From Cupriavidus taiwanensis (GTDB taxonomy: Bacteria; Pseudomonadota; Gammaproteobacteria; Burkholderiales; Burkholderiaceae), in NCBI RefSeq assembly GCF_900250075.1, contig NZ_LT977071.1, positions 682,001 to 746,000 of the forward strand: 64,000 nt of DNA, written 5' to 3'. Of this stretch, positions 1-64,000 are shown one piece after another; the stretch's first letter is position 1; each line of letters begins with the position of its first letter. The notes beneath the pieces are model-generated. The model had not been told where the DNA came from, did no database searches, and saw only the letters and a program-made list of their open reading frames with translations. The translations under genes were made by a program, and so were the position numbers.

Positions 1-1
1 G

Positions 2-244
2 CTCGACGTGTATTCGTGGCTGACTTATCGGTTCTTTACGATTCAGCGCCGCACCGAGATCCCGTGGGAAGCCCTGCAGATGCAGTTCGGCACGGAAACC
101 GAAAGCGAACGCAAGTTCCGGGCACTGTTCCGCAAGGCGCTGAAAGACGTGCTGGTGGTCTACCCCGGTGCCAAGGTGGACGCCGATTCGTCCAAGGCGC
201 TGATCCTGCAGCCGTCGCGCACGAGCGTGCGCAAGCTGGGCTGA
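2..244 (+). CDS. Plasmid-type replication initiator RepA, C-terminal end (5' truncated by window)
   Basis: The reading frame is open from base 2 to the TGA at 242-244, so this is the last 80 codons of a gene that starts outside the window. The segment LDVYSWLTYRFF followed by IPWEALQMQFG resembles the C-terminal part of the RepA initiators of large plasmids and chromids (RepA_C-like family), which bind iterons at the origin and recruit host replication proteins. The parA-parB pair just downstream and the strong terminator at 274-306 support a replicon origin region. The origin repeats themselves are not visible and probably lie upstream of the window. The exact family is a judgement from a short fragment. 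Confidence 0.7.
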   Translation, partial: LDVYSWLTYRFFTIQRRTEIPWEALQMQFGTETESERKFRALFRKALKDVLVVYPGAKVDADSSKALILQPSRTSVRKLG

Positions 245-273
245 TTCGCACACGGGCGGACCGGCCCGGACGC

Positions 274-306
274 AAAAAAGGCAAGCGTGAAACGCTTGCC
301 TTTTTT
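274..306. terminator. Bidirectional rho-independent terminator between repA and cspA
   Basis: A perfect 14-bp inverted repeat (274-287 and 293-306) surrounds a 5-nt loop. The stem is GC-rich in the middle (ggcaagcg) and ends in six A on the left and six T on the right. It can therefore stop transcription from the repA side and from the convergent cold-shock gene. Confidence 0.9.
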
Positions 307-357
307 GTTACCCGTCGCGAACGCGTCGCGGCGGGCGAGGGGTCAGCCGAGGCTGGA

Positions 358-561
358 TCAGGCCGGCTTGATGGCCGAAGCCTGCAGGCCCTTCGGGCCT
401 TGCTTGACTTCAAACGTCACGCGCTGCCCGTCCTTCAGGGTCTTGAAGCCCGAGCCCTGGATCTCCGAGAAGTGCGCGAACAGATCTGCACCACCGTCGT
501 CCGGGGTAATGAAGCCAAAGCCCTTGGTCTCGTTGAACCACTTGACCGTACCGGTTGCCAT
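358..561 (-). CDS. cspA: Cold-shock protein, CspA family
   Basis: A 67-residue single-stranded nucleic-acid-binding protein with one OB-fold cold-shock domain, the usual family length. It begins [10 protein letters not shown] and carries RNP1 (KGFGFI) and RNP2 (DLFAHF). These proteins act as RNA chaperones in the cytoplasm. The start at 561 is chosen because the family begins there and an AAGGAA ribosome-binding site lies just upstream; the frame stays open to 696 but that extension is not family-like. A long AT-richer leader (562 to about 720) could be the cold-responsive 5' UTR typical of csp genes. Its position between repA and parA is unusual. Function as a CspA-type protein is secure; thermal induction is only inferred. 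Confidence 0.95.
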
Positions 562-938
562 AGGAATTTCCTTTTCGAAGCAAGTTCTTGTACACAACGC
601 AAACAACCGTTCAAGCACGTTGAGTTCTCGTAGATACCGAACGGAAGCCGACGAGGTGACACGACTTGACTCGACTGTAGCGCGCATCATAACCACTTTG
701 GATTACGGTGTCATGTGCGGCGTAATGCGCACTACAGATACTTTAGGCACATTCCGGTCCGATTTTCAAGCAATTTTACCGACTTGCGTGATTTCCCCCG
801 TCTTAAGGACAGTTCCCCGCCCACAGTCAGGAAACACATTTTTTGTTAAATTGGAAAACGGTTGATGCGTCACCTGGTTTTGGCTAAAGTTGCGCCTTAA
901 GAAACAACCGCGCTTTCAGCGCTGAAAGAGAGGTCGCA
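562..938. promoter_or_regulatory. Divergent intergenic region cspA / parAB
   Basis: This 377-bp stretch is the most AT-rich part of the first 5 kb. It holds the leader of the leftward cold-shock gene and the promoter of the rightward parAB operon. Near its right end is a 16-bp perfect palindrome (913-928), described separately. No coding sequence with a ribosome-binding site is seen. DnaA boxes or iterons are not evident by eye. Confidence 0.6.
913..928. other. parS-like centromere palindrome, copy 1
   Basis: CTTTCAGCGCTGAAAG is a perfect 16-bp palindrome 11 bp before the parA GTG start. A copy differing only in its first base lies at 1764-1779 inside parB. ParB-type centromere-binding proteins recognise 14-16-bp palindromes close to or inside parAB, so this pair is the natural candidate binding site. 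Being upstream of parA it could also serve for autorepression. Binding is inferred. Confidence 0.7.
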
Positions 939-1598
939 GTGCCAGCCAAAATCATTACGGTCTTCAACCAGAAGGGCGGTTGCGGCAAGACGACGGTCAG
1001 CATGCATCTTGCCGGCACGCTGGGTCTGCGCGGTGCGCGTTCGATGCTGGTCGACATGGACGAGCAAGGCACGGCCACCCGATGGGCGGCCCAGGCCAGC
1101 GACGAGCGGCCATTCCCGGCCTCGGTCATCGGGCTGGCGCCCTCCGGCGGCGCCATGCACCGCGAGGTTCGCAAATTCGTCCAGGATTATGACTACATCG
1201 TTGTGGATTGCCCGCCGGCAGTCCATTCGGCGGCGCCATCCAGCGCGTTGCTGATTTCCGACCTCGCCATCATTCCGGTCGTGCCGTCGCCGCCCGACCT
1301 GTGGGCGGCGGTGGCCGCCAAGACGCTGGCCCAGCACGCGCAGGTCCAGAACGAATCGCTGCTGATCCGCGTCATGGCCAATATGGTCCAGCGCCGGGTG
1401 TCTATTGCCCGCCAGGCGATCGAAATTCTTGGCGATGATGGCGACGTCCCGCTGTTGAATTCGATGATCGGCTCGCGTTCGGCATTTCGCGAATGCCAGG
1501 CGATCGGCTGCACCGTCCATGGCGTGGCTGGTGCGCGCGAGGCGGTGCAGGAGGTCGACATGATGGTCGATGAAGTGTTGTCTTTGATTGAGCAATAG
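939..1598 (+). CDS. parA: ParA-family chromosome/plasmid partition ATPase
   Basis: A 219-residue ParA/MinD-superfamily ATPase that would move ParB-centromere complexes over the nucleoid. The deviant Walker A motif KGGCGKTT is at residues 12-19, the A' segment LVDMD near 37-41 and Walker B YIVVD near 86-90. It is short and lacks the N-terminal DNA-binding extension of P1-type ParA, so it looks like a small Type Ib-like ParA. The start is GTG at 939; no ATG lies upstream in frame. It is followed after 2 bp by parB, forming an operon, and is preceded by the palindrome at 913-928. Confidence 0.93.
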   Translation: MPAKIITVFNQKGGCGKTTVSMHLAGTLGLRGARSMLVDMDEQGTATRWAAQASDERPFPASVIGLAPSGGAMHREVRKFVQDYDYIVVDCPPAVHSAAPSSALLISDLAIIPVVPSPPDLWAAVAAKTLAQHAQVQNESLLIRVMANMVQRRVSIARQAIEILGDDGDVPLLNSMIGSRSAFRECQAIGCTVHGVAGAREAVQEVDMMVDEVLSLIEQ

Positions 1599-1600
1599 GC

Positions 1601-2617
1601 ATGGCTACCAAACTAAAAAGCCTGAAGGCCGGCATGCTTGCCGGCATGGCGGCCGAGAAGAGCCGGAACGATACGATGGACCGCTTCGCGCGGGCGGAAG
1701 CGGCCATTTCCCAGCATCCCAACGGCCTGCTGCAGGGCAGGGGGGCTGCCGAAACGCCGCCCGGTTTCAGCGCTGAAAGTCTCGACGACGTCGCCGCGGG
1801 CCGGCAGCTGATCCGGATTCCACTGACGCAGCTGCATGACAATCCGCTGAATGCGCGCCGCATCTACGATCCTGCCGTTGTGCAGGAGCGGGCCGCGTCC
1901 ATCGCCACGCATGGCCAGAAGACGCCGGGCCTGGCGGCGCCGGATCCGGCGCGCCCGGGCCACTACATCCTGATCGACGGTCATTACCGCAAGCGAGCCC
2001 TGGCATCCGCCGGCAAGCTCGAAATGGAATGTTTTGTCGAGAACGACCTGAGTGACCTGGATTTCTACCGCCTGTCGTTCATGCTGAACGAGCAGCGCTC
2101 GGACCAGTCCGCGCTCGACAATGCCATTGCCTGGCGCCAGCTGCTCGATGAAGGCAAAGTCCAGAAGGAAGAGGAGATCTGCGAGCTGACCGGCATTTCC
2201 GCGGGCACCGTGAACAAGACCCTCGCGTTGCTGCGCCTGCCGGAGTCGGTGCTGGGCGTGATGCGTGAATGCCCGAGCGCGATCGGCATCGCCGCGGGCT
2301 ACGAGCTGACGCTGTACTTCAAGCTGGCGGGGGAAGAGCGGACCCGCGAACTGGCGGGACGCATCATCCACGACGGGCTGTCCAGCCGCGAGGTCGAGGC
2401 GATCCGCAAGCAGGCGCAGGAAGGCAAGGCACGCAAGGTCAAGGAGATCAGCCGCCAGTACAAGATCCGCACTGACAGCGGCCAGCTGCTCGGCACGATC
2501 AAGGAATGGGATTCCGGACGCGTGATGCTGGACGTGCAACTGACCGACCGCAGTGCGCGCGAGGCGCTGGTTGAAGCTTTGAAGTCTCGCTTCGGACTCG
2601 ACAAGACGTTGCTTTGA
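1601..2617 (+). CDS. parB: ParB/RepB/Spo0J-family centromere-binding partition protein
   Basis: A 338-residue partner of ParA. An N-terminal linker is followed by a ParB/sulfiredoxin-like domain (about residues 70-150) with IRIPLTQLHDNPLNARR and DGHYRKRAL in place of the GERRWRA box common in chromosomal ParB, as often in plasmid/chromid versions. A helix-turn-helix lies at about 190-215 (EEEICELTGISAGTVNKTL). The C-terminal third should dimerise. It is encoded 2 bp after parA. One parS-like palindrome (1764-1779) lies inside its own coding sequence at codons 55-60. A terminator follows at 2691-2714. Confidence 0.93.
   Translation: MATKLKSLKAGMLAGMAAEKSRNDTMDRFARAEAAISQHPNGLLQGRGAAETPPGFSAESLDDVAAGRQLIRIPLTQLHDNPLNARRIYDPAVVQERAASIATHGQKTPGLAAPDPARPGHYILIDGHYRKRALASAGKLEMECFVENDLSDLDFYRLSFMLNEQRSDQSALDNAIAWRQLLDEGKVQKEEEICELTGISAGTVNKTLALLRLPESVLGVMRECPSAIGIAAGYELTLYFKLAGEERTRELAGRIIHDGLSSREVEAIRKQAQEGKARKVKEISRQYKIRTDSGQLLGTIKEWDSGRVMLDVQLTDRSAREALVEALKSRFGLDKTLL
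1764..1779. other. parS-like centromere palindrome, copy 2 (inside parB)
   Basis: GTTTCAGCGCTGAAAG matches the palindrome at 913-928 in 15 of 16 positions, with the 14-bp core TTTCAGCGCTGAAA identical and self-complementary. Its retention inside a coding region, where it costs codon freedom, supports a functional site. The two copies are about 850 bp apart. Confidence 0.65.
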
Positions 2618-2690
2618 TACTCTGAAACGGGTGGCCGCCGGTTCGCCGCCGCGGTGACGCGGGCGCCGACATGCCAGGCGGACAGTATGC

Positions 2691-2714
2691 GGGGGCAGTG
2701 GCGACACTGCCCCC
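2691..2714. terminator. Terminator hairpin after parB
   Basis: GGGGGCAGTG (2691-2700), a GCGA tetraloop and CACTGCCCCC (2705-2714) form a perfect 10-bp stem followed by a T-rich stretch (attgtttt). It lies between the convergent parB and recombinase-like genes and ends the parAB transcript. Confidence 0.85.
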
Positions 2715-2722
2715 CATTGTTT

Positions 2723-4324
2723 TCAGGCCATCAGATCCCGTGGCGAACGTGCCGCGAATGCCGGATCACAGCGCTTGCGATAGCGCTCCAGCATGGCCGA
2801 CAGCAAGGCATGCAGGCCGCGCACCGAATACCCGCCCAGCGGTTGTGCCGCGCGCTTGCGGCGGGCTCGCCCGGTGGGCGGCGCTGTCGCCGGGCCGATC
2901 AGGCATGCGTCTGCCATGCCTGGTCCCTCCCATTGCAGATTGCGGTCCTGCCAGTGGCGCGCCAGCGCCGTCCGTGTCGCGGGCGCAAGGCCGTTGCCCG
3001 GGCAGGGCGCGTGCGCGTGATCGCCGAAGGTTGATGATTCGATGGCCATGCCGTCTGCGGGTCCGGCTAAGGACAGCGATCGCAGCGTCGCCGATGACAA
3101 CTGATCCAGGCTGAGCCCTTGCTCGCGCAACAGCAGGATGGCGGCGTGCGCGGCGCGGTAGCGCTGGCCGTCGCTGGCCTCGGCTTGCGATGCCAGCCAT
3201 GACAGGAAGGCGGCGGCGCTGTCTTCCGGCAGCGGAGCGCGGACGGACGGCGTAGCCGCCTCTGCGTCCGGGGCCGTCGCCATTTCGGCCCCGATCTGTG
3301 CCGGCCAGCGCGCCGCGCAAGGGTAGCCGTTATCGTGCATCCACCGGAACAACGCGGCCAGCACGCGCAGACTGTGGCGCTGGCTGGCCGCGCCCAGCGG
3401 GCCCGTCAGCGGCCGCCAAGCGGCCTGGTTTCGAGGCGCGCGCGGCCCGCACCAGCGGCTCGCGGGTTCGGGGCTGGCCAGGAACCCCAGGTAGGCCTGG
3501 CGGTCATCCAGGTCCAGTTGCGACAGTCCCTTGCCGCGCTCCAGCGCCGCCCACAGCAACAGCCGCTCCGCCTCCTTGCGATACGCGGCAAAGGTGCTGC
3601 CCTGGCCGTCGGTGGTATCGCGCAGCCAGGCCTTGACCACCGTTACGCCGTGGCTGTACGGACAGGCATCATCGGGGCCGGCAGCCGCCGGCGCCTCGCT
3701 CAGCCACTCGAGCGGCAACGGCTGGCGCAGCGCCGGACTCAGCGCCGCCGCTTGCAGCGGCGCCCGGTTGCCGACGTGCGCGCGCAGCAGCGGCGCGCCA
3801 TCCGCACCCTTGAAAACCGTGCGCTGCTCGCCCAGCCAGCGGTTGATGGTGGTGCCGGCGAGCGCGCCAATGCGCGGCACGCCTCGCCACCAGGCGGTAC
3901 CGCGCTGATTGGCCAGATCCAAAAGAGATTTAAGCGTCACAATATTGGCATTGCGCAGACGCCGCGCCAGTGCCGGAGCAAACCACAGTTCCACACTGTG
4001 CTGGGCCTGCGGAGCCGCCGTGCCCAGTCTTTCGAGTTCGCCGAGCGCCTCCACCCGACGATCCATGCCGCGGTTCGAGCGCCCGGGGCCGGCCAGCAGC
4101 AGTTCGGCCAGGTCCGCGCGCCCGTGCAAATGGGCCAGCTGGACCATGCGATCGCGCAAGGCCAGCAGGATGCGCAGTGCCGACTCGGCGCCGGCGTCAT
4201 CGTCATCCGTGTCGTCGGCGAGATAGCGGGGCACCACCATCGCGGCTGGCATGCCCTGGACATAGGCACGCACGGCGGCGAATTCGCTTCGGGTCAGGCT
4301 GACAGAGGGCGAGGCAGGAATCAT
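2723..4324 (-). CDS. Phage-integrase-like protein (DUF3701-type) with degenerate catalytic motifs
   Basis: A 533-residue protein. The N-terminal part (SLTRSEFAAVRAYVQGM, then a helix-hairpin-like block LLDLANQRGTAWWRGVPRIG near residues 135-155) matches the DUF3701 region of Burkholderiales integrases found near replication/partition genes. A SAM-like core-binding region follows (about 220-310). In the C-terminal catalytic region the expected box I arginine is absent (GLSLDQL where families have GLRxxEL). The box II H-x-x-R is replaced by GGYSVRGLHALL, and the protein ends soon after without an obvious nucleophilic Tyr. It may be inactive as a recombinase but still bind DNA. It is convergent with parB. 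These are motif readings by eye; an alignment could recover diverged residues. Confidence 0.7.
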   Translation of the reverse strand: MIPASPSVSLTRSEFAAVRAYVQGMPAAMVVPRYLADDTDDDDAGAESALRILLALRDRMVQLAHLHGRADLAELLLAGPGRSNRGMDRRVEALGELERLGTAAPQAQHSVELWFAPALARRLRNANIVTLKSLLDLANQRGTAWWRGVPRIGALAGTTINRWLGEQRTVFKGADGAPLLRAHVGNRAPLQAAALSPALRQPLPLEWLSEAPAAAGPDDACPYSHGVTVVKAWLRDTTDGQGSTFAAYRKEAERLLLWAALERGKGLSQLDLDDRQAYLGFLASPEPASRWCGPRAPRNQAAWRPLTGPLGAASQRHSLRVLAALFRWMHDNGYPCAARWPAQIGAEMATAPDAEAATPSVRAPLPEDSAAAFLSWLASQAEASDGQRYRAAHAAILLLREQGLSLDQLSSATLRSLSLAGPADGMAIESSTFGDHAHAPCPGNGLAPATRTALARHWQDRNLQWEGPGMADACLIGPATAPPTGRARRKRAAQPLGGYSVRGLHALLSAMLERYRKRCDPAFAARSPRDLMA

Positions 4325-4852
4325 TCGACAGCTTGCGCAGTATCGCTAACTTATTGATTTATAAGGCACTCGGGCGGAGGCAGAAATCGTCCGACCCGAA
4401 ATGCATAGCAAAATGCAATGCCGATAATTCTATGCGCGATGACGCAAGCTGCACAGGCCCGCGAGCACGGTTTCATCCATATGCTGCAATCAGCCGGCAT
4501 CAGACCGGCGGGCGTGGCGCAAAGCGCCGGTTGGGGATTACCCGCTGCAGCGCACCATTACCTTGCATTCGCGGGGCACGTTTCATATGCTGCAGCTCAG
4601 GAGTTATAAATACTTAGATCAGACTTCAGCCGAATCTAAGGCTCTTGCAACAGAAGCGTTTCACACGCACACCGGGGCGATCCGGTATCTCCAGGGAAAG
4701 GATGACCTGCAGCCAGACGGGAAGGCTGTGCGGCGTCCCCGGAGCACTGGCGGATCGTAGGGAGGTGCAACCGCAGGATAGCGGGGCACGTCCGACAAGC
4801 AAGCACGGATTTTCGCGGGGTCCGCGCTTGCCGCAATAATAAGAGAGCGGCC
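4325..4852. promoter_or_regulatory. Divergent intergenic region before the EPS regulator
   Basis: This 528-bp region between the leftward integrase-like gene and the rightward regulator is AT-richer than its flanks near 4330-4450 and 4600-4660. The 9-mer catatgctg occurs at about 4479 and 4585. A small open frame (4439-4609, 56 codons) has no ribosome-binding site and is not called. The long leader ahead of 4853 would suit a regulated promoter, but no known operator is recognised. Confidence 0.5.
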
Positions 4853-5695
4853 ATGGCCACCATCCTCTTGATCGAGCCTCACCCCCTCCTGCGCCTGGGT
4901 CTGCGCCACCTGCTGGCCCAAGCACACCTCCACGGCGACCTGCTGGACCTCGATCCGCTGGCGCCCATCGATTCCGACCTGTGGCTCAACGATGCCGACC
5001 TGATGGTCTACGGACTGCCGTCCGACCAGGCCAGCGGCTGGTCCATGCTGGAAGAACTGTGCCAGCGGCTGCGGCCACAGCGGGTGCTGATCCTCAGCGA
5101 GCAGGCGATGCCGGCGCTGCCCGAGGGCGGCCTGCCGGAGCCGGTGCGCGGCTGCGTGCCCAAGCATTGCAGTGCCGACGCGCTGGATGCGGCGGTGCGG
5201 CTGGTGCTGGCCGGCGGCGAATGCTTCCCGGCGTCGAGCCAGCCGTTGCCGGGCCGGCACGCCGGCACGGACGCTGCCGCGGCACGCCTCGCGCCGGCGG
5301 CTCCGGGCGATGCCAGGGTGGTGACGCTGCGCCCCGGTGTGGACGATGCCGGTCACGACAGCGCGGCGCCGGTGGCGCAACGCCAGTTCGCCGCGCACGC
5401 CACCGCGTACGAAACGCCCTCGGCCGGCGCGCACCTGCTCAACATCACCGAGCGCCAGTACGAAGTGCTGGCATTGCTGGCGCGCGGCTATCCGATCAAG
5501 ACCGTCAGCCGCATGCTGAATATCTCGATCGCCACCGCCAAGACGCATGCCTGCACCCTGTATCAGCGCCTCCATGTGCGCAACAAGGGCGAAGCGGTCT
5601 ACGTGGCGCTGCAAAGGGGGGCCACGCTCAACTGGGCGGGACCGGACCCGGCTGCCGCGCCGGCGCGCATGCCGCCGGTAGGCCAGGCGGCCTGA
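4853..5695 (+). CDS. LuxR-type transcription regulator with pseudo-receiver domain
   Basis: A 280-residue regulator. Residues 1-125 have a response-regulator fold pattern (ATILLIEPHPLLRLGLRHLL ... GCVPKHCSADALDAAVRLVLAGGECFP). The position of the phospho-acceptor Asp is Tyr53 (DLMVYGLP) and only one acidic residue of the Asp pocket is kept, so it cannot be phosphorylated in the normal way. The C-terminal LuxR/GerE helix-turn-helix is intact (ITERQYEVLALLARGYPIKT ... VRNKGEAVYVALQRG, about 195-260). It has a close paralogue at 45566-46546 at the far end of the EPS locus, with the HTH nearly identical. It probably controls EPS genes; the signal is unknown. Confidence 0.85.
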   Translation: MATILLIEPHPLLRLGLRHLLAQAHLHGDLLDLDPLAPIDSDLWLNDADLMVYGLPSDQASGWSMLEELCQRLRPQRVLILSEQAMPALPEGGLPEPVRGCVPKHCSADALDAAVRLVLAGGECFPASSQPLPGRHAGTDAAAARLAPAAPGDARVVTLRPGVDDAGHDSAAPVAQRQFAAHATAYETPSAGAHLLNITERQYEVLALLARGYPIKTVSRMLNISIATAKTHACTLYQRLHVRNKGEAVYVALQRGATLNWAGPDPAAAPARMPPVGQAA

Positions 5696-5921
5696 GCCGG
5701 TGGCGCGCGCCCGTGCGCCTCATCCTTCTGCTGCGTGATGCTCCGCCAAAAGCATGAGGCAGGGGTGGCAGCGGCTTGCTACCTTCTGAGGGAAGACATC
5801 CGCACAGACCGACGCCGGCGGTTGGCGCTGGTGCGATGTCCTCCGCGCCGGGCCGCCCGCAGCCCGGCTCCGACCGCGCGGCCGATGCCATGGCCGCCCG
5901 GGTTGCCGCCGGATCGAGTCA

Positions 5922-6467
5922 ATGCCGACCTACCTGATCGCCAGCAATGAAATGATGTGCCGGGTGCTGGCACGACGCCTGCACGCGCTCGACCTGCCCA
6001 GGCCGATCAACTGCCGCACGCCGCAATGGCTGCGGGCCCCGGCGCACGCCCCGTCATCGGCTGCGCCGGCGCAGACCGCAACGCACGACCTCCAGGCCGA
6101 TCCCGGCCATACGTCCACGCAGGCTGGCGCGCAGCTGCCGCCGGATCCTGCGGATATTGCCGTGATCGATTGCAGCGGCCTCGAAGGCGATCCGCGCGCA
6201 TGGCTGGACCAGCTGCACGCGCGCCTGGCGCCGCGGCGCTGGCTGGTGTTGTCGGACCGCCTCGATCCCGCGCTGATCCTGCATGCCGCGCTGCTCGGCG
6301 CCAGCGGCTGTCTCGCGTTGCCCGCGGCGATGGACCTGGTGTGCGCGGCCACCGCGCTGGTGTGGGCCGGCGGCCAGTGTTTTCCGCGCATGGCGTTGTC
6401 GCTGGGCGGGGCGCGTGCGCCTGCGCCCTCCCTCCTTTGTGCGACCCGTCCTACAACCACCGGATGA
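5922..6467 (+). CDS. Stand-alone pseudo-receiver protein related to the EPS regulators
   Basis: A 181-residue protein with no HTH. The second half (WLVLSDRLDPALILHAALLG ... LVWAGGQCFPRMALSLGG) copies the end of the receiver domain of the LuxR-type regulators at 4853 and 45566, including the unusual GGQCFP/GGECFP ending. Unlike them it keeps an Asp at the phosphorylation position (Asp83, AVIDCSG). The N-terminal acidic pair and the conserved Lys are replaced (ASNE; LALPAAMD), and a low-complexity insert separates strands 1 and 3. It could act as a partner or decoy for the regulators. The start ATG at 5922 has no strong ribosome-binding site. Confidence 0.65.
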   Translation: MPTYLIASNEMMCRVLARRLHALDLPRPINCRTPQWLRAPAHAPSSAAPAQTATHDLQADPGHTSTQAGAQLPPDPADIAVIDCSGLEGDPRAWLDQLHARLAPRRWLVLSDRLDPALILHAALLGASGCLALPAAMDLVCAATALVWAGGQCFPRMALSLGGARAPAPSLLCATRPTTTG

Positions 6468-6562
6468 GGGCGCAATATTGCTGATGGCCTATGCTTGATT
6501 CGCCCGGAGGCAGAAGCTGGCCCTCATTTGCAGGCTGGCCGTCCCGGGAAGAAGGGGGTCGT

Positions 6563-6877
6563 ATGGAGGCCGGACTTGAGTTCCTCGTGGTGCGCGGCTT
6601 TGCGGTGCGCGAGGGCCGGGGAAAGTGGGCGTGCTGCTTCGAGATCAGGCTCGCCGCCCATCATGAGCAAGGTTGCGGCGCGGATGGCGCCGCCGGCAGC
6701 GATGAGCCGCTGCTGTACCGGGGAGAACTGCACGGGCGCCAGTTCGATTGCGAGCTGGCCGCCGCCGATGCCGCGCGCGCGGCCGGCGAGCGCGAGGCCT
6801 TGCTGCGTGTGGAAAGCCTCAAGGCGCTGATCATCGCGCAGCATCGGCACCGCGTGCCGCCGTCACTGGTGAGCTGA
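6563..6877 (+). CDS. Hypothetical protein
   Basis: A 104-residue soluble protein starting MEAGLEFLVVRGFAV. The ATG at 6563 is preferred over the upstream ATG at 6491 because GAAGGGGG lies about 10 bp ahead of it. It reads as a short mixed alpha/beta domain with a conserved-looking YRGELHGRQFDCELAAADAA block, and ends in a basic tail. No family is recognised. It lies downstream of the receiver-like gene and ends before a strong hairpin (6904-6937). Confidence 0.6.
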   Translation: MEAGLEFLVVRGFAVREGRGKWACCFEIRLAAHHEQGCGADGAAGSDEPLLYRGELHGRQFDCELAAADAARAAGEREALLRVESLKALIIAQHRHRVPPSLVS

Positions 6878-6903
6878 ACCTGCAGGCACGCGCAGCTGTT
6901 GTG

Positions 6904-6937
6904 CAGCGGCACCCGGCGCGAGCGCCCGGTGCCGCTG
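6904..6937. terminator. Terminator-like hairpin
   Basis: CAGCGGCACC (6904-6913) pairs with GGTGCCGCTG (6928-6937), and an inner GGCGC/GCGCC adds five pairs. A short T-containing stretch (gtttgtgcgtttg) follows. It closes the transcription unit ending at 6877. Confidence 0.65.
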
Positions 6938-6969
6938 TGCGTTTGTGCGTTTGTGCGGGTCGCATTGGG

Positions 6970-7008
6970 TTGGCGGCATCGGTTGGCGGCATCGATTGGC
7001 GGCACGGA
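6970..7008. repeat. Three tandem 13-bp repeats
   Basis: The unit TTGGCGGCATCGG is present at 6970-6982, at 6983-6995 (last base A) and at 6996-7008 (two changes). It is noncoding and lies between a forward terminator and a reverse-facing terminator. Function is unknown; slippage is the simplest origin. Confidence 0.75.
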
Positions 7009-7107
7009 CGGGCAGCACGGATGAGCCGCATTGCCTGGGCCGCATGGGTGTCGTCCGCATGATCTCGCCGCTGCTGCCGCCGTCTCGATCATGCCTTCCC
7101 GGCGGGC

Positions 7108-7146
7108 AAAAAAAGAAGCCCGCCGACCGGGGGACCATGCGGGCTT
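7108..7146 (-). terminator. Rho-independent terminator facing left with no annotated upstream gene
   Basis: Read on the minus strand, AAGCCCGC (7146-7139), a 15-nt loop and GCGGGCTT (7123-7116) are followed by a run of seven T (7114-7108). This is a canonical minus-strand terminator, yet all genes to its right run on the plus strand. It implies a leftward transcript starting near 7150-7300, perhaps a small RNA. Confidence 0.7.
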
Positions 7147-7393
7147 TGAAAACGCTGCCCCGATGATGCAAGGGCAGCGATCCCGATTGAACATATCGAA
7201 TTGCGCAAAGACTCTCTATCCACCAGACGGCCAATGCAGTCATGCACTCTCAACCTGTCTGCACCCCGACCGGCGCCGGCCGGGGCCGCGTTGCGCGCGC
7301 GGGCGGCGCTGGACCAAGCGGTCGATGCCGCCACGCGCGAGGCGGTGGTACCCTGCCGCACCAGACCCTGACGCTTACCGCATGCGCCTGCCC

Positions 7394-8065
7394 ATGAGCC
7401 ACTGGCATCTCGTATCCCTGTTCGGCGAATCCGCGTACCTGCTGCCTTGCGCCGTGTTCCTGGCGTTGTGGCTGTACTGGCGCGGCGCGCCCGGCAGCGC
7501 GCGCCACTGGGGGCTGGCGTTCGCCGCGGCCGCGCTGCTGGTGCTGGCGTCCAAGCTCGCGTTCATGGGCTGGGGCATCGGCAGTGCGGCGCTCAACTTC
7601 ACCGGCTTCTCCGGCCACGCGATGATGGCGGCGTCGGTGCTGCCGGTGCTGCTCTACCTGGCGGTGCCGGCCGCGTGGCGGCGCCTGGGCTGGCTGGCGG
7701 CGGCCGCGGGCGTGGGCCTGGCGTTGCTGGTGGGGGTGTCGCGTCTGGCGCTGCATGCGCACTCGGTGTCTGAGGTGGCGGGCGGCCTGGGCGTGGGCCT
7801 GTGCGTGAGCCTGCCGTTCATCCTGCGGCGCACCACCCCGCACGGTCCGCTGGCGATGGTGCTGGCGAGCGTGGTGCTGGCCACCGCGCTGGTGATGCCG
7901 ATGACCGGCACCGTGGGCGCCTCGCACGGCCTGATCCAGCAGCTTGCCATGCTGCTGTCCGGCCGCGACCGCCCCTTCCAGCGCGGCGAATGGGCCATGC
8001 ACGGACGCGCGACCGGGTACGCCAAGGTGCACGCCGGCCCCTCCCTGAGCGCGGCCGCGCGCTGA
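7394..8065 (+). CDS. PAP2-family (phosphatidic-acid phosphatase-like) membrane phosphatase
   Basis: A 223-residue integral membrane protein with about six hydrophobic segments. It has the PAP2 motifs FSGHA (variant of PSGH) and SRLALHAHSVSEV, which fits SR-x5-H-x3-D except that the last acidic residue is Glu instead of Asp. The first KX6RP motif is not obvious. Members dephosphorylate lipid phosphates, including undecaprenyl pyrophosphate, in the membrane. Just upstream of the initiating glycosylphosphotransferase, recycling of the lipid carrier for EPS assembly is a reasonable role. ATG 7394 is chosen; ATG 7382 in the same frame is also possible. Confidence 0.75.
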   Translation: MSHWHLVSLFGESAYLLPCAVFLALWLYWRGAPGSARHWGLAFAAAALLVLASKLAFMGWGIGSAALNFTGFSGHAMMAASVLPVLLYLAVPAAWRRLGWLAAAAGVGLALLVGVSRLALHAHSVSEVAGGLGVGLCVSLPFILRRTTPHGPLAMVLASVVLATALVMPMTGTVGASHGLIQQLAMLLSGRDRPFQRGEWAMHGRATGYAKVHAGPSLSAAAR

Positions 8066-8161
8066 TTTCCCTGCCACAGGCTGTGTGCGCCCGCCAACAG
8101 ACACTGGCGGGCGGCTCGGCAACCATCGCTGCATCGAGTATTGCATTCGCGGTGGGCAGCC

Positions 8162-9565
8162 ATGGCATCCAGTTCGACCTTTGCGGCAGAGCGCCACACG
8201 GCGCTGCACTTGTTGTACCGGCTGGCCGACGCGGTGCTGGTCGGCGTGTGCGCGGTGATGATCGGTGCGCTGTACTTTCCCGAGGGCATCCGCGGCGCCG
8301 CGCCGGTGCACGGCTTTCTTGCCGCGCTGTGTTCGATCGGGGTGCTGGCGGTGTTTCCCGCCTTCGGCATCTATGAATCGTGGCGCGGCCGCAGCCGTGC
8401 GGCGCTGGTGCTGCGCCTGCTGGCCGCGTGGGCCACGGTGTTTATCGTCGGGCTGATGACGGCGTTCCTGATGCACCAGATCGCCGCGGTGTCGCGGGTC
8501 TGGTCGCTGGGCTGGTTCGGTTCCAGCCTGCTGGCGCTGGCAGGGGTGCGCGCCGTCATGTTCCGCATGCTCGGCAATGTGCGCGAGCAGGGCATCAACG
8601 CCAAGCGCGTGGTGATCTTCGGCTACGGGCCGCTCGGGCGCGAGATGTACCTGCGCGTGGACCAGATCCGCGCCGCGGGCTATCGCGTGGTCGGCATCTA
8701 CCATGAAGAGCCGATCGCGGTGCCCGACGGCGTGGTCTCGCTGCGCACCATGGAAGAGGTCAACCTGTTCGTGCGCAGCCAGGCGGTCAGGGAGATCTGG
8801 CTGACGCTGCCGATGGTGGCGTGCCGCGACCTTTACGACGTGGTGCGGCAGTTCCGCAACGAGTTGATCGACATCCGCTGGATCCCCGACGTGATGTCGG
8901 TGGAGCTGCTCGGCCATCGCTTCAGCGAGTTCCTGGGCCTGCCCGTGATCGACCTCAACAGCCCGCCGGTGTCGGGCATCACCGGCCTGCTCAAGGCCAG
9001 CTTCGACCGCGCCTTCGCGCTGGCCGCGCTGATCGGACTGGCGCCGCTGCTGCTGGTGGTGGCGGTGCTGGTGAAGCTGTCGTCGCCCGGGCCGGTGCTG
9101 TTCCGACAGCGGCGGCTGGGCATGGACGGGCGCCCGTTCGACGTCTTCAAGTTCCGCACCATGCGCCAGCACGCCGACGTGGGCGTGACGCAGGCGGTAC
9201 GCGGCGATGCGCGCGTGACGCGGATCGGCGCCTTCCTGCGCCGCACCAGCCTGGACGAGCTGCCCCAGTTCTTCAATGTGCTGCGCGGCGAGATGTCGGT
9301 GGTGGGACCGCGCCCCCATGCGATGGAGCACAACGAGCTCTACAAGGAGCTGATCGACCGCTACATGCTGCGGCACCGGGTCAAGCCGGGCATCACCGGC
9401 TGGGCCCAGATCAACGGCCTGCGCGGCCAGACCGATACCGTCGAGAAGATGCGCCGGCGTATCGAGTTCGACATCTACTACATCCAGCACTGGTCGTTCC
9501 AGCTCGACCTGCAGATCATCCTGCGCACCGCGCTGCACGGCTGGACCGGCGCCAGTGCGTATTGA
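8162..9565 (+). CDS. Undecaprenyl-phosphate hexose-1-phosphate transferase, WcaJ-type (EPS initiating enzyme)
   Basis: A 467-residue polyprenyl glycosylphosphotransferase. Four N-terminal transmembrane segments (about 20-125) precede a Rossmann-like CoA-binding-type domain (KRVVIFGYGPLGREMY). One more membrane segment (about 280-305) and the catalytic domain follow, with GPVLFRQRRLGMDGRPFDVF, KFRTM, RRTSLDELPQFFNVLRG, the SVVGPRPHA box and the KPGITGWAQING ending. It transfers a sugar-1-phosphate, glucose in the WcaJ subgroup, to undecaprenyl phosphate on the inner membrane and so starts the repeat unit. The start at 8162 has a GGTGGG site; 8141 is an alternative. This is the first committed gene of the EPS locus. 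Confidence 0.92.
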   Translation: MASSSTFAAERHTALHLLYRLADAVLVGVCAVMIGALYFPEGIRGAAPVHGFLAALCSIGVLAVFPAFGIYESWRGRSRAALVLRLLAAWATVFIVGLMTAFLMHQIAAVSRVWSLGWFGSSLLALAGVRAVMFRMLGNVREQGINAKRVVIFGYGPLGREMYLRVDQIRAAGYRVVGIYHEEPIAVPDGVVSLRTMEEVNLFVRSQAVREIWLTLPMVACRDLYDVVRQFRNELIDIRWIPDVMSVELLGHRFSEFLGLPVIDLNSPPVSGITGLLKASFDRAFALAALIGLAPLLLVVAVLVKLSSPGPVLFRQRRLGMDGRPFDVFKFRTMRQHADVGVTQAVRGDARVTRIGAFLRRTSLDELPQFFNVLRGEMSVVGPRPHAMEHNELYKELIDRYMLRHRVKPGITGWAQINGLRGQTDTVEKMRRRIEFDIYYIQHWSFQLDLQIILRTALHGWTGASAY

Positions 9566-9674
9566 GGGCAGCTGCGGCGGTGCCGGGGGGCGCATGGATT
9601 GGTGCGCAAACGTACCGAAGCCGCAGCCGGTTAAGCGTGCAATAGGCCGCACTCATAAAAACCGGAGGTGTTCC

Positions 9675-9926
9675 ATGAAAGCAACCATCCGCAGCATCCT
9701 GGGCGAAGTTGCCCGGCTCGATGTGCCGCTCGCCGACCTGGCAGACAGCGATGACCTGTATGCCGCCGGCCTGTCGTCGCTGGCCACCGTGCACGTGATG
9801 CTCGCGCTCGAGAACGCTTTCGACATCGAGATCCCGGACCAGATGCTGACGCGCCAGCTGTTCCGCAGCATCGATTCCCTGGCCGCCGCGGTCGAGCAGA
9901 TCCGGCAGCAGCAGGAGGCCGCATGA
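9675..9926 (+). CDS. Acyl carrier protein (phosphopantetheine-binding)
   Basis: An 83-residue four-helix carrier protein. The pantetheine-attachment segment AAGLSSLATVHV corresponds to the GLDSL motif, with Ser35 as the modified residue and Ser instead of Asp before it. GGAGGTG lies 8 bp ahead of the ATG. Its stop overlaps the start of the flavoprotein gene by 4 bp (ATGA), so both are translationally coupled. With the amino acid:carrier-protein ligase two genes on, the cargo is probably an amino acid and not a fatty acid. Confidence 0.9.
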   Translation: MKATIRSILGEVARLDVPLADLADSDDLYAAGLSSLATVHVMLALENAFDIEIPDQMLTRQLFRSIDSLAAAVEQIRQQQEAA

Positions 9927-11122
9927 TCCCCGTGGCCAGGGTGGCACTGGCGCATTCCAGCGCGGGCGCCGTGCGCGCGCGCGCCGACGCGCTGCTCGCC
10001 GCCGCCGAGGCCGCTGCCGCGGTTGCGCAGGCGCACGCCGACGCCGTCGACCGCGACGCACGCTTTCCGCAGGAAGCCTTAGAAAGCCTGCGCGAGCACG
10101 GCCTGATCGGTGCCATGGTGCCGGCCGCCCAGGGCGGTGCCGGCGCCTCGCTGGCGACGGTGGCGGCGATCTGCCGCGTGCTCGGCGCGGCGTGCGCGTC
10201 GACCGGGATGATCTACGCCATGCACCAGATCCAGGTGGCCTGCGTGCTCGAACACGGCACCGCCAGCCCCTGGCACCAGGGCCTGCTCGCGCGCATTGCC
10301 GCCGAGCAGCTGCTGCTGGCTTCGGCCACGTCCGAGGAAGCCATCGGCGGCGCACTGCGCAGCAGCGGCTGCGCGCTCAACGTCGACGGCGAACGCTTTC
10401 ACCTGCTCAAGATGGCGCCGACGATTTCGTATGGCGCGCATGCCGACGGCATCCTGATCACCTCGCGCCGCCATGCCGACGCCGGGCCCTCGGACCAGGT
10501 GCTGGTGTGCGCGCTCAAGCCGGACTACACGCTGCAGAGCCTGAACACGTGGGACACGCTGGGCATGCGCGGCACCTGCAGCAACGGCTTCCGGCTCGAG
10601 GCCAGTGGCGCAATGGCGCAGGTGCTGCCGGTGCCGTTCGGCGAGATCGCCGACGCCACCATGACACCGGTGTCGCACATCCTGTGGAGTGCGCTGTGGC
10701 TCGGCATCTGCAGCGATGCGGTGGCGCGCGCCAAGACCTACTTCCAGGGGCAGGCACGCGCGCGGCCAGGCGCGCTGCCGCCGTCGGCGGCGCGCGTGGC
10801 CGAAGCGGTCAGCCTGCTGCAGCTGATCGAAGGACGGCTGGAGCTGGCGCTGGAGCAACAGCGTCGGCGCCATGCCGAGCCGCCGGTGGCGAGCGCGTTC
10901 GCGCTGGCCGCGGGCATGAACGGGCTCAAGACCGCGGTGTCCATGCTGGCGCTGGAGGCGGTGCAGCAGGCCATGCTGGTGTGCGGCATGGCGGGGTACA
11001 AGCACGGCACGCCGTTCAGCCTGGGCCGCCACTTGCGCGATCTGTGGTCGGCGCCGCTGATGATCAACAACGATCGCATCCTGACCAACACGGCCAATCT
11101 GTTGCTGGCCGATCGTTCCTGA
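9923..11122 (+). CDS. Acyl-CoA dehydrogenase-like flavoprotein
   Basis: A 399-residue member of the acyl-CoA dehydrogenase superfamily. The N-terminal helical domain (about 40-130, FPQEALESLREHGLIGAMVP) is followed by a beta domain with substrate-facing LLKMAPTISYGAHADGILIT, and a C-terminal helical domain. The last part, LRDLWSAPLMINNDRI, lacks the catalytic Glu of medium-chain dehydrogenases and resembles the branch with FMN/FAD enzymes acting on atypical substrates. Acyl-CoA-dehydrogenase-like enzymes that oxidise aminoacyl groups on carrier proteins are known (prolyl-carrier-protein oxidases). The context between a carrier protein and its ligase suggests oxidation of a carrier-bound aminoacyl group; this is inference. 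Confidence 0.85.
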   Translation: MIPVARVALAHSSAGAVRARADALLAAAEAAAAVAQAHADAVDRDARFPQEALESLREHGLIGAMVPAAQGGAGASLATVAAICRVLGAACASTGMIYAMHQIQVACVLEHGTASPWHQGLLARIAAEQLLLASATSEEAIGGALRSSGCALNVDGERFHLLKMAPTISYGAHADGILITSRRHADAGPSDQVLVCALKPDYTLQSLNTWDTLGMRGTCSNGFRLEASGAMAQVLPVPFGEIADATMTPVSHILWSALWLGICSDAVARAKTYFQGQARARPGALPPSAARVAEAVSLLQLIEGRLELALEQQRRRHAEPPVASAFALAAGMNGLKTAVSMLALEAVQQAMLVCGMAGYKHGTPFSLGRHLRDLWSAPLMINNDRILTNTANLLLADRS

Positions 11123-11132
11123 GGGAGATCGC

Positions 11133-12134
11133 ATGGACCTCCATACCCTGACCGACGGCACCGCCCAGGGTGGCGCCGCGGCCGAGCCCGGCCCCGCCAC
11201 GCGGCACGGCAAGCCGGCGCCGCACGCATCGGGCCCCACGTTCCTCGAGCAGCTGGTGGCCGAGGGCCTGATGATTCCGACCGGCGTGCCCGGTCTGTAT
11301 GGCCGCAACACCACCTTCGAATCGATCTGCGAAGGCATGAACAACGTCATGACGCACCTGGGCCAAGGCCTGGGCGCGGAAACGCTGCACTTCCCGCCGG
11401 CCATGGGCCAGGCGGATTTCGAAACCAGCGGCTACATGAAGAGCTTTCCGCAGCTGGCGGGCACCATCCACAGCTTCTGCGGCGACGACAAGGGCCACCG
11501 CCGCCTGCTCGCGCGTCTGGAGGACAAGGACGACTGGACCGACCAGCAGCAGCCGACCGGCGTGGTGCTGACCCCGGCGGCGTGCTATCCAGTCTACCCG
11601 GTGATCGCGCGGCGCGGCCTGCTGCCCGAGGACGGCAAGGTGGTCGACGTAATGTCCTACTGCTTCCGCCATGAGTCCTCGCTCGAGCCGACGCGCATGC
11701 AGCTGTTCCGTCAGCGCGAATATGTCTGCCTGGGAACCCCGCAGCGCATCGCCGCGTTCCGCGAGCAATGGCTCGAGCGCGTGCCCGAGCTGGCCACGGC
11801 GCTGCAGCTGCCGGTGGAGATCGACGTCGCCAACGATCCGTTCTTCGGGCGCGGCGGCAAGCTCGTCGCCGAAAGCCAGCGCGAGCTCAGGCTCAAGTTC
11901 GAGCTGCTGATCCCCATCAACGACGGCGCGCCGCCCTCGGCGTGCATGAGCTTCAACTACCACATGGACCACTTCGGCCATATGTGGGACCTGCGCAGCG
12001 CGGACGGCGCCACTGCGCACACGGGCTGTGTCGGCATCGGCGTCGAGCGCATGGCGCTGGCGCTGCTGCGCCACCACGGGCTGGATCCGGCACGCTGGCC
12101 CAAAACCGTCCGCGACACGCTGTGGGGGGGGTAA
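11133..12134 (+). CDS. Amino acid--[acyl-carrier-protein] ligase (truncated class II seryl-tRNA-synthetase-like)
   Basis: A 333-residue homologue of the Bradyrhizobium amino acid:carrier-protein ligases. These have the catalytic core of atypical SerRS but no tRNA-binding arm, and load glycine or alanine onto a carrier protein with ATP. Class II motif 2 is FRHESSLEPTRMQLFRQREY and motif 3 is GCVGIGVERMALALL. The three zinc ligands expected in this family fit Cys in TPAACYP, Glu in FRHESS and Cys in HTGCVG. GGGAG precedes the ATG. The partner carrier protein is encoded at 9675. A run of eight G (12124-12131) abuts the TAA, and the next gene starts directly at 12135 in the same frame. Confidence 0.92.
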   Translation: MDLHTLTDGTAQGGAAAEPGPATRHGKPAPHASGPTFLEQLVAEGLMIPTGVPGLYGRNTTFESICEGMNNVMTHLGQGLGAETLHFPPAMGQADFETSGYMKSFPQLAGTIHSFCGDDKGHRRLLARLEDKDDWTDQQQPTGVVLTPAACYPVYPVIARRGLLPEDGKVVDVMSYCFRHESSLEPTRMQLFRQREYVCLGTPQRIAAFREQWLERVPELATALQLPVEIDVANDPFFGRGGKLVAESQRELRLKFELLIPINDGAPPSACMSFNYHMDHFGHMWDLRSADGATAHTGCVGIGVERMALALLRHHGLDPARWPKTVRDTLWGG

Positions 12135-13115
12135 ATGTACGGCGACGGCAGGGCCAGGGTTCGCGCAGGCCGCTCCACCTGGCATGGCGGCAATCCGGTC
12201 TGGTCTCATGCGAACCAGCAGATCGACCTGTGGGTCGAGCTGCTGCAGGGCTGGGACCTGGAACCCATTGCCGCGCTGCCGTTCACCGTGGCGCAGGATT
12301 TCGAAGGCGACCAGTTCACGCTCTCGGCCTTCCCCGCCAACGACCTCGAGCGCCTGTACGGCATCGTCACGCACGAGCTGTCGATGTATGACCGGCTCGA
12401 GGCGCACGTGGCCACCCAGACCGCGCGCGGCAACGTGGTGCTGCTCGAAGTCGACAGCTACCAGTTGCCGCAGCCGGCCGGCACCTACCGCCGCCAGCAT
12501 ATGCGCTCGTGCATCGGCATCGACGTGCTGGTGCCCGAGGCGGCCGCCGTCGGCTATTTCCATGGCGACGGCTACCACACCGCCAGCGGCGAGGACTATG
12601 CCGCCATCTTCCGCCCGGCGACCGTGGGCTATGGCGAGGTGGCCGCGTTTCCGCATGCGTCGGTGGCGCGGCGGCGCTTTGCCGCGCTGACCGATGCCGC
12701 GCTGATGCGGACCTCGCTGGAGCTGCTGCGCCATCACCTGTCGCGCCGCCCGCAGCACAACCCGATCAGCGTGTTCCGCATGGCGTTCCCGGGGCATCTC
12801 GAACACCTGATGGCGCGCGGCGAGCCCAACTTCCAGGTTTATGCGGCCAGCGTGCTGCGCCAGCTGGGCGTCAATTTCGAGCTGCTCGGCCGCTACCTGC
12901 GCTGGCTCGTGCTGCACGGGCACTCGCTGCCCGATTGCATCGGCGAGGCCTGCTACACCATGGCCTCCGAAGCCATGGTGATGCAGTTCCGGCTGATGCG
13001 CGCGGTGATCAGCCGCAAGTCCGACCCCTGCCAGGACTGCCTGGACCAGCTCGAGCAGGCCTACCAGGGCACGGTGCCGGCGCTGGCCTCGCACTTCGGC
13101 GCGAGCGTGGCATGA
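12135..13115 (+). CDS. DUF1839 family protein (copy 1)
   Basis: A 326-residue protein of unknown biochemical function. Recognisable blocks are QQIDLWVELLQGWDLEPIAA, FTVAQDFEGDQFTL, LLEVDSYQLP and GYFHGDGYHTASGEDYAAIF. It has no signal peptide or membrane segment. In Burkholderiales and rhizobia DUF1839 genes sit beside amino acid:carrier-protein ligases, so it is a candidate acceptor-modifying or acyl-transferring partner. Cys residues in CQDCL near the C-terminus recur in the paralogue at 16949-18040 (CSECL). It starts immediately after the ligase stop and overlaps the GH2-like gene by 4 bp. Confidence 0.85.
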   Translation: MYGDGRARVRAGRSTWHGGNPVWSHANQQIDLWVELLQGWDLEPIAALPFTVAQDFEGDQFTLSAFPANDLERLYGIVTHELSMYDRLEAHVATQTARGNVVLLEVDSYQLPQPAGTYRRQHMRSCIGIDVLVPEAAAVGYFHGDGYHTASGEDYAAIFRPATVGYGEVAAFPHASVARRRFAALTDAALMRTSLELLRHHLSRRPQHNPISVFRMAFPGHLEHLMARGEPNFQVYAASVLRQLGVNFELLGRYLRWLVLHGHSLPDCIGEACYTMASEAMVMQFRLMRAVISRKSDPCQDCLDQLEQAYQGTVPALASHFGASVA

Positions 13116-15733
13116 GCGCGCGCGACCCGGCGGCACTGGCGCCAGGCCAGGCCGCGGGAATGCCCGGTGCCAACGCCGCCGCCCCATCCCTTGCCGCCGC
13201 CTCGACCGACCTGGCGCTGGCTCCCGGCGTGGCCGTGGGCCCGTGCGCCCTCGCCGGCGAATGGTGCTGGCTGGAAACGCTCGCGGGCGCGGCACGGGCG
13301 CCGGCCGACCTGTCGCCCGATGCGCCATGGCTGCCCGCGCCCGTGCCAGGCACCGTGGCCGCAGCCATGCGGGCGGCGGGCCGCTGGGACGACAGCGCGC
13401 CGCCGCCGCTGCACCGGCACGACTACTGGTACCGCGTGCGCTTTGCCGGCAGCGGCGTGCGCATGCTGCGCTGCAATGGCCTGGCGACGCTGGCCGAGGT
13501 GTGGCTCAACGGGGTGCTGGTGCTGACCACGCGCCATATGTTCGCCGCCCACCAGGTGGCGGTGCAGCTGGCCGGCGACAACACCCTGCACCTGTGCTTT
13601 CGCGCCTTGCACCCGTGGCTGCGCACGCAGCGCGGCCGGGCCCGCTGGAAGCCGCGCATGATCGTGCCGCCGACGCTGCGCGCGGTCCGCACCACGCTGC
13701 TGGGCCATATGCCGGGCTGGTGTCCGCCGGTCCATGCGGTCGGTCCGTGGCGCAGCATCGAACTGCTCGATCCGGCCAGCGCCGATCCGCTGCACGGCGT
13801 GCGCGCCGAGGTCAGCACGCAACTGGACGGCCCCGACGGCATCATCGCGCTGGCGCTGCATTTCCCGGGGCCCGCGCCGGCGCAGGCGCGCTGGCTGGCA
13901 GCGCATGGCGACAATGAAACCTGGGGCAGCCTGGCGCGCACGTCGGAGCAGGTGCTGGCCGGCACGCTGCGCGTGCCGCACGCGCGCCTGTGGTGGCCGC
14001 ATACGCATGGCGAGCCCGCACTGTACCGGGTCGAGGCCCGCCTCGGCACACGGGCGCTGCAATGCGCGCAAGTGGGCTTTCGCACCGTCGAGCAAGACCG
14101 CGACGCCGAGCCCGGCGCCTTTGCGCTGCGCGTCAACGGCGAGCGCATCTTCTGCCGCGGCGCCTGCGTGTCCAGCCATGACCTGCCCGGACTGGCCGAC
14201 AGCGACGAGGCCGTGGGCCGCTGGCTGCGGCTGGCGCGCGACGCGGGCATGAACATGGTGCGGGTCAGCGGCGTCACCTGCTACCCCGGCGAAGCCTTCT
14301 ACCGCGGCTGCGACGCGCTGGGCCTGCTGGTGTGGCAGGACTTCATGTTCGCCAATTTCGACTACGGCGCGGACGGGCAAGCGTCGCGGGGCCTGATGGA
14401 CGATGCCGCGCGCGAAGTCGGCCAGTGGCTGCAATCGACGCGCGCGCATCCGGCCATCGCGGTGCTGTGCGGCGGCAGCGAAGCCGAGCAGCAGGCGGCC
14501 ATGCTGGGCACGCCGCGCGGCGACTGGCGCCAGCCGCTGTTCGACGAGCTGATCCCCGGCCTGGTGGCGCGGCACCGCGCCGACGTGGTCTATGTGCGCA
14601 ACTCGCCCAGCGCAGGCGCGTGGCCGTTCCAGCCCGACACCGGCGTCACCCATTACTACGGCGTCGGTGCCTACCAGCGCCCGCTGGCGGATGCGCGCCT
14701 GGCCAATGTGCGCTTTGCTTCCGAATGCCTGGCCTTTGCCAACGTGCCGTGCGCGCGCACGCTGCGCGAATACGGCCTGACCCAGCCGCTGCACGATCCG
14801 CGCTGGAAGGCGCGGGTGCCGCGCGATGCCGGCACGGCGTGGGATTTCGAGGATATCCGCGACTTCTACCTGCGCGCGCTGTACCAGGTCGATCCGCCGC
14901 GCCTGCGCTATGAACGCCCGGCGCGCTACCTGGCGCTGTCACGCGCGGTGGTGGCCGAGCTTATGACCGAGGTCTTCAGCGAGTGGCGCCGCGTGGGCTC
15001 GACCTGCGCCGGCGGGCTGGTGTGGCTGTTGCAGGATCTGCTGCCCGGGGCGGGCTGGGGCATCGTCGACGCGTGCGGGCGCCCCAAGTCGCCTTGGCAT
15101 GCCTTGCGCGCGGTGTGGCAGCCGCTGCAGGTGCTGCTGACCGACGAGGGCCTGAACGGCCTGCATGTGCATGTCATCAATGAAACCGCGCAGCCGCGCA
15201 CGGTGCGTCTGACGCTGCGCTGCCTGCGCGACGGCGAGGTGGTGGCGGCGCAGGCCCAGCAGGTGCTGACGCTGCATCCGCGCGAATCGTGCCGGATCGC
15301 GGCGGCGGCGATGCTCGACCGGTTCTTCGATTTCACCTACGCCTACCGATTCGGGCCGCCCGCTCACGACGTGGTGCTGGCCACGCTGCATGCCGATGAC
15401 GACAGCACCGGCACGCCGCTGAGCCAGGCGGTCTACCTGCCTGACCGCAGCGCCGCCGCGCTGCCGGCGCCCGAGCTGCATGGCAGCGTCGAATGCGTGC
15501 AGGGCCAGTGGTGGCTGCACGTGGCCACGCGCCGCTTTGCGCGCTGGGTGCATATCGAGGATCACGCCTTCCTGCCGGACCAGGACTGGTTCCACCTTGG
15601 CCCCGGTGAAACGAGGCTCATCCGCCTGATGCATGAGAGCGGCGCGGCCACGGCGGCCGGCGCCATCCCTTCGGGCGAGATCTACGCCATCAACGCCGAC
15701 CGGCCCGCCAGCTACGACGCACCGTCCGCATAG
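13112..15733 (+). CDS. Glycoside hydrolase family 2-like protein (beta-mannosidase type)
   Basis: An 873-residue protein with GH2 architecture. A sugar-binding jelly-roll domain (about 40-210, WLPAPVPGTV ... YWYRVRF ... VWLNGVLV) is followed by an immunoglobulin-like domain and a TIM barrel (from about 360, GAFALRVNGERIFCRGACVS; then GLLVWQDFMFANFDYG). The general acid would be Glu457 in VLCGGSEAEQ, where mannosidases have a WNGNNE-type sequence. The nucleophile fits Glu538 in FASECLAF. The altered acid/base context makes the specificity uncertain. No signal peptide is seen, so it would act in the cytoplasm unless the N-terminus is misplaced. Translation is coupled to the DUF1839 gene (ATGA). 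Confidence 0.8.
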   Translation: MSARDPAALAPGQAAGMPGANAAAPSLAAASTDLALAPGVAVGPCALAGEWCWLETLAGAARAPADLSPDAPWLPAPVPGTVAAAMRAAGRWDDSAPPPLHRHDYWYRVRFAGSGVRMLRCNGLATLAEVWLNGVLVLTTRHMFAAHQVAVQLAGDNTLHLCFRALHPWLRTQRGRARWKPRMIVPPTLRAVRTTLLGHMPGWCPPVHAVGPWRSIELLDPASADPLHGVRAEVSTQLDGPDGIIALALHFPGPAPAQARWLAAHGDNETWGSLARTSEQVLAGTLRVPHARLWWPHTHGEPALYRVEARLGTRALQCAQVGFRTVEQDRDAEPGAFALRVNGERIFCRGACVSSHDLPGLADSDEAVGRWLRLARDAGMNMVRVSGVTCYPGEAFYRGCDALGLLVWQDFMFANFDYGADGQASRGLMDDAAREVGQWLQSTRAHPAIAVLCGGSEAEQQAAMLGTPRGDWRQPLFDELIPGLVARHRADVVYVRNSPSAGAWPFQPDTGVTHYYGVGAYQRPLADARLANVRFASECLAFANVPCARTLREYGLTQPLHDPRWKARVPRDAGTAWDFEDIRDFYLRALYQVDPPRLRYERPARYLALSRAVVAELMTEVFSEWRRVGSTCAGGLVWLLQDLLPGAGWGIVDACGRPKSPWHALRAVWQPLQVLLTDEGLNGLHVHVINETAQPRTVRLTLRCLRDGEVVAAQAQQVLTLHPRESCRIAAAAMLDRFFDFTYAYRFGPPAHDVVLATLHADDDSTGTPLSQAVYLPDRSAAALPAPELHGSVECVQGQWWLHVATRRFARWVHIEDHAFLPDQDWFHLGPGETRLIRLMHESGAATAAGAIPSGEIYAINADRPASYDAPSA

Positions 15734-16167
15734 GGCGTACAGGCCCCACCAGCCCCCACCGCCGACCGGTTCCTCCGTTGTCATGACTAGCCTGGCAGCG
15801 TGTCGCCGCCTGGCCGACGCCGGCATGCCGGCGCCCGGCTACTTGCATTCGCCGCCAGCCGCGGGCGCCACGCCGGCCTGCTACCAACCAACCAAAGGAT
15901 GAACGAGTACCAACCGTCTGCCTACTGTCGCTTCAGTGCGCCATAGCACTTAATACAGTCAAACGACGAGGCAGGCACACAGCGCACCGCAGGGCTTGCG
16001 CGTCGGGACGGAAAGCGGATCGTGGCCGTCATCAGTCAGTCATATGCGGTGTCAACAAGTCGGTAAGCATCAGTCACGGGTGGAGCGGTACAGCCGGGCT
16101 TTGCACCACGCAGCCAGTGCGCGAGCGGCGGCCCAGTGCCGGTCCCGGGTCAACGGGGAGAATCAGC
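15734..16167. promoter_or_regulatory. Intergenic region before the Crp-family regulator
   Basis: These 434 bp separate the carrier-protein module from the regulator gene. The part 15890-16080 is AT-richer than its surroundings and likely holds the promoter. No open frame with a ribosome-binding site is seen except the regulator itself (GGGGAG before 16168). Confidence 0.5.
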
Positions 16168-16890
16168 ATGATCACGCAACGGTCGGACCTGCATGTCAAT
16201 CATCTGCTCAATGCCCTGCCGCGGCAGGAATGGGAAACGCTGTCGCGCCACTTTGAACTGGTCCGGCTGCGTGCCGGCGAACTGCTGACTGACACCAGCC
16301 AGCGCATCGTGCATGTGTATTTCCCCACCACCTCGGTGGTGTCGCTGCTGTCGCTGCTCGAGGACGGCGCCACGGTCGAGTTCGCCGCGGTGGGCAATGA
16401 AGGCCTGGTCGGCATTCCGGTGGTGACGGGCGGCGATACCATGCCCAGCCGCGTCGAAGTGCGCAGCCCGGGCTTCGCCTACCGCATTCCCGCGCGCGCG
16501 CTGCGCGCCGAGCTGTCCTATCTGCCCACCCTGCAGCGCGTCACGCTGCTGTATGTGCAGGCGGTGCTGACGCAGATCGCGCAGACCGCGGCATGCAACC
16601 GCCACCATTCGCTGAACAAGCAACTGTGCCGCTGGCTGCTGCTGGCGCGCGACCGCATGAACTCCAACGAGCTGGTCATCACCCAGCAGGTCATCGCCAA
16701 CATGCTGGGCGTGCGCCGCGAAGGCGTTACCGAAGCGGCCGGCAAGCTGGAAAACCTGGGGCTGATCCACCACAGCCGCGGCCATATCACCATCCTCGAT
16801 CATTGCGGGCTCGAGAAGCATTCCTGCGAATGCTACAAGCTGGTCAAGCGCGAGTACGACCGCCTGCTGCCTGCGCTGGCACACGCCTGA
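16168..16890 (+). CDS. Crp/Fnr-family transcription regulator
   Basis: A 240-residue regulator. Residues 1-130 form a cyclic-nucleotide-binding-like beta-barrel (FELVRLRAGELLTDTSQRIV, VEFAAVGNEGLVGIP) followed by the dimer helix and a Crp-type winged helix-turn-helix at about 170-215 (VITQQVIANMLGVRREGVTE). There is no N-terminal Fnr cysteine cluster. A C-terminal tail contains three Cys (HCGLEKHSCECYKL) whose role is unknown. The start at 16168 follows GGGGAG. It sits between the two DUF1839 genes and may regulate the locus; no target site is identified with confidence. Confidence 0.85.
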   Translation: MITQRSDLHVNHLLNALPRQEWETLSRHFELVRLRAGELLTDTSQRIVHVYFPTTSVVSLLSLLEDGATVEFAAVGNEGLVGIPVVTGGDTMPSRVEVRSPGFAYRIPARALRAELSYLPTLQRVTLLYVQAVLTQIAQTAACNRHHSLNKQLCRWLLLARDRMNSNELVITQQVIANMLGVRREGVTEAAGKLENLGLIHHSRGHITILDHCGLEKHSCECYKLVKREYDRLLPALAHA

Positions 16891-16948
16891 AGCGCCACGG
16901 GCGCGCGGCCCGGCAGCGGCCGTGCGCCAGCGGCGCTTGCCGTTGGCG

Positions 16949-18040
16949 TCAGGCACGGGCCGGCTGTGCGGGATCGGTGGCGCCGAACGACGACAGCAGG
17001 CCGGCGATGACCGTTTCATAAGCGGACTCCATGGTGTCCAGGCACTCGCTGCAGCGGTCCGGACGGCCGCGCGCGGTGGCCCGGGCCAGGCGGAACTGCA
17101 GCACCTTGCTTTCCGCGGCGATGCCGTTGGCCGCCCGTGCGACGCGCGCAGGCACATCGTAACCATGCTCGCCGAACCAAGCGAGGCAGTGATGCAGCAT
17201 CTCGAAGTTCGCCCCCAGCTGGCGCGGCAGGTTGAAGCCGTAGTGCTGGAAGTAGGCATCGCCGCGCGCCAGTATCACCGCGAGATGCTGGTCGAAGTCG
17301 GCGCGCCAGCGCGTGACCGGGTTCAGCGCGGGACGGCGGCCCAGGTGGTGGCGCATCAGTGCCGCGGCGGCATCTGCCGCGGCCGCACCCCGCAGCGGCG
17401 CGCGCACGCGCTTGGCGTATTCGGCGTACGGGAACAGGATGTTGCCGTCGCGCAGTTCGGGCGTCAGCCGCAGCAGGCCGCGATAGTCGTCGCCGGCGGC
17501 GGTGTGGTAGCCGAGGCTGTGGTAGTAGCACAGCCGCTGCGCCGCGGGGTCGATCCGGTCGATGGCAACGGTGGTCTTCACGTGCGCCTGGCGGTAGGCG
17601 GTGGCGCGCGTGTCGGGCAGGTAGTAGCTGTCCATCTCGACCAGCACCGCATGGCCGCGCCCGACCTGTTCGACCAGGTGGGCCTGGAGCGTGTCGTAGA
17701 CCGCCATCTCCTGCACCACCGTGCCGTACAGCAGCTCGATGTCCGCCGGGGGGTACTTGAAGAAGGTGAAATGGTCGCCCTCGTAGTCCTGCGCCACGGT
17801 GAACGCCAGCGCCGCGCGCGGGTCGAGCCCCCAGCCGTACAGCAGCTCGATCCACAGGTCCATGTAGCAATTGCTCTCCTGCCAGACCGAGGCTTCATCG
17901 TGCAGCCGTCGCTGCACCGGCCTGGCCACGCGGCACGGCGACTGGCGCGTGTAGTGGTAGCCGCCGCGGTCGGTGGCCGTGGTCGCCGTGCTCGTTGCCA
18001 TTGGCGCGATCGTCGCCGTCGTTGCCACCGCCCGCTCCAT
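16949..18040 (-). CDS. DUF1839 family protein (copy 2)
   Basis: A 363-residue paralogue of the protein at 12135-13115. The same ordered blocks are present: MDLWIELLYGWGLDPRAAL, FTVAQDYEGDHFTF, LVEMDSYYLP, YYHSLGYHTAAGDDYRGL, and CSECL near the end. It carries an extra, Thr/Ala-rich N-terminal region of about 50 residues. The start at 18040 is chosen because a perfect GGAGG site lies 7 bp ahead. It is transcribed away from manC, with a shared intergenic region. Confidence 0.82.
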   Translation of the reverse strand: MERAVATTATIAPMATSTATTATDRGGYHYTRQSPCRVARPVQRRLHDEASVWQESNCYMDLWIELLYGWGLDPRAALAFTVAQDYEGDHFTFFKYPPADIELLYGTVVQEMAVYDTLQAHLVEQVGRGHAVLVEMDSYYLPDTRATAYRQAHVKTTVAIDRIDPAAQRLCYYHSLGYHTAAGDDYRGLLRLTPELRDGNILFPYAEYAKRVRAPLRGAAAADAAAALMRHHLGRRPALNPVTRWRADFDQHLAVILARGDAYFQHYGFNLPRQLGANFEMLHHCLAWFGEHGYDVPARVARAANGIAAESKVLQFRLARATARGRPDRCSECLDTMESAYETVIAGLLSSFGATDPAQPARA

Positions 18041-18402
18041 GTCGTTCCTCCGCAGTGCGCGCATGCCGCCGGGCCGCGATCGCAGGCGCTGCGCCTGCAC
18101 GGCCCACTGTATTGCAACGCCGGCGGCCGTGGCTATCGGTGCGTTCTCCAACAGAGTGCGCGCGATCGCAAGCTAGTGCGGCACGCCTGCGCGCGGCCTG
18201 CCGCGGCGGCGCAAGTAGCGTGTGCGGAATCGAACAGATTGCGCCAGAGCGCCTGCCTAGACTGGCTGGCATCCCCGTCATGGCGGTCAGGGACCGCTGC
18301 CGGGCGTACCCGTTTCTGCGAGACCGCCGCGGTGGTTGCACAGGGCCGGGCCTCACGCGCGGGTAGCGCGGGAAACTTGGAACCGCCGACACGCCAGGAG
18401 GC
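18041..18402. promoter_or_regulatory. Divergent promoter region DUF1839-2 / manC
   Basis: The 362-bp region serves two divergent genes. It contains the first copy of the 17-bp motif at 18304-18320, 82 bp before manC. AGGAGG at 18396-18401 is the manC ribosome-binding site. No other gene is supported. Confidence 0.6.
18304..18320 (+). promoter_or_regulatory. Conserved 17-bp upstream motif, copy 1
   Basis: GCGTACCCGTTTCTGCG, 82 bp before the manC start. An identical copy lies at 22465-22481, 61 bp before the hydrolase gene, and an identical inverted copy at 48036-48052. Three exact copies of 17 bp in intergenic DNA within 30 kb are not expected by chance. It is not palindromic and fits no promoter class that I recognise. 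Confidence 0.65.
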
Positions 18403-19980
18403 ATGATGCGAATTCGGACCCGGGAAGAGAACCAGACGCCGCCGCCGGTCAACGGCGAAATCCATGCAGCGCTGCAAGGGCTGGGCGACAGGGCGGCGCA
18501 TTGCGCCGCGTTGCCGGTGGTGCAGCCCGTGATCCTCGCCGGCGGCGCCGGTACGCGCCTGTGGCCGCTGTCGCGCGAGCAGTTCCCGAAGCAGCTGCTG
18601 AACCTGATCGCCGAAGACACGCTGCTGGAAGCCACCGCCAACCGCCTCGCCGGCGTGGCCGCGCTCGCGGGCCGCCCCGACGGCATGGAAGCGGCGCAGA
18701 TCGTGGTCTGCGGCGAAGAGCACCGCTTCATGATCACCGACATGATGAAGCGCGCCGGCAAGCCGGCGCGCGTGCTGTCCGAGCCGTGCGGGCGCAATAC
18801 CGCGCCGGCGCTGACGGTGGCCGCGCTGCATGCGCTGGCGGCTGCGGGCGAGGGTGGCGATGCGGTGCTGGTGGTGACGCCGGCCGACCACAGCGTGGCC
18901 GACGTCGCGGCCTTCCGCGAGGCCATCGCCACGGCGATCCAGCATGCGGACCACGGTGCCATCGTCACGCTCGGCGTGAAGCCGGTGGCGCCCGAGACCG
19001 GCTTCGGCTACATCCGCGCGGCCGGCGGCGCCGACCAGGGCGCCTTCATGCTGGACCGCTTCGTCGAGAAGCCGCATCTGGAGCTGGCCAAGCACTATGT
19101 CGAGTCCGGCGAGTTCTGGTGGAACAGCGGCATCTTCGTGGTGCGCGCCTCGGTGTGGCTGCGCGCGGTGGCCGAGCTGCAGCCCGAGATGGCGCGTCAA
19201 TGCCGCGCCGCCTACGCGGCAAGCGAACACGCCGCCTGCGCCGGCGAGGTGCTGTGCCTGGGCAAGGAAGCGTTCCACGCGTGCCCGTCCGACTCGATCG
19301 ACTACGCCGTGATGGAGAAGCTCGAGACCCTGCCGGATATCGCCGGCATGCTGGTGCCGCTGGACGCCGGCTGGTCCGACGTCGGCTCATGGGCGGCGAT
19401 CTGGGATATCGCACCCAAGGACGCCAGCGGCAATGCCGGGCGCGGACGCGTGCTGTTCGACGGCGCGAGCTCTTGCCTGGCGCATTCCGAAGGCCGCCTG
19501 ATCGCGTGCGTCGGGGTGCAGGACGTGGTGGTGGTCGAAACCGCCGACGCGGTGCTGGTGGTGGACAAGGCCCACGTGCAGGACGTGAAGAACATCGTCC
19601 AGCGCATCCGCTCCGAGCATGGCAATGAAGTGGTGAACCATCGCAAGGTGCGCCGGCCCTGGGGCTGCTATGACTCGATCGACCGCGGCGACCGCTTCCA
19701 GGTCAAGCGCATCGTGGTCGAGCCCGGCGCCAGCCTGTCGCTGCAGATGCACTACCACCGCGCCGAGCACTGGGTGGTGGTGCGCGGCACCGCGCGCGTG
19801 ACCTGCGGCGACAACATCAGCATTCTTTCGGAAAACCAGTCGACCTATATCCCCATCGGCACCCTGCACCGGCTCGAGAACCCGGGCAAGACGCCGCTGG
19901 AGATCATCGAGGTGCAGTCGGGCGCTTATCTGGGCGAAGACGACATCGTGAGGTTCGAAGACAACTACGGGCGCAAGTAA
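18403..19980 (+). CDS. manC: Mannose-1-phosphate guanylyltransferase / mannose-6-phosphate isomerase
   Basis: A 525-residue bifunctional ManC/CpsB-type enzyme that makes GDP-mannose in the cytoplasm. The nucleotidyltransferase domain (about 42-330) has the signature LAGGAGTRLWPLSREQFPKQ, and the cupin-type isomerase domain (about 375-490) carries the metal-binding QMHYHRAEHW. It is about 45 residues longer than many homologues because of a nonconserved N-terminus. ATG 18403 is 1 nt from AGGAGG; ATG 18406 is equally likely. GDP-mannose feeds Gmd and Fcl (encoded at 43209 and 42188) for GDP-fucose. The 17-bp motif lies upstream. Confidence 0.95.
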   Translation: MMRIRTREENQTPPPVNGEIHAALQGLGDRAAHCAALPVVQPVILAGGAGTRLWPLSREQFPKQLLNLIAEDTLLEATANRLAGVAALAGRPDGMEAAQIVVCGEEHRFMITDMMKRAGKPARVLSEPCGRNTAPALTVAALHALAAAGEGGDAVLVVTPADHSVADVAAFREAIATAIQHADHGAIVTLGVKPVAPETGFGYIRAAGGADQGAFMLDRFVEKPHLELAKHYVESGEFWWNSGIFVVRASVWLRAVAELQPEMARQCRAAYAASEHAACAGEVLCLGKEAFHACPSDSIDYAVMEKLETLPDIAGMLVPLDAGWSDVGSWAAIWDIAPKDASGNAGRGRVLFDGASSCLAHSEGRLIACVGVQDVVVVETADAVLVVDKAHVQDVKNIVQRIRSEHGNEVVNHRKVRRPWGCYDSIDRGDRFQVKRIVVEPGASLSLQMHYHRAEHWVVVRGTARVTCGDNISILSENQSTYIPIGTLHRLENPGKTPLEIIEVQSGAYLGEDDIVRFEDNYGRK

Positions 19981-20084
19981 GGGGTCGGCGGCCAGTGCAG
20001 GCAAGCGGGCGCCGGCAGGCGCGCGGGGGCACGCACCGGCCGCTGCATGACGGGTGTGAGGCAGCGTTTGGCGGGAGAGATGTC

Positions 20085-22433
20085 GTGAGCAGAATGTCAT
20101 TTGCCGGAGCCGTACCGGTACCCGACCAGGTGTCGCCGCGCAGCGGCGCGAACGCGCGCGTGCTGCTGGACCACGCAGGCTGGATCCTTGCCGCCGGGCT
20201 GACCGGCGCGGCCCTTGCCTGGCTGGCGTGGTTGTCCACCCCTGACATGTACCGTGCCAAATCGCTGGTGCAGCTGCAGACCCGCGACGCCGCCGGCCGC
20301 CTGGCCACGCCGCAGCTCGACCTGGGCATGCTGAAGAGCCGCGCCGTGGTCGGCCCGGTGGTCGAGCGCCTGCACCTGGACATCGAGATCCAGCCGCTGC
20401 GCGCGCCGCTGCTGGGCAGCCTGGTCAACCACTTTGCCGAGCCCGGCAAGCTGCGCGGGCCGTGGCCGGCGGAGCTGGGCTATGCGTGGGGCGGCGAGCG
20501 CGTGGCGGTGGAGCGCCTGAACGTGCCGGCGCGCCTGCTCAACGTGCCGCTGACGCTGGAGATCCTGCCCGACAACGGCTTCCGGCTGAGCGGGCCGGAC
20601 GCGCAGCTCGAGGGCCGCGCCGGCCAGGTCGCCGAGGCCGGTGGCATCTCGGTTCTGGTGGGACGGATCGAGGCGCGCCCGGGCACGCGCTTCCTGGTCA
20701 CAAGGCGCGACCTGACGCTGACCGTCGATGCGGTCACGCGCGAACTGCGCGTCGACAGCGAATCGAGCGAAGCCACCACGCTGCGCATCAGCTGGCAGAA
20801 CCGCGACCCGGCCACCGCGGCCGCGCTCGTCAACGGCATTGCCGATTCCTATATCAAGGGCCAGGCCGAGCAGCGCCAGGACGACACCGCGGCGACGCTA
20901 GCCTTCCTGTCGGGCGAACTGCCGCGCGTGAAGGCCGAGCTCGAGCGCGCCGAGAGCGCGCTGACACGCTACCGCTCGCGCTCGGGCTCGCTGGCGCCGA
21001 GCCAGGACGTGCAGTCCTACCTGAACGGCAGCATGGAATACCAGCGCCAGATCGCGCTGCTGCGGCTGGAGCGCACCAAGCTGCTGCAGCGCTTCACCAC
21101 CGAAGCCAACGAGGTCCGCACCGTCGACAGCCAGATCCTTCAGCTTACGCGCGAGCGCCAGGAGATGGATGCGCGCATGCAGAACCTGTCGGCGTCCGAG
21201 CGTGAATCCGTGGCGCTGACGCGCGACGTCAAGGTGGCCGAGGACATGTACATGACGCTGCGCAACAAGGTCGAGCAGCTGTCGCTGGCGCAGCTCGACC
21301 GCACCGGGCAGGTGCGCATCGTCGACAACGCGCTCACGCCCACCGTGCCGGTCGGGCTGGGGCCATGGACGCCGGCCGCGGGCGGCGGCGTGCTGGGCAT
21401 GCTGCTGGCGGTCGGGGCGCTGACGCTGCGCCAGCGCGTGCGGCCCACCGTGGCCAGCGCCAATGACGCCGAGGACAAGCTCGGCATCACCATGCTGGGC
21501 GACATTGCCTTCAGCCGCGAACAGGCCGCGCTCGAGCGCATGGTGTCGGCCAAGGCTTTGCTGGGCGTGGCCGCGGGCTACGCCGCGCCGCCGTCGGCGC
21601 GCCTGGAGCGGCCGCGGCCGTCGAGCGCGGTGATCGACGTGTCAGACCTGGAGGATGACAGCGCCGAGCGGATGCTGCGGCTTGGCCTGCACGACCAGTT
21701 CCTGCTGGCGCGCAACGCGCCGCACTCGCTGGCGGTGGAAGGGCTGCGCAATATCCGCGCCGCGGTGCATTTCGCGCTGCGCAGCGCGCCCGACCATGTC
21801 ATCGCCGTTACCAGCCCGGCCCCTGGCGCGGGCAAGACCTTTGCATCGGTCAACCTGGCCGTGCTGTTCGCGGAAGCCGGCCAGCGCGTGCTGCTGATCG
21901 ATGCCGACCTGCGCCGCGGCCGCGTGGCGAGCTGGTTCGACCAGCCCGCCGAATCCGGGCTGGCCGAACTGCTGACCGGGCATGTGCCGCTGTCCGCCGC
22001 GGTGCGGCCGACGGTGGTCAACGGCCTGTCGATCCTGCCGGCGGGTTTGCCGCCGCCGAATCCTTCCGAACTGCTGATGCGCCCGGGCATGGCCGAAGCG
22101 CTGCGCCAGTGCGCGGCCCGCTTCGACCTGGTGCTGATCGACACGCCACCGGTGCTTGCGGTGGCCGACGCCAGCCTGGTCGCGAACCTGGCCGGTTCGA
22201 CCCTGGTGGTGCTGCGTGCCGATACGACGCTGCCCGGCCAGGTCGATGAAACGCTCAAGCGTCTGCAACGGGCCGATGCGCGCCTGCTCGGCGGCATCCT
22301 CAACTGTGTGATTGCCAAGCGCAGCAACCGGGCCGAGTTCAACAGCGTGAATCCTTACCTTGGCATGCCGGCGACGGCACCGATTTCGCGCCGGATCGGG
22401 CAGGCGCTGCACCGCGAAGAGAAAAAAGAATAA
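20085..22433 (+). CDS. Wzc-type polysaccharide co-polymerase / tyrosine autokinase, paralogue without Tyr-rich tail
   Basis: A 782-residue inner-membrane protein. It has a Wzz-like N-terminal domain with a membrane helix near residues 33-52, a long periplasmic part with coiled coil (about 275-400), and a second membrane helix near 425-445. The cytoplasmic BY-kinase domain has Walker A SPAPGAGKT, A' LLIDADLRRG and Walker B LVLIDTPP. The C-terminus NPYLGMPATAPISRRIG has a single Tyr and lacks the Tyr cluster that is autophosphorylated in classical Wzc. The start is GTG 20085 after GGGAGAG; ATG 20094 is an alternative. It is the second Wzc of this locus (the other is at 26682-28931). Confidence 0.88.
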   Translation: MSRMSFAGAVPVPDQVSPRSGANARVLLDHAGWILAAGLTGAALAWLAWLSTPDMYRAKSLVQLQTRDAAGRLATPQLDLGMLKSRAVVGPVVERLHLDIEIQPLRAPLLGSLVNHFAEPGKLRGPWPAELGYAWGGERVAVERLNVPARLLNVPLTLEILPDNGFRLSGPDAQLEGRAGQVAEAGGISVLVGRIEARPGTRFLVTRRDLTLTVDAVTRELRVDSESSEATTLRISWQNRDPATAAALVNGIADSYIKGQAEQRQDDTAATLAFLSGELPRVKAELERAESALTRYRSRSGSLAPSQDVQSYLNGSMEYQRQIALLRLERTKLLQRFTTEANEVRTVDSQILQLTRERQEMDARMQNLSASERESVALTRDVKVAEDMYMTLRNKVEQLSLAQLDRTGQVRIVDNALTPTVPVGLGPWTPAAGGGVLGMLLAVGALTLRQRVRPTVASANDAEDKLGITMLGDIAFSREQAALERMVSAKALLGVAAGYAAPPSARLERPRPSSAVIDVSDLEDDSAERMLRLGLHDQFLLARNAPHSLAVEGLRNIRAAVHFALRSAPDHVIAVTSPAPGAGKTFASVNLAVLFAEAGQRVLLIDADLRRGRVASWFDQPAESGLAELLTGHVPLSAAVRPTVVNGLSILPAGLPPPNPSELLMRPGMAEALRQCAARFDLVLIDTPPVLAVADASLVANLAGSTLVVLRADTTLPGQVDETLKRLQRADARLLGGILNCVIAKRSNRAEFNSVNPYLGMPATAPISRRIGQALHREEKKE

Positions 22434-22464
22434 GGGGGACGCGGAAGCGGGCAGCGCCGCCTGA

Positions 22465-22481
22465 GCGTACCCGTTTCTGCG
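22465..22481 (+). promoter_or_regulatory. Conserved 17-bp upstream motif, copy 2
   Basis: GCGTACCCGTTTCTGCG, identical to 18304-18320 and 61 bp before the hydrolase start at 22543. It shares three more bases (TGC) on its 3' side with the inverted copy at 48036. Its presence in the short gap between wzc and the hydrolase gene suggests the latter has its own promoter or operator. Confidence 0.65.
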
Positions 22482-22542
22482 TGCAAAGGCGGGTCTGGCT
22501 CCAGCCGCTCGGCGGCTGGCCATCCGCTCGCCAGGAGGCGAC

Positions 22543-24366
22543 ATGAGGCGGCTTATGTTTGAAGGCTGTGCCGGCTGGCTGCACGAGGCACAAGGAAAGA
22601 CCGGGGTGGTACTGTGCGCCCCGCTGGGCCACGAGGCGATGTGGTCGCACCGGGCATGGCGGCATCTTGCCGACGATCTCGCCGCGGCCGGCATGCCGGT
22701 GCTGCGCTTTGATTATCCCTGCACCGGCGATTCCGCCGGCGCCTGCGAGGCCGCGCATTTCCTGGGCCGCGCCGCCTCGAGCATCGTCGCCGCGGCCGCG
22801 CAGCTGCGCGCGCTGGCCGGCGTGGAGCGCATCGTGCTGTGCGGGCTGCGCGCCGGCGCCAGCCTCGCGGTGCAGGCCGCCGAGGCGATGCGCTCGCATC
22901 CGGCATGGCAGGGCGGCGTTGCCGCGCTGGTGCTGCTCGCGCCCGTGGTCAACGGCCGCGCCTACTTGCGCGAGCTGCGCGCGCTGCATCTGAACTGGCT
23001 CAACAGCGTCGGGCCGACCGAGACGCCGCCACCGCCGCCGGCCGGCGCGCTCGACGTGCTGGCCTTCCGCTTCAGCGCCGACACCGTGCGCGACCTCGAG
23101 GCGCTGCGGCTCGACCGCGGCGCCAACTGCCCCGCGCCGCGCGTGCTGGTGCTCGACCCCTGGCCGGGCTCCGCCTCCGCGGCCGGCGCGCTGGCGCAGT
23201 ACTACACCGATGGCGGCGCGAAGGTCGATGCGGCCGCGTTTCCCGACTACGCCGACATGATGCAATCGGCCGAGTTTGCCGGGGTGCCGGCGCAGACGTG
23301 GCGGCAGCTGGTGCAGTGGCTGGCGCCGACACCCGCAGCGGCCGCGCTGTCGGCCGCATTGCCGGCGGCGCGCCGGCACCTGCCCGGTGCTGCGTCGCTG
23401 CGCGTGGCGGTCGATGGCGTGGTCGAAGAGTCGGTCTGGCTCGGCGCGCGGCGCCAGTTCGGCATCCTCTGCCTGCCGCGCGACGAGGCGCCCGCGCCGG
23501 TCGCGGTGATCTTCCCGAATACCGGCGGCAACCACCATGTCGGCGATGGCCGCATGTTCGTCACGCTGTCGCGACGGCTGGCAAGACTGGGCGTGGTGTC
23601 GCTGCGGCTGGACGTGTCCGCGCTCGGCGACAGCCCACGCGCGCCACGCAGCATGAGCATTTCCAAGATCTACTCGCCGGGGCCGCGCGCGGACGTAAGC
23701 GCCGCGGTCGACTGGATGCGCGCGCGCGGCTTCCGTTGCATCGTGCTGGCGGGGGTTTGCTCCGGCGCGTTCCTGAGCCTGCACGCCGCGCTGGCCAACC
23801 CCGGCGTGAACGGCCTGGTGCTCGCCAACCTGGTGAAATTCCGCTGGGACCGCGCCGACGACCGGAGCGCGGGCAAGGGCGCACGCTCGTGGCAAGGCTG
23901 GCTCTCGGCCGCGCGCCGCGGCGGCAACTGGCAGCGGGTATTGCAGGGGCAGGTGCGGATCGCCCCGCTCGCCGCGGCCATGGCGCGCCATGCATACCGG
24001 CACGCCACCGAACGCGTGGCGTTCCGCTTGACGCGGCTGCGCGGAGGCGAAGACCTGGCCTCAGCCACGGCTTACGCACGGGCCGCGATGCGGAGCCTGA
24101 ATGAGCGCGGGGTGCGGACGGACATGCTGTACGGGTCCGAGGACATGGGGCTCGATGAGGCTCAGCTGCGCTTTGGCAGGGATCTGGAAGCGCTGGCGGC
24201 GTTCACGCATATCACCGTGCATCGGCATGCGTGTATGGACCATGCGTTGTTTCTGGCGGAGGGGAGGCAGGTTTTTTGTGACCAGGTGGTCAAGCATGTG
24301 GTGGCGAGATTGGGGGCGATGGAGGCGGTGGGGGAGGGATTGTTGCGGGGGGTTAAGGTGTGTTGA
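22543..24366 (+). CDS. Tandem alpha/beta-hydrolase protein
   Basis: A 607-residue protein made of two alpha/beta-hydrolase domains in a row. Domain 1 (about 1-265) has LCAPLGHEAMWSHRAWRHLA and a nucleophile elbow LCGLRAGASLA. Domain 2 (about 285-590) has IFPNTGGNHHVGDGRMFV and the elbow LAGVCSGAFLS, so the nucleophile position is Ala-flanked in 1 (GLRAG, no Ser) and Cys-Ser (GVCSG) in 2. Domain 1 may therefore be inactive. Such hydrolases occur in EPS loci and could act on acylated sugars or carriers. GCCAGGAGG precedes the ATG. The last 50 or so codons shift to G- and T-ending codons (ttg, ggg, gtt), unlike the rest of the gene. Confidence 0.75.
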   Translation: MRRLMFEGCAGWLHEAQGKTGVVLCAPLGHEAMWSHRAWRHLADDLAAAGMPVLRFDYPCTGDSAGACEAAHFLGRAASSIVAAAAQLRALAGVERIVLCGLRAGASLAVQAAEAMRSHPAWQGGVAALVLLAPVVNGRAYLRELRALHLNWLNSVGPTETPPPPPAGALDVLAFRFSADTVRDLEALRLDRGANCPAPRVLVLDPWPGSASAAGALAQYYTDGGAKVDAAAFPDYADMMQSAEFAGVPAQTWRQLVQWLAPTPAAAALSAALPAARRHLPGAASLRVAVDGVVEESVWLGARRQFGILCLPRDEAPAPVAVIFPNTGGNHHVGDGRMFVTLSRRLARLGVVSLRLDVSALGDSPRAPRSMSISKIYSPGPRADVSAAVDWMRARGFRCIVLAGVCSGAFLSLHAALANPGVNGLVLANLVKFRWDRADDRSAGKGARSWQGWLSAARRGGNWQRVLQGQVRIAPLAAAMARHAYRHATERVAFRLTRLRGGEDLASATAYARAAMRSLNERGVRTDMLYGSEDMGLDEAQLRFGRDLEALAAFTHITVHRHACMDHALFLAEGRQVFCDQVVKHVVARLGAMEAVGEGLLRGVKVC

Positions 24367-24384
24367 GGGGGTTTTTGGTTGGGC

Positions 24385-24527
24385 GCTGTTGGTGACATGC
24401 TGTCGGCTGTTGAACCGCGTGGTTCCGCCCTGCTGGGCGGGTCACTTTTTGGCCGAGCGCCAAAACGTAACCAAAAAGCGCGTTTACTGCCCTGCGGGCG
24501 GCATGTCTTATCGTAGTGTGCCCGGGG
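24385..24527 (+). repeat. Outer left arm of a long inverted repeat
   Basis: These 143 bp are the perfect reverse complement of 26498-26640. The arm contains a hairpin core (ctttttgg ... ccaaaaag) typical of intergenic repeats of this bacterial group. The inverted similarity continues beyond the IS insertion: 25909 to about 26146 matches the reverse complement of about 26272-26498 with mismatches. The original palindrome therefore had arms of about 370-380 bp around a spacer of about 125 bp. Confidence 0.9.
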
Positions 24528-25908
24528 CCTGTCAGTTTTTTTGTGTGCAGGGCAGGTAAGGCTCACCGCTAATTCGACGGTGAACCAGCATTATCTCAGC
24601 GATGCGGATGGATGAAGCGTTCCTCATAGAGGATCGCAAACTGGTTCATGGCAGCCTTCCAATCGTGCGTGGAACTGCCCCACTTACCGGTGATGTTGCG
24701 CAGGGCCAGCCACAGTAGCTTGGTTGCTGCCTCATCACTGGGAAAGTGCCCTCGCGTCTTGATGATCTTGCGCAGCTGCGCATTGATACTCTCGATCGAA
24801 TTTGTTGTGTAGATGATCTTGCGGATCGCCGGCGGGAACGTAAAGAATGGGATCACTTGATCCCAGGCGCGATGCCAGGACGCGGCGATCGGCTTGTACT
24901 GCTGCCCCCATTTTCCTTGCTCGAAGGCCGCCAGCTCGGCCAGCGCTGCCTCCACGGTGGGCGCCGTGTACACGGGCTTAAGCGCCGCGGCTACCTCCCG
25001 GCGCTCCTTCCAGCTGACGTACTCCAGGCTGTTCCGGATCAGATGCACGATGCAGGTCTGCAGCGTCGTGTGCGGGAACACCGCGTTCAGGGCTTGCTCC
25101 ATGCCCTTGAGCCCATCGGTTACCGCGATCAGAATGTCCTGCGTGCCGCGGGTCTTCAGGTCATTGAACACCTTCATCCAGAACTTGGCGCCTTCGGTGT
25201 TCTCGATCCACAGGCCCAGGATGTCGCGGGTGCCGTCCGGCAGCACGCCCAGCGCCAGGTAGACGGCCTTGTTGCGTACCACCCCATCCTCACGCATCTT
25301 GACCCGCAGCGCATCGAAGAACACCACCGGGTACATCACCTCCAGCGGGCGGGCCTGCCAGGCAGTGACCTCGTCCATCACGGCATCCGTCACCGAACTG
25401 ATGAACTCGGGTGAGACTTCGGTGCCGTACTGCTCGGCCAGAAACGCCTGGATCTCGCGCACGGTCATGCCACGGGCGTACATGGCGATGATCTTGTCAT
25501 CGAACCCGGTGAAGCGCCGTTCGTGCTTGGGGATCAGGATTGGCGCGAAGCTGCCGTCGCGGTCGCGCGGGATGTCCACCCGCAGCGGACCGTCCTCAGT
25601 CAGGACGGTCTTGGCGCTCTTGCCGTTGCGCTGGTTGGCCGTGCCGGCCGGGCGCTCGGCACCCGGCTGGTAGCCCAGATGATGACCGAGCTCAGCGCCC
25701 AGGGCGCGCTCGATCAGCGCCTTCTTGAACGCCATCGAGGCGTCCTGAACCGCCTCGGCGGTCATCGGACCCTTAACGAAATGGGCGATCAGGTCCTCGG
25801 GAATGGCCGGCAGTTCACGGTCTGCGGCTTGGCTGGTCTTCGTCTTGCGTGGCATACATGCTCCTTGGCGACATGTTATGCCCTAAATACAAAATTTATG
25901 ACAGGCCC
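24525..25908 (-). mobile_element. Complete IS256-family insertion sequence (1384 bp) with 9-bp target duplication
   Basis: Ends are GGGCCTGTCA at 24525 and its complement TGACAGGCCC ending at 25908, extended by an imperfect AT-rich inner part (left gtttttttgt, right ataaattttgta). The 9-bp direct repeat GTGTGCCCG flanks it at 24516-24524 and 25909-25917, as expected for IS256-type transposition (8-9 bp). It inserted into the left arm of the long inverted repeat. The intact duplication and transposase indicate a recent event. Confidence 0.92.
24596..25855 (-). CDS. IS256-family (mutator-type) transposase
   Basis: A 419-residue full-length transposase. Acidic catalytic residues fit FFDALRVKM, AVTDGLKGM and TTNSIESINAQLRK. 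The typical block CIVHLIRNSLEYVSWKERRE with the C/H region is present. The protein starts MPRKTKTSQAADRE and ends near the left IS end. Codon use resembles the host. It appears functional. Confidence 0.95.
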   Translation of the reverse strand: MPRKTKTSQAADRELPAIPEDLIAHFVKGPMTAEAVQDASMAFKKALIERALGAELGHHLGYQPGAERPAGTANQRNGKSAKTVLTEDGPLRVDIPRDRDGSFAPILIPKHERRFTGFDDKIIAMYARGMTVREIQAFLAEQYGTEVSPEFISSVTDAVMDEVTAWQARPLEVMYPVVFFDALRVKMREDGVVRNKAVYLALGVLPDGTRDILGLWIENTEGAKFWMKVFNDLKTRGTQDILIAVTDGLKGMEQALNAVFPHTTLQTCIVHLIRNSLEYVSWKERREVAAALKPVYTAPTVEAALAELAAFEQGKWGQQYKPIAASWHRAWDQVIPFFTFPPAIRKIIYTTNSIESINAQLRKIIKTRGHFPSDEAATKLLWLALRNITGKWGSSTHDWKAAMNQFAILYEERFIHPHR

Positions 25909-26497
25909 GTGTGCCCGGGGGTTTTCGTACGGGGCTGGGCTTCCTCGCATAGCGGGACTGCCTGCCGCAGGGTGCACCACGGTGGCGGGGGCGTTGAAGT
26001 GGTGATTGAACGAGCCCAGAGCGCGGAGTGGTCCCTGCTGCGGGCCTTACCGTAGGAACGCCTACGGCTGCGCTTCGCGCCGGCCCTATCGCGCGGCGTG
26101 GGCCCTGGCACTGGACGCATCGCTGCGCTCGCTTGGCCCATGCGGTGCGCGCACGTGATTCCGATTCCCGTGGTGTGTGTAGGCCAGCCGCCAACATCAA
26201 CCCGGGACGCCTGCAGATGGATTACGCCGGTTGCACGTGGCTTACGGAATTCAGAATCCGACGGGCGTGGTCCCTGCAGCGCCGAGCGAGCGCAGCGACG
26301 CGTTCAGTGCCGGTGCCCAAGCTCCGCGATAGGGCCGGCGCGCAGCGCAGCCGAAGGCGTTCCTACGACAAAGCCAGCAGCAGGGACCACTCCGCGCTCT
26401 GGGCTCGTTCAACCATCATTCCAACGCCCCACCCACGGTGGTGCCCCCCGCGGCAGGCAGTCCAGCTATGTGAGGAAGCCCAGCCCCGTACGAAAAC

Positions 26498-26640
26498 CCC
26501 CGGGCACACTACGATAAGACATGCCGCCCGCAGGGCAGTAAACGCGCTTTTTGGTTACGTTTTGGCGCTCGGCCAAAAAGTGACCCGCCCAGCAGGGCGG
26601 AACCACGCGGTTCAACAGCCGACAGCATGTCACCAACAGC
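26498..26640 (-). repeat. Outer right arm of the long inverted repeat
   Basis: Perfect reverse complement of 24385-24527; the imperfect inner arm extends left to about 26272. The right arm is not interrupted and shows what the left arm looked like before the IS entered. It ends 42 bp from the stop of the downstream wzc. Confidence 0.9.
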
Positions 26641-26681
26641 GACCAGCCCAACAGGCCCCAACAACAACAACAACGACCACC

Positions 26682-28931
26682 TCATGCCCTCTTAGAACTA
26701 GCCCCCCCATACTGATTCATATACCGATACTTCCCAAAGTGATAATGCGCCCGATACCACCGCCCCTCCACCTTCAGGCCATTGAATATCACCCCCTTGA
26801 TATCACTCCCCGCCTGCACGATCGCGCGCCGCGTGGCCTTGAGTTCTGATGCGGTACTGGCATCGGCCCGCGCCACCAGGAACACCGCCCCGGCCTTGGT
26901 CGCGAGCACGCCGGCGTCGGACGTTGCCAGCACCGGCGGCGTGTCGAGCAGCACCACGTCGTAGCGGTTCCTGAGCGTGGCCAGCAGCGTATCCATGCCG
27001 CGCGTCTGCAGCAGGTCGGCAGCCAGCGGCGGTTCCGAGCCGGTGGCGATGAAGTCGAGTCCCGGCACCACGTCGCGCTGCAGCACCTGCTCCAGCGGCG
27101 TGCCGGTCAGCAGCTCGGTCAGTCCCGGCACGCGCGGCTTGCCGAAATGGTGGTTGAGTCCGCCGCGGCGCAGGTCGGCGTCAACCAGCACCACGCGACG
27201 GCCGGCGGTGGCCAGCACCGTGGCGAAGTTGGCCGAGATGAAGGACTTGCCGACTTCGGGCGCCGGCCCGGTGATCACCACCACGTTGTTGCTGTCGCTG
27301 TTGAGCAGCGCGAACTGCAGCGAGGTGCGGAAGCTGCGCAGGCTTTCCACCGCCGGGTCGTCCGGCATGCGCCTGGCGAGCAGCTTGTCGATATCGCGCC
27401 CGCCGCGCAGGCGCGACTGCGCAGCGCTGTAGGGCACCGTCGCGTACACCGTCATGCCGGTCTCGCGCTCGATCTCGTCCGCGTCGGCGACGCCGCCATC
27501 GAACAGCCGGCGCAGCACCACCACCGCCGTGCCGGCCAGCAGGCCCAGCAGCACCGAGGCCGCGGCGATCAGCTTGCGGTTGGGCTTGACCGGGCGGATC
27601 GGCACCTCGGCCGGGTCCACCAGGCGCGCCGTGCCGATCTTGCTGGCCTTGACCAGCCTGAGCTGCTGCACGTCGTTCAGCAGCGACTGGTACATCTCGG
27701 TGCTGACCCGGACGTCGCGCATCAGCCGCAGCACGTTCTGCTCGATATCCGGCAGGCGCTGGATCTTGCCGCCGACGGTGCCGATCTCGGCGTTCACGTC
27801 GGCGATCTGCTTGTCCATGATCTCGATTGCCGGATGGTTGGGCGTGAAGCGCGCAATCAGTTCCTGGCGCCGCTGGCGCAGGTCCGCCAGCTTGGTCTGG
27901 GCAGCCACGGACTGCGCCAGCACCAGCCGCGATTCTTCGTTTAGGTCGATGGTGCCGCGCTGGTTGCGCATGGCGTTGTAGCGCGACTCGGCGCTTTCCA
28001 GCTGCTGCTTGAGCTGCGGCAGCTGCGCTTCCAGGAAGGCCAGCGACTTCTCGGCCTCGGCGGCCTTGCGGCGCAGGTTCTGCTCGACATACTCGTTGCC
28101 GATCTCGTTCAGGATGGCGGCGGTCTTTTCTGCCGAAGTCCCCTCCAGCGCCACGCCGATCACGCCGCTCTGCTTGCCGCGCTCGGTGATCATCAGCTGG
28201 CTCTGCAGGTCGGCAATGGCCACCGCGCGCGGCACGCGCGAGACATGGAACACCGCGCCGGGTCGGCCTTCGAGCTGGCTCAGCTCGATCGTGACCTTGC
28301 CGCTGCGGGTCGCCACCGTCAACGGCACGCCGACGCGGCCTTCGGCCACGGCATCGTCGCTGGCGAAGGCCAGCCGGTACTTGTCATTGCCCTGCGCGGT
28401 CACCGTGATCAGCCGGCGCTCCATCGCGGGCGGCACCTCCAGGCGCGATACCGCGATCGCTTCGCTGCCCCACGCATAGCCGCCCCGGCCGAACAGCCCC
28501 GGCTGCGACAGCTCGCGGTTAAAGCCGGCCACGGCCCCGCCGATCACCGGGAAATAGTATGGCGACGCGGATATGTCCAGTTGCAGCGCGTCGACCGCCT
28601 TGCCCACCACCATGCGCGAGCGCAGCAGCTCGATCTCGGTGGAAGGGGCGGGCCTGGCGTCGTATACCGGCGACACCGTGGCGGTGGGCTTGTTGGTATT
28701 GTTGACGTTGCCGGCGTTCTGGTCCTCTACCTGCACCAGGATGTCGGCGCGGTAGACCGGCTTGGACAGCAACGCGAACAGCAGGCCCACGGCCATCACC
28801 GCCGCGGCGACCGCGAGGAAGGTCCAGCGGTAACGGATCAGCACGTCGACATACGAAGTCAGGTCCGACGACTGCTCGTCGCCTTCGGGGGCCTGGGCCT
28901 CGTAGTCACGCAGGTTCTTGATGTTGCTCAT
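26682..28931 (-). CDS. wzc: Wzc: polysaccharide co-polymerase and tyrosine autokinase
   Basis: A 749-residue classical Wzc. It has an N-terminal cytoplasmic segment, a membrane helix (about 40-62, FLAVAAAVMAVGLLFALLS), a Wzz domain, a periplasmic coiled coil (about 280-400), a second helix (about 435-455) and a BY-kinase domain with Walker A GPAPEVGKS, A' LVDADLRRG and Walker B VVLLDTPPVL. A Tyr-rich tail has five Tyr within residues 725-743. It controls polymer length and export with Wza and Wzb. The start at 28931 follows GGGAGG and overlaps the wzb stop by 4 bp. The last codons (26682-26770) show the same drift to G/T-ending codons as the hydrolase gene on the other side of the palindrome. 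Confidence 0.94.
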   Translation of the reverse strand: MSNIKNLRDYEAQAPEGDEQSSDLTSYVDVLIRYRWTFLAVAAAVMAVGLLFALLSKPVYRADILVQVEDQNAGNVNNTNKPTATVSPVYDARPAPSTEIELLRSRMVVGKAVDALQLDISASPYYFPVIGGAVAGFNRELSQPGLFGRGGYAWGSEAIAVSRLEVPPAMERRLITVTAQGNDKYRLAFASDDAVAEGRVGVPLTVATRSGKVTIELSQLEGRPGAVFHVSRVPRAVAIADLQSQLMITERGKQSGVIGVALEGTSAEKTAAILNEIGNEYVEQNLRRKAAEAEKSLAFLEAQLPQLKQQLESAESRYNAMRNQRGTIDLNEESRLVLAQSVAAQTKLADLRQRRQELIARFTPNHPAIEIMDKQIADVNAEIGTVGGKIQRLPDIEQNVLRLMRDVRVSTEMYQSLLNDVQQLRLVKASKIGTARLVDPAEVPIRPVKPNRKLIAAASVLLGLLAGTAVVVLRRLFDGGVADADEIERETGMTVYATVPYSAAQSRLRGGRDIDKLLARRMPDDPAVESLRSFRTSLQFALLNSDSNNVVVITGPAPEVGKSFISANFATVLATAGRRVVLVDADLRRGGLNHHFGKPRVPGLTELLTGTPLEQVLQRDVVPGLDFIATGSEPPLAADLLQTRGMDTLLATLRNRYDVVLLDTPPVLATSDAGVLATKAGAVFLVARADASTASELKATRRAIVQAGSDIKGVIFNGLKVEGRWYRAHYHFGKYRYMNQYGGASSKRA

Positions 28932-29392
28932 GTTGCCTCCCCGTAGCGGGTTGCCTGTGCTTCGGATTGAATCTGTGCCGCCCATGCCTGCACGCCCTCG
29001 CGGATCAACCCCAGCACGATCAGGAACATCGCCTGCGAGCCGCCGTAGGGATCGGGAATATCCGCCTGCGCGGCCTCGCACAGCCGGAAGGTCTTGCCGC
29101 GCGCGCGCGGGTAGCGCTGCTCCAGCCATTCGCGCTGCTCGCTGTCCATCACCAGCACCAGGTCCGCGTCGTCGACCATGTCGTCATCGAGTTCGCGCGC
29201 GCGGTGCGCGGCCAGGTCCAGCCCGTCCTTGGCCAGCAGCCGGATCACGCGCGGATCGGCGCCGGCGCCGACTGGCGGCGCCAGCCCCGCGGAACCGATG
29301 CGGCAGTCGGGCAAGGCCTGGCGCAGCAGGTCGGCGGCCATCGGACTGCGGCAGCGGTTGCCCAGGCACACCACCAGGATCGAGCGAATCAT
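28928..29392 (-). CDS. wzb: Wzb: low-molecular-weight protein-tyrosine phosphatase
   Basis: A 154-residue cytosolic phosphatase that dephosphorylates Wzc. The P-loop CLGNRCRS fits C-x5-R, and the general-acid motif DPYGG is near residue 113. Translation may instead begin at 29431, 4 bp after the wza stop, adding 13 residues; the shorter form is preferred because family members begin within a few residues of the first strand (MIRSILVVCLGN). It lies between wza and wzc and overlaps wzc by 4 bp. Confidence 0.93.
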   Translation of the reverse strand: MIRSILVVCLGNRCRSPMAADLLRQALPDCRIGSAGLAPPVGAGADPRVIRLLAKDGLDLAAHRARELDDDMVDDADLVLVMDSEQREWLEQRYPRARGKTFRLCEAAQADIPDPYGGSQAMFLIVLGLIREGVQAWAAQIQSEAQATRYGEAT

Positions 29393-29434
29393 CGCGGCTT
29401 CATCGGAAATCAGGGTCGGCGCCGGCAGCATGGC

Positions 29435-30607
29435 TCAAGGTCGGGTAGCGAGACTGTTGACGCCCACCAGCGGGCTCACCACCAGGGTCATGACGCGGCT
29501 CCACCGCACCACTTCGCGGGCATCCACGTAGACCACGTCCTTGGGCTCCAGCTCGAAGCCTTCGGCAATCGCCAGCGCCACTGGCGAGGTGCCGTCGAGG
29601 TGGAACACCTTCGGCGCATCGCTGGCGGTCTTGCGGATCACGTAGATCTGCTCGGCGTTGGCGGAGTTGGGGTTCACGCCGCCGGCGTCGCCGAGCGCCT
29701 CGTTCAGCGTCATGCGCCCGTTGCGCATCAGCAGCGAGGTCGGCCTGACCACTTCCCCGGTGACGAAGACCTTGCTGTCTTCGCGCTGCTCGACGCGCAC
29801 GATGTCGCCCGAGCGCAGCAGGATGCGTGACGGGTCGACGCCTCTGGCCAGCAGCGCGGGGATGTTCACGTACCAGCTGCGCTCGCCGCGGGTCACGCGC
29901 ACGCGGCTGTTGTCGCCGGTGTTGTTGAGCACGCCGCCGGCGCGGTTGAGCGCCTCGACCAGCGTCATCGGCGCGTCGTCGATGGCGAGCATGCCGGGGG
30001 TGCGCACTTCGCCGTCGACATAGACGCGCTGGCTGCGGAAGCCCAGCACGCGCACCGTCATCTGCGGATTGCGCACCACGCGCGAGAGCACGCGCGCCAT
30101 TTCGTCGCGCACCTGGTTGGCGGTCTTGCCGGAGACCTTCATCACGCCGGCATACGGGAACTGGATGTCGCCATTGGGGCTGACCACATAACCGGGCATG
30201 TTGGAGCCGCCGGTGGACGCGGGGACCTCGAAGCCCGCGCCGATGCTGTAGGTCTGCGTCGGGAACACCAGTTCCGGGTGGTCCCACACCACCACCGAGA
30301 TGATGTCGCCGGGGCCGATCACATAGGGCTTGGGCGTGGCGAACAGTTCTTCGACGCGGTCATTGGTGGGCTTGCTCTTGGCGCGCAGGTCGCGCACCAG
30401 GTCCATGGTGATGGGGGTGATGTCCGGCTTGGCGTCCGGGCCGACGGCGTCGACGTTCGCGGTCGGGCTGAAGTGCATCCCCGGCGACGCGGCGCAGCCG
30501 CCCAGCAGCAGGACGGCGCCGAGCGCGCACAGGCCTGGCAGCGAGCGCCGGCGCGAGCGGCGAGTGCGATCGGTAGGGCAAGCGGTGCGGCATTGACTGG
30601 TTTCCAC
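29435..30607 (-). CDS. wza: Wza: outer-membrane polysaccharide export lipoprotein
   Basis: A 390-residue octameric export channel subunit. A lipoprotein signal with lipobox LLGGC (Cys near 38) is followed by the export domain (YVIGPGDIISVVVWDHPEL), SLBB domains (VYVDGEVRTPG; VFVTGEVVRP) and a C-terminal amphipathic segment (VVRWSRVMTLVVSPLVG) that would form the outer-membrane helix barrel. It is the first gene of the wza-wzb-wzc operon, with its promoter in 30608-30783. Confidence 0.95.
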   Translation of the reverse strand: METSQCRTACPTDRTRRSRRRSLPGLCALGAVLLLGGCAASPGMHFSPTANVDAVGPDAKPDITPITMDLVRDLRAKSKPTNDRVEELFATPKPYVIGPGDIISVVVWDHPELVFPTQTYSIGAGFEVPASTGGSNMPGYVVSPNGDIQFPYAGVMKVSGKTANQVRDEMARVLSRVVRNPQMTVRVLGFRSQRVYVDGEVRTPGMLAIDDAPMTLVEALNRAGGVLNNTGDNSRVRVTRGERSWYVNIPALLARGVDPSRILLRSGDIVRVEQREDSKVFVTGEVVRPTSLLMRNGRMTLNEALGDAGGVNPNSANAEQIYVIRKTASDAPKVFHLDGTSPVALAIAEGFELEPKDVVYVDAREVVRWSRVMTLVVSPLVGVNSLATRP

Positions 30608-30783
30608 GACATTGCTCCTGCGTATTTGGCTGGGCCGGCGCCGGGACGGCAGGCCCCTGATGCTCCCAGCCTAGGGCGGCGGGTAGCGTGAATCGGTGCG
30701 CTCTCGCACACTGCCATGGGCGCCTTGGGTGGCCTGCCGCGCACTGGTCGAATGCGCCGCGGGCATGTTGTCCGACGCCTGGC

Positions 30784-31338
30784 TCATGGCTGCGGACGGC
30801 GCTGGCCGATGGGCCGCGCGGGCGTTCCGCCATACACCGTCCACGCCTCGCGCAGCGGTTTGGTGACCACCGTGCGCGGCGCAATCACCGCGCCTTCGGG
30901 CAAGGTCACGCCTGGCGAGATGAACGCTTCGGCGCACACCCACACATGGCGTTCCAGCGTGATCGGCGACGCAATCAGCTGGAAGGTTTCGCTGTTGTAA
31001 TCGTGCGAGCCCGTGCACAGGTGCGAGCCTTGTGACACGATGGCGTAGTCGCCGAGCGTGATCGGACTGATGTTGTAGAGGGTCACGCCGTCGGCGACGG
31101 CGGTGTGCTCGCCCATCACCAGGTTCCACGGCGCCCAGACCCGTGCCGCGGGGTAGACTCGCGCATCGCGGCCGAGGCGGGCGCCGAACAGCCGCAGCAG
31201 TGCGGCGCGCCAGGCATGCATCGGGCGCAGGCTGGGGCGGAACAGCCACAGCCATACCCAGTTCCATAGCTGCCGACGCACGCGGTTGGACAGCGAAAAC
31301 GACGGGCCGGAGGTGCGGTGGGTGTGCTGAATGATCAT
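30784..31338 (-). CDS. WcaF-like colanic-acid-type acetyltransferase
   Basis: A 184-residue left-handed-beta-helix (hexapeptide) O-acetyltransferase, the size of E. coli WcaF. Matching blocks are WRAALLRLFGARLG, PWNLVMGEHTAVADGVTLYN, IVSQGSHLCTGSHDYNS and FISPGVTLPEGAVIAPRTVV. It would acetylate a sugar of the repeat unit using acetyl-CoA. ATG 31338 is preferred to 31365 on length. It is divergent from the glycosyltransferase at 31575, sharing a 236-bp promoter region. Confidence 0.9.
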   Translation of the reverse strand: MIIQHTHRTSGPSFSLSNRVRRQLWNWVWLWLFRPSLRPMHAWRAALLRLFGARLGRDARVYPAARVWAPWNLVMGEHTAVADGVTLYNISPITLGDYAIVSQGSHLCTGSHDYNSETFQLIASPITLERHVWVCAEAFISPGVTLPEGAVIAPRTVVTKPLREAWTVYGGTPARPIGQRRPQP

Positions 31339-31574
31339 ACGGAGCGTTTCCGGGACGGCGGACATTGCGGCGATGCTCGCGCGAAGCCGTGCCGGGTATC
31401 GGTGCGCCGCGCCACAGAAGCCGGGCGAGAAGCTCCGCTACTTGCCGCGGCCGCCATCACGCTCCACACAGGTGCGCCAGCGCACGGAGCGGCACCCGGT
31501 GCTGGCGCATGCTGCAGGCAGGACGCCGTGTGCACAGATCTGCTTGCACGCGGTGCGACCGGAGCCATGACGCG

Positions 31575-32699
31575 ATGATGCATCCCTCGCAGCTGCGCGA
31601 GCCCCCTGCGCCGCTGCCCAGCATCCTGATCTACAGCGCCCCCTTCCATCCGTTGATCGGCGGCATGGAGCGCTTCGCCGAGGAGTTGGCGAGCGGGCTG
31701 ACGGAGCTGGGCTATCCGGTCGAAGTGGCCACGCGCACGCCGGCCGCGCCGGGCGACGCCACGACCTTCCCGTTCACCGTGACCCGGGTCAGCGGCAAGC
31801 TGCAGCTGGCGCGCGCCATGCTGCGCCATCGGCGCGTGCTGTTCGTCGGCCTGACTTTTTACGACGTCATGCTGGCCAGCGCGCTGCGCCGTCGCATCGT
31901 GCTGACGCACCATGGCCCCTACGTGGTCCATGGCCACAAGCGCGGCACCTGGACCGGTCCGATCAAGCGCTGGCTGTCGCGCTTCTACGACGGCATCTGC
32001 GTCAGCCACTACCTGGCCGGCTGGCTGCCAGGCCAGCCACTGGTGATCCACAACGGCTATCGCGACGAACTGTTCGCGGCGGCGCCGCCCGCCGACGCGC
32101 GGCCGCCGGGCAGCTTTATCTTCGTCGGGCGGCTGGTGTCCGAAAAAGGCGTGGACCTGCTGGTGCGCAGCTTCGCGCGCCTGCACGCGCGCGAGCCGCA
32201 TGCGCGCCTCACGATTGTTGGCGACGGGCCCGAGCGCGAAGCCTTGGCACGGCTGGCCGACAGGCTTGGCTGCGCGGCCGCGGTGCACTTTGCCGGCTGC
32301 CAGTGCGCCGCCGGCGTGGCGGCGCTGCTGGGCCGGCATCGATGCCTGGTGGCGCCGTCGCTGGGCTATGAGTCGTTTGGCATCGTCGCGCTGGAAGGCC
32401 TGGCGGCGGGCTGCGAAGTGATCGTCAGCCAGCGCGGCGGCCTGCCCGAAGCGGTCGGCGACTTCGGCTGGGTCGTGGAGCCGGCGCCCGAGCCGCTGCA
32501 CGCGGCCATGGCCGCGGTGCTGGGCGGCGCGTCGCGCCGGGACGAAGCCGGCACGCGCCAGTTCCTGCGCGAGCACGAACGCAAGGCGGTGGCGCAGCGC
32601 TATGCCGAGGCCATCGCGCGCTTCACGCAGCATCCCAGCGAGCCGCGCGAGCCCGTGCCGTTCAACCCCGAGCAGCAGGGTTCCGAGGCTGGCCGCTAG
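31575..32699 (+). CDS. Glycosyltransferase family 4 (GT-B)
   Basis: A 374-residue GT-B enzyme. The N-terminal half has ILIYSAPFHPLIGGMERFAE. The nucleotide-sugar half has FIFVGRLVSEKGVDLLVRSF and the GT4 signature SLGYESFGIVALEGLAAGCE with the E-x7-E pair. It adds one sugar of the repeat unit at the cytoplasmic face. A tandem ATG (31575, 31578) follows a GGAG site. Its stop overlaps that of the convergent deacetylase gene. The donor sugar cannot be read from sequence. Confidence 0.88.
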   Translation: MMHPSQLREPPAPLPSILIYSAPFHPLIGGMERFAEELASGLTELGYPVEVATRTPAAPGDATTFPFTVTRVSGKLQLARAMLRHRRVLFVGLTFYDVMLASALRRRIVLTHHGPYVVHGHKRGTWTGPIKRWLSRFYDGICVSHYLAGWLPGQPLVIHNGYRDELFAAAPPADARPPGSFIFVGRLVSEKGVDLLVRSFARLHAREPHARLTIVGDGPEREALARLADRLGCAAAVHFAGCQCAAGVAALLGRHRCLVAPSLGYESFGIVALEGLAAGCEVIVSQRGGLPEAVGDFGWVVEPAPEPLHAAMAAVLGGASRRDEAGTRQFLREHERKAVAQRYAEAIARFTQHPSEPREPVPFNPEQQGSEAGR

Positions 32700-33421
32700 G
32701 CTTCGCGCCAGCGGTCCTCGTGCGCGGTCAGGCATTTGCGCAGGAAGCCGAACATGCCGGTGGCGCAATAGACGCTGACGCGGGGCAGGCCGAACGGGTC
32801 GTCGCTGGCGCGGGCCAGCCCGCGCGCCGTGATGGTGGCGTTGGCGTAGCCGGCCTCGCGCACCATTTCCCGGTGCGCGGCGTCCTGGCTGCCGTAGGGA
32901 TAGCAGAAGGCGGTCACCGGTACGCCGAGCCACTGTTCCAGCTCGTCCTTGGACGCGGCGATCTGCCGGCGCGCCTCATGCGGCGCCATGCGGCGCAGGT
33001 CGACATGGTCCAGCGTATGCGAGCCGACCTCGTGCCCGCCCTGGTGCCATGCGCGCATCTGCGCCACGCTCATCAGCGCCGCGGGGCGGATGCCAAGATC
33101 CCGGTCCCAGACATTGCTGCCCGACAGCTGGCGCGAGACAAAGTAATTGGTGGCGGTGAAACCGAGCGCGTCCAGCGCGGGCATGGCGTGCTCGAACACG
33201 TTGCGGAAGCCGTCGTCGAAGGTGATGCCGAACACCTTGCCGCTGCGCTCGCCGTGCAGGTACGGCATCAGGTCGCGCATGCTCAGGCCGCGATAGCCAA
33301 GCCGGTGCATCAGGCGCATCTGGCGGCGAAAGCGCGCGGGCGGCACCCACAGCCCGCGCCCTGGCGAGCGGCGTGGCGGCGGCGCGTCGATCTGGTGGTA
33401 CATCAGGATCGGAATCGGCAT
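32696..33421 (-). CDS. Polysaccharide deacetylase (NodB homology, carbohydrate esterase 4)
   Basis: A 241-residue CE4-like enzyme. Motif 1 is TFDDGF (the two Asp), motif 2 is HEVGSHTLDHVDL (both zinc His), motif 3 is CYPYGSQD. It removes N- or O-acetyl groups from polysaccharide. No signal peptide is evident in the chosen start (ATG 33421, MPIPILMYHQ), so it may act in the cytoplasm on intermediates, or the true start is upstream. It is convergent with the neighbouring glycosyltransferase with overlapping stop codons. Confidence 0.88.
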   Translation of the reverse strand: MPIPILMYHQIDAPPPRRSPGRGLWVPPARFRRQMRLMHRLGYRGLSMRDLMPYLHGERSGKVFGITFDDGFRNVFEHAMPALDALGFTATNYFVSRQLSGSNVWDRDLGIRPAALMSVAQMRAWHQGGHEVGSHTLDHVDLRRMAPHEARRQIAASKDELEQWLGVPVTAFCYPYGSQDAAHREMVREAGYANATITARGLARASDDPFGLPRVSVYCATGMFGFLRKCLTAHEDRWREA

Positions 33422-33692
33422 GGCAGGGACCAGGTGCGCGCCATGCAAATGGCGCCGGTGCGGACCATTCTGGTGCGCTGCGGGGGCCGGCTCGGTGCGC
33501 TGGTCCACATTGGCCCGGCGGCGCCGGCACTGGCCGGCGCGGGTGTGTGGCAGCGAACAGAGGCCGCGGGCGCGCTGGCTCATGCTGCGGGCACGAGGAC
33601 GTAGGGCCCCGCTTGCCAATGGCGCCAGCCGGGGAACCAGTGCCAGGCACACAGCGGGCACGACGCGCGGATTCCGGAGATCGCCCTGCACC

Positions 33693-34901
33693 ATGAGATT
33701 GCTGCACGTCATACCCTCCATCGACCCCACCGGGGGCGGGCCCATCGAAGGCATCCGCCAATTGCGCCAGCCGCTGCGCGAACGCGGCGCCGAGATCGAC
33801 GTCTGCTGCGGCGATGCCCCCGACGCCCCGTTCGTGCGCGCCAGCGAGATGAACGTGGTCGCACTGGGCCCGACCTCCTCCAAATACGGCTTCAATCCCG
33901 GCATGCTGGCGTGGCTGCGCGCCCATGCGGCCGACTACGACGCAGTGCTGGTCGAAGGCCTGTGGCAGTTCCATGCGCTCGCCACCTGCCTCGCGCTGCG
34001 CGGCAGCGGGGTGCCGTACTTTGTCTATACCCACGGCATGCTCGATCCGTGGTTCCGCGAACGCTATCCGCTCAAGCACGTCAAGAAGAGCCTGTACTGG
34101 CTGCTGGGTGAGTACTGGGTGCTGCGCGGCGCGCGCGCGGTGCTGTTCACCTGCGAGGAAGAGCAGCGGCGTTCGCGCAACGCGTTCTGGCCCTATCGCT
34201 GCCGCGAGCTGGTGGCCGGGTACGGCACCGCGCAGCCACCCACCGCGGCCGTGCCGTTGCGCGAGGCGTTCTTCACTGCGTTTCCGGCACTGCGCGGCAA
34301 GCGCATCGTGCTGTTCCTCGGCCGGATCCATGAAAAGAAGGGCTGCGACCTGCTGGTCGAAGCCTTTGCCGGCGTGGCCGGTGCCGACCCGCGGCTGCAG
34401 CTGGTGCTGGCTGGGCCGGTGGAGGCGGCGCTGCGCGAGCGGCTGGCGCGCCAGGCCGAACGCCTGGGGCTGGCGCAGCGGCTCAGCTGGACCGGCATGC
34501 TGTCGGGCGACCTGAAGTGGGGCGCTTATCATGCGGCCGAAGTCTTTACCCTGCCGTCGCACCAGGAGAACTTTGGCGTGGCCGTGGCCGAGGCGCTGGG
34601 CTGCGGCGTGCCGGTGCTGATTTCGGACAAGGTCAATATCTGGCGCGAAATCGTCGCCGACGGCGCCGGGCTGGCGGGCGCCGATACCGCCGAGGGCACC
34701 GGCGCGTGCCTGCGCCAGTGGCTGCAGGCCGATCCCGGCGCGCAGGCGCGCATGCGGGTGCAGGCGCTAGCCTGCTTTCAGCGACGCTTCGAGGTGCGCC
34801 AGAGCGCGCAGCGGCTGCTCGACATCCTGGGCGAGCGGCCGGTGCCGGCGCCGGCCGCCGATGTCGCCGCCACCAGCGCCACGCCGCGCGGCACGCCATG
34901 A
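33693..34901 (+). CDS. Glycosyltransferase family 4 (GT-B)
   Basis: A 402-residue GT-B enzyme starting MRLLHVIPSIDPTGGGPIEG, with VLFLGRIHEKKGCDLLVEAF and the GT4 box PSHQENFGVAVAEALGCGVP. It is translationally coupled to the flippase gene (ATGA at 34898-34901), so it starts the operon 33693-38720. The acceptor and donor sugars are unknown. Confidence 0.9.
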   Translation: MRLLHVIPSIDPTGGGPIEGIRQLRQPLRERGAEIDVCCGDAPDAPFVRASEMNVVALGPTSSKYGFNPGMLAWLRAHAADYDAVLVEGLWQFHALATCLALRGSGVPYFVYTHGMLDPWFRERYPLKHVKKSLYWLLGEYWVLRGARAVLFTCEEEQRRSRNAFWPYRCRELVAGYGTAQPPTAAVPLREAFFTAFPALRGKRIVLFLGRIHEKKGCDLLVEAFAGVAGADPRLQLVLAGPVEAALRERLARQAERLGLAQRLSWTGMLSGDLKWGAYHAAEVFTLPSHQENFGVAVAEALGCGVPVLISDKVNIWREIVADGAGLAGADTAEGTGACLRQWLQADPGAQARMRVQALACFQRRFEVRQSAQRLLDILGERPVPAPAADVAATSATPRGTP

Positions 34902-36163
34902 AAGCGCTGCGCATCTTCGTCTTCGCGGTGCTGTCGCAGGGACTCGGCGCCATCACCGGCCTGCTGCTGGCGCACTGGCTCAGCGTCGGCGACTACGCGA
35001 TCTATACCGTCACCGGCGCCATTGTCGGCGCCATGTCGATCGTCACCAAGGGCGGCATCCATTTCGGGCTGAATGCCATCCTCGGGCGCACCTGGCCAGA
35101 CCGAGAGCGCGCGGCGCAGGCTACGCGCGCCGCGCTGGCGCAGCGCAAGCGCATCTCGGCCTTCCTGCTGCCGCCGCTGCTGATCATCGCCGGCGTGCTG
35201 ATGTACCGCAACCATGCCTCGCTGGCGTTGATCGCCGCCTTGCTGCTGACGCTGCTGACGATGTGGTATTTCGACATGCAGTCGCGCGTGGTGGACCAGG
35301 TGCTGCTGTTCGCCAACCGCGCGCCTGCGCTGCAGGCGCTCGATGCCGGCCTGTCGGGCGCGCGGCTGCTGCTGTCATGGGGCGTCTACGTGCTGGGGCT
35401 GCAGAGCGCGCTGGCCGCCAGCCTGGTCAACACGCTCTTCGCCGGCCTGCGCGTGCCGTTCGTGCGCCGCTGGCTGCGCCGCGAACTGCCGGCGCGGGCG
35501 GCCGAGCCGGTGGCCGAGGACCAGCGTTCGATCCGCGCCATCACGCGCCGCCAGATTCCCATGGACGCGTTCTTCTGCCTGCAGTCGCAGTTCGCCTTCG
35601 CCATCGTCGCGTTCTACGGCGCGGTCAGCCAGACCGCGGCGATCGGCGCGCTGTCGCGCATCGGCCAGCTGCTGGTGCCGGTCAGCATCGTGGTGGGCGC
35701 CTATGTCGTGCCGCGCTTCGCGCAGGCGCGCGATCACGTGCTGCGCCAGTACCTGGGCTGGCTGCTGCTGGGGTCGATGCCGGCCGGCACGCTGGTGCTG
35801 CTGGCCTGGTTGTGGCCCGGGCTGCTGCTGCGCCTGGTGGGGGCCAACTACGCCGGCCTGACCTCGGAGCTGCTGATCGCCTGCCTGGGCGCCGGCGCCT
35901 ACAGCATCGCCGGCGTGGCCTGGGAACTGCTGGCCAACCGCGGCCTGAACCACTTCAACTACATGCAGGTGCCGGTGGTGATCGCGTGGTGCCTGGTTGC
36001 GCCCCACCTGCTGGACCTGACCACGCTGCGGGGCGTGCTCTGGTTCGAGGCCGGCCTGGCTTCCGGGCTCGGTGCCGCGGTGCTGTGCGAGCTGGCGGGC
36101 GCGATCCGCGCCGGGCGGCTGCTGCCGCCGGCCGTGCTGGGTGTCGACGGGAGCCGCCCATGA
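34898..36163 (+). CDS. Polysaccharide flippase, Wzx-like (MATE/MOP superfamily)
   Basis: A 421-residue membrane protein with about 12 hydrophobic segments and the polysaccharide-biosynthesis/MOP pattern (LSQGLGAITGLLLAHWLSVGDYAIY; MDAFFCLQSQFAFAIVAFYG). It would flip the undecaprenyl-linked repeat unit to the periplasm. It overlaps both neighbours by 4 bp. Confidence 0.85.
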   Translation: MKALRIFVFAVLSQGLGAITGLLLAHWLSVGDYAIYTVTGAIVGAMSIVTKGGIHFGLNAILGRTWPDRERAAQATRAALAQRKRISAFLLPPLLIIAGVLMYRNHASLALIAALLLTLLTMWYFDMQSRVVDQVLLFANRAPALQALDAGLSGARLLLSWGVYVLGLQSALAASLVNTLFAGLRVPFVRRWLRRELPARAAEPVAEDQRSIRAITRRQIPMDAFFCLQSQFAFAIVAFYGAVSQTAAIGALSRIGQLLVPVSIVVGAYVVPRFAQARDHVLRQYLGWLLLGSMPAGTLVLLAWLWPGLLLRLVGANYAGLTSELLIACLGAGAYSIAGVAWELLANRGLNHFNYMQVPVVIAWCLVAPHLLDLTTLRGVLWFEAGLASGLGAAVLCELAGAIRAGRLLPPAVLGVDGSRP

Positions 36164-37350
36164 AAGTTCTGGTCACCCACCCCGGCCTGCAGCATTCGCA
36201 CCAGATGGCGCAGGCGCTCCACGAGCAGGGGCTGCTGTGCCAGTACTGGTCCGGCGTGCCGGTGCGCGGGCCGGGCGAGCCGGTGCCGTGGTGGCTGCCG
36301 CCCGCGCTCGGCGCCAAGGTGCGCGAGGTCGGCATCCCGCGGGCCCTGCGCCGCCACCCGCTGTGCTTTCCGGCCATGCTCAAGGTGGGGCTGCACCGCC
36401 GCGTCGGGCTCCACCGCTATCTGCGCATGTCGCAGTCGGCCTATGCGCACCGCGTGTTCCACCTGTTCGATGCGTGGGCGGCGCGGCGCGTCGAGGCGCT
36501 GCGACCCGACGTGGTGGTGGCCTACGAGAACTCGGCGATGCAGACCTTCGAGGCGGCGCGCCGGATCGGCGCGCGCTGCGTGCTCGACGCGCCGGCGGTG
36601 CATCGCGCCACGGCGGCGGCGCTGCTGGGCCTGCAGCCTGACCCGTACCTCGCCTGCATCGACGCACGCAAGGACCGCGAGGTGGAGCTGGCGGACCTGG
36701 TCATCACCTGTTCCGAGTTTGCCGCGCAGACCTACGCGCAGGCCGGCGTGCCGGACGCCAAGCTCAGGCCGATCCTGCTCGGCGCCAGCCTGCCCGGCAA
36801 CGTGCAGCGCCGGCGCACGCGCGCCGGCACGCGCTTCCTGTATGCCGGCGGGCTGACCACGCTCAAGGCGGTCGACCTGCTGCAGCAGGCCTTCGCCATG
36901 GTGCGCGCGCGCGTGCCCGAGGCCGAGCTCGCGGTGGCCGGCGGCGGCGCCGAGCCCGCGCTGGCCGCGGCACTGGCGTCGACGCCCGGGGTCACGCTGC
37001 TCGGCGCGCTGCCGCAGCCGGCGCTGTACCAGGAGCTGGCCGACGCCGATTGCCTGGTGCTGCCGTCGCGCTTCGATTCGTTCGGCATGGTGGTGGCCGA
37101 GGCGCTCGCCTGCGGCACGCCGGCGCTGGTGTCGGAGCGGGTCGGGGCCAAGGAGATCCTGCAGGAATTTCCGCGCGCGGGCTGGGTCGTCCAGGTCAGC
37201 GCGCAATCCTTGTATGACCGCATGCTGGAGCTTGCCACGGTACGCGCCAGCCTGGACGAGGCGCGCCCGTACGCGAGCCTGGCCGGGGAGAAGTACACCT
37301 GGGCCAGGTATCGCCGCGCCGCGGTCGCAACCATCGCGACGCTATGCTGA
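36160..37350 (+). CDS. Glycosyltransferase family 4 (GT-B)
   Basis: A 396-residue GT-B enzyme (MKVLVTHPGLQHSHQMAQAL). Its donor half has FLYAGGLTTLKAVDLLQQAF and the GT4 box PSRFDSFGMVVAEALACGTP. An N-terminal YENSAMQTFEAARRIGA/APAVHRATA region resembles GTs that modify growing EPS units. It overlaps the flippase gene (4 bp) and the polymerase gene (7 bp). Confidence 0.9.
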   Translation: MKVLVTHPGLQHSHQMAQALHEQGLLCQYWSGVPVRGPGEPVPWWLPPALGAKVREVGIPRALRRHPLCFPAMLKVGLHRRVGLHRYLRMSQSAYAHRVFHLFDAWAARRVEALRPDVVVAYENSAMQTFEAARRIGARCVLDAPAVHRATAAALLGLQPDPYLACIDARKDREVELADLVITCSEFAAQTYAQAGVPDAKLRPILLGASLPGNVQRRRTRAGTRFLYAGGLTTLKAVDLLQQAFAMVRARVPEAELAVAGGGAEPALAAALASTPGVTLLGALPQPALYQELADADCLVLPSRFDSFGMVVAEALACGTPALVSERVGAKEILQEFPRAGWVVQVSAQSLYDRMLELATVRASLDEARPYASLAGEKYTWARYRRAAVATIATLC

Positions 37351-38720
37351 GCCACTCCGCCGCACCCCTGGCGCCGCCGGCGCGCTCGCGCATCCGCCGG
37401 CAGGCCCGCACCACCTTCGGCACCGTGTTCCTGCTGGTGTTCCTGGTGGCCGTGCTGGAAGGCGCGGCGCGCAAGTGGGTGGCGGGTTCGCTGAGCCTGC
37501 CGCTGGTGCTGCTGCGCGACCTGCTGGCGGTCTATGGCATCTACTACGCCATGCGCTATGGCGGCTTCACGCCGGCGCGGCCGGCGATGCGGCTGCTGCT
37601 GCTGTGGAGCGCGCTGGTGCTGGCGTGGGGGCTGGTGCAGACCATCGCCGGCGACGGCACCCTCGCCATCATGCTGGTCGGGCTGCGCTTCTGGCTGCTC
37701 TATGTGTGGTTCGGCGTGGCCGCGGCGCTGCTGCTCGAGCCCGAGGACGTTGCCGCGATCTGCAAGACCGCGCTGGTGCTGATGGTGCTGATGGCGCCGC
37801 TGGTGGTGCTGCAGCACTTCCTGCCGCCCGGCAGCTTCCTGAACCGGCAGGTCGACGGCGACGAGGACCGCGTCTTCATGATGGTCGGCGACATCGTGCG
37901 CACCACCGGCACCTTCTCGTTCACGCTGGGCTACACCACCTTCCTGGCGATCACCATGCCGATCGCGCTGCAATACGTGCTCGGCGGCGAGGGCAAGCGG
38001 CACTGGCTGTATGCGCTGGTGGTGCTGGGCAGCCTGCTGGTCAGCGTGCTGGTCAGCGGTTCGCGCGCCACCGTGCTGCTGCTGCCGGGCCTGTTCGCGG
38101 TGGCGGCGCTATGCACGCTGATGTTCGGGCGCACCGTGGCCAGGCGCCGCGTGCTGGTCTGGGTCGGCGTGGCGGTGCTGATCGGCGCGGTGGGCATGGT
38201 CGTGTTCAGCGCGTCGGTCGAAAGCACGGTGCAGCGTTTCCATGACGCCGCCGAAGACGAAGACTTCGGCGACCGCGTCGGCACCATGTTCCTGGGCGAG
38301 AGCGAGGCCTATGCCAAGCCGACCCTGCTGGGCGTGGGGCTCGGGCGCGGCAGCAACCTGGCCAGCTATCTCGAGCGTGGCGAAATCACCTTCATGCTGT
38401 CCGAGACCGAAACCGGGCGCACCATCGAGGAGGCCGGCCTGCTGGGCTACCTGTACGTGGCGCTGAAGTTCGCCGTGTGCGTGGCCGGCATGTGGCTTGC
38501 GATCGGCGCGGCGCGCCGCACCGGCAACTGCTTTGCCATCCTGCTGTGGCTGGTGAGCACGCTGTGCCTGCTGACGTGGTCGCTGATCGGCCAGCTGACC
38601 GCCAACGTGCTGGGCTTTCTCTTTGTCGGCTTCACCATGGCGGTCACGCGGCTGGAGCGGCAGGGGCGGCTGACGGGCGCGAACAAGCGCGCCCGGCCGC
38701 GCCGACGGCACGCGCGCTAG
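37344..38720 (+). CDS. O-antigen/EPS polymerase, Wzy-like (Wzy_C family)
   Basis: A 458-residue membrane protein with 10 or more hydrophobic segments. A large periplasmic loop contains the conserved stretch GDRVGTMFLGESEAYAKP followed by LLGVGLGRGSN, as in Wzy/O-antigen-ligase-type polymerases. SGSRAT lies in a membrane segment. It would polymerise repeat units in the periplasm. It ends with a strongly basic tail. Confidence 0.87.
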   Translation: MLSHSAAPLAPPARSRIRRQARTTFGTVFLLVFLVAVLEGAARKWVAGSLSLPLVLLRDLLAVYGIYYAMRYGGFTPARPAMRLLLLWSALVLAWGLVQTIAGDGTLAIMLVGLRFWLLYVWFGVAAALLLEPEDVAAICKTALVLMVLMAPLVVLQHFLPPGSFLNRQVDGDEDRVFMMVGDIVRTTGTFSFTLGYTTFLAITMPIALQYVLGGEGKRHWLYALVVLGSLLVSVLVSGSRATVLLLPGLFAVAALCTLMFGRTVARRRVLVWVGVAVLIGAVGMVVFSASVESTVQRFHDAAEDEDFGDRVGTMFLGESEAYAKPTLLGVGLGRGSNLASYLERGEITFMLSETETGRTIEEAGLLGYLYVALKFAVCVAGMWLAIGAARRTGNCFAILLWLVSTLCLLTWSLIGQLTANVLGFLFVGFTMAVTRLERQGRLTGANKRARPRRRHAR

Positions 38721-38793
38721 CGGCAGGCTGCGGCCACGCAACGTACCGGACATCTGCATCGGGCATCCACATCGATCCGCGAAGAAAAGCAAT

Positions 38794-40017
38794 ATGAGGC
38801 TCATCCTGTTCGGTCATCCCGTCTTTTTCGGCAGCCACAGCATGGACCGCTTCGCGGCCATGATCGTCGAGGGCATGCGCGAGCGCGGCCACGAGGCCCA
38901 GCTATGGACCCCGCCCGCCGTGCTGGTGCGGCTGTCGACGCGCCCGGGCCTGCGCAAGTGGCTCGGCTATGTCGACCAGTACATGCTGTTCCCAGCGTGG
39001 GCGTGGTGGCGGCTGCGGCGCGAGGGCGCGGGCGCGCTGGTGGTGCTGACCGACCATTCGCTGGGCATGTGGATGTGGCTGCTGCATCGGCGCCCGCATG
39101 TAATCCACTGCCACGACTTCATCGCGCAGCGCACCGCAGCCGGCGAATTTCCCGGGCGCCAGCTGTCAGCCAGCGGGCGGCTCTACCAGGCGCTGATCCT
39201 GCGCGGCATCGGGCTGGGGCGGAACTTTGTCGCGGTGTCGGAGAAGACCGCGCACGACCTGCTGCGCCTGCATCCGGGGCCGACGCCGCGCGTGCGGGTG
39301 GTGCACAACGGCCTCAACTACCCGTTCCGCCCGCTTGCGCCGGATGTTGCCATGCGCCGGCTGCGCGCCGCCAGCATCGACGAGATCGAGCCCGGCATGC
39401 TGGTCCATATCGGCGGCAACCAGTGGTACAAGAACCGCGAAGGCGTGCTGGCGCTATACCTGGCCTATTGCGAGGCCAGCCATGCGGGCGGCGGCACCGG
39501 TGCCGCCGCGGCGCCGCGCCCGCTGTGGATGATCGGCCCCGAGCCGACCCCCGCCATGCGCGAGCTGGCCGCCGACGCGGAGCGGCTGGGCGGCAAGGTG
39601 CGCTTCCTGGAAGGCATGTCCACCGCGGCCGTGCACGCCGCCTATGCGCTTGCCGCGGTGCTGCTGTTCCCGAGCCTGGAAGAGGGCTTCGGCTGGCCCG
39701 TGATCGAGGCCATGGCGTGCGGCATCCCGGTGCTGACCACGGCGCGCGCGCCGATGCAGGAGATCGGCGGCGGGCTGGCGCTGCTGATGGAGCCGATGGA
39801 ACCGGGCCAGGCGCAGGCCTGGGCCCGGCGCAACGTGGGCGTGCTGCTGGAGCTGCTGTCGTGGCCGCAGGCGCGGCTCGACCAGCTCTCGGCCGACTCG
39901 CTGGCGTGGGTGCGGCATTTCTCGGCGGAACGCGCGCTGGACCAGTACGAGGCCATCTACCTGGCCGCGCTGGCCCCGGCCTCGGCCACTGCGACGGCGG
40001 AGGCCGAGGCCAGTTGA
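38794..40017 (+). CDS. Glycosyltransferase family 4 (GT-B)
   Basis: A 407-residue GT-B enzyme (MRLILFGHPVFFGSHSMDRF). Its donor half has LVHIGGNQWYKNREGVLALY and the GT4 box PSLEEGFGWPVIEAMACGIP. It is separated by 73 bp from the polymerase gene and is the last gene of the plus-strand block, before a hairpin (40042-40068). Confidence 0.88.
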   Translation: MRLILFGHPVFFGSHSMDRFAAMIVEGMRERGHEAQLWTPPAVLVRLSTRPGLRKWLGYVDQYMLFPAWAWWRLRREGAGALVVLTDHSLGMWMWLLHRRPHVIHCHDFIAQRTAAGEFPGRQLSASGRLYQALILRGIGLGRNFVAVSEKTAHDLLRLHPGPTPRVRVVHNGLNYPFRPLAPDVAMRRLRAASIDEIEPGMLVHIGGNQWYKNREGVLALYLAYCEASHAGGGTGAAAAPRPLWMIGPEPTPAMRELAADAERLGGKVRFLEGMSTAAVHAAYALAAVLLFPSLEEGFGWPVIEAMACGIPVLTTARAPMQEIGGGLALLMEPMEPGQAQAWARRNVGVLLELLSWPQARLDQLSADSLAWVRHFSAERALDQYEAIYLAALAPASATATAEAEAS

Positions 40018-40041
40018 GAGCAGTCGATATCAGCAGAGAGC

Positions 40042-40068
40042 GGCGGGGGCCGGGACCAGGCCCCCGCC
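40042..40068. terminator. Hairpin between convergent genes
   Basis: GGCGGGGGCC (40042-40051) and GGCCCCCGCC (40059-40068) form a perfect 10-bp GC stem with a 7-nt loop. There is no T-run. It lies between convergent glycosyltransferase and methyltransferase genes and probably ends transcription from both sides. Confidence 0.6.
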
Positions 40069-40093
40069 ATGCAACCGGTGCGCGGGCACCGGT

Positions 40094-40873
40094 TCAATGC
40101 AGGGTGTAGGCGACGGTCTGGATCACGCCCGCGCCTTCGCGCACCTCGCACAGCACGCGGCTGTGCACCGGCTTCAGGTTGAACGGCGGCGCGGTCAGCA
40201 CCACGCCGCTCGGCACCATGCGTGCCAGCCGCGTCGAAGCCCCCAGCCGCTTCTTGGCGTTGGGCGGAAAATCCGGCGCCAGCGGCAGGTGTTCGGTCAG
40301 CACCAGCACCTGGTAGCGGTGCAGCTTGGCCAGCACGCGCGCGATCCTGTCGTTGTCCAGGTGCTGCAGCACCTGGCGCAGGAACACCACGTCGCCGGCG
40401 GGCAGCTCGTCGCCGGCAATGTCGAGGCAGCGGAAATCCACGTCGAGATGGGCGTAGCGTGCGCGGTTGGCCGCGATCAGCGGCGCCACCACGTCGCAGG
40501 CGACGTAGCGCCCGCAGGCCGGGCGGATGTGGCTGCCGATATGGAAGTCGCCGCAGCCCAGGTCGACCACGTCGGGCTTGCGCGGCAGCTCGCGCAGCAG
40601 CGCGGTGACCGCCTCGGCATAGGGCTCGACGATGCGCGGATCGTGCGAGCCGGTGCCGCTGAAGAAGCCGGGCTCGTCGGCCTCGCCCCACAGGCTGCTG
40701 TGGTAGACGTCCGAGAACACTTCGCCCGGTGGCTTGGCGCCGTAGCGCGCGTCATGCTGCTGCTCGCGGCGCACGTGGTAGTAGTTGCGCAGCCAGGCGG
40801 GCACCAGGGGTTTGATGGTTCGCATCAGGCGTTGCAACAGCGCGGGGTGCGTGGTCGCGGTTCCAGGACTCAT
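40094..40873 (-). CDS. Class I SAM-dependent methyltransferase
   Basis: A 259-residue methyltransferase. The SAM-binding motif I is VVDLGCGDFHIGSHI, motif II is VACDVVAPLI, and the motif III region is GDVVFLRQVLQHLDND. It probably methylates a sugar hydroxyl in the repeat unit, or ends the chain. AAGGGGGA lies ahead of the ATG at 40873. It is the last gene of the minus-strand block 40094-45481. Confidence 0.88.
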   Translation of the reverse strand: MSPGTATTHPALLQRLMRTIKPLVPAWLRNYYHVRREQQHDARYGAKPPGEVFSDVYHSSLWGEADEPGFFSGTGSHDPRIVEPYAEAVTALLRELPRKPDVVDLGCGDFHIGSHIRPACGRYVACDVVAPLIAANRARYAHLDVDFRCLDIAGDELPAGDVVFLRQVLQHLDNDRIARVLAKLHRYQVLVLTEHLPLAPDFPPNAKKRLGASTRLARMVPSGVVLTAPPFNLKPVHSRVLCEVREGAGVIQTVAYTLH

Positions 40874-40914
40874 GGCGGGTTCCCCCTTGGTCGTTGCGTT
40901 GGCCGCGGCGGCGC

Positions 40915-42165
40915 TCAGGCCACCGCGGAGGCGTCTTGCGCGGCAGGCGGCGATACCAGTGCCTGCAGTGCGGATTCCAGTTGCGCCAGCACCGCGTCGC
41001 GGGCCAGATGGGCTTCGGCCCAGGCGCGGCCTGCGGCGGCGTGCATGGCGCGCCGCTGCGGCTGGCAGGCGAGCGTGGCAATGGCGTGCGCCAGCGCGCT
41101 GCCATCGCCGGGCGGCACCAGCACGCCCACGCGCGCCACCAGGCGGCCCAGCTCGGTATCGGGCTGCGCCGTGGCAATGACCGCGCGCCGGCTCGCCAGC
41201 ATGCCGGTGAGCTTGGATGGCATCACCAGGTCGGCGGCATCGGCGCGCTGCGGCAGCAGGTGCATGTCCGCGGCCGCCATCATGGCGTGGAACTGCGCCT
41301 GCGGCTGCAACGGCAGGAAATGCACGCGCGCCAGCCCGGCGCAGCGTGCCTGCAGCGCGGCGCGGCCGCTGCCGTCGCCGCACAGCACCATGTGGATGCG
41401 CGGGTGGCCCTGCAGCGCCTGCGCGGCATCGGCCAGCACTTCCAGGCCCTGCTTGTTGCCCATGTTGCCGGCGTACAGCGCGACCACCGCTTCGGCGGGA
41501 ATGCCCAGGCCGTGCCGGAACGCCAGCGCCGCGTCGGCCGGGGCCTCGTGCAGGTCGGCCCAGTTGGGCAGCAGTTGCAGGCGAGCGGGGCTGACGCCCT
41601 TGGCGCGCAGCGCGTCCGCCATCGCCTGCGAAATGGTCGAGACGCGCTGGTAGCGCGTGGTCAGCGCGCGCTCCATGCGCGTGGCCAGCCGGCGCAGCAG
41701 CGGATGGCGCAGCACCCCCAGCGCGAACGCGGCATCGACTTCCAGGTCCTGCACGTGCAGCCAGGTGCGCGCGCGCGTGCAGCTGCCCAGCAGCAGCGCC
41801 GCCGGGCTGCACATCAGCGTGGGCTCGACCGCGAAGATCACGTCGGGGCGCCAGCGCAGCTGCGCCGCCATGCACGGCACGCTGCTCAGCGCAAAGCTTA
41901 TCAGGTGCAGGATGCGCAGCAGTCCGGACGGCTTGCGCGGCACCCACACCGGTGCGCGGTAGACCGTCACGCCGCCGTGCGTCTCGCGGGCATAGCGCCA
42001 GGCGCTGTAGCCGTCGCTGACGCGCCATGCGGGGTAGTACGGCGGGGCGCACACCACGCGCACCTCGTGCCCGCGCGCGGCCAGCCATTGCGCCTGCTCG
42101 CCGGTGTACTTGCCGATGCCGGTCAGTTCGGGCGCGTAGTTCTGGCAGTAGATCAGGATCTTCAT
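40915..42165 (-). CDS. WcaI-like glycosyltransferase (GT4)
   Basis: A 416-residue enzyme matching WcaI of colanic acid: MKILIYCQNYAPELTGIGKY, VVCAPPYYPAWRVSDGYSAW, HVQDLEVDAAFALGV, LYAGNMGNKQGLEVLADAA and DLVMPSKLTGMLASRR. WcaI adds a fucose to the lipid-linked glucose, the second step of the repeat unit. It stands next to the GDP-fucose genes, which agrees. The stop of fcl lies 22 bp upstream. Confidence 0.9.
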   Translation of the reverse strand: MKILIYCQNYAPELTGIGKYTGEQAQWLAARGHEVRVVCAPPYYPAWRVSDGYSAWRYARETHGGVTVYRAPVWVPRKPSGLLRILHLISFALSSVPCMAAQLRWRPDVIFAVEPTLMCSPAALLLGSCTRARTWLHVQDLEVDAAFALGVLRHPLLRRLATRMERALTTRYQRVSTISQAMADALRAKGVSPARLQLLPNWADLHEAPADAALAFRHGLGIPAEAVVALYAGNMGNKQGLEVLADAAQALQGHPRIHMVLCGDGSGRAALQARCAGLARVHFLPLQPQAQFHAMMAAADMHLLPQRADAADLVMPSKLTGMLASRRAVIATAQPDTELGRLVARVGVLVPPGDGSALAHAIATLACQPQRRAMHAAAGRAWAEAHLARDAVLAQLESALQALVSPPAAQDASAVA

Positions 42166-42187
42166 GGCCGCTCCGCGCGCGCTTGGG

Positions 42188-43180
42188 TCAGGCCAGCGCG
42201 GCGGCAATGCCGCCGGGCAGGGTGCCGGTGCGGCAGGCCTCTTCGTAGACGCCGCGCAGGCCGTCGCGCAGCGCAATGCGCGGGCGCCAGCCGGTGCGCA
42301 TGATGGCGCTGCTGTCGAGCCGCTTGCGCGGCGTGCCGTCGGGCTTGTCGGTTTCGAAGGCAAGGGTGCCGCGATAGCCGGTGACCTGCGCCACCAGTGC
42401 CGCCAGCGCGCCGATCGAGACCTCGTCGTCGCTGCCGACATTGAGGAAGCCCGCGGGCGCGGCCTCGCGGTAGGCCGGCGTGGACAGCGCCATCACATGC
42501 AGGCAGGCACGCGCCAGGTCGTCCGCGTGCAGGAATTCGCGCAAGGGCTTGCCGGTGCCCCACACCGACACGCGCGCGCTGCCGGCCACGCGGGCGTCGT
42601 GGAAGCGGCGCACCAGTCCGGGTATCACATGGCTGTTGTCGGGGTGGTAGTTGTCGCCGGGCCCATAGAGGTTGGTCGGCATCACGCAGCGGTAGTCGGT
42701 GCCGTACTGGCGGTTGTAGCTGTCGCACAGCATGATGCCGGCGATCTTGGCGATGGCGTAGGGCGCGTTGGTCGGCTCCAGCGCGCCGGTCAGCAGCGCG
42801 GCTTCGCTGATCGGCTGCGGCGCCAGGCGGGGGTAGATGCAGCTCGATCCGAGAAACAGCAGCCGCAGCACGCCGGCCTGCCAGGCGGCATGGATCACGT
42901 TGGTGGCGATGGCGAGGTTCTGGTGGATGAACTCGGCGGGATACGTGTTGTTGGCATGGATGCCGCCGACCCGCGCGGCGGCCAGGTAGACCGCGTCGAT
43001 GCGCTGGCTGGCGAAGAAAGCCCGCACCTGCGCCTGGTCGCACAGGTCCAGCTCGGCGTGCGTGCGCGTCACGATGTCGGCGCCGCCCTGCGCGCGCAGC
43101 GCGCGCTCGATGGCCGAGCCGACCATGCCGCGGTGGCCGGCGACAAAAATGCGCGGGCGCGCTGCCAGGGCCTGGTTCAT
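42188..43180 (-). CDS. fcl: GDP-L-fucose synthase
   Basis: A 330-residue short-chain dehydrogenase/reductase that converts GDP-4-keto-6-deoxy-mannose to GDP-L-fucose (epimerase-reductase) with NADPH. The nucleotide motif is [10 protein letters not shown] and the catalytic triad is Ser in LGSSCIYP with YAIAK. Other family blocks are [30 protein letters not shown] and [10 protein letters not shown]. The start at 43180 follows GAGG; an earlier ATG (43216) overlaps gmd and is less likely. Confidence 0.95.
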
Positions 43181-43208
43181 GGGATCCTCGCGGTGGCCGT
43201 GCACGCGG

Positions 43209-44420
43209 CTACTCAAGATGGTTGAAGGCCTGGAAACCGGCCAGCCTCACCAGCGCGTCGCGGCGCGCGGCGGCGTAGTCGGCCTCGATCATTTCCCGGA
43301 CCAGTTCGGCAAAGCCGATGCGCGGGCTCCAGCCCAGGCGCTCGCGCGCCCGGCTGGCATCGCCCAGCAGCGTTTCCACCTCGGTCGGGCGGAAGTAGCG
43401 CGGATCGACCCGCACTACGATCTCGCCCGGCTTGCACGCCGGCGCGATCGCGCCGCCGGGCGCGGGCGGATCGACATGCTCGACGATGCCGACCTCGTCG
43501 ACGCCGCTGCCATGGAAGGTGATGGTGATGCCCAGCTCGCGCGCCGCGCGCTGCACGAACTCGCGCACGCTGTGCTGCTCGCCGCTGGCGATGACGAAGT
43601 CCTCGGCCGCGGGCTGCTGCAGCATCAGCCACTGCATCTCGACGTAGTCGCGCGCATGGCCCCAGTCGCGCAGCGCCGACAGGTTGCCCAGGTACAGCGT
43701 TTCCTGCAGGCCGAGCGCGATGCGCGCGATCGCGCGCGTGATCTTGCGGGTGACGAAGGTCTCGCCGCGCACCGGGCTTTCATGGTTGAACAGGATGCCG
43801 TTGCAGGCGTACATGCCATAGGCCTCGCGGTAGTTCACCGTGATCCAGTAGGCATAGAGCTTGGCCGCGGCATACGGGCTGCGCGGATAGAACGGCGTGG
43901 TTTCCTTCTGCGGGATCTCCTGCACCAGCCCGTAGAGTTCGGAGGTGGAGGCCTGGTAGAAGCGCGTGAGCTTTTCCATGCCCAGGATGCGGATCGCCTC
44001 GAGCAGGCGCAGCGTGCCGATGGCGTCGGTGTTGGCGGTGTATTCGGGCTCTTCGAACGAGACCTGCACGTGGCTCTGCGCGGCGAGGTTGTAGATCTCG
44101 TCCGGCTGCGCCTGCTGCACCACGCGCACCAGGCTGGCGGTGTCGGTCATGTCGCCGTGGTGCAGGATCAGCCGGCGTTCCTGCGCCTGCGGGTCCTGGT
44201 ACAGGTGGTCGATGCGCTCGGTGTTGAACAGCGAGCTGCGCCGCTTGATGCCGTGGACTTCATAGCCCTTGCCCAGCAGCAGTTCGCACAGGTAGGAACC
44301 GTCCTGCCCGGTGATGCCGGTGATCAGCGCGCGCCGGATGCCGTTGCGCCCGCGTGGCGCGGCCCGCTCCGGTCCGGTGGCGGTGATATGACCGAGTGTG
44401 TCCAGCTCGTTTGCGCCCAT
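43209..44420 (-). CDS. gmd: GDP-mannose 4,6-dehydratase
   Basis: A 403-residue dehydratase, the first step from GDP-mannose to GDP-fucose. NADP motif [10 protein letters not shown], catalytic STSELYG and YAAAK, and the long substrate region [20 protein letters not shown] are all present. About 28 extra residues precede the conserved start ([10 protein letters not shown]). It works directly with Fcl encoded 28 bp downstream. Confidence 0.96.
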
Positions 44421-44527
44421 GGCTCTGATCCGTTAGCAAGTGGGGCGACTGTAGCGCTGTGCTGCGGCGCCGCACCGTCTGCTACCCCACACAACGGCGG
44501 CTGGCAGTGTGGGCGCTGCGCCACGGA

Positions 44528-45481
44528 TCAGGTGCGCGGCATCGGTGTCGTGACCTCGCTGCGGGCGCGTTCCGCGGCGTCGTCATGGCCAGGCGCAAGC
44601 CGCAAGTGCTGCCATAGCAGGCGCGTGGTGGCCCAGAACGGTGCCACGCCGCGCCAGCCGCTGCGGTGCAGGTGCTGGCCCAGGTTGTGCGGCAGCGCCA
44701 GCATCAGGAACAGCGCGGCCTTGTCGTGGCGGTGCTGGCTGCGGCCGTAGCGATGCAGCATGGTGACCATGCGCGCGGCATCGGCGCTCGGGCTGCCGGC
44801 GCATGGCGGCGGCCGCTGGCCCTCCAGCTGGTTGATCGCGCTCGGAATCAGCTCGATGCGGCAGCCGCAGCCGTAGACCGCGCGTCCGGTCAGGTCGGCG
44901 ACGTCGTAGTCGGCATCGAGGCACTCGTCGAACGGCAGCCGCTCCAGCAGCGCGCGCGGGAACACCGTGCTGGACAGCACCACCGCGCACAGCGGCCGCG
45001 CCCGCGCGGCGCGGCGCGGCGGCTGGCGCAACGGTTGCCCGAGGAAATCCTCGCGCTGCGGCCGCAGGCATTGGCCCGCGCACATCGCCGTGCCGGTCAG
45101 CACCAGCGCGTCGGCGTTGCCGCCCGCGGCGACCCGGTAGATGAAGTCGTCGGCGAGGCGCTCGCCCATCTGCTGCAGGAAGGTCGGTCCCAGCGTGACG
45201 TGGTCGTCGAGAAACAGCACGTGCGTGCCGGTGGCCGCGCGCAGCAGGCGGTTGCGGCTGGCGGCGGCGCCGCGCCGGGGACCGTCCAGGCAGGGTATGT
45301 CGGGGTAGGCATCGCGCATCAGCGCGCGCGTGGCGTCGTGGCTGCTGTCGTCGCAGACGATCAGCTGGTGCGGCGGCATGGTCGAGGCCGCGATCGACTG
45401 CAAGGTCCGGCGCAGGCCGTCCGGATGGTCGCGCGTGCTGACGCACACGGAAAAGCTGGGCAAGAACGTGCTGGCTTGCAT
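44528..45481 (-). CDS. Glycosyltransferase family 2 (GT-A)
   Basis: A 317-residue GT-A enzyme. It has SFSVCVSTRDHPDGLRRTLQ and the acidic metal/nucleotide site VLFLDDHVTLG (DDH in place of the more usual DxD). There is no membrane segment. GGGAGGGG precedes the ATG 45481. It adds another sugar in the same EPS pathway. The gap to gmd is 107 bp. Confidence 0.85.
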   Translation of the reverse strand: MQASTFLPSFSVCVSTRDHPDGLRRTLQSIAASTMPPHQLIVCDDSSHDATRALMRDAYPDIPCLDGPRRGAAASRNRLLRAATGTHVLFLDDHVTLGPTFLQQMGERLADDFIYRVAAGGNADALVLTGTAMCAGQCLRPQREDFLGQPLRQPPRRAARARPLCAVVLSSTVFPRALLERLPFDECLDADYDVADLTGRAVYGCGCRIELIPSAINQLEGQRPPPCAGSPSADAARMVTMLHRYGRSQHRHDKAALFLMLALPHNLGQHLHRSGWRGVAPFWATTRLLWQHLRLAPGHDDAAERARSEVTTPMPRT

Positions 45482-45565
45482 GATGACCCCTCCCGTCCGG
45501 CAAGCGCCGGGTTGGCGCCGGCCCGTCTGTGCGGGCGCGGCGCGCGGCAAAGCTTCAGGCCGGCA

Positions 45566-46546
45566 TCAGACCGCCGGCCGGACCGCCTGGCACGGCGGTT
45601 CGTTGCGCCTTGGCGCGACTCCGGCGCCATTGGTTTCGCGCGTGATGCGTTCGTCGCCGCTGACCCATTCCAGCGTGGCGCCGCGCTGCAGGGCGGCGTA
45701 GACCGCTTCGCCCTTGTTGCGCACCTTGAGCCGCTGGTACAGCGTGCAGGCGTGGCTCTTCACCGTCGCCACCGAGATGTTGAGCATGCGGCTGACGGTC
45801 TTGATCGGATAGCCGCGCGCCAGCAGCACCAGCACCTCGTACTGGCGCGGCGTGATCTTCAGCATCTCAGCTTCGTCGTAGCCGGGTTCTTCCTCGGTCA
45901 GCGGCATGGCAGCGGGTGTGGGCGAGACCGCCGCCGGGGCCGGTGCGGACAGCGGCTGGCCGGGCCGCAGCTCGGTCAGGTCGCGCAGCGCCACGGCGGT
46001 ACGCAGGGCGGCGCGCGGGATGCTGGCGCAGGACGCCAGCGGCAACTGCTCCCCCGGCGGTTGGGCCGGATGCGCGGCGCTGAGCGGCAGCGGCGCAGCC
46101 GAGGCGAGTGACTGCGTGGCCGGCATCGCCGAGCGCGATGCCGAGGGCAGGGTGCCGGTCTCGGCAGTGAAGAGCAACCCCTGTACGCCCGACACGGCCA
46201 TGCGGATGGCGGCCTCGATCACCGCCAGCGAAGCCGACTTGGGCAGGCAGCCGCAGATGCCGCGCGCGCTGTCGGCGGTCGGCACATGCAAGGGCAGGGT
46301 GTCGGCCAGGATCAGGATGCGTTGCGGCGCGAGCGTCTGCCGGGCCTGGTCCAGCAGCATCCAGCCGGGCGCGGGGTCGGCGGGCATGCCGAACACGAGC
46401 AGGTCCGCGTTTTGGTGCCGGGCGTCCAGCCTGGCCATATCCGCCGGTGCAATGGCTGCCACCTGCGCGGATTCCTGGATGTTCTCGAGCATCTGCAACA
46501 GCCCGAGCCGGAGCAGCGGGTGCTCCTCGATCAGCAACGCATTCAT
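45566..46546 (-). CDS. LuxR-type transcription regulator with pseudo-receiver domain (paralogue)
   Basis: A 326-residue paralogue of the regulator at 4853. The N-terminal receiver-like domain (NALLIEEHPLLRLGLLQMLE) has Phe52 in place of the phospho-acceptor Asp (DLLVFGMP). The HTH is nearly identical: ITPRQYEVLVLLARGYPIKT and VRNKGEAVYAALQRGATLEW. The linker between domains is long (about 130-235). ATG 46546 is preferred because GGGGAG is correctly spaced; a GTG at 46555 is also in frame. It closes the EPS locus on the right, so the two regulators frame the whole cluster. Confidence 0.85.
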   Translation of the reverse strand: MNALLIEEHPLLRLGLLQMLENIQESAQVAAIAPADMARLDARHQNADLLVFGMPADPAPGWMLLDQARQTLAPQRILILADTLPLHVPTADSARGICGCLPKSASLAVIEAAIRMAVSGVQGLLFTAETGTLPSASRSAMPATQSLASAAPLPLSAAHPAQPPGEQLPLASCASIPRAALRTAVALRDLTELRPGQPLSAPAPAAVSPTPAAMPLTEEEPGYDEAEMLKITPRQYEVLVLLARGYPIKTVSRMLNISVATVKSHACTLYQRLKVRNKGEAVYAALQRGATLEWVSGDERITRETNGAGVAPRRNEPPCQAVRPAV

Positions 46547-47270
46547 GGACTTCACTCCCCGTTTTTACCCGGGAGGGACTGCGGGGCACTTTGCGTATGG
46601 AAGACGTGACAGGACCGCCGTCACCGCCGTGGCTGGTGACTGGTGGCTGGCTCTGTGGCTGACCCCCATGCTTCCATGCCGGGCGGTTCCGTTGTTGTGG
46701 CTGGAACTTGCCCATGGCTGGAAGGATGACCCTGAATCCGACTCCGGGTGCTTGTTACTCCTAAATCAGTTGGAATTCATCTTATGGGGTGGGGGAGGGG
46801 AATGCAAGCAAGAGGGTCCGAGGTGGAATGAGGGAGGGAATGAAAGGACCTTCATAATCCTTTCAAATATATCGTATTTACCCCTGCCAGGTTCCGGAAA
46901 CGCCGCGCTGGCGCCGTTCCCGGTGGTTTCATCGGTGTGACATTCAGAATTAAATTGGTTGCAAATCTGAAACAGATTCTATTATCTTTTGCCGGATATG
47001 ACGGTTTTATAACCCTATTGAGGGGTGTCCGGAATACACCATCAGCGGTGCTGCTCCAATTATGAAACGCGCCCCGGAAATGTTGGTTGCGAAATCAATC
47101 CGGCAGATTTGCCGGCACTTCGCGCACATGGTCTAGTGCTTCTGGATGAGGCGTGGCTACCACCATGGATGAGCGCTGCGGCGCCGGCGCCACCGGCCGC
47201 GACGGGCTTGCCACCACCCATCGGTGGGGAGCAAGGCCTCAAGGCGGAATGATGGCGTCGGCCGTCCGGC
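46547..47270. promoter_or_regulatory. 724-bp intergenic region upstream of the right-hand EPS regulator
   Basis: This is the most AT-rich noncoding stretch of the window in places (46740-47050). A G/A-rich strand tract lies at about 46786-46856. A dyad AATCTG-AAA-CAGATT is at 46964-46978, an operator-like 6-3-6 palindrome. A weak open frame (47025-47252) has no ribosome-binding site and poor codon use and is not called. The length suggests a complex promoter for the leftward regulator. Confidence 0.5.
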
Positions 47271-47588
47271 TCAGCGTACCCAGCGGCCCGGGCGCATGAC
47301 CCAGCCGTGCGGGCCGCGGACCCAGCGCTCGGGCACATAGCGGTAGCCCACGCGCTGCGGCTGCCAATAGCCGCCGCGCCAGGCGTAACGCCCGCCGCGG
47401 GCTTCCCAGTGGCCCGGCACCCAGACCTGGCCGCGGCGCGCGGCCGGGTGCGGCTCGTAGCGCGGCGGCGGCGGCGGATGGCCGTAGCCGCGGGCGACCG
47501 GCGCCTGGTGGGCTTCGGCGGGGGCGGTCAGGCCGAAGGCGCCGCCCGTGGCAAGGACGGCTGCAGCAAGCAGGAGTTGGCGTTTCAT
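47271..47588 (-). CDS. Secreted YXWXXGHW-type repeat protein
   Basis: A 105-residue exported protein. The Sec signal (MKRQLLLAAAVLATGGAFGL ... AEA) is followed by a Pro/Tyr-rich linker and repeated aromatic motifs: VWVPGHWEARGGRYAWRGGYW and RYVPERWVRGPHGWV. Proteins with WxxGHW/YxW repeats are common secreted proteins of beta-proteobacteria and mostly have unknown function. Expressed leftward, after the lipoprotein gene at 47618. Confidence 0.85.
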   Translation of the reverse strand: MKRQLLLAAAVLATGGAFGLTAPAEAHQAPVARGYGHPPPPPRYEPHPAARRGQVWVPGHWEARGGRYAWRGGYWQPQRVGYRYVPERWVRGPHGWVMRPGRWVR

Positions 47589-47617
47589 GGAAGGGCTCCT
47601 TTGGGCGGTGGCGGAAA

Positions 47618-47737
47618 TCAGTAGTGATGATGGTGGTGGCGCGGCGGCGGGCCGCCGCGCGGGGGCACCACGATGCAGGCGGAAAGCAGTGCGGCGGTGG
47701 TGGACAGCAGCACCACCAGCGCGAGGGCTCGTTTCAT
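47618..47737 (-). CDS. Small lipoprotein with His-rich tail
   Basis: A 39-residue precursor, too short for most gene finders. The lipobox is LLSAC, so the mature protein begins at Cys21 and has about 19 residues ending RHHHHHY after a Gly/Pro-rich stretch. AGGAGCC precedes the ATG. The His tail could bind metal. The neighbour at 47271 is also exported. Confidence 0.75.
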   Translation of the reverse strand: MKRALALVVLLSTTAALLSACIVVPPRGGPPPRHHHHHY

Positions 47738-48143
47738 CTTGGCTCCTGGCGGGATCGCGTTGGACACGGCTGCAATGTAGCGGCCGGCTGCCGCGCTGCG
47801 CGCTTGCACTTGTAAGCCGGTCTCACAAGGGCCACGGCACGAGCCAGCTGCCGCGGCGTCCGCCCGTCCCTCCGGAATCCTTTGACAGGCAAGGCTTGCC
47901 GGGCAACACGGCGGACCCGTCGAGCGGCCCGCGGGCACCCAGGCGAAGGTAATGTGACGTTACATGGGAAATAAATCTCGCAAGGCGGCGCTGGCTGCGC
48001 GCGCTTGCCATGGTGTCCGGCCGGCCGGGCGGGCACGCAGAAACGGGTACGCCGTGGCAACCCGGCGCCTCGGCATGAGGCGCCGCGCGGACGCGATGGG
48101 CTATACCAGTGAGAAGTGGCCACGTATGCGGGAAGGAGGCGCC
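47738..48143. promoter_or_regulatory. Divergent intergenic region with motif copy 3
   Basis: The 406-bp region separates the leftward lipoprotein from the rightward small protein. It contains the inverted third copy of the 17-bp motif (48036-48052). The stretch gtgacgttacatg (47953-47965) is a partial dyad. No other gene is supported. Confidence 0.5.
48036..48052 (-). promoter_or_regulatory. Conserved 17-bp upstream motif, copy 3 (inverted)
   Basis: CGCAGAAACGGGTACGC is the exact reverse complement of the motif at 18304 and 22465. With copy 2 it shares 20 bp. The nearest downstream gene on its own strand starts 298 bp away (47737). The plus-strand small gene starts 91 bp on the other side. 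Confidence 0.6.
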
Positions 48144-48281
48144 ATGCCGGTCATGCTTATCGTGCTCGCCCTGCAATGGCTGCAGGGCCTGTCGCCGCCC
48201 GCCGCGGCGTTGTTCGCCCTGCCGCAGGAGCCGGTGCCGGCGGATGCCACGGCCGTGGTGGAGGCCGCGCCGGCCCGCTGA
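48144..48281 (+). CDS. Small hydrophobic protein (45 residues)
   Basis: The start has an excellent ribosome-binding site (GGAAGGAGG, 5 bp gap). The protein MPVMLIVLALQWLQGLSPPA continues with a Pro/Ala-rich half. One hydrophobic helix would insert in or associate with the membrane. It has no known family. The strong translation signal and GC-rich codon use argue it is real. It may be the gene served by motif copy 3. Confidence 0.55.
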   Translation: MPVMLIVLALQWLQGLSPPAAALFALPQEPVPADATAVVEAAPAR

Positions 48282-48351
48282 CGCGGGAGCCCGCGCCGGC
48301 TGGGGGCCAGACTGGTATCAGCCGCGCGCCGTCAGCGCGGCCGGGCTGGTC

Positions 48352-49620
48352 TCATCCAGCCCGCCGCGCGCAGCCGGCGGGCGCCGGCAACGCAAAGGAG
48401 GCGCCGTAGCGTGCCGGGTCCAGCCGCATGGTGAGCACGCCGACCACGGCCGCGCACGCAAGGTGGTACCACCAGCCCGCGGCGAAGCTGCCGGTGCGGG
48501 CCTGCAGCATGGCGGTGATCCACGGCGCCAGCGACGCCAGCAGGAAGCCGCCGCCCTGCATCACCGCGCTCAGCGCTCCCGCGCTGTCGGCGTCGGGCAG
48601 GTGGTCCAGCGCCACCACCAGGTACAGCGCAAAGCAGCCGCCCAGGCCGGCGCCGCCGATCACGGCCCAGGCATGCGGTGCGAGGTCCGGCCACAGCGCC
48701 AGCCCGGCGAAGCCGGCAACCTGCAGCGCCAGCGCCAGCGCCATCCACGCGCGCCGGTCAAGGCGGCGCGCCGCCAGTGCCGGCAGCAGCAGCGCCGCGG
48801 CGGCCTGCGCCACCGCCATCAGCGCCACCAGCGAGCCGCTGGCCGGCGCGCTCCAGCCGTGGCTCTGGTAGAACGGCGCCAGCCACGCCACCAGCGAGGC
48901 ATAGCCGCCGTTCATCACGCCGAAGCTGATCATCAGCAGCCAGGTGCGCGGACGCCGCAGCAGCGCGCGGGTCCTGCCGGCGGCGACGGGCGAGCGGCCA
49001 GGCGGCGCGGCCGGCAGCGATGCCTGCTGGCGCGCCGGGCCGCGCGGCAGTGCCACCCACGCCAGAGCCAGCGCCGCCAGCGCGGGCACGGCCCACAGCG
49101 CCAGCGCCTCGCGCCAGCTGCCGGCCAGCTCGGTCACATAGGGCGACAGCTGCGCGCCGAGCGCGCCGCCGCCCATCAGCGCGGCCGAATACAGTCCCAT
49201 CACCGGCGCCACGCGCGCCGGGAACTCCTGCTTGACCAGCCCCGGGCACGCCGCCTGCACCACCGCCACGCCCAGCCCGCACAGCGCCGCCGAGGCAATC
49301 AGCCAGGTCCCGCCGGCCACGCCCAGCCGCACGGCGCAGCCGGCGCCCAGCAGCGCCAGCGCGCCCAGCACCGCGGTGCGCGCGCCCAGCCGGGCGCGGA
49401 TGGCAGGGCCGAAGAACGCCCCCACCCCCATCAGCAGCATCGGCAGCAGCGTCAGCCACGCCATGCCCTGGTAGCTCAGGCCGGTGCCGCCGCGGATGGC
49501 GGGCGCCAGCGGCCCGACCGCGGTCAGGAACGGCCGCAGGTTCAGGCCGATGCCGGCCACGGCCGCCAGCACCAGCCAGCGCGGCGGCTGGGGCCGCACC
49601 GGGCGCGCGCCTTCAGCCAC
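48352..49620 (-). CDS. MFS transporter, CynX/NimT-like
   Basis: A 422-residue, 12-segment major facilitator. Family-like segments are GIGLNLRPFLTAVGPLAPAI, ALLGAGCAVRLGVAGGTWLI and YASLVAWLAPFYQSHGWS. The subgroup transports cyanate, nitroimidazoles or other small anions; substrate unknown. The start is GTG 49620 inside the end of the deaminase gene (8-bp overlap), because no suitable ATG lies nearby in frame. It is coexpressed with the nucleoside deaminase, hinting at a purine or pyrimidine substrate. Confidence 0.8.
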   Translation of the reverse strand: MAEGARPVRPQPPRWLVLAAVAGIGLNLRPFLTAVGPLAPAIRGGTGLSYQGMAWLTLLPMLLMGVGAFFGPAIRARLGARTAVLGALALLGAGCAVRLGVAGGTWLIASAALCGLGVAVVQAACPGLVKQEFPARVAPVMGLYSAALMGGGALGAQLSPYVTELAGSWREALALWAVPALAALALAWVALPRGPARQQASLPAAPPGRSPVAAGRTRALLRRPRTWLLMISFGVMNGGYASLVAWLAPFYQSHGWSAPASGSLVALMAVAQAAAALLLPALAARRLDRRAWMALALALQVAGFAGLALWPDLAPHAWAVIGGAGLGGCFALYLVVALDHLPDADSAGALSAVMQGGGFLLASLAPWITAMLQARTGSFAAGWWYHLACAAVVGVLTMRLDPARYGASFALPAPAGCARRAG

Positions 49621-50071
49621 GGCGCGGGCGCATGCCGTAGAGCTGCGCGGCGGAGAGGTCGACCGGCACCCGCGTGAGCGGCAGCGGTGGCGGGTCGAGC
49701 GGCAGGCGCAGCGCCTGGTAGGCGGCCTCGCTCGACATGCCGTAGGGCGCGGCATCCTGGTTGTCGAAGGCGTAGTAGACCGCTTGCACCCCAGCCATGG
49801 TCATCGCCGCCAGGCACATCGGGCACGGATGGCCGCTGGCATAGACCACGCTGCCGCGCAGGTCGGGACGGCCCAGCTTGCGCGCGGCGGCGCGCACTGC
49901 CTCCATCTCGGCATGGGTGGTGGGATCGTGGCTGTGGACGATGTCGTTGACGCCGGTGGCGACGGCTTCGCCGTCGAGCACCAGCACGGCGCCGAACGGG
50001 CGCGCGCCGCGGTCACGGTTGGCCGCCGCGAGGCGCACCGCCTCGCGCATGAATTCCTGGTGAGTGCTCAT
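49613..50071 (-). CDS. Nucleoside/nucleobase deaminase (guanine-deaminase-like)
   Basis: A 152-residue zinc deaminase of the cytidine/deoxycytidylate superfamily. The motif HAEMEAV supplies a His ligand and the proton-shuttle Glu; PCPMC supplies the two Cys. The C-terminal extension and the NDIVHSHDPTTHAEM context resemble guanine deaminases more than TadA. It is divergent from the LysR gene at 50248, a usual arrangement for regulator and target. Confidence 0.85.
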   Translation of the reverse strand: MSTHQEFMREAVRLAAANRDRGARPFGAVLVLDGEAVATGVNDIVHSHDPTTHAEMEAVRAAARKLGRPDLRGSVVYASGHPCPMCLAAMTMAGVQAVYYAFDNQDAAPYGMSSEAAYQALRLPLDPPPLPLTRVPVDLSAAQLYGMRPRRG

Positions 50072-50247
50072 GGTTGGCAGAAAAGTGGGTACATGCTCGC
50101 GTGCAACGCGGCATGGCGCGTGGAGTCGGGGCGATGGCGCCCGGACGCAGGCCGGGGCATCGTGCCGAAACTCTACGCCGGCGCTTGGTAATTGGAAAAT
50201 TAAATGATGAAATCGCCGGCAGTGGAAAAACCAATGGATACGCCGCC

Positions 50248-51147
50248 ATGCAGGACCCCCGCCTCGACCCCGTGCTGCTGCAGAGCTTTGTCGCCGTCGC
50301 CGAAAGCGGCAGCTTCACCCGTGCCGCGCAGCGCGTGCACCTGACCCAGTCGACCGTCAGCCAGCAGGTGCGCCGGCTGGAGGAGCAGCTGGGCTGCGTG
50401 CTGCTGGACCGCGGCGGGCGCTATGTCACGACCACGCCGGAAGGCGAGCGCCTGCTGGGTTATGCGCGCCGGCTGCAGCAGTTGATGGCGGAGGCCGTGG
50501 GGCAGCTGCGCCAGAGCGCCGGCCAGGGCGAGATCCGGCTGGGTGTGCCCGAGGACTTTGCCGCGCGGCCGCTGACGCCGGTGCTAGCCGGGTTTGCCGA
50601 TGACTGGCCGGGCATGCGGCTGGAAGTGACCAGCGGCATGAGCCACGAGCTGTGGCAGCGCTTCCAGGACCGCGAGCTGGACCTGGTGCTGGTCAAGCAG
50701 CGCACCGGCCAGGCGCAGGGGCTGGCCAGCTGGCCCGAGCCGCTGTGCTGGATCGACAGCCGCAGCCGTCCGGCGGTGGCCCGCGACCCGGTGCCGCTGG
50801 TGGCGTTCCCGGTGGGCGGCCTGTACCGCGGCGAGATGACGCACGCGCTCGACGCCGGCGGCCGGCGCTGGCGCGTGGCCTTTGTCAGCGCCAGCCTGGC
50901 CAGCATCCTGGCGGCGGTGGCCGATGGCCTGGGTGTGACGCTGCTGCCGCGGCGGCTGGCCACGGCGCACCACACCGTGCTGGAGCACGGCTGGCCCGCC
51001 ACGGTGCCGGATGTCGAACTGAGCCTGCACGCGCAGCCGGACCTGCCGGCCGCGGCGCGCGACATGGCGGCGCGGCTGGCCGCGTTGTGCGAGACCGTGA
51101 TGGCGGCCGGCGCGCCGCCCGGGCTTCAGCCGAAGAATTCGTTGTAG
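50248..51147 (+). CDS. LysR-family transcription regulator
   Basis: A 299-residue regulator with an N-terminal winged HTH (LLQSFVAVAESGSFTRAAQR, LTQSTVSQQVRRLEEQLG) and a periplasmic-binding-like effector domain (about 90-295). It stands divergent from the deaminase-MFS operon with a 176-bp AT-rich gap, and probably regulates it. Its 3' end overlaps a convergent small gene by 22 bp. Confidence 0.92.
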   Translation: MQDPRLDPVLLQSFVAVAESGSFTRAAQRVHLTQSTVSQQVRRLEEQLGCVLLDRGGRYVTTTPEGERLLGYARRLQQLMAEAVGQLRQSAGQGEIRLGVPEDFAARPLTPVLAGFADDWPGMRLEVTSGMSHELWQRFQDRELDLVLVKQRTGQAQGLASWPEPLCWIDSRSRPAVARDPVPLVAFPVGGLYRGEMTHALDAGGRRWRVAFVSASLASILAAVADGLGVTLLPRRLATAHHTVLEHGWPATVPDVELSLHAQPDLPAAARDMAARLAALCETVMAAGAPPGLQPKNSL

Positions 51148-51314
51148 TAGCGGGTGCAGGTGCCGGCCGGGCGGAAGGTGTAGGGCAGCTCGGCCATTGC
51201 CGCGGCTTCGAGCGAACCGAACGGAATGTCGGGAGCGGCGAGGGGGGAGACGTCTGCCGCGGCGTCGGCTTGGGAATGCGCCGTGGCGGCGCGGGCGGGG
51301 GAGGGCGTGGTCAT
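51126..51314 (-). CDS. Hypothetical small protein (62 residues)
   Basis: An open frame on the minus strand with host-like C/G-ending codons. It reads MTTPSPARAA at the N-terminus, then a low-complexity Ala/Pro part and a distinctive end PYTFRPAGTCTRYYNEFFG. No clear ribosome-binding site or known family. It is convergent with and overlaps the LysR gene. It might be a shadow frame. Confidence 0.4.
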   Translation of the reverse strand: MTTPSPARAATAHSQADAAADVSPLAAPDIPFGSLEAAAMAELPYTFRPAGTCTRYYNEFFG

Positions 51315-51575
51315 GTCTGGGCTCATGCTTTGGGCCGGGGCGGGCACGGCGGCCTGTCCGGCAATGTCGGTCTGGCGTTGTCAGCGCCAGCGGCCATCGT
51401 AATGCTGCACTGCGGCGAAGTCAGCCACCCCGGGCTCAACACACTGTTGCACGAGCGCGCCTAATGGCGCCGGAGCGCGCTGGCTCGCCTTGGAAGTGGC
51501 CCGCGGGCCGCCGCGGCCGCCAGCGCCAGGGTCTATATTTGGCGGAGGGACGCCTGCGCTGGCCGTCCTGCTCCG

Positions 51576-52280
51576 ATGGAAACCGCCATGTCCCTGCCTC
51601 CCTGCTTTGCCGACCGCCGCGAGGCGGGCCAATACCTCGGCCGCCACCTGGCCGGACTGGGCCTTGGCGCCGCGCAGCTGGGCCAGCCGCCGCTGGTGCT
51701 GGCGTTGCCGCGCGGCGGCGTGCCGGTGGCGTTCGAGGTGGCGCGCGCGCTGGACGGGCAGCTGGACGTGCTGCTGGTGCGCAAGATCGGCGCGCTGGGC
51801 TACCCGGAACTGGCGCTGGGCGCGGTGGTGGAGGGCGATGCCGCCGGTGGCGGACCGCACACGGTGGTCAATGACGATCCCTGGGCCCGCCGCGCGGTCG
51901 ACAGCGGCAGCTTCGATGCCGAGCGCGGCCGCCAGCTCGACGAGATCGCCCGGCGCCAGCAGCGCTACCGCGGCGGCAGACCGGTGCCGGCCCGCGCCGG
52001 ACGCGTGGTGATTGTCGTTGATGACGGCGTGGCCACCGGCGCCACCATGCGCGCCGCGCTCGAAGGCGTGCGCATGGCCGGCGCGGCGCGCGTGATCGCG
52101 GCCACCCCGGTGGGCTCGCAGGACGGGCTGGCCAGCCTGGCCGCGGCCGCCGACGAGGTGATCTGCCTGAACACGCCGCCCAGCTTCGGCGCGGTCGGCG
52201 CGTTCTACCTCGATTTCAGCCAGACCAGCGACGAAGAGGCGCTGGCGCTGCTGCGCGCCGCCTCCACGCCTGCGGCCTGA
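51576..52280 (+). CDS. Phosphoribosyltransferase-domain protein
   Basis: A 234-residue Type I PRTase. The PRPP-binding loop is VVIVVDDGVATGATM, the family block LALPRGGVPVAFEVARAL is near residue 45, and VRKIGALGYPELALGAV is near 70. This subgroup (often encoded alone or fused to hydrolases) has no settled substrate. ATG 51576 is taken; ATG 51588 (MSLPP) is also possible. Confidence 0.85.
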   Translation: METAMSLPPCFADRREAGQYLGRHLAGLGLGAAQLGQPPLVLALPRGGVPVAFEVARALDGQLDVLLVRKIGALGYPELALGAVVEGDAAGGGPHTVVNDDPWARRAVDSGSFDAERGRQLDEIARRQQRYRGGRPVPARAGRVVIVVDDGVATGATMRAALEGVRMAGAARVIAATPVGSQDGLASLAAAADEVICLNTPPSFGAVGAFYLDFSQTSDEEALALLRAASTPAA

Positions 52281-52297
52281 GCCGCTGCGCCGCGGCT

Positions 52298-52819
52298 TCA
52301 GCCCCGGGCGCCGCGTTCGCGCGCCAGGCGTGCCTTCAGGTGCGGCACCAGCCCGCCCGCGGCCAGGATGGCGCGCAGGAACGCCGGGATCGGCTCGCAC
52401 ACCGCGACGCTGCCGTCGTCCAGCCGCAACTGCGCGCGATCCAGGTCCAGCACCGCGTGCGCGCCGTCGGCCAGCCGGCTGGTGTCGGCGCAGACCAGCA
52501 CCGGCAGGCCCAGGTTGATGGCGTTGCGATAGAACAGCCCGCCGAACGATTGCGCCACCACCGCCCCCACGCCCAGTTCGCGCAGCGCCTGCGGCGCCTG
52601 CTCGCGCGAGGAACCGATGCCGAAGTTGGCGCCCGCCACCAGCACGTCGCCGGGGCGCACGCTGCCGGGAAATTCGGGGCGCACCGCGGCCAGGCAATGC
52701 CGGGCCAGCACTGGCAGCGGCGCTTTCATCAGCACGGCGGGGGCCATGGCATCGGTGTCGATGTTGTCGCCGAAGCGCCAGAGGCGGCCGGCAGGGGCGG
52801 GGGCGAAGGCAGAGGTCAT
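52298..52819 (-). CDS. Isopropylmalate-isomerase/aconitase-type small subunit
   Basis: A 173-residue swivelling subunit of the LeuD family: WRFGDNIDTDAMAPA, LVAGANFGIGSSREQAPQAL, SFGGLFYRNAINLGLP. It pairs with the large subunit encoded 50 bp upstream to form a hydro-lyase that moves a hydroxyl on a di- or tricarboxylate. A role in leucine synthesis is unlikely from context; a catabolic isomerase or dimethylmalate/citramalate-type dehydratase fits better. Confidence 0.88.
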   Translation of the reverse strand: MTSAFAPAPAGRLWRFGDNIDTDAMAPAVLMKAPLPVLARHCLAAVRPEFPGSVRPGDVLVAGANFGIGSSREQAPQALRELGVGAVVAQSFGGLFYRNAINLGLPVLVCADTSRLADGAHAVLDLDRAQLRLDDGSVAVCEPIPAFLRAILAAGGLVPHLKARLARERGARG

Positions 52820-52869
52820 GCGGGAAGTCTGTCCCGCCGGCGGCGGGCACGAGGTCAGGGGCCGCGGCG

Positions 52870-54156
52870 TTACTCCAGCAGCGTGCGCGGATCGGTGATG
52901 CGGCCGGTGACGGCGCTGGCGGCCACCGTCATCGGCGAGCCCAGCCACACCGCGCTGCCGGCGTCGCCCATGCGGCCCGAGAAATTGCGCGCGGTCGAGG
53001 CAATCGCGCGGCTGCCGGCCGGGAAGCGCGCCGCGCCATAGCCGGCGCAGGCGCCGCAGGCATTGGGCAGCAGCATCGCGCCGGCATCGGCGAGGATGGC
53101 GAGCGTGCCTTCCTGCTCGGCCTGCAGCTGGTCGCGGCGCGAGGCCGGCGCCACCTGCAGCATCACGCCGGCGGCAACGCGGCGTCCGCGCAGCACGCGC
53201 GCGGCCATGCGCAGGTCTTCCAGCTTGGCGCCGGTGCAGGCGCCCAGGTAGGCGATCTGCACCGGCTCGCCGGCGGCCCGGTCGACCGGCGCGCTGTTGG
53301 CGGGCGAGTGCGGCGCGGCCACCTGCGGTGCCAGCCCAGCAGCGTCGAAGCGGTGCGCGGACAGCACCGGCGCACCGGCATCGCTGCGCCAGTGGTCCAG
53401 GTCGATCGCGGCCAGCGTCTGCGCCGGCACGCCGGCCTGCGCCAGCCATTCCAGCGTGACCGCATCGGGCGCGACCAGTCCGGTCTGCGCGCCGAGCTCG
53501 GTGCTCATGTTGGTGAGCGTCATGCGCTCCTGCATCGGCAGCGCGGTGACGGCGCTGCCGGTGTATTCGAGCGCCTGGTAGCGCCCGCCGCCCATGCCCA
53601 GCGTGGCGCACAGGAACAGCATCATGTCCTTGGCGCACACCCCGGGCGCGAGCTGCCCGTCCCATTGCAGCCGGATGGTGTCCGGCACCCGCAGCCAGAT
53701 CTCGCCGGTGGCGAGCACGCCGGCCATCTCGGTCGCGCCCACGCCGAACATGTAGGCGCCGAAGGCGCCGCCGGTGGGGCTGTGGCTGTCGCCGCCGACG
53801 ATCAGGCGGCCCGGCAGCACATGGCCGCGCTCGGGCAGCACCACATGGCAGATGCCCTCGGCGTCGATGAAGTGCGCGCCGGCCTGGCGCGTCCAGTCGC
53901 GCGTGAAGCGCAGGATCGATTCGGATTCGGCGTCGCCGCCCGGCACGAAGTGGTCGGTCACCACCACATAGCGCGACGGGTCCCACACCCCGGTGCCCAG
54001 CTCCTGCAGCAGCGGCGCCACGCGGCGCGGGCCGCTGGAATCATGCGACATCGCCAGGTCGACCTGGCAGATCACCACGGCGCCGGGCTCGGCATGCGCC
54101 AGCCCGGCGGCACGGGCCACCAGCTTCTGCGCGAGCGTGGCGGGGACGGGGCTCAT
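52870..54156 (-). CDS. Isopropylmalate-isomerase/aconitase-type large subunit
   Basis: A 428-residue catalytic subunit. The three [4Fe-4S] cysteines fit LGACTGAK and NACGACAGYG. The active-site block GGDSHSPTGGAFGAYMFGVG is typical (HxxP-type variant). Its length matches the short LeuC2/homoaconitase-like branch. It overlaps the substrate-binding-protein gene by 4 bp (ATGA), so the transported compound is probably its substrate. Confidence 0.88.
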   Translation of the reverse strand: MSPVPATLAQKLVARAAGLAHAEPGAVVICQVDLAMSHDSSGPRRVAPLLQELGTGVWDPSRYVVVTDHFVPGGDAESESILRFTRDWTRQAGAHFIDAEGICHVVLPERGHVLPGRLIVGGDSHSPTGGAFGAYMFGVGATEMAGVLATGEIWLRVPDTIRLQWDGQLAPGVCAKDMMLFLCATLGMGGGRYQALEYTGSAVTALPMQERMTLTNMSTELGAQTGLVAPDAVTLEWLAQAGVPAQTLAAIDLDHWRSDAGAPVLSAHRFDAAGLAPQVAAPHSPANSAPVDRAAGEPVQIAYLGACTGAKLEDLRMAARVLRGRRVAAGVMLQVAPASRRDQLQAEQEGTLAILADAGAMLLPNACGACAGYGAARFPAGSRAIASTARNFSGRMGDAGSAVWLGSPMTVAASAVTGRITDPRTLLE

Positions 54157-55202
54157 TCCGGCGACGCCCCCGAATACTTGACCACGCCCGCCCAGCGCTT
54201 GACGTCCTGCTTGACGAACGCGGCGAAGGCCTCGGGCGGCGTGCCCATCGGCTGCGCGCCGTCGTTCTCCAGGCGCTTGCGCACCGCGGGAGACTCCAGC
54301 CCCTTGCGCGCGGCCTGGTACAGCGCCTGGGTGGTCTCGTGCGGCATGCCGGCCGGGCCGAACAGCCCGAACCACGCGCTCGACTCGAAGCCCTTGACGG
54401 TATTGCCGATCGGCGCCGCGCCCGGGAACTGCGGCAGCGGCGCGGGACTGGTCACGCCCAGCACCTTCAGCTTGCCCGCGCGCACGTGCGGCAGCACGTT
54501 GATGGTGCTGGCGAACATCAGGTCGCACTGGCCCGCCAGCACGTCGGTCAGCGCCGGCGAGGTGCCCTTGTACGGAATGTTGACGATGTACGTGCCGGTC
54601 ATCATCTTGAACATGTCGCCGGCCATGTGCAGCGACGAGCCGACCGAGCCGATGGCGAAGTTCAGCTTGCCAGGCTCCGAGCGCGCCAGGCGGATCAATT
54701 CGGGCACGTTGTTGGCCGCCAGCCGGGGCGTGGCCACCAGCACGCTGGGCACGGTGGCGACCAGCGTGATCGGCGTGAAGTCCTGCACCGGGTCGAACGG
54801 CAGCTTCTTGTACAGCGTGGCGTTGATGGTATGGCTGGTGAAGCTCATCAGCAGCGTGCTGCCGTCCGGCGCGCTCTTGGCGACCAGGTCCGCGGCGATA
54901 TTGCCGCCGGCGCCGGGGCGGTTCTCGACCACCACCGGCTGGCCCAGCTCCTGCGACATCTCCTGGGCGATGGTGCGCGCCAGCGTGTCGGTGGTGCCGC
55001 CGGCCGGCGCGCCCACCAGGATCCGGATCGGCTTGCCGCCGGCAAGCTGCGCCTGGGGCTGGCCTTGGGCCTGCGCGGCGGCCGACAGCGGCAAGGCCAG
55101 CGCGCACGCGGCCAGCGAGCCGAGCGTGGCAAGGCGCCGCATCGTGGCGCGGCGCGGAATCGAAGGCAGGCGGGTCAGGCTGGACGGACGGAATTCAGGC
55201 AT
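54153..55202 (-). CDS. Tripartite tricarboxylate transporter substrate-binding protein (Bug/TctC family)
   Basis: A 349-residue periplasmic receptor. The signal peptide ends near AAAQAQ. Family blocks are PIRILVGAPAGGTTDTLART, VENRPGAGGNIAADLVAK and YKGTSPALTDVLAGQCDLMF. Bug proteins are very numerous in Burkholderiales and bind carboxylates. No TctA/TctB membrane genes are nearby, so it may work as a sensor or share a remote transporter. It is the first gene of the isomerase operon. Confidence 0.92.
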   Translation of the reverse strand: MPEFRPSSLTRLPSIPRRATMRRLATLGSLAACALALPLSAAAQAQGQPQAQLAGGKPIRILVGAPAGGTTDTLARTIAQEMSQELGQPVVVENRPGAGGNIAADLVAKSAPDGSTLLMSFTSHTINATLYKKLPFDPVQDFTPITLVATVPSVLVATPRLAANNVPELIRLARSEPGKLNFAIGSVGSSLHMAGDMFKMMTGTYIVNIPYKGTSPALTDVLAGQCDLMFASTINVLPHVRAGKLKVLGVTSPAPLPQFPGAAPIGNTVKGFESSAWFGLFGPAGMPHETTQALYQAARKGLESPAVRKRLENDGAQPMGTPPEAFAAFVKQDVKRWAGVVKYSGASPE

Positions 55203-55308
55203 GGCGGCGGTCCTCGCTCGATGTGATCAGGGATGCGCAGTATGGCGCGGAACGGGGTCCGGCGCACCCCCGCCAACGCAAGCCCGGGGCAACTCCCGTG
55301 GCGTCATC

Positions 55309-55341
55309 GCGAGTCAATCGCGAGTCAATCGCGAGTCAATC
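55309..55341. repeat. Three tandem 11-bp repeats across the end of the GntR gene
   Basis: The unit GCGAGTCAATC occurs three times in a row (55309-55319, 55320-55330, 55331-55341). Each unit carries the complement of TGA. The third includes the gntR stop codon (55336-55338). It looks like a slippage expansion of the gene end. Confidence 0.85.
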
Positions 55342-56121
55342 GCGCAAGCCCGGGCGGGTCTCGCTCTCGACCCAGACGTTGGCGCTGTCGACGCCGGCTG
55401 GCGACAGTTCCATCCGGTACTCGTAGCGGTCCGGGCGATACTGGCCCAGCAGCAGTTGCACCGGACGCCCGGACTGGTCCTTGACCACGCGCCGCACCGC
55501 CAGCAGCGCGCCGCCGACCGGCACGTCCAGCAGCGGCGCGACCACCACGTCGGCCAGCCGCGCCGACAGTACCTGGCTGGCACGGCCGAGCTTGATGCCG
55601 CCCGCTTCCAGCAAGCGCAGCACCGGGGTCTCTTCCAGCGCCTGGCGCGTGATCGGCCGCCCCAGCGCCGCCGGCAGGTAGACCGTGATGTGCGACAGCG
55701 GACGGTTGCGGTAGTGGCGCACGCGCACGATCTTCACCACCGGGTCGCCCGGCTCGATCTGCAGCGAGTCGGCGACATCGGGCGTGGCATGGACTTCATC
55801 GATCGAGATCACCTTGACCGAGGTCTTCTGGCCCATGTCGATGATGTTGTCGAGCAAGCTGGTGCCGCGCTCGTCGCCGGCCGCCGCGGCCGGGCGCACC
55901 GGATGCGGGTTGACGAAGGTGCCGAGGCCGCGATGGCGGCGCACCAGCCCTTCCTGCACCAGCCGGTCGAACACGCGCCGCATGGTCACGCGCGACGCGT
56001 GGAACTGCTTGGCGAGGTCAATCTCCCCGGGCAAGGGACCCTGGCCGAAGCGGCCTTCGACGATCTGCTGGCGCAGCACCACGTAAATCTGGTGATACAG
56101 GGGAACGACGGCTTCACTCAT
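55336..56121 (-). CDS. GntR-family (HutC subfamily) transcription regulator
   Basis: A 261-residue regulator with an N-terminal winged HTH (LYHQIYVVLRQQIVEGRFGQ, RVTMRRVFDRLVQEGLV) and a C-terminal UTRA ligand-binding domain (about 90-255). It is encoded upstream of and in the same direction as the isomerase/receptor genes, and most likely controls them in response to their substrate. A 133-bp gap separates them. Confidence 0.92.
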   Translation of the reverse strand: MSEAVVPLYHQIYVVLRQQIVEGRFGQGPLPGEIDLAKQFHASRVTMRRVFDRLVQEGLVRRHRGLGTFVNPHPVRPAAAAGDERGTSLLDNIIDMGQKTSVKVISIDEVHATPDVADSLQIEPGDPVVKIVRVRHYRNRPLSHITVYLPAALGRPITRQALEETPVLRLLEAGGIKLGRASQVLSARLADVVVAPLLDVPVGGALLAVRRVVKDQSGRPVQLLLGQYRPDRYEYRMELSPAGVDSANVWVESETRPGLRD

Positions 56122-56816
56122 GGTTTCCCTTGTGGAGAGATGACAAGTCTGTAATGCCTCTAATGTACTTTAAATCAGACATAGGGCCTAGCGAGGATAA
56201 ACGCTGAGGCGTTTCCGCGACAAGGGCCGGGTGCGGGTGCGACGCTGCGCCAAGGCGCAGCCGGGCATTGTGCCGGATTCGCTCCGTTGCGCCGGCAGCG
56301 TGCCGGCCGGCCGGTGATGCCCCCGCGATGGCCGCGGCGCGGACTTGCCCATGCCGCCAGCGTCGCGTGAAGCCGGCAATGTGGCGCGGCCCACATGGGC
56401 GGCGGCGGCGACACCGCCGGCCGCATGTTTCAACGCCGATACGCGGCCGGAGCATCAGGGCAAATCCCGACCGGGCGCTGCAAGTCTTTGAAAACCAAGG
56501 CTTTCCTGGCAGGCGCCAAAGGGCACCAAGAACCCGATGGGACCCCTCTGTCACAGCAATGTGACATGTCCCCGGCCGCACATCGGCGCGGCCCCATGTT
56601 GATCCGGCAAAACATCGGCAAAAACCGAGCCCGCAACGCCAGGTGGCCCTTGTAATACAAGGACTTGCCGCTCCAGGTGACGAAGCTGGCACCGATTATG
56701 CGCAGGGCAGGCTGGTTTGGCCGCAAGCCTGACCTGAATCTTCCGGCCGCGCTCGTCGATGAGTGCCGGCCAGGAGCTGAGCCGCTGTGAACGTGAAATC
56801 CTCCTGGGAGCATCGT
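56122..56816. promoter_or_regulatory. 695-bp divergent region GntR / Fap-like cluster
   Basis: It holds the promoters of gntR (leftward) and of the surface-protein cluster (rightward). A dyad TGTCAC-agcaat-GTGACA is at 56549-56566, 250 bp before the glycine-rich gene. A short hairpin AAACGC-tgag-GCGTTT is at 56199-56214. Open frames here lack ribosome-binding sites and are not called. The long leader suits a tightly regulated matrix gene. Confidence 0.5.
56549..56566. promoter_or_regulatory. Operator-like dyad upstream of the Fap-like cluster
   Basis: TGTCAC and GTGACA form perfect 6-bp arms with 6 bp between them. This spacing is seen for dimeric regulators of the Crp and GntR types. The arms differ from the classic Crp site (TGTGA-N6-TCACA), so the binding protein is unknown. 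Confidence 0.45.
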
Positions 56817-58388
56817 ATGAACAAGACAATTCTGGCGTCGGCGATTGCCCTCGCCTTTGCTGGTTCGGCGTGGGGTAACCCGACCAATACCAACACGGAT
56901 GGCTGGAACCATCAGACCGCCACCGCCAATTCAAACCAAAGCGGCGCCGGGTCCCTGGCCAATGAGAACTCGACCTCCAACCAGGACAACTCCGATCACA
57001 GCACCAGCACCCGCACCAGCACCCGCACCACCACGGTCGACGTTGCGGTGGACAAGTCGACCAACGACTCCAACAACCGCACCAACTCCAACAACAAGAG
57101 CAAGACCAACTCCGACAACCGCACTCGCCTGACGCTGGACCAGGGCGGGCTGGGCAATGCCGCCGCCAACGCGGGCAACGCCTCGTCGAGCATCGCCAAT
57201 TCCTTCAACACCAGCAAGGCGATCGCGGTCAGCAAGCTCAGTGGGCAGGTCACCGGCAATACGGTCGCCAACATCGGCAACGTGGCCAAGAACTTCGGTA
57301 ACGCCAACGGCGGCACCGGCTTCGGCGGCAAGGGCGGCACCGGCGGCAACGGCGGTACCGGCGCGGGCGGCGTGGGCGGCAACGGTGCTGCCGGCGCGGT
57401 CGGTGCGGTGGGCGCCAAGGCCTATGCCTATAACGGCGGGGCTCGCGCCGGCGATGCCACCACGGGCAGGGCCGTGGGCGGCGACGGTGGCGATGGTGGC
57501 GCCGCGATCGGCTGGGGCGGCGATGGCGGCAGCGCCTATGGCAAGGGCGGCAGCGCGCTCAGCGCCGCGGGCAGCAAGGGCGGCAGCGGCGGTGATGCCT
57601 ACGGCAAGGGCGGCGGTGCTCTGAGCGCCTCGCTTGGCGCGGGCGGCCGTGGCGGCAGCGCCGGCGCGATCGGCGGCGGCGGCCTGGGTGCCAGCGGTGC
57701 CCTGGGTGGCCTGGCCGGTTCGGCCGGCGGCGCGGGCGGCAGCGGCGGCGATGCCAACGGCCGAGGCGCGGATGCCGGCGGTACTGGCGGCGCTGGTGGC
57801 GGTTCCGGCGCGGCCGGCACCAACACGGCGGGCGCGGGCACCGGCACGGGCGGCGGCGCGGGTGCCACCGGCGGTGCGGGCGGCTCCGGCAGCTCCGGCT
57901 CGGTCGCGACCGGCGGCGCCGGCAGCGGCACCGGCGGTGCGGGCGGCTCGAGCGGCGCGGGCGCGACCGCGACGGCTGGCAACGGCACGGCGACCGGCGG
58001 TGCCGGCGGCGCGCAGAGCAGCACCGGCGGTGCCGGCGGCGCGGGCGCGGCAGCTACCTCGGGTGCTGCCACGGCGATGGCGTCGAACGGCAGCGCCACC
58101 GCTGGTGACGGCGGCGACGGCGGCAACGGCGGCAACGGCGGCAGCGGCGGCGCGGCCACCGGCGGTACCGGCGGCACCGGTGGCGTGGGCAATGGCGGCG
58201 CTGGCGGTACCGGCGGTGCTGGTGGCTACAACCTGGTCGACGCAGGCACCTTCAACATGTCCAACACCATGACCAGCGTTGGTCAGACGGCGGCGGGCAT
58301 CATGATGGCCAGCCAGAACAGCGGCGTGGCTTCGCTGGTGCAGCAAAGCGTGAACGTGCAGGCCAACCTCAACGTGGGCGGCAGGTAA
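56817..58388 (+). CDS. Secreted glycine-rich fibre-like protein
   Basis: A 523-residue exported protein. The signal peptide is MNKTILASAIALAFAGSAWG. An Asn/Ser/Thr-rich part (22-105) and a Gln/Asn segment (LDQGGLGNAAANAGNASSSI) follow. A very long Gly/Ala repeat region (about 168-470) has GGxGG units. The C-terminal end has the motif SQNSGVASLVQQSVNVQANL. The ending and the neighbours (C39 peptidase, OM barrel) resemble functional-amyloid (Fap) clusters, where such a protein would be the major fibre subunit. It is longer than FapC. GGGAG precedes the ATG. A GC hairpin follows at 58401. Confidence 0.75.
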   Translation: MNKTILASAIALAFAGSAWGNPTNTNTDGWNHQTATANSNQSGAGSLANENSTSNQDNSDHSTSTRTSTRTTTVDVAVDKSTNDSNNRTNSNNKSKTNSDNRTRLTLDQGGLGNAAANAGNASSSIANSFNTSKAIAVSKLSGQVTGNTVANIGNVAKNFGNANGGTGFGGKGGTGGNGGTGAGGVGGNGAAGAVGAVGAKAYAYNGGARAGDATTGRAVGGDGGDGGAAIGWGGDGGSAYGKGGSALSAAGSKGGSGGDAYGKGGGALSASLGAGGRGGSAGAIGGGGLGASGALGGLAGSAGGAGGSGGDANGRGADAGGTGGAGGGSGAAGTNTAGAGTGTGGGAGATGGAGGSGSSGSVATGGAGSGTGGAGGSSGAGATATAGNGTATGGAGGAQSSTGGAGGAGAAATSGAATAMASNGSATAGDGGDGGNGGNGGSGGAATGGTGGTGGVGNGGAGGTGGAGGYNLVDAGTFNMSNTMTSVGQTAAGIMMASQNSGVASLVQQSVNVQANLNVGGR

Positions 58389-58400
58389 GACGCGCAACGC

Positions 58401-58432
58401 GGCCGGACCCCGGGCTTGCCCCGGGGCCGGCC
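58401..58432. terminator. GC-rich hairpin after the glycine-rich gene
   Basis: GGCCGG with CCGGCC and an inner CCCCGGGC/GCCCCGGGG make a strong stem with a 2-nt loop and small bulges. There is no T-run. It could dampen transcription into the next genes, giving more major subunit than helper proteins. Confidence 0.5.
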
Positions 58433-58568
58433 GGCGGTTTCGCAGTCATGCCGGCAGGACCGGCGCCCGCATCCTGTGTGCGGGCGCCCGGGCCCTGTCA
58501 TGCCTACGCAAGCCAAGTTGCCATGCAGCCGAGTGGAGAGAGTCGGCGCATCGGCAGGGGGGAACACC

Positions 58569-58982
58569 ATGCAACCGGTCCGCTTCGCCGTCGGCACCTT
58601 TGCCGCGGCATTACTTGCCTGGCCAGCATTGCCGGCCCATGCGGAGCCGCCAGGGCTGGAGGCCGCCATGGCCGCGGCGCGCGCTGACGCTGCCGCGCCC
58701 ACCGCACCGGCACCTGCGCCGGCCGCGCTGTTCGCCGGCGCGGCCAAGGCCGTGCCCGTGTCGCGGCTGGATGATGTCCGCGGCGGTGCGGAGGTCACCG
58801 TCAACGATATGCGCCTGCACGGCACCGTGGCCGACAACGCCGCGGTCAATACCTTGTCCGGCACGAACCACATCACGGAAGGCGCGTTCTCGAATGCGGC
58901 CGGGATTCCCACCGCGATCCAGAACTCGGGATCGAACGTGCTGATCCAGAACGCCACCATCGTCAACGTCCAGTTCAAATGA
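58569..58982 (+). CDS. Secreted Fap-like protein with internal double-glycine motif
   Basis: A 137-residue exported protein. A signal peptide (residues 1-25, ends AHA) precedes an Ala/Pro-rich linker and the motif SRLDDVRGG with Gly72-Gly73. Leu is at -7 and Val at -4 relative to the end of the double glycine, as in leaders cleaved by C39 peptidases. The rest, ITEGAFSNAAGIPTAIQNSG followed by NVLIQNATIVNV, has the Gln-Asn pattern of Fap-type subunits. The gene overlaps the C39 peptidase gene by 4 bp. Cleavage after GG is inferred, not shown. Confidence 0.75.
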   Translation: MQPVRFAVGTFAAALLAWPALPAHAEPPGLEAAMAAARADAAAPTAPAPAPAALFAGAAKAVPVSRLDDVRGGAEVTVNDMRLHGTVADNAAVNTLSGTNHITEGAFSNAAGIPTAIQNSGSNVLIQNATIVNVQFK

Positions 58983-59680
58983 TGAAGCCGTTGCGAATCC
59001 TGCTGGCATGTGTCCCCTGGCTGCTGGCCGGGGCGCACGTGCCCGGCGCGCAGGCCGCCGACGTCGCGCTGTACGGTCCGGTGGGCGAGCCCTACAGCGT
59101 CAGGGTCACCAGCATCCGCGAGGCGCGCTTCAAGTCCACCATCCGCCAGCAGTATGACTTCAGCTGCGGCTCGGCCGCGGTGGCCACGCTGCTGACGTAC
59201 CAGTACGGCCATCCGATCAACGAGGCCACGGTGTTCCAGAACATGTACCTCAACGGCGACCAGCAGAAGATCCGCGCCGAGGGGTTCTCGCTGCTGGACA
59301 TGAAGCGCTTCCTGGCCGCCCTGGGCTATGAGGCGGATGGCTTCGAGGTGCCGCTGTCCAAGCTGGAAGAAACGCAGGTGCCGGCGATCGTGCTGATCGT
59401 CGAGAACGGCTACCACCATTTCGTGGTGGTCAAGGGCGTGAAGGGCGACCGCGTGCTGGTCGGCGATCCGGCGCGCGGCACGCGCGCCATGTCGCGCGAG
59501 CAGTTCGAGCGCATCTGGGACAGCCAGCTGCTGTTCGTGATCCACAACCGCACCGACCGCGCGCGCTTCAATGTCGCCGCGGACTGGCGCGTCGCGCCCA
59601 GCGGTCCTTACTGGATGGGCGTCAACCGGGACAACCTGTTCTTCACGGTCATGCCCCGCCATGGCACCGGAGATTTTTGA
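58979..59680 (+). CDS. Periplasmic C39-family cysteine peptidase (FapD-like)
   Basis: A 233-residue protein with a signal peptide (1-27, ends AQAAD). It is a stand-alone peptidase domain without ABC-transporter parts. The catalytic residues fit Gln57 (RQQYDFSCGS), Cys63, His147 (GYHHFVVV) and Asp163 (VGDPARG). In bacteriocin systems C39 domains cleave after Gly-Gly; FapD of the amyloid system is of the same type. The genes on both sides encode proteins with a GG motif, so they are its probable substrates. It overlaps the upstream gene by 4 bp. Confidence 0.9.
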   Translation: MMKPLRILLACVPWLLAGAHVPGAQAADVALYGPVGEPYSVRVTSIREARFKSTIRQQYDFSCGSAAVATLLTYQYGHPINEATVFQNMYLNGDQQKIRAEGFSLLDMKRFLAALGYEADGFEVPLSKLEETQVPAIVLIVENGYHHFVVVKGVKGDRVLVGDPARGTRAMSREQFERIWDSQLLFVIHNRTDRARFNVAADWRVAPSGPYWMGVNRDNLFFTVMPRHGTGDF

Positions 59681-59690
59681 GGAACGCATC

Positions 59691-60620
59691 ATGTTGCAGA
59701 CTTCCTTGCCGCCCCCGGCCGTGCCACGCAGCGCCGCCTCGGCGGCCGCGGCGATGGTGCTGGGCGCCGGCCTGGCGTACGCCGGCACGGCACAGGCCGG
59801 CATGCCGCCGCAGCCCGGGGCAGCCGATGCCGCGGCGCCACCGGCGCAGGCCGCCATGGCCGCGCGCGAGCGCGGCGACTCCCACCCTGTGGCTGCCGCG
59901 CGCGGCAGCATGGCCGGCTGGAAACCGGTGGCACATGAAAAGCTCGACGACATGCGCGGCGGCTTCGAGATGCCGGGGCTGCAGGTTTCGTTCGGTATCG
60001 AACGCGCGGTGTATATCAACGGCGACCTGGTGGTCGCTACCAGCATTAACATCCCGGACATCAGCCGCATCACTGCCGACCAGGCCGCGCGGCTTGCCGC
60101 GACGCTGGGGCCAGCCATCGTGGCCAGCACCAATGCCGCGGTGGCCAACGCGCTGGCAGGCAATCCGGTCACGGCAGACGCTGCCGCGGCGATGAATGCC
60201 AATGGCGCCGGCGCGGCGGCATCGGCTGCGGGTGGTGCTGGGGCGGGAAGCACGGCTTCGGCAGCGGCCAACGGCGGCGCCGCAGCCAGTGCTGGTGCGG
60301 CGGGAGGCGGCACGGCCGCAGCAGGCGCGGCAGGCGCGACCGGTGCGTCGGGCCCGCCGACCACAGTCGTAAGTACCGCCACCGGCCAGGTCGTGACCAA
60401 CGGGCTGCTGAACGTGATCCAGAACGGCCCGGGCAATGCGGCATCGGTGGGGGCGCTGGCGGGCACGCCAGTGACAGTGATCCAGAACACGCTGAACAAC
60501 CAGAGCATCCGGAGCCTGATGACAATCGACGCAAGCGTCAATACGCTGCAGGCCTTCCGGTCGCAACTGGCCAACACGGCGCTGAACAACGCGCTGCTGC
60601 GGGCCGCAAGCATGAGATAG
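59691..60620 (+). CDS. Secreted Fap-like protein with internal double-glycine motif (second)
   Basis: A 309-residue exported protein. An N-terminal signal-like region (to about residue 37) precedes the motif HEKLDDMRGG with Gly90-Gly91. The following block is FEMPGLQVSFGIERAVYING, then an Ala/Gly-rich middle (about 150-225). The C-terminal part has VIQNGPGN and VIQNTLNNQS. The LDDMRGG motif matches LDDVRGG of the protein at 58569 at equivalent positions. GAGG lies 6 bp before the ATG, 10 bp after the peptidase stop. Function unknown; a minor fibre subunit or a chaperone are options. Confidence 0.75.
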   Translation: MLQTSLPPPAVPRSAASAAAAMVLGAGLAYAGTAQAGMPPQPGAADAAAPPAQAAMAARERGDSHPVAAARGSMAGWKPVAHEKLDDMRGGFEMPGLQVSFGIERAVYINGDLVVATSINIPDISRITADQAARLAATLGPAIVASTNAAVANALAGNPVTADAAAAMNANGAGAAASAAGGAGAGSTASAAANGGAAASAGAAGGGTAAAGAAGATGASGPPTTVVSTATGQVVTNGLLNVIQNGPGNAASVGALAGTPVTVIQNTLNNQSIRSLMTIDASVNTLQAFRSQLANTALNNALLRAASMR

Positions 60621-60694
60621 CCGTTAGCGAGGTAGCGGCAGTACAGGTCGCGGGCTCCTGCAGAACAGCCTGCCGTCCGGGGGAGGAAGACGCG

Positions 60695-62125
60695 ATGAAG
60701 AAGCGGTCGATGCAGGGCATCCGCAATGCGGGATGCTCGACGTTGCTGTTGCTCGGCGGACTGGCGCAAGCCCAGACGCCGCCGGAGGCGGGGCCGCCCG
60801 CGGCCGGACTGGAATCACTGCAGAGGGAACTCGCCGAGCAGGCCAGCCAGCTCGATGCCATGAAGCGCGCGCTGGCCGAGCAGGAGGCAGTGATCCGCGA
60901 ACTGCGCAGCGTGATCGGCACCGAGGTGCTGGCCGCCAAGCGCGGCGGACAGCGATCCGGGCCCGGCGTGATGCCGGCCGACAACGCCACCAACGCGGCC
61001 ACCGCGGCAGCTGCGGCCAGTGCCACGCAGGGCGCGCCGGGCCTGGGCAGCAGCCCGCAGCAGGTCATGGCCCAGGCGCCGCAGGCCGGGGCGCAGCAAG
61101 GCGAGTCGGCCAGCCCGCAGACGGTGGCCGTGGAAGAGCCCGTGGGACGTCCGCCCGAGACTGACCGACGTCCGCCAGAGATCGCACCGCTGATCGACCA
61201 GCCCGGGGTGCTCACCGCCGAGGGCAAGCTCGTGGTGGAGCCGGGCTTCCAGTACGGCTACTCATCGAACAACCGCGTCGCGCTGGTCGGCTACTCGATC
61301 ATTCCGGCCATCCTGATCGGGCTGATCGATGTGCGCGAGGTCAAGACCTCGACCTATATCGAATCGATCGCGCTGCGCTACGGCGTCACCAAGCGGTTCG
61401 AGATCGAGGCCAAGGTCCCGTACGTGCAGACCTCGGGCTCGACCATCAGCCGCGAGGTGTTCACCGGCACTGCCGTCGACAACGTGTTCAATTCCAGCGG
61501 CAAGGGCCTGGGCGATGTCGAGGCGACGGTGCGCTACCAGCTCAACTACGGCAACGAGCGCATCCCGTACTTTGTCGGCTGGCTGCGCTACAAGTCCGCC
61601 ACCGGCAAGGACCCGTTCGAAGTGGTGACCGATTGCGTGACGCGCTGCGTCGGCAATACCACCGGCACCGGCCTGCCGCTGGGGCTGCCCACCGGCACCG
61701 GCTTCCAGGCGATCCAGCCCGGCATCACCTGGCTGCTGCCGACCGATCCGGCGGTGTTCTTCGGCACCTTCAGCTACCTGCACAACTTTGCGCGCAACAA
61801 CGTGAGCCGCACCGTGCTGAACGGCGAGAAAGAGAACCTGGGCAAGATCGCGCCGGGCGACATCTTCGAGTTCAGCTTCGGCATGGGGCTGTCGCTCAAC
61901 GAGAAGGCATCGTTCAGTATCGGCTATGACCAGGCCATCATCTGGCCGACCAAGCAGAACGGCATGACCGTGCCCGGCTCGGTGCGCGTGACCCAGGGCA
62001 CCTTGTTGGTGGGATATTCGTACCGCTTCAACAACCGCTATACGCTCAACCTGTCGGTGGGCGCGGGGCTGACGCGCGACACGCCCGACCTGCAGGTCAA
62101 TGTGCGCCTGCCGATCACTTTCTGA
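60695..62125 (+). CDS. Outer-membrane barrel with N-terminal coiled coil (FapF-like exporter)
   Basis: A 476-residue protein. A signal peptide (ends LAQAQ) precedes a coiled coil (about 38-75, LESLQRELAEQASQLDAMKR), a Pro/Gln linker, and a C-terminal beta-barrel (about 170-476) with alternating aromatic strands (VEPGFQYGYSSNNRVALVGY, IESIALRYGVTKRFEIEAKV) and a final Phe. This layout matches FapF, the trimeric pore that exports amyloid subunits. Two Cys in a loop (VTDCVTRCVGN) could form a disulfide. Genes of this type are often misannotated. It ends the cluster. Confidence 0.85.
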   Translation: MKKRSMQGIRNAGCSTLLLLGGLAQAQTPPEAGPPAAGLESLQRELAEQASQLDAMKRALAEQEAVIRELRSVIGTEVLAAKRGGQRSGPGVMPADNATNAATAAAAASATQGAPGLGSSPQQVMAQAPQAGAQQGESASPQTVAVEEPVGRPPETDRRPPEIAPLIDQPGVLTAEGKLVVEPGFQYGYSSNNRVALVGYSIIPAILIGLIDVREVKTSTYIESIALRYGVTKRFEIEAKVPYVQTSGSTISREVFTGTAVDNVFNSSGKGLGDVEATVRYQLNYGNERIPYFVGWLRYKSATGKDPFEVVTDCVTRCVGNTTGTGLPLGLPTGTGFQAIQPGITWLLPTDPAVFFGTFSYLHNFARNNVSRTVLNGEKENLGKIAPGDIFEFSFGMGLSLNEKASFSIGYDQAIIWPTKQNGMTVPGSVRVTQGTLLVGYSYRFNNRYTLNLSVGAGLTRDTPDLQVNVRLPITF

Positions 62126-62328
62126 ACGCCATGATGCAGACGTGACGCGTGCCCCGCCCGGGCAGGACACGCGTGCGCGTCACATGCGCCGGCACCGTGC
62201 GCCAGCGCCGAAACGCGCCTTGCGCTGGCCCCATGAACGGCGTACAAAGAAATAACCCCGCGCCGCCAGCGGTACTTTCCGACCAGCCTCAACCTCACCG
62301 GTGGTGCGGCCTGTACAAGGAGAGAGAC

Positions 62329-62841
62329 ATGCGCAAACGCATCTTCTGGTTGTTGCCCGACCTGGCGAGTGCCCGACGCACCATGGATGACCTGCTGCTG
62401 GCCCGCGTCGAGAACCGCCACATCCACTTCGTGGCGCGCGACGGTGCCGACATGACCGGCCTGCATGAAGCCAACCTGTTCCAGACTTCCGACATCGTCC
62501 ACGCGGCCGAGATGGGCCTGATGGTCGGCGGCGGCGTGGGCGTGGTGGCCGGCGTGGTGGTGGCGATGTTCCCCATCGTCAGCGACACCCCGCAGTGGGG
62601 GCTGGTCGGCGTGCTGGCGGTGCTGGGCGCGGTGTTCGGGGCCTGGGCCGCAAGCATGATCGGCAGTTCCGCCCCCAACAGCCGGCTGCGCGCGTTCGAG
62701 AAAGACATCGAGGCGGGCAAGATCCTGCTGATGCTGGACGTGCCGCGCAGCCGCGTGGAAGAAATCGAAACCCTGCTGCGCAACGCGCATCCGGAAGCCA
62801 GCTTCGCCGGCGTCGATCCGGCCGTGCCGGCGTTTCCCTGA
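62329..62841 (+). CDS. Conserved membrane protein (DUF1269-like)
   Basis: A 170-residue protein starting MRKRIFWLLPDLASARRTMD. A soluble N-terminal part is followed by two adjacent membrane helices with Gly-rich faces (about 63-105, GLMVGGGVGVVAGVVVAMFP, GVLAVLGAVFGAWAASMIG) and a C-terminal soluble part ending FAGVDPAVPAFP. AAGGAGAGA lies ahead of the ATG at 62329. It is found widely in beta-proteobacteria; its role is unknown. Confidence 0.75.
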   Translation: MRKRIFWLLPDLASARRTMDDLLLARVENRHIHFVARDGADMTGLHEANLFQTSDIVHAAEMGLMVGGGVGVVAGVVVAMFPIVSDTPQWGLVGVLAVLGAVFGAWAASMIGSSAPNSRLRAFEKDIEAGKILLMLDVPRSRVEEIETLLRNAHPEASFAGVDPAVPAFP

Positions 62842-62921
62842 TCCGGCGCTTGCCGCCGGCTGGCGCCACCTGGCGTCGCATGTCTCTTTGCGCGCGCGCC
62901 CGCGCGGGCGCGCTCCGGCCG

Positions 62922-62948
62922 CACCGGAACCGTCCCCCGGTTCCGGTG
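62922..62948. terminator. Terminator-like hairpin
   Basis: CACCGGAACC (62922-62931) and GGTTCCGGTG (62939-62948) form a perfect 10-bp stem with the loop gtccccc. No long T-run follows. It ends the transcript of the membrane protein gene. Confidence 0.65.
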
Positions 62949-63089
62949 TGATGCCGCTGCAACACCCCCTGTTTTCCCGGTTTGCCCCCGTCGGACGCAT
63001 GCGGTACCTTGCGTGACGGCGTCCGGGCCCTGTCCGCGGCGTCGCCACAAAATAACGAAAGCAGCCGTCCAGGCAGAGGGGTCGAGACA

Positions 63090-64000
63090 ATGAAGGCGAA
63101 ATGGATCGCGTGCGGCGTGCTGGCCGTCACGCTGGGGTGGGCCGCGCATACGGCCCAGGCGGAACCGGGCGTGACCCGCAGCACCATCCGCATCGGCCAG
63201 TCGGCCGGCATCACCGGGCCGGTGGCGGGCTCGGTCAAGGAGCAGATCGCCGGCGCACAGGTGTACCTGCGCACGGTCAATGCCAACGGCGGCGTCGCCG
63301 GCCGGCGCATCGAACTGATCACCTACGATGACGGCTTCGATGCCAAGCGCACGCCCGACAACGTGCGCAAGCTCCTCGACGAAGACCAGGTGTTCGCGCT
63401 GTTCATGGTGCGCGGCACGCCGCAGAACGAAAGCATCCTGCCCATCATCGCCGCGCAGAAAGTGCCGCTGATCGCGCCGCTGACCGGCGCCATCACGCTG
63501 CACCGGCCGGTGAACCGCTACGTCTTCAACGTGCGCGCCAAGTACCAGGACGAAGTGGCGCGCGCGATCAATCACCTGGCGACCTCGGGCATGAGCCGCA
63601 TCGGCATCTTCTACGCCAACGACGGCTTCGGCCGGGACGTGCTGGAAGGCTACAGCAACGCGCTGCAGGCGCGCGGCGTGCAGCCCGCGGCGACGGTCAA
63701 CTTCGCCCGGCCCATGGGCGACATCAGCCAGGGCGTGGCGGCGATGCACAAGGCCAACCCGCAGGCGGTGCTGGTGATCGGCTCGGGCTCGGAAGCGGCG
63801 CGCGTCATCCGCGAGCTGCGCCGCGCCGGCAGCGAGGCGCAGTTCGTGACCCTGTCCAACAACGCTGCCGATGCCTTTATCCGCGAGCTCGGCGACGACG
63901 CGCGCGGCCTGATCATCACGCAGGTGGTGCCGGGCACCAACTCCAGCCAGATGACGCTGGCCAGCGAATACCGCAGCCTGGCGAAGCAGCAGGGCGTGGA
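63090..64000 (+). CDS. ABC transporter substrate-binding protein, branched-chain amino acid type (3' truncated by window)
   Basis: The frame is open from ATG 63090 to the window end (303 codons). A signal peptide (MKAKWIACGVLAVTLGWAAH ... AQA) is followed by a type I periplasmic-binding domain: GVTRSTIRIGQSAGITGPVA, GGVAGRRIELITYDDGF, and IGIFYANDGFGRDVLEGYSN. Such proteins capture amino acids, amides or aromatic acids in the periplasm. GAGGGG precedes the start. The permease and ATPase genes, if present, are outside the window. Confidence 0.9.
   Translation, partial: MKAKWIACGVLAVTLGWAAHTAQAEPGVTRSTIRIGQSAGITGPVAGSVKEQIAGAQVYLRTVNANGGVAGRRIELITYDDGFDAKRTPDNVRKLLDEDQVFALFMVRGTPQNESILPIIAAQKVPLIAPLTGAITLHRPVNRYVFNVRAKYQDEVARAINHLATSGMSRIGIFYANDGFGRDVLEGYSNALQARGVQPAATVNFARPMGDISQGVAAMHKANPQAVLVIGSGSEAARVIRELRRAGSEAQFVTLSNNAADAFIRELGDDARGLIITQVVPGTNSSQMTLASEYRSLAKQQGV

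Follow-up and report, generated by a model that had tools for sequence, protein, structure and literature searches.

Among described systems, the Fap operon of Pseudomonas (fapABCDEF) combines a Sec-exported C39 peptidase (FapD), a coiled-coil barrel (FapF) and Q/N repeat proteins, and its FapB and FapC carry Fap repeats, as a rule three per protein (PMC3792158). Periplasmic FapD and its Cys38 are required for FapC secretion, which the C38A exchange abolishes, and the first ~70 residues of FapE were without peptides (PMC5557850). A 2017 paper described what FapD acts on as unclear (PMC5557850), a 2018 paper had its substrate as 'yet to be determined' (PMC6173800), and a review of December 2025 still uses the words 'thought to process' (PMC12822426). 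FapD modifies FapC according to PMC10638192, which conflicts with PMC5557850, where no processing of FapA-D is reported; this conflict counts against the mechanism proposed below. That FapD processes the N-terminus of FapE is already a published idea, given with neither cut site nor conserved motif in the available portions of the two papers (PMC5557850, PMC12822426).

The Fil system of Acinetobacter (FilA-F), a putative pilus system, resembles the cluster described here through homology to its C39 peptidase FilB and barrel FilC, and the leader peptidases of the PCAT/AMS type (LahT150, PCAT1, ComA) share its C39 fold and catalytic residues. Double-glycine substrates are spaced with L at -7, a hydrophobic residue at -4 and G at -2 and -1, and the substrates in the window (the whole stretch of 64,000 nucleotides analysed) match this spacing. 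However, PCAT/AMS proteins contain an ABC transporter domain and their substrate motifs lie near the N-terminus, whereas the peptidase of the window is a stand-alone enzyme that brings its own Sec-type signal, and window-type motifs end 45-284 residues from the start (35 loci with a start check). The Neisseria nap island (NapP/NapF) likewise brings together a C39 peptidase, a FapF relative and GG substrates (PMC11798529); these substrates are small cationic peptides, unlike the proteins of the window, and the likeness follows that paper's description, not sequence.

The original prediction of five genes on one strand at 56817-62125, encoding a Gly-rich exported protein, two double-glycine precursors (GG1 and GG2), a Sec-type C39 peptidase and a coiled-coil barrel, was borne out (Table 1), with Sec signals judged from visual inspection and a crude hydropathy score.

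Table 1. Features of the cluster, in positions of the window.
Feature	Position	Strand	Remark
Gly-rich exported protein, 523 aa (from ATG)	56817..58388	+	C-terminal module conserved among relatives
GG1 precursor of 137 aa with Sec-like N-terminus, pro-region, LDDVRGG and then one Fap-like repeat (ITEGAFSNAAGIPTAIQNSGSNVLIQNATIVN)	58569..58982	+	
LDDVRGG of GG1, predicted cut after residue 73	58767..58787	+	RGG in 33/33 same-genus loci
C39 peptidase, 233 aa, Sec-type N-terminus, FapD/FilB homologue	58979..59680	+	AlphaFold core matches C39 domains
Catalytic Cys63 of the peptidase	59165..59167	+	invariant in 64/64 aligned peptidases
GG2 precursor, 309 aa, FapE-like: Sec-like N-terminus, pro-region, LDDMRGG followed (behind the predicted cut) by F, Gln/Asn-containing C-terminus	59691..60620	+	
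LDDMRGG of GG2, predicted cut after residue 91	59943..59963	+	RGG in 35/35 aligned loci
Coiled-coil outer-membrane barrel, 476 aa, FapF homologue	60695..62125	+	NCBIfam FapF and crystal-structure matches
LAAKRGG behind the barrel's coiled coil, third candidate site	60929..60949	+	[K/R]RG in 33/33 same-genus loci

The start of the peptidase gene overlaps the stop of GG1. The Gly-rich protein bears a single Q/N module at its C-terminus (QTAAGIMMASQNSGVASLVQQSVNVQANL) and gave no match in Pfam or NCBIfam searches at E 0.1; it is a candidate main fibre subunit and occupies the FapC position. GG1 and the Gly-rich protein hold one repeat-like module each, short of three repeats, and the GG1 repeat gave a weak profile match to FapB-like proteins (hhalign 38.7%), which counts against the proposed mechanism and led us to reject GG1 as a clear FapB homologue. 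Promoter and terminator scans returned nothing exceeding chance.

It is likely that these five genes form a cluster for secreting a surface fibre, related to Pseudomonas Fap but a branch of its own, whose C39 peptidase cuts behind L-x-x-x-R-G-G; we infer cleavage and fibres as the best explanation of homology and motif conservation. In this model, all five proteins would, judging from their N-termini, reach the periplasm by Sec, where the peptidase, with a Cys-His-Asp triad that is intact by sequence, would recognise L-x-x-x-R-G-G and cut behind the second Gly of GG2, the FapE-like protein, and of GG1, its single-repeat partner. The mature parts and the Gly-rich main subunit would exit via the FapF-like pore, with removal of the pro-region serving as a possible licence for assembly or secretion, and a cut in the pore linker might conceivably regulate the gate. 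The cluster of the window indicates where the poorly understood periplasmic protease of the Fap machinery probably cuts its partners. If so, double-glycine processing would reach beyond the cytosol into the periplasm, following a Sec signal.

The two motifs, LDDVRGG and LDDMRGG, lie inside the precursors as originally described; the positions given for the GG, 72 and 90, are those of the first Gly of each pair, and the motifs themselves end at 73 (GG1) and 91 (GG2). Shuffling GG1 and GG2 20000 times each produced the pattern [LM]..[VIMLA]RGG by chance in 17 and 167 cases, respectively, and conservation offers a stronger argument for a real motif than these shuffle statistics. The peptidase is present in 33 of 35 same-genus genomes, and its neighbours and motifs are retained in those 33 loci, three of which gave no tblastn match for the Gly-rich gene. 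RGG is kept in both precursors in all 33, with varying synonymous codons, and the GG2 motif is conserved over a peptidase clade extending to Alphaproteobacteria and Vibrionaceae. A chance motif is ruled out by this conservation across genus and clade; loss of the motif beside the peptidase in orthologues, which would have spoken against the original prediction, is the opposite of what was found, within the genus for both precursors and clade-wide for GG2.

The stretch ahead of RGG differs in length among the 33 same-genus loci while RGG itself is invariant; in GG2 the motif ends 80-284 residues from a start codon picked by script (doubtful in L055, L057 and L063; for GG1 of L045 the value of 133 is doubtful and 94 more likely). 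In L123 the motif (NELGQIRGG) closes 287 residues that resemble a membrane anchor and coiled coil. Such variable length ahead of a fixed RGG, L123 included, makes sense if the motif is a cut site. A further RGG, absent from the original prediction, stands right after the helix of the barrel (helix 38-83 in the model, strands from residue 179 onward), where the same-genus loci all read [K/R]RG, followed by G in 31 and by M in two.

Outside the genus, the GG1 homologues mostly read RGT, RGM, RGR, RAK and similar at this position (RGR in L064, from another family). The GG1 alignment has RGG in 3 of 11 rows, window counted, the GG1 of L116, L124 and L127, read outside the alignment, lack the second Gly, and no GG1 gene was seen on reading the L120 locus. 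The claim of Gly-Gly in two precursors is therefore firm for GG2 and for Cupriavidus GG1, and does not carry over to GG1 outside the genus, where the second Gly is mostly missing, a point that counts against the mechanism. There is a fair but lesser chance that GG2 alone is cut, the motifs of GG1 and the barrel being docking sites or relics: RGG occurs in 14 of 14 clade GG2 genes among the class loci and is lacking in most GG1 relatives, and two of the 33 loci have GM at the barrel site, although the RGG of GG1 holds throughout the genus with its codons varying. This reading overlaps our preferred one, and the likelihoods given in this text do not sum to a whole.

The peptidase belongs to C39 by its domain (Pfam, 86.6 bits against a cut-off of 22) and by its residues, Gln57, Cys63, His147 and Asp163 being invariant in 64 of 64 aligned peptidases; the previously named Cys63 was confirmed. 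Among relatives, L and for the most part R-G are constant, but the residue before the proposed cut can be G, R, K, T, M or another, as would be expected if the peptidase merely docked on L-x-x-x-R-G and, like the degenerate C39-like domain of HlyB, held unfolded substrates uncut; the invariant catalytic residues and the loss of FapC secretion in FapD C38A (PMC5557850) make this unlikely.

In the peptidase tree, the window's clade has RGG in 30 of its 31 rows and the Fap clade has G-R/K, so that tree and motif type partition together. This partition mostly reflects one evolutionary event, which weighs against the mechanism; the split tracks the peptidase clades, and there appears to have been a second switch in the alphaproteobacterium L225, a long branch. 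The rows comprise the window, 10 of the 33 same-genus loci, 19 of a set of 80 loci and, from a plasmid collection, L221, L223, L224, L225, L227 and L228 (L226 was left out); L130 and L135 have no row, and L138, L222, L070, L139, L217 and L153 were removed because they were long branches, a near copy or an identical row. At peptidase positions 101 and 120 the GG clade mostly has acidic residues, whereas those of the Fap clade are mostly basic, a pattern that counts against the mechanism and against charge complementarity to the R/K before the cut, as the charges run the opposite way. Ser65 is no strict marker of GG substrates, since it occurs alongside RGK in L114; in L225, Ala65 pairs with VGR.

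The Fap-like reading of the original prediction stands in so far as peptidase and barrel are homologous to FapD and FapF and the gene order resembles Fap C-D-E-F, and gives way where membership of the Fap family proper is concerned. Against NCBIfam, the peptidase scored 146.8 bits with FapD (E 5.7e-43, equivalog cut-off 330) and 135.6 bits with FilB (E 2.1e-39, cut-off 475), and the barrel 136.6 bits with FapF (E 9.9e-40, equivalog cut-off 700) and 36 bits with FilC (E 4.7e-9, cut-off 630), none reaching its cut-off and the Fap scores falling far below; homology of the barrel to FapF crystal structures is clear (best 4.4e-27). A divergent true Fap operon and nothing beyond, suggested by the homologous peptidase and pore and the shared order D-E-F, is thus improbable: the peptidase forms a separate clade, no FapA or other sixth exported gene was seen on inspecting the ORF list of 54000-64000, three-repeat FapB/FapC are lacking, and a Fap-type cluster coexists with the window-type cluster in three same-genus genomes, which marks the latter as a separate system, and in G071 of another family. 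Unlike Fap, the window cluster also has a candidate fibre protein that is rich in Gly and carries only one C-terminal module, another GG protein ahead of the peptidase, an RGG within the pore linker, and RGG where Fap has RG[R/K]. Membership of Fil is ruled out by the sub-cut-off scores, by the tree, where FilB sits in a different group, and by the neighbours in Fil locus L221, which shows no GG1/GG2-like gene and whose exported protein ahead of FilB carries MDDAALSAATGQ behind its signal. Least probable is a cargo of bacteriocin-like or autolysis peptides instead of a fibre, for although the nap island pairs such a peptidase and pore with GG peptides (PMC11798529), the mature portions in the window are not small cationic peptides but repeat proteins containing Q/N, next to a fibre-like protein rich in Gly.

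Returning to cleavage behind L-x-x-x-R-G-G, the gene directly behind the peptidase is, by alignment, FapE-like and shares a homologous L-x-x-x-R-G element with Fap. Aligned with the FapE profile, the RGG of GG2 and its following F line up with RG[R/K] and a following [Y/F] (hhalign 96.0%, E 4.8e-9), although GG2 gave no NCBIfam match at E 0.1 and hence stays below the FapE equivalog cut-off. In the window branch, the FapE-position protein retains a classic double-glycine site, and the homologous FapE element, RG[R/K] before [Y/F], is the best candidate for the FapD site, providing an exact candidate cut site in a model amyloid system. To our knowledge, R or K as the last residue before a cut, as proposed here for Fap, is unlike known double-glycine sites, and this counts against the mechanism. 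The chances are about even that the periplasmic C39 peptidases travelling with FapF-type pores and FapE-like partners recognise, as a family, a common leader grammar, L-x-x-x-R-G-[G/R/K] preceded by a Sec signal, which would name the FapD site (FapE, behind MRG[R/K]) and make the GG versus G-R/K split a change of cleavage specificity. Sec signal, GG-type leader and FapF pore would then form a general export pathway with two signals, serving fibres and perhaps peptides.

RG[R/K/S] occurs in 225 of 230 FapE homologues among the matches listed, a sample that leans to the motif because the search words themselves include it and that draws on protein lists with 7997 candidates scored and 120 of 143 entries listed. 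It includes a Pseudomonas protein exceeding NCBI's FapE cut-off, obtained by protein search. Class-wide, the gene behind the peptidase reads RGG in 14, RG[R/K] in 15 and neither, as far as found, in 11 of 40 loci, fetched from 65 places listed in 49 of 369 genomes. A pattern scan of the 80 named loci left eight without a match and hit the wrong place in L217; L142 and L202 end near a contig edge. On reading, the loci missed by the pattern showed MRGR in L150, L157 and L208 and VGR in L175, L182 and L196.

The window belongs to a Cupriavidus-like genome; the plasmid records that match its DNA closely, 4 in number, are all from Cupriavidus. The five genes of the cluster, as originally described, were all recovered on the forward strand (table below), with signal peptides assessed by eye and by a crude hydropathy score. 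Behind the cluster lies a membrane-type protein of 170 aa (window 62329-62838), whose DUF1269 match is weak and below cut-off. Separately, G+C drops to 0.62 at window 24001-26000 and to 0.61 at 1-2000, against about 0.70 for the window as a whole.

Features of the double-glycine cluster in the window
Feature	Position	Strand	Length	Remark
Five-gene cluster	56817-62125	+		first gene encodes a Gly-rich exported protein
GG1			137 aa	LDDVRGG ends at residue 73
C39 peptidase			233 aa	start overlaps GG1 stop
GG2			309 aa	LDDMRGG ends at residue 91
Barrel protein			476 aa	last gene of cluster
LAAKRGG in barrel protein	60929-60949			further RGG directly behind the coiled coil

Conservation was followed through 35 genomes of the same genus, together with two loci from other families (L064 and L065). 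The peptidase was present in 33 of the 35 (E <1e-100), with none found in G023 or in G011, which is 54% complete, and its neighbour genes are kept in all 33 same-genus loci as well as in L064 and L065; tblastn for the low-complexity Gly-rich gene returned no match in L035, L037 and L039. The original prediction depended on the motif being conserved in orthologues beside the peptidase, and this was borne out, with RGG found in GG2 at 35 of 35 loci and in GG1 at 34 of 35, the sole exception being RGR in L064, outside the genus. The R-G-G codons vary synonymously among loci. Counted from script-chosen starts, the last residue of the motif lies at position 45-284 of GG2 (80-284 within the genus) and 56-133 of GG1, where the 133 of L045 is doubtful and 94 likelier. 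In L058 the motif region of GG2 is duplicated. Homology and conservation of the motif are established, and we infer that the precursors would be cleaved and exported and that a fibre would result.

The window peptidase matches Pfam Peptidase_C39 with 86.6 bits. Its proposed likeness to the peptidase of the Pseudomonas functional amyloid (Fap) system holds in part: homology to FapD is clear (NCBIfam C39_FapD, 5.7e-43), although the score falls far under the family cut-off, as does that for FilB (2.1e-39). By both sequence and model, its relatives of solved structure are the double-glycine peptidase domains LahT150 (6mpz), PCAT1 and ComA, the model having good confidence only from about residue 60 to 190 and not at either end. 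Cys63, His147, Asp163 and Gln57 do not vary in any of 64 aligned relatives.

Of the 78 peptidases placed in a careful tree, 31 rows form the window's clade (ultrafast bootstrap 95, SH-aLRT 99), 30 of them with RGG and one, the long-branched Indioceanicola, with VGR. The 39 rows of the Fap clade (support 100/98) all have G-R/K, and a quick tree of 80 rows gave the same split. Two motif changes in total occur over the 78-peptidase tree. The partition is mostly one event; motif and peptidase go together, and repeated joint change is not implied. At peptidase position 65, all 27 GG rows have Ser and 36 of the 37 other rows have Ala; Indioceanicola combines Ala with VGR, and L114 combines Ser with RGK. 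Positions 101 and 120 speak against a simple charge match of the peptidase to the R/K before the cut, since the GG clade has mostly acidic residues there and the Fap clade mostly basic ones.

The window-type cluster is a system separate from Fap. Both types of cluster occur together in G001, G020 and G022, and the Fap-type clusters (L066-L068) carry RGK, repeat FapB/FapC-like proteins and a peptidase that falls inside the Fap clade. A genome of another family, G071, likewise has two loci, one with RGR (L105) and one with RGG (L129). The FapD-FapF pairing itself is not new, since PMC3792158 describes the two as likely members of two larger protein families and PMC6173800 reports their homologues together in five additional phyla.

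GG2 can be linked to FapE. A survey of 80 named loci that hold a FapD relative (Stenotrophomonas, Lysobacter, Aeromonas, Vibrio and others) located RG[R/K] at residues 41-71 of the gene following the peptidase, by script at 71 loci and by reading at 3 further ones; the rest were three of Acidithiobacillus type with VGR, one unassigned and two at contig ends. Two of these genes, taken from loci of Stenotrophomonas and Aeromonas, match the NCBI FapE model under its cut-off (4.9e-23 and 2.4e-13), and P0231 of Pseudomonas sp. TH05, which reaches 339.9 bits against a cut-off of 250, carries SELSQMRGR|Y. Furthermore, a FapE profile of 10 sequences aligned with a GG2 profile of 13 over 33 columns, the motif among them (96.0%, E 4.8e-9). 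RG[R/K/S] was present in 225 of 230 FapE homologues by a loose pattern, a sample biased towards the motif because protein searches gather proteins sharing short words with motif-bearing queries; the other five were three annotated starts inside the motif, one MCGR and one fragment. No conserved FapE cut motif was named in the titles and abstract openings searched, which cover the subscription literature incompletely.

The barrel protein is like FapF, as had been proposed, matching both NCBIfam FapF (9.9e-40) and FapF crystal structures (best 4.4e-27, residues 162-475). In its model a single long helix (38-83) is joined to the strands, which begin at 179, by a linker of low confidence; with a mean pLDDT of 65, the model is to be used with care. 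Directly behind the coiled coil, [K/R]RG is present in all 33 same-genus loci, the next residue being G in 31 and M in 2; outside the genus, RGG appears in the barrel protein of few other loci. In PMC5557850, Rouse and colleagues suggest that FapD might cut FapF too, near GG/GA motifs. According to PMC10638192, FapC is modified by FapD, at odds with PMC5557850, where no processing of FapA-D is reported.

Across the class, a FapD-family search gave matches in 49 of 369 genomes, at 65 places, 40 of which were fetched. At 14 of these (L116-L129) the gene directly behind the peptidase carries RGG, at 15 (L101-L115) it carries RG[R/K], and no gene with such a motif was found at that position in the remaining 11 (L130-L140); a barrel gene lies within 5 kb of the peptidase in 37 of the 40. 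RGG also occurs behind the peptidase in two Polymorphobacter plasmids, Croceicoccus and Photobacterium, and VGR in Indioceanicola. In L123 (about 5670-6900), RGG stands at the junction between 287 residues resembling a membrane anchor with coiled coil and a FapE-like protein. The FapE-like protein of L120 (5603-6115) bears a second LRGG at its extreme C-terminus.

Common to the GG1 homologues is a Fap-like repeat at the C-terminus, with a weak match to FapB-like proteins. In 11 aligned rows the L of the motif is kept, R-G mostly so, and the last residue varies: three have RGG and the others RGT, RGM, RGR, RAK, RGQ or SGR. Outside this alignment, GG1 has RGM in L124, SGR in L127, SRGG in Photobacterium, AGK in Polymorphobacter and AGR in Croceicoccus; no such motif was seen on reading L116, and no GG1 gene was found in L120. 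Small exported proteins beside a barrel and upstream of the C39 peptidase in L133, L139 and L140 carry [Q/D]MD-x-[V/I]-x-A-G just after the signal, and are perhaps a further substrate class. On the Acinetobacter sp. TR11 plasmid pTR11_4 (L222, 404-970 and 1410-2033), an exported protein adjoining a free C39 peptidase has a bacteriocin-type leader, ELSNQEMKDTQGA|V, after a Sec-like N-terminus.
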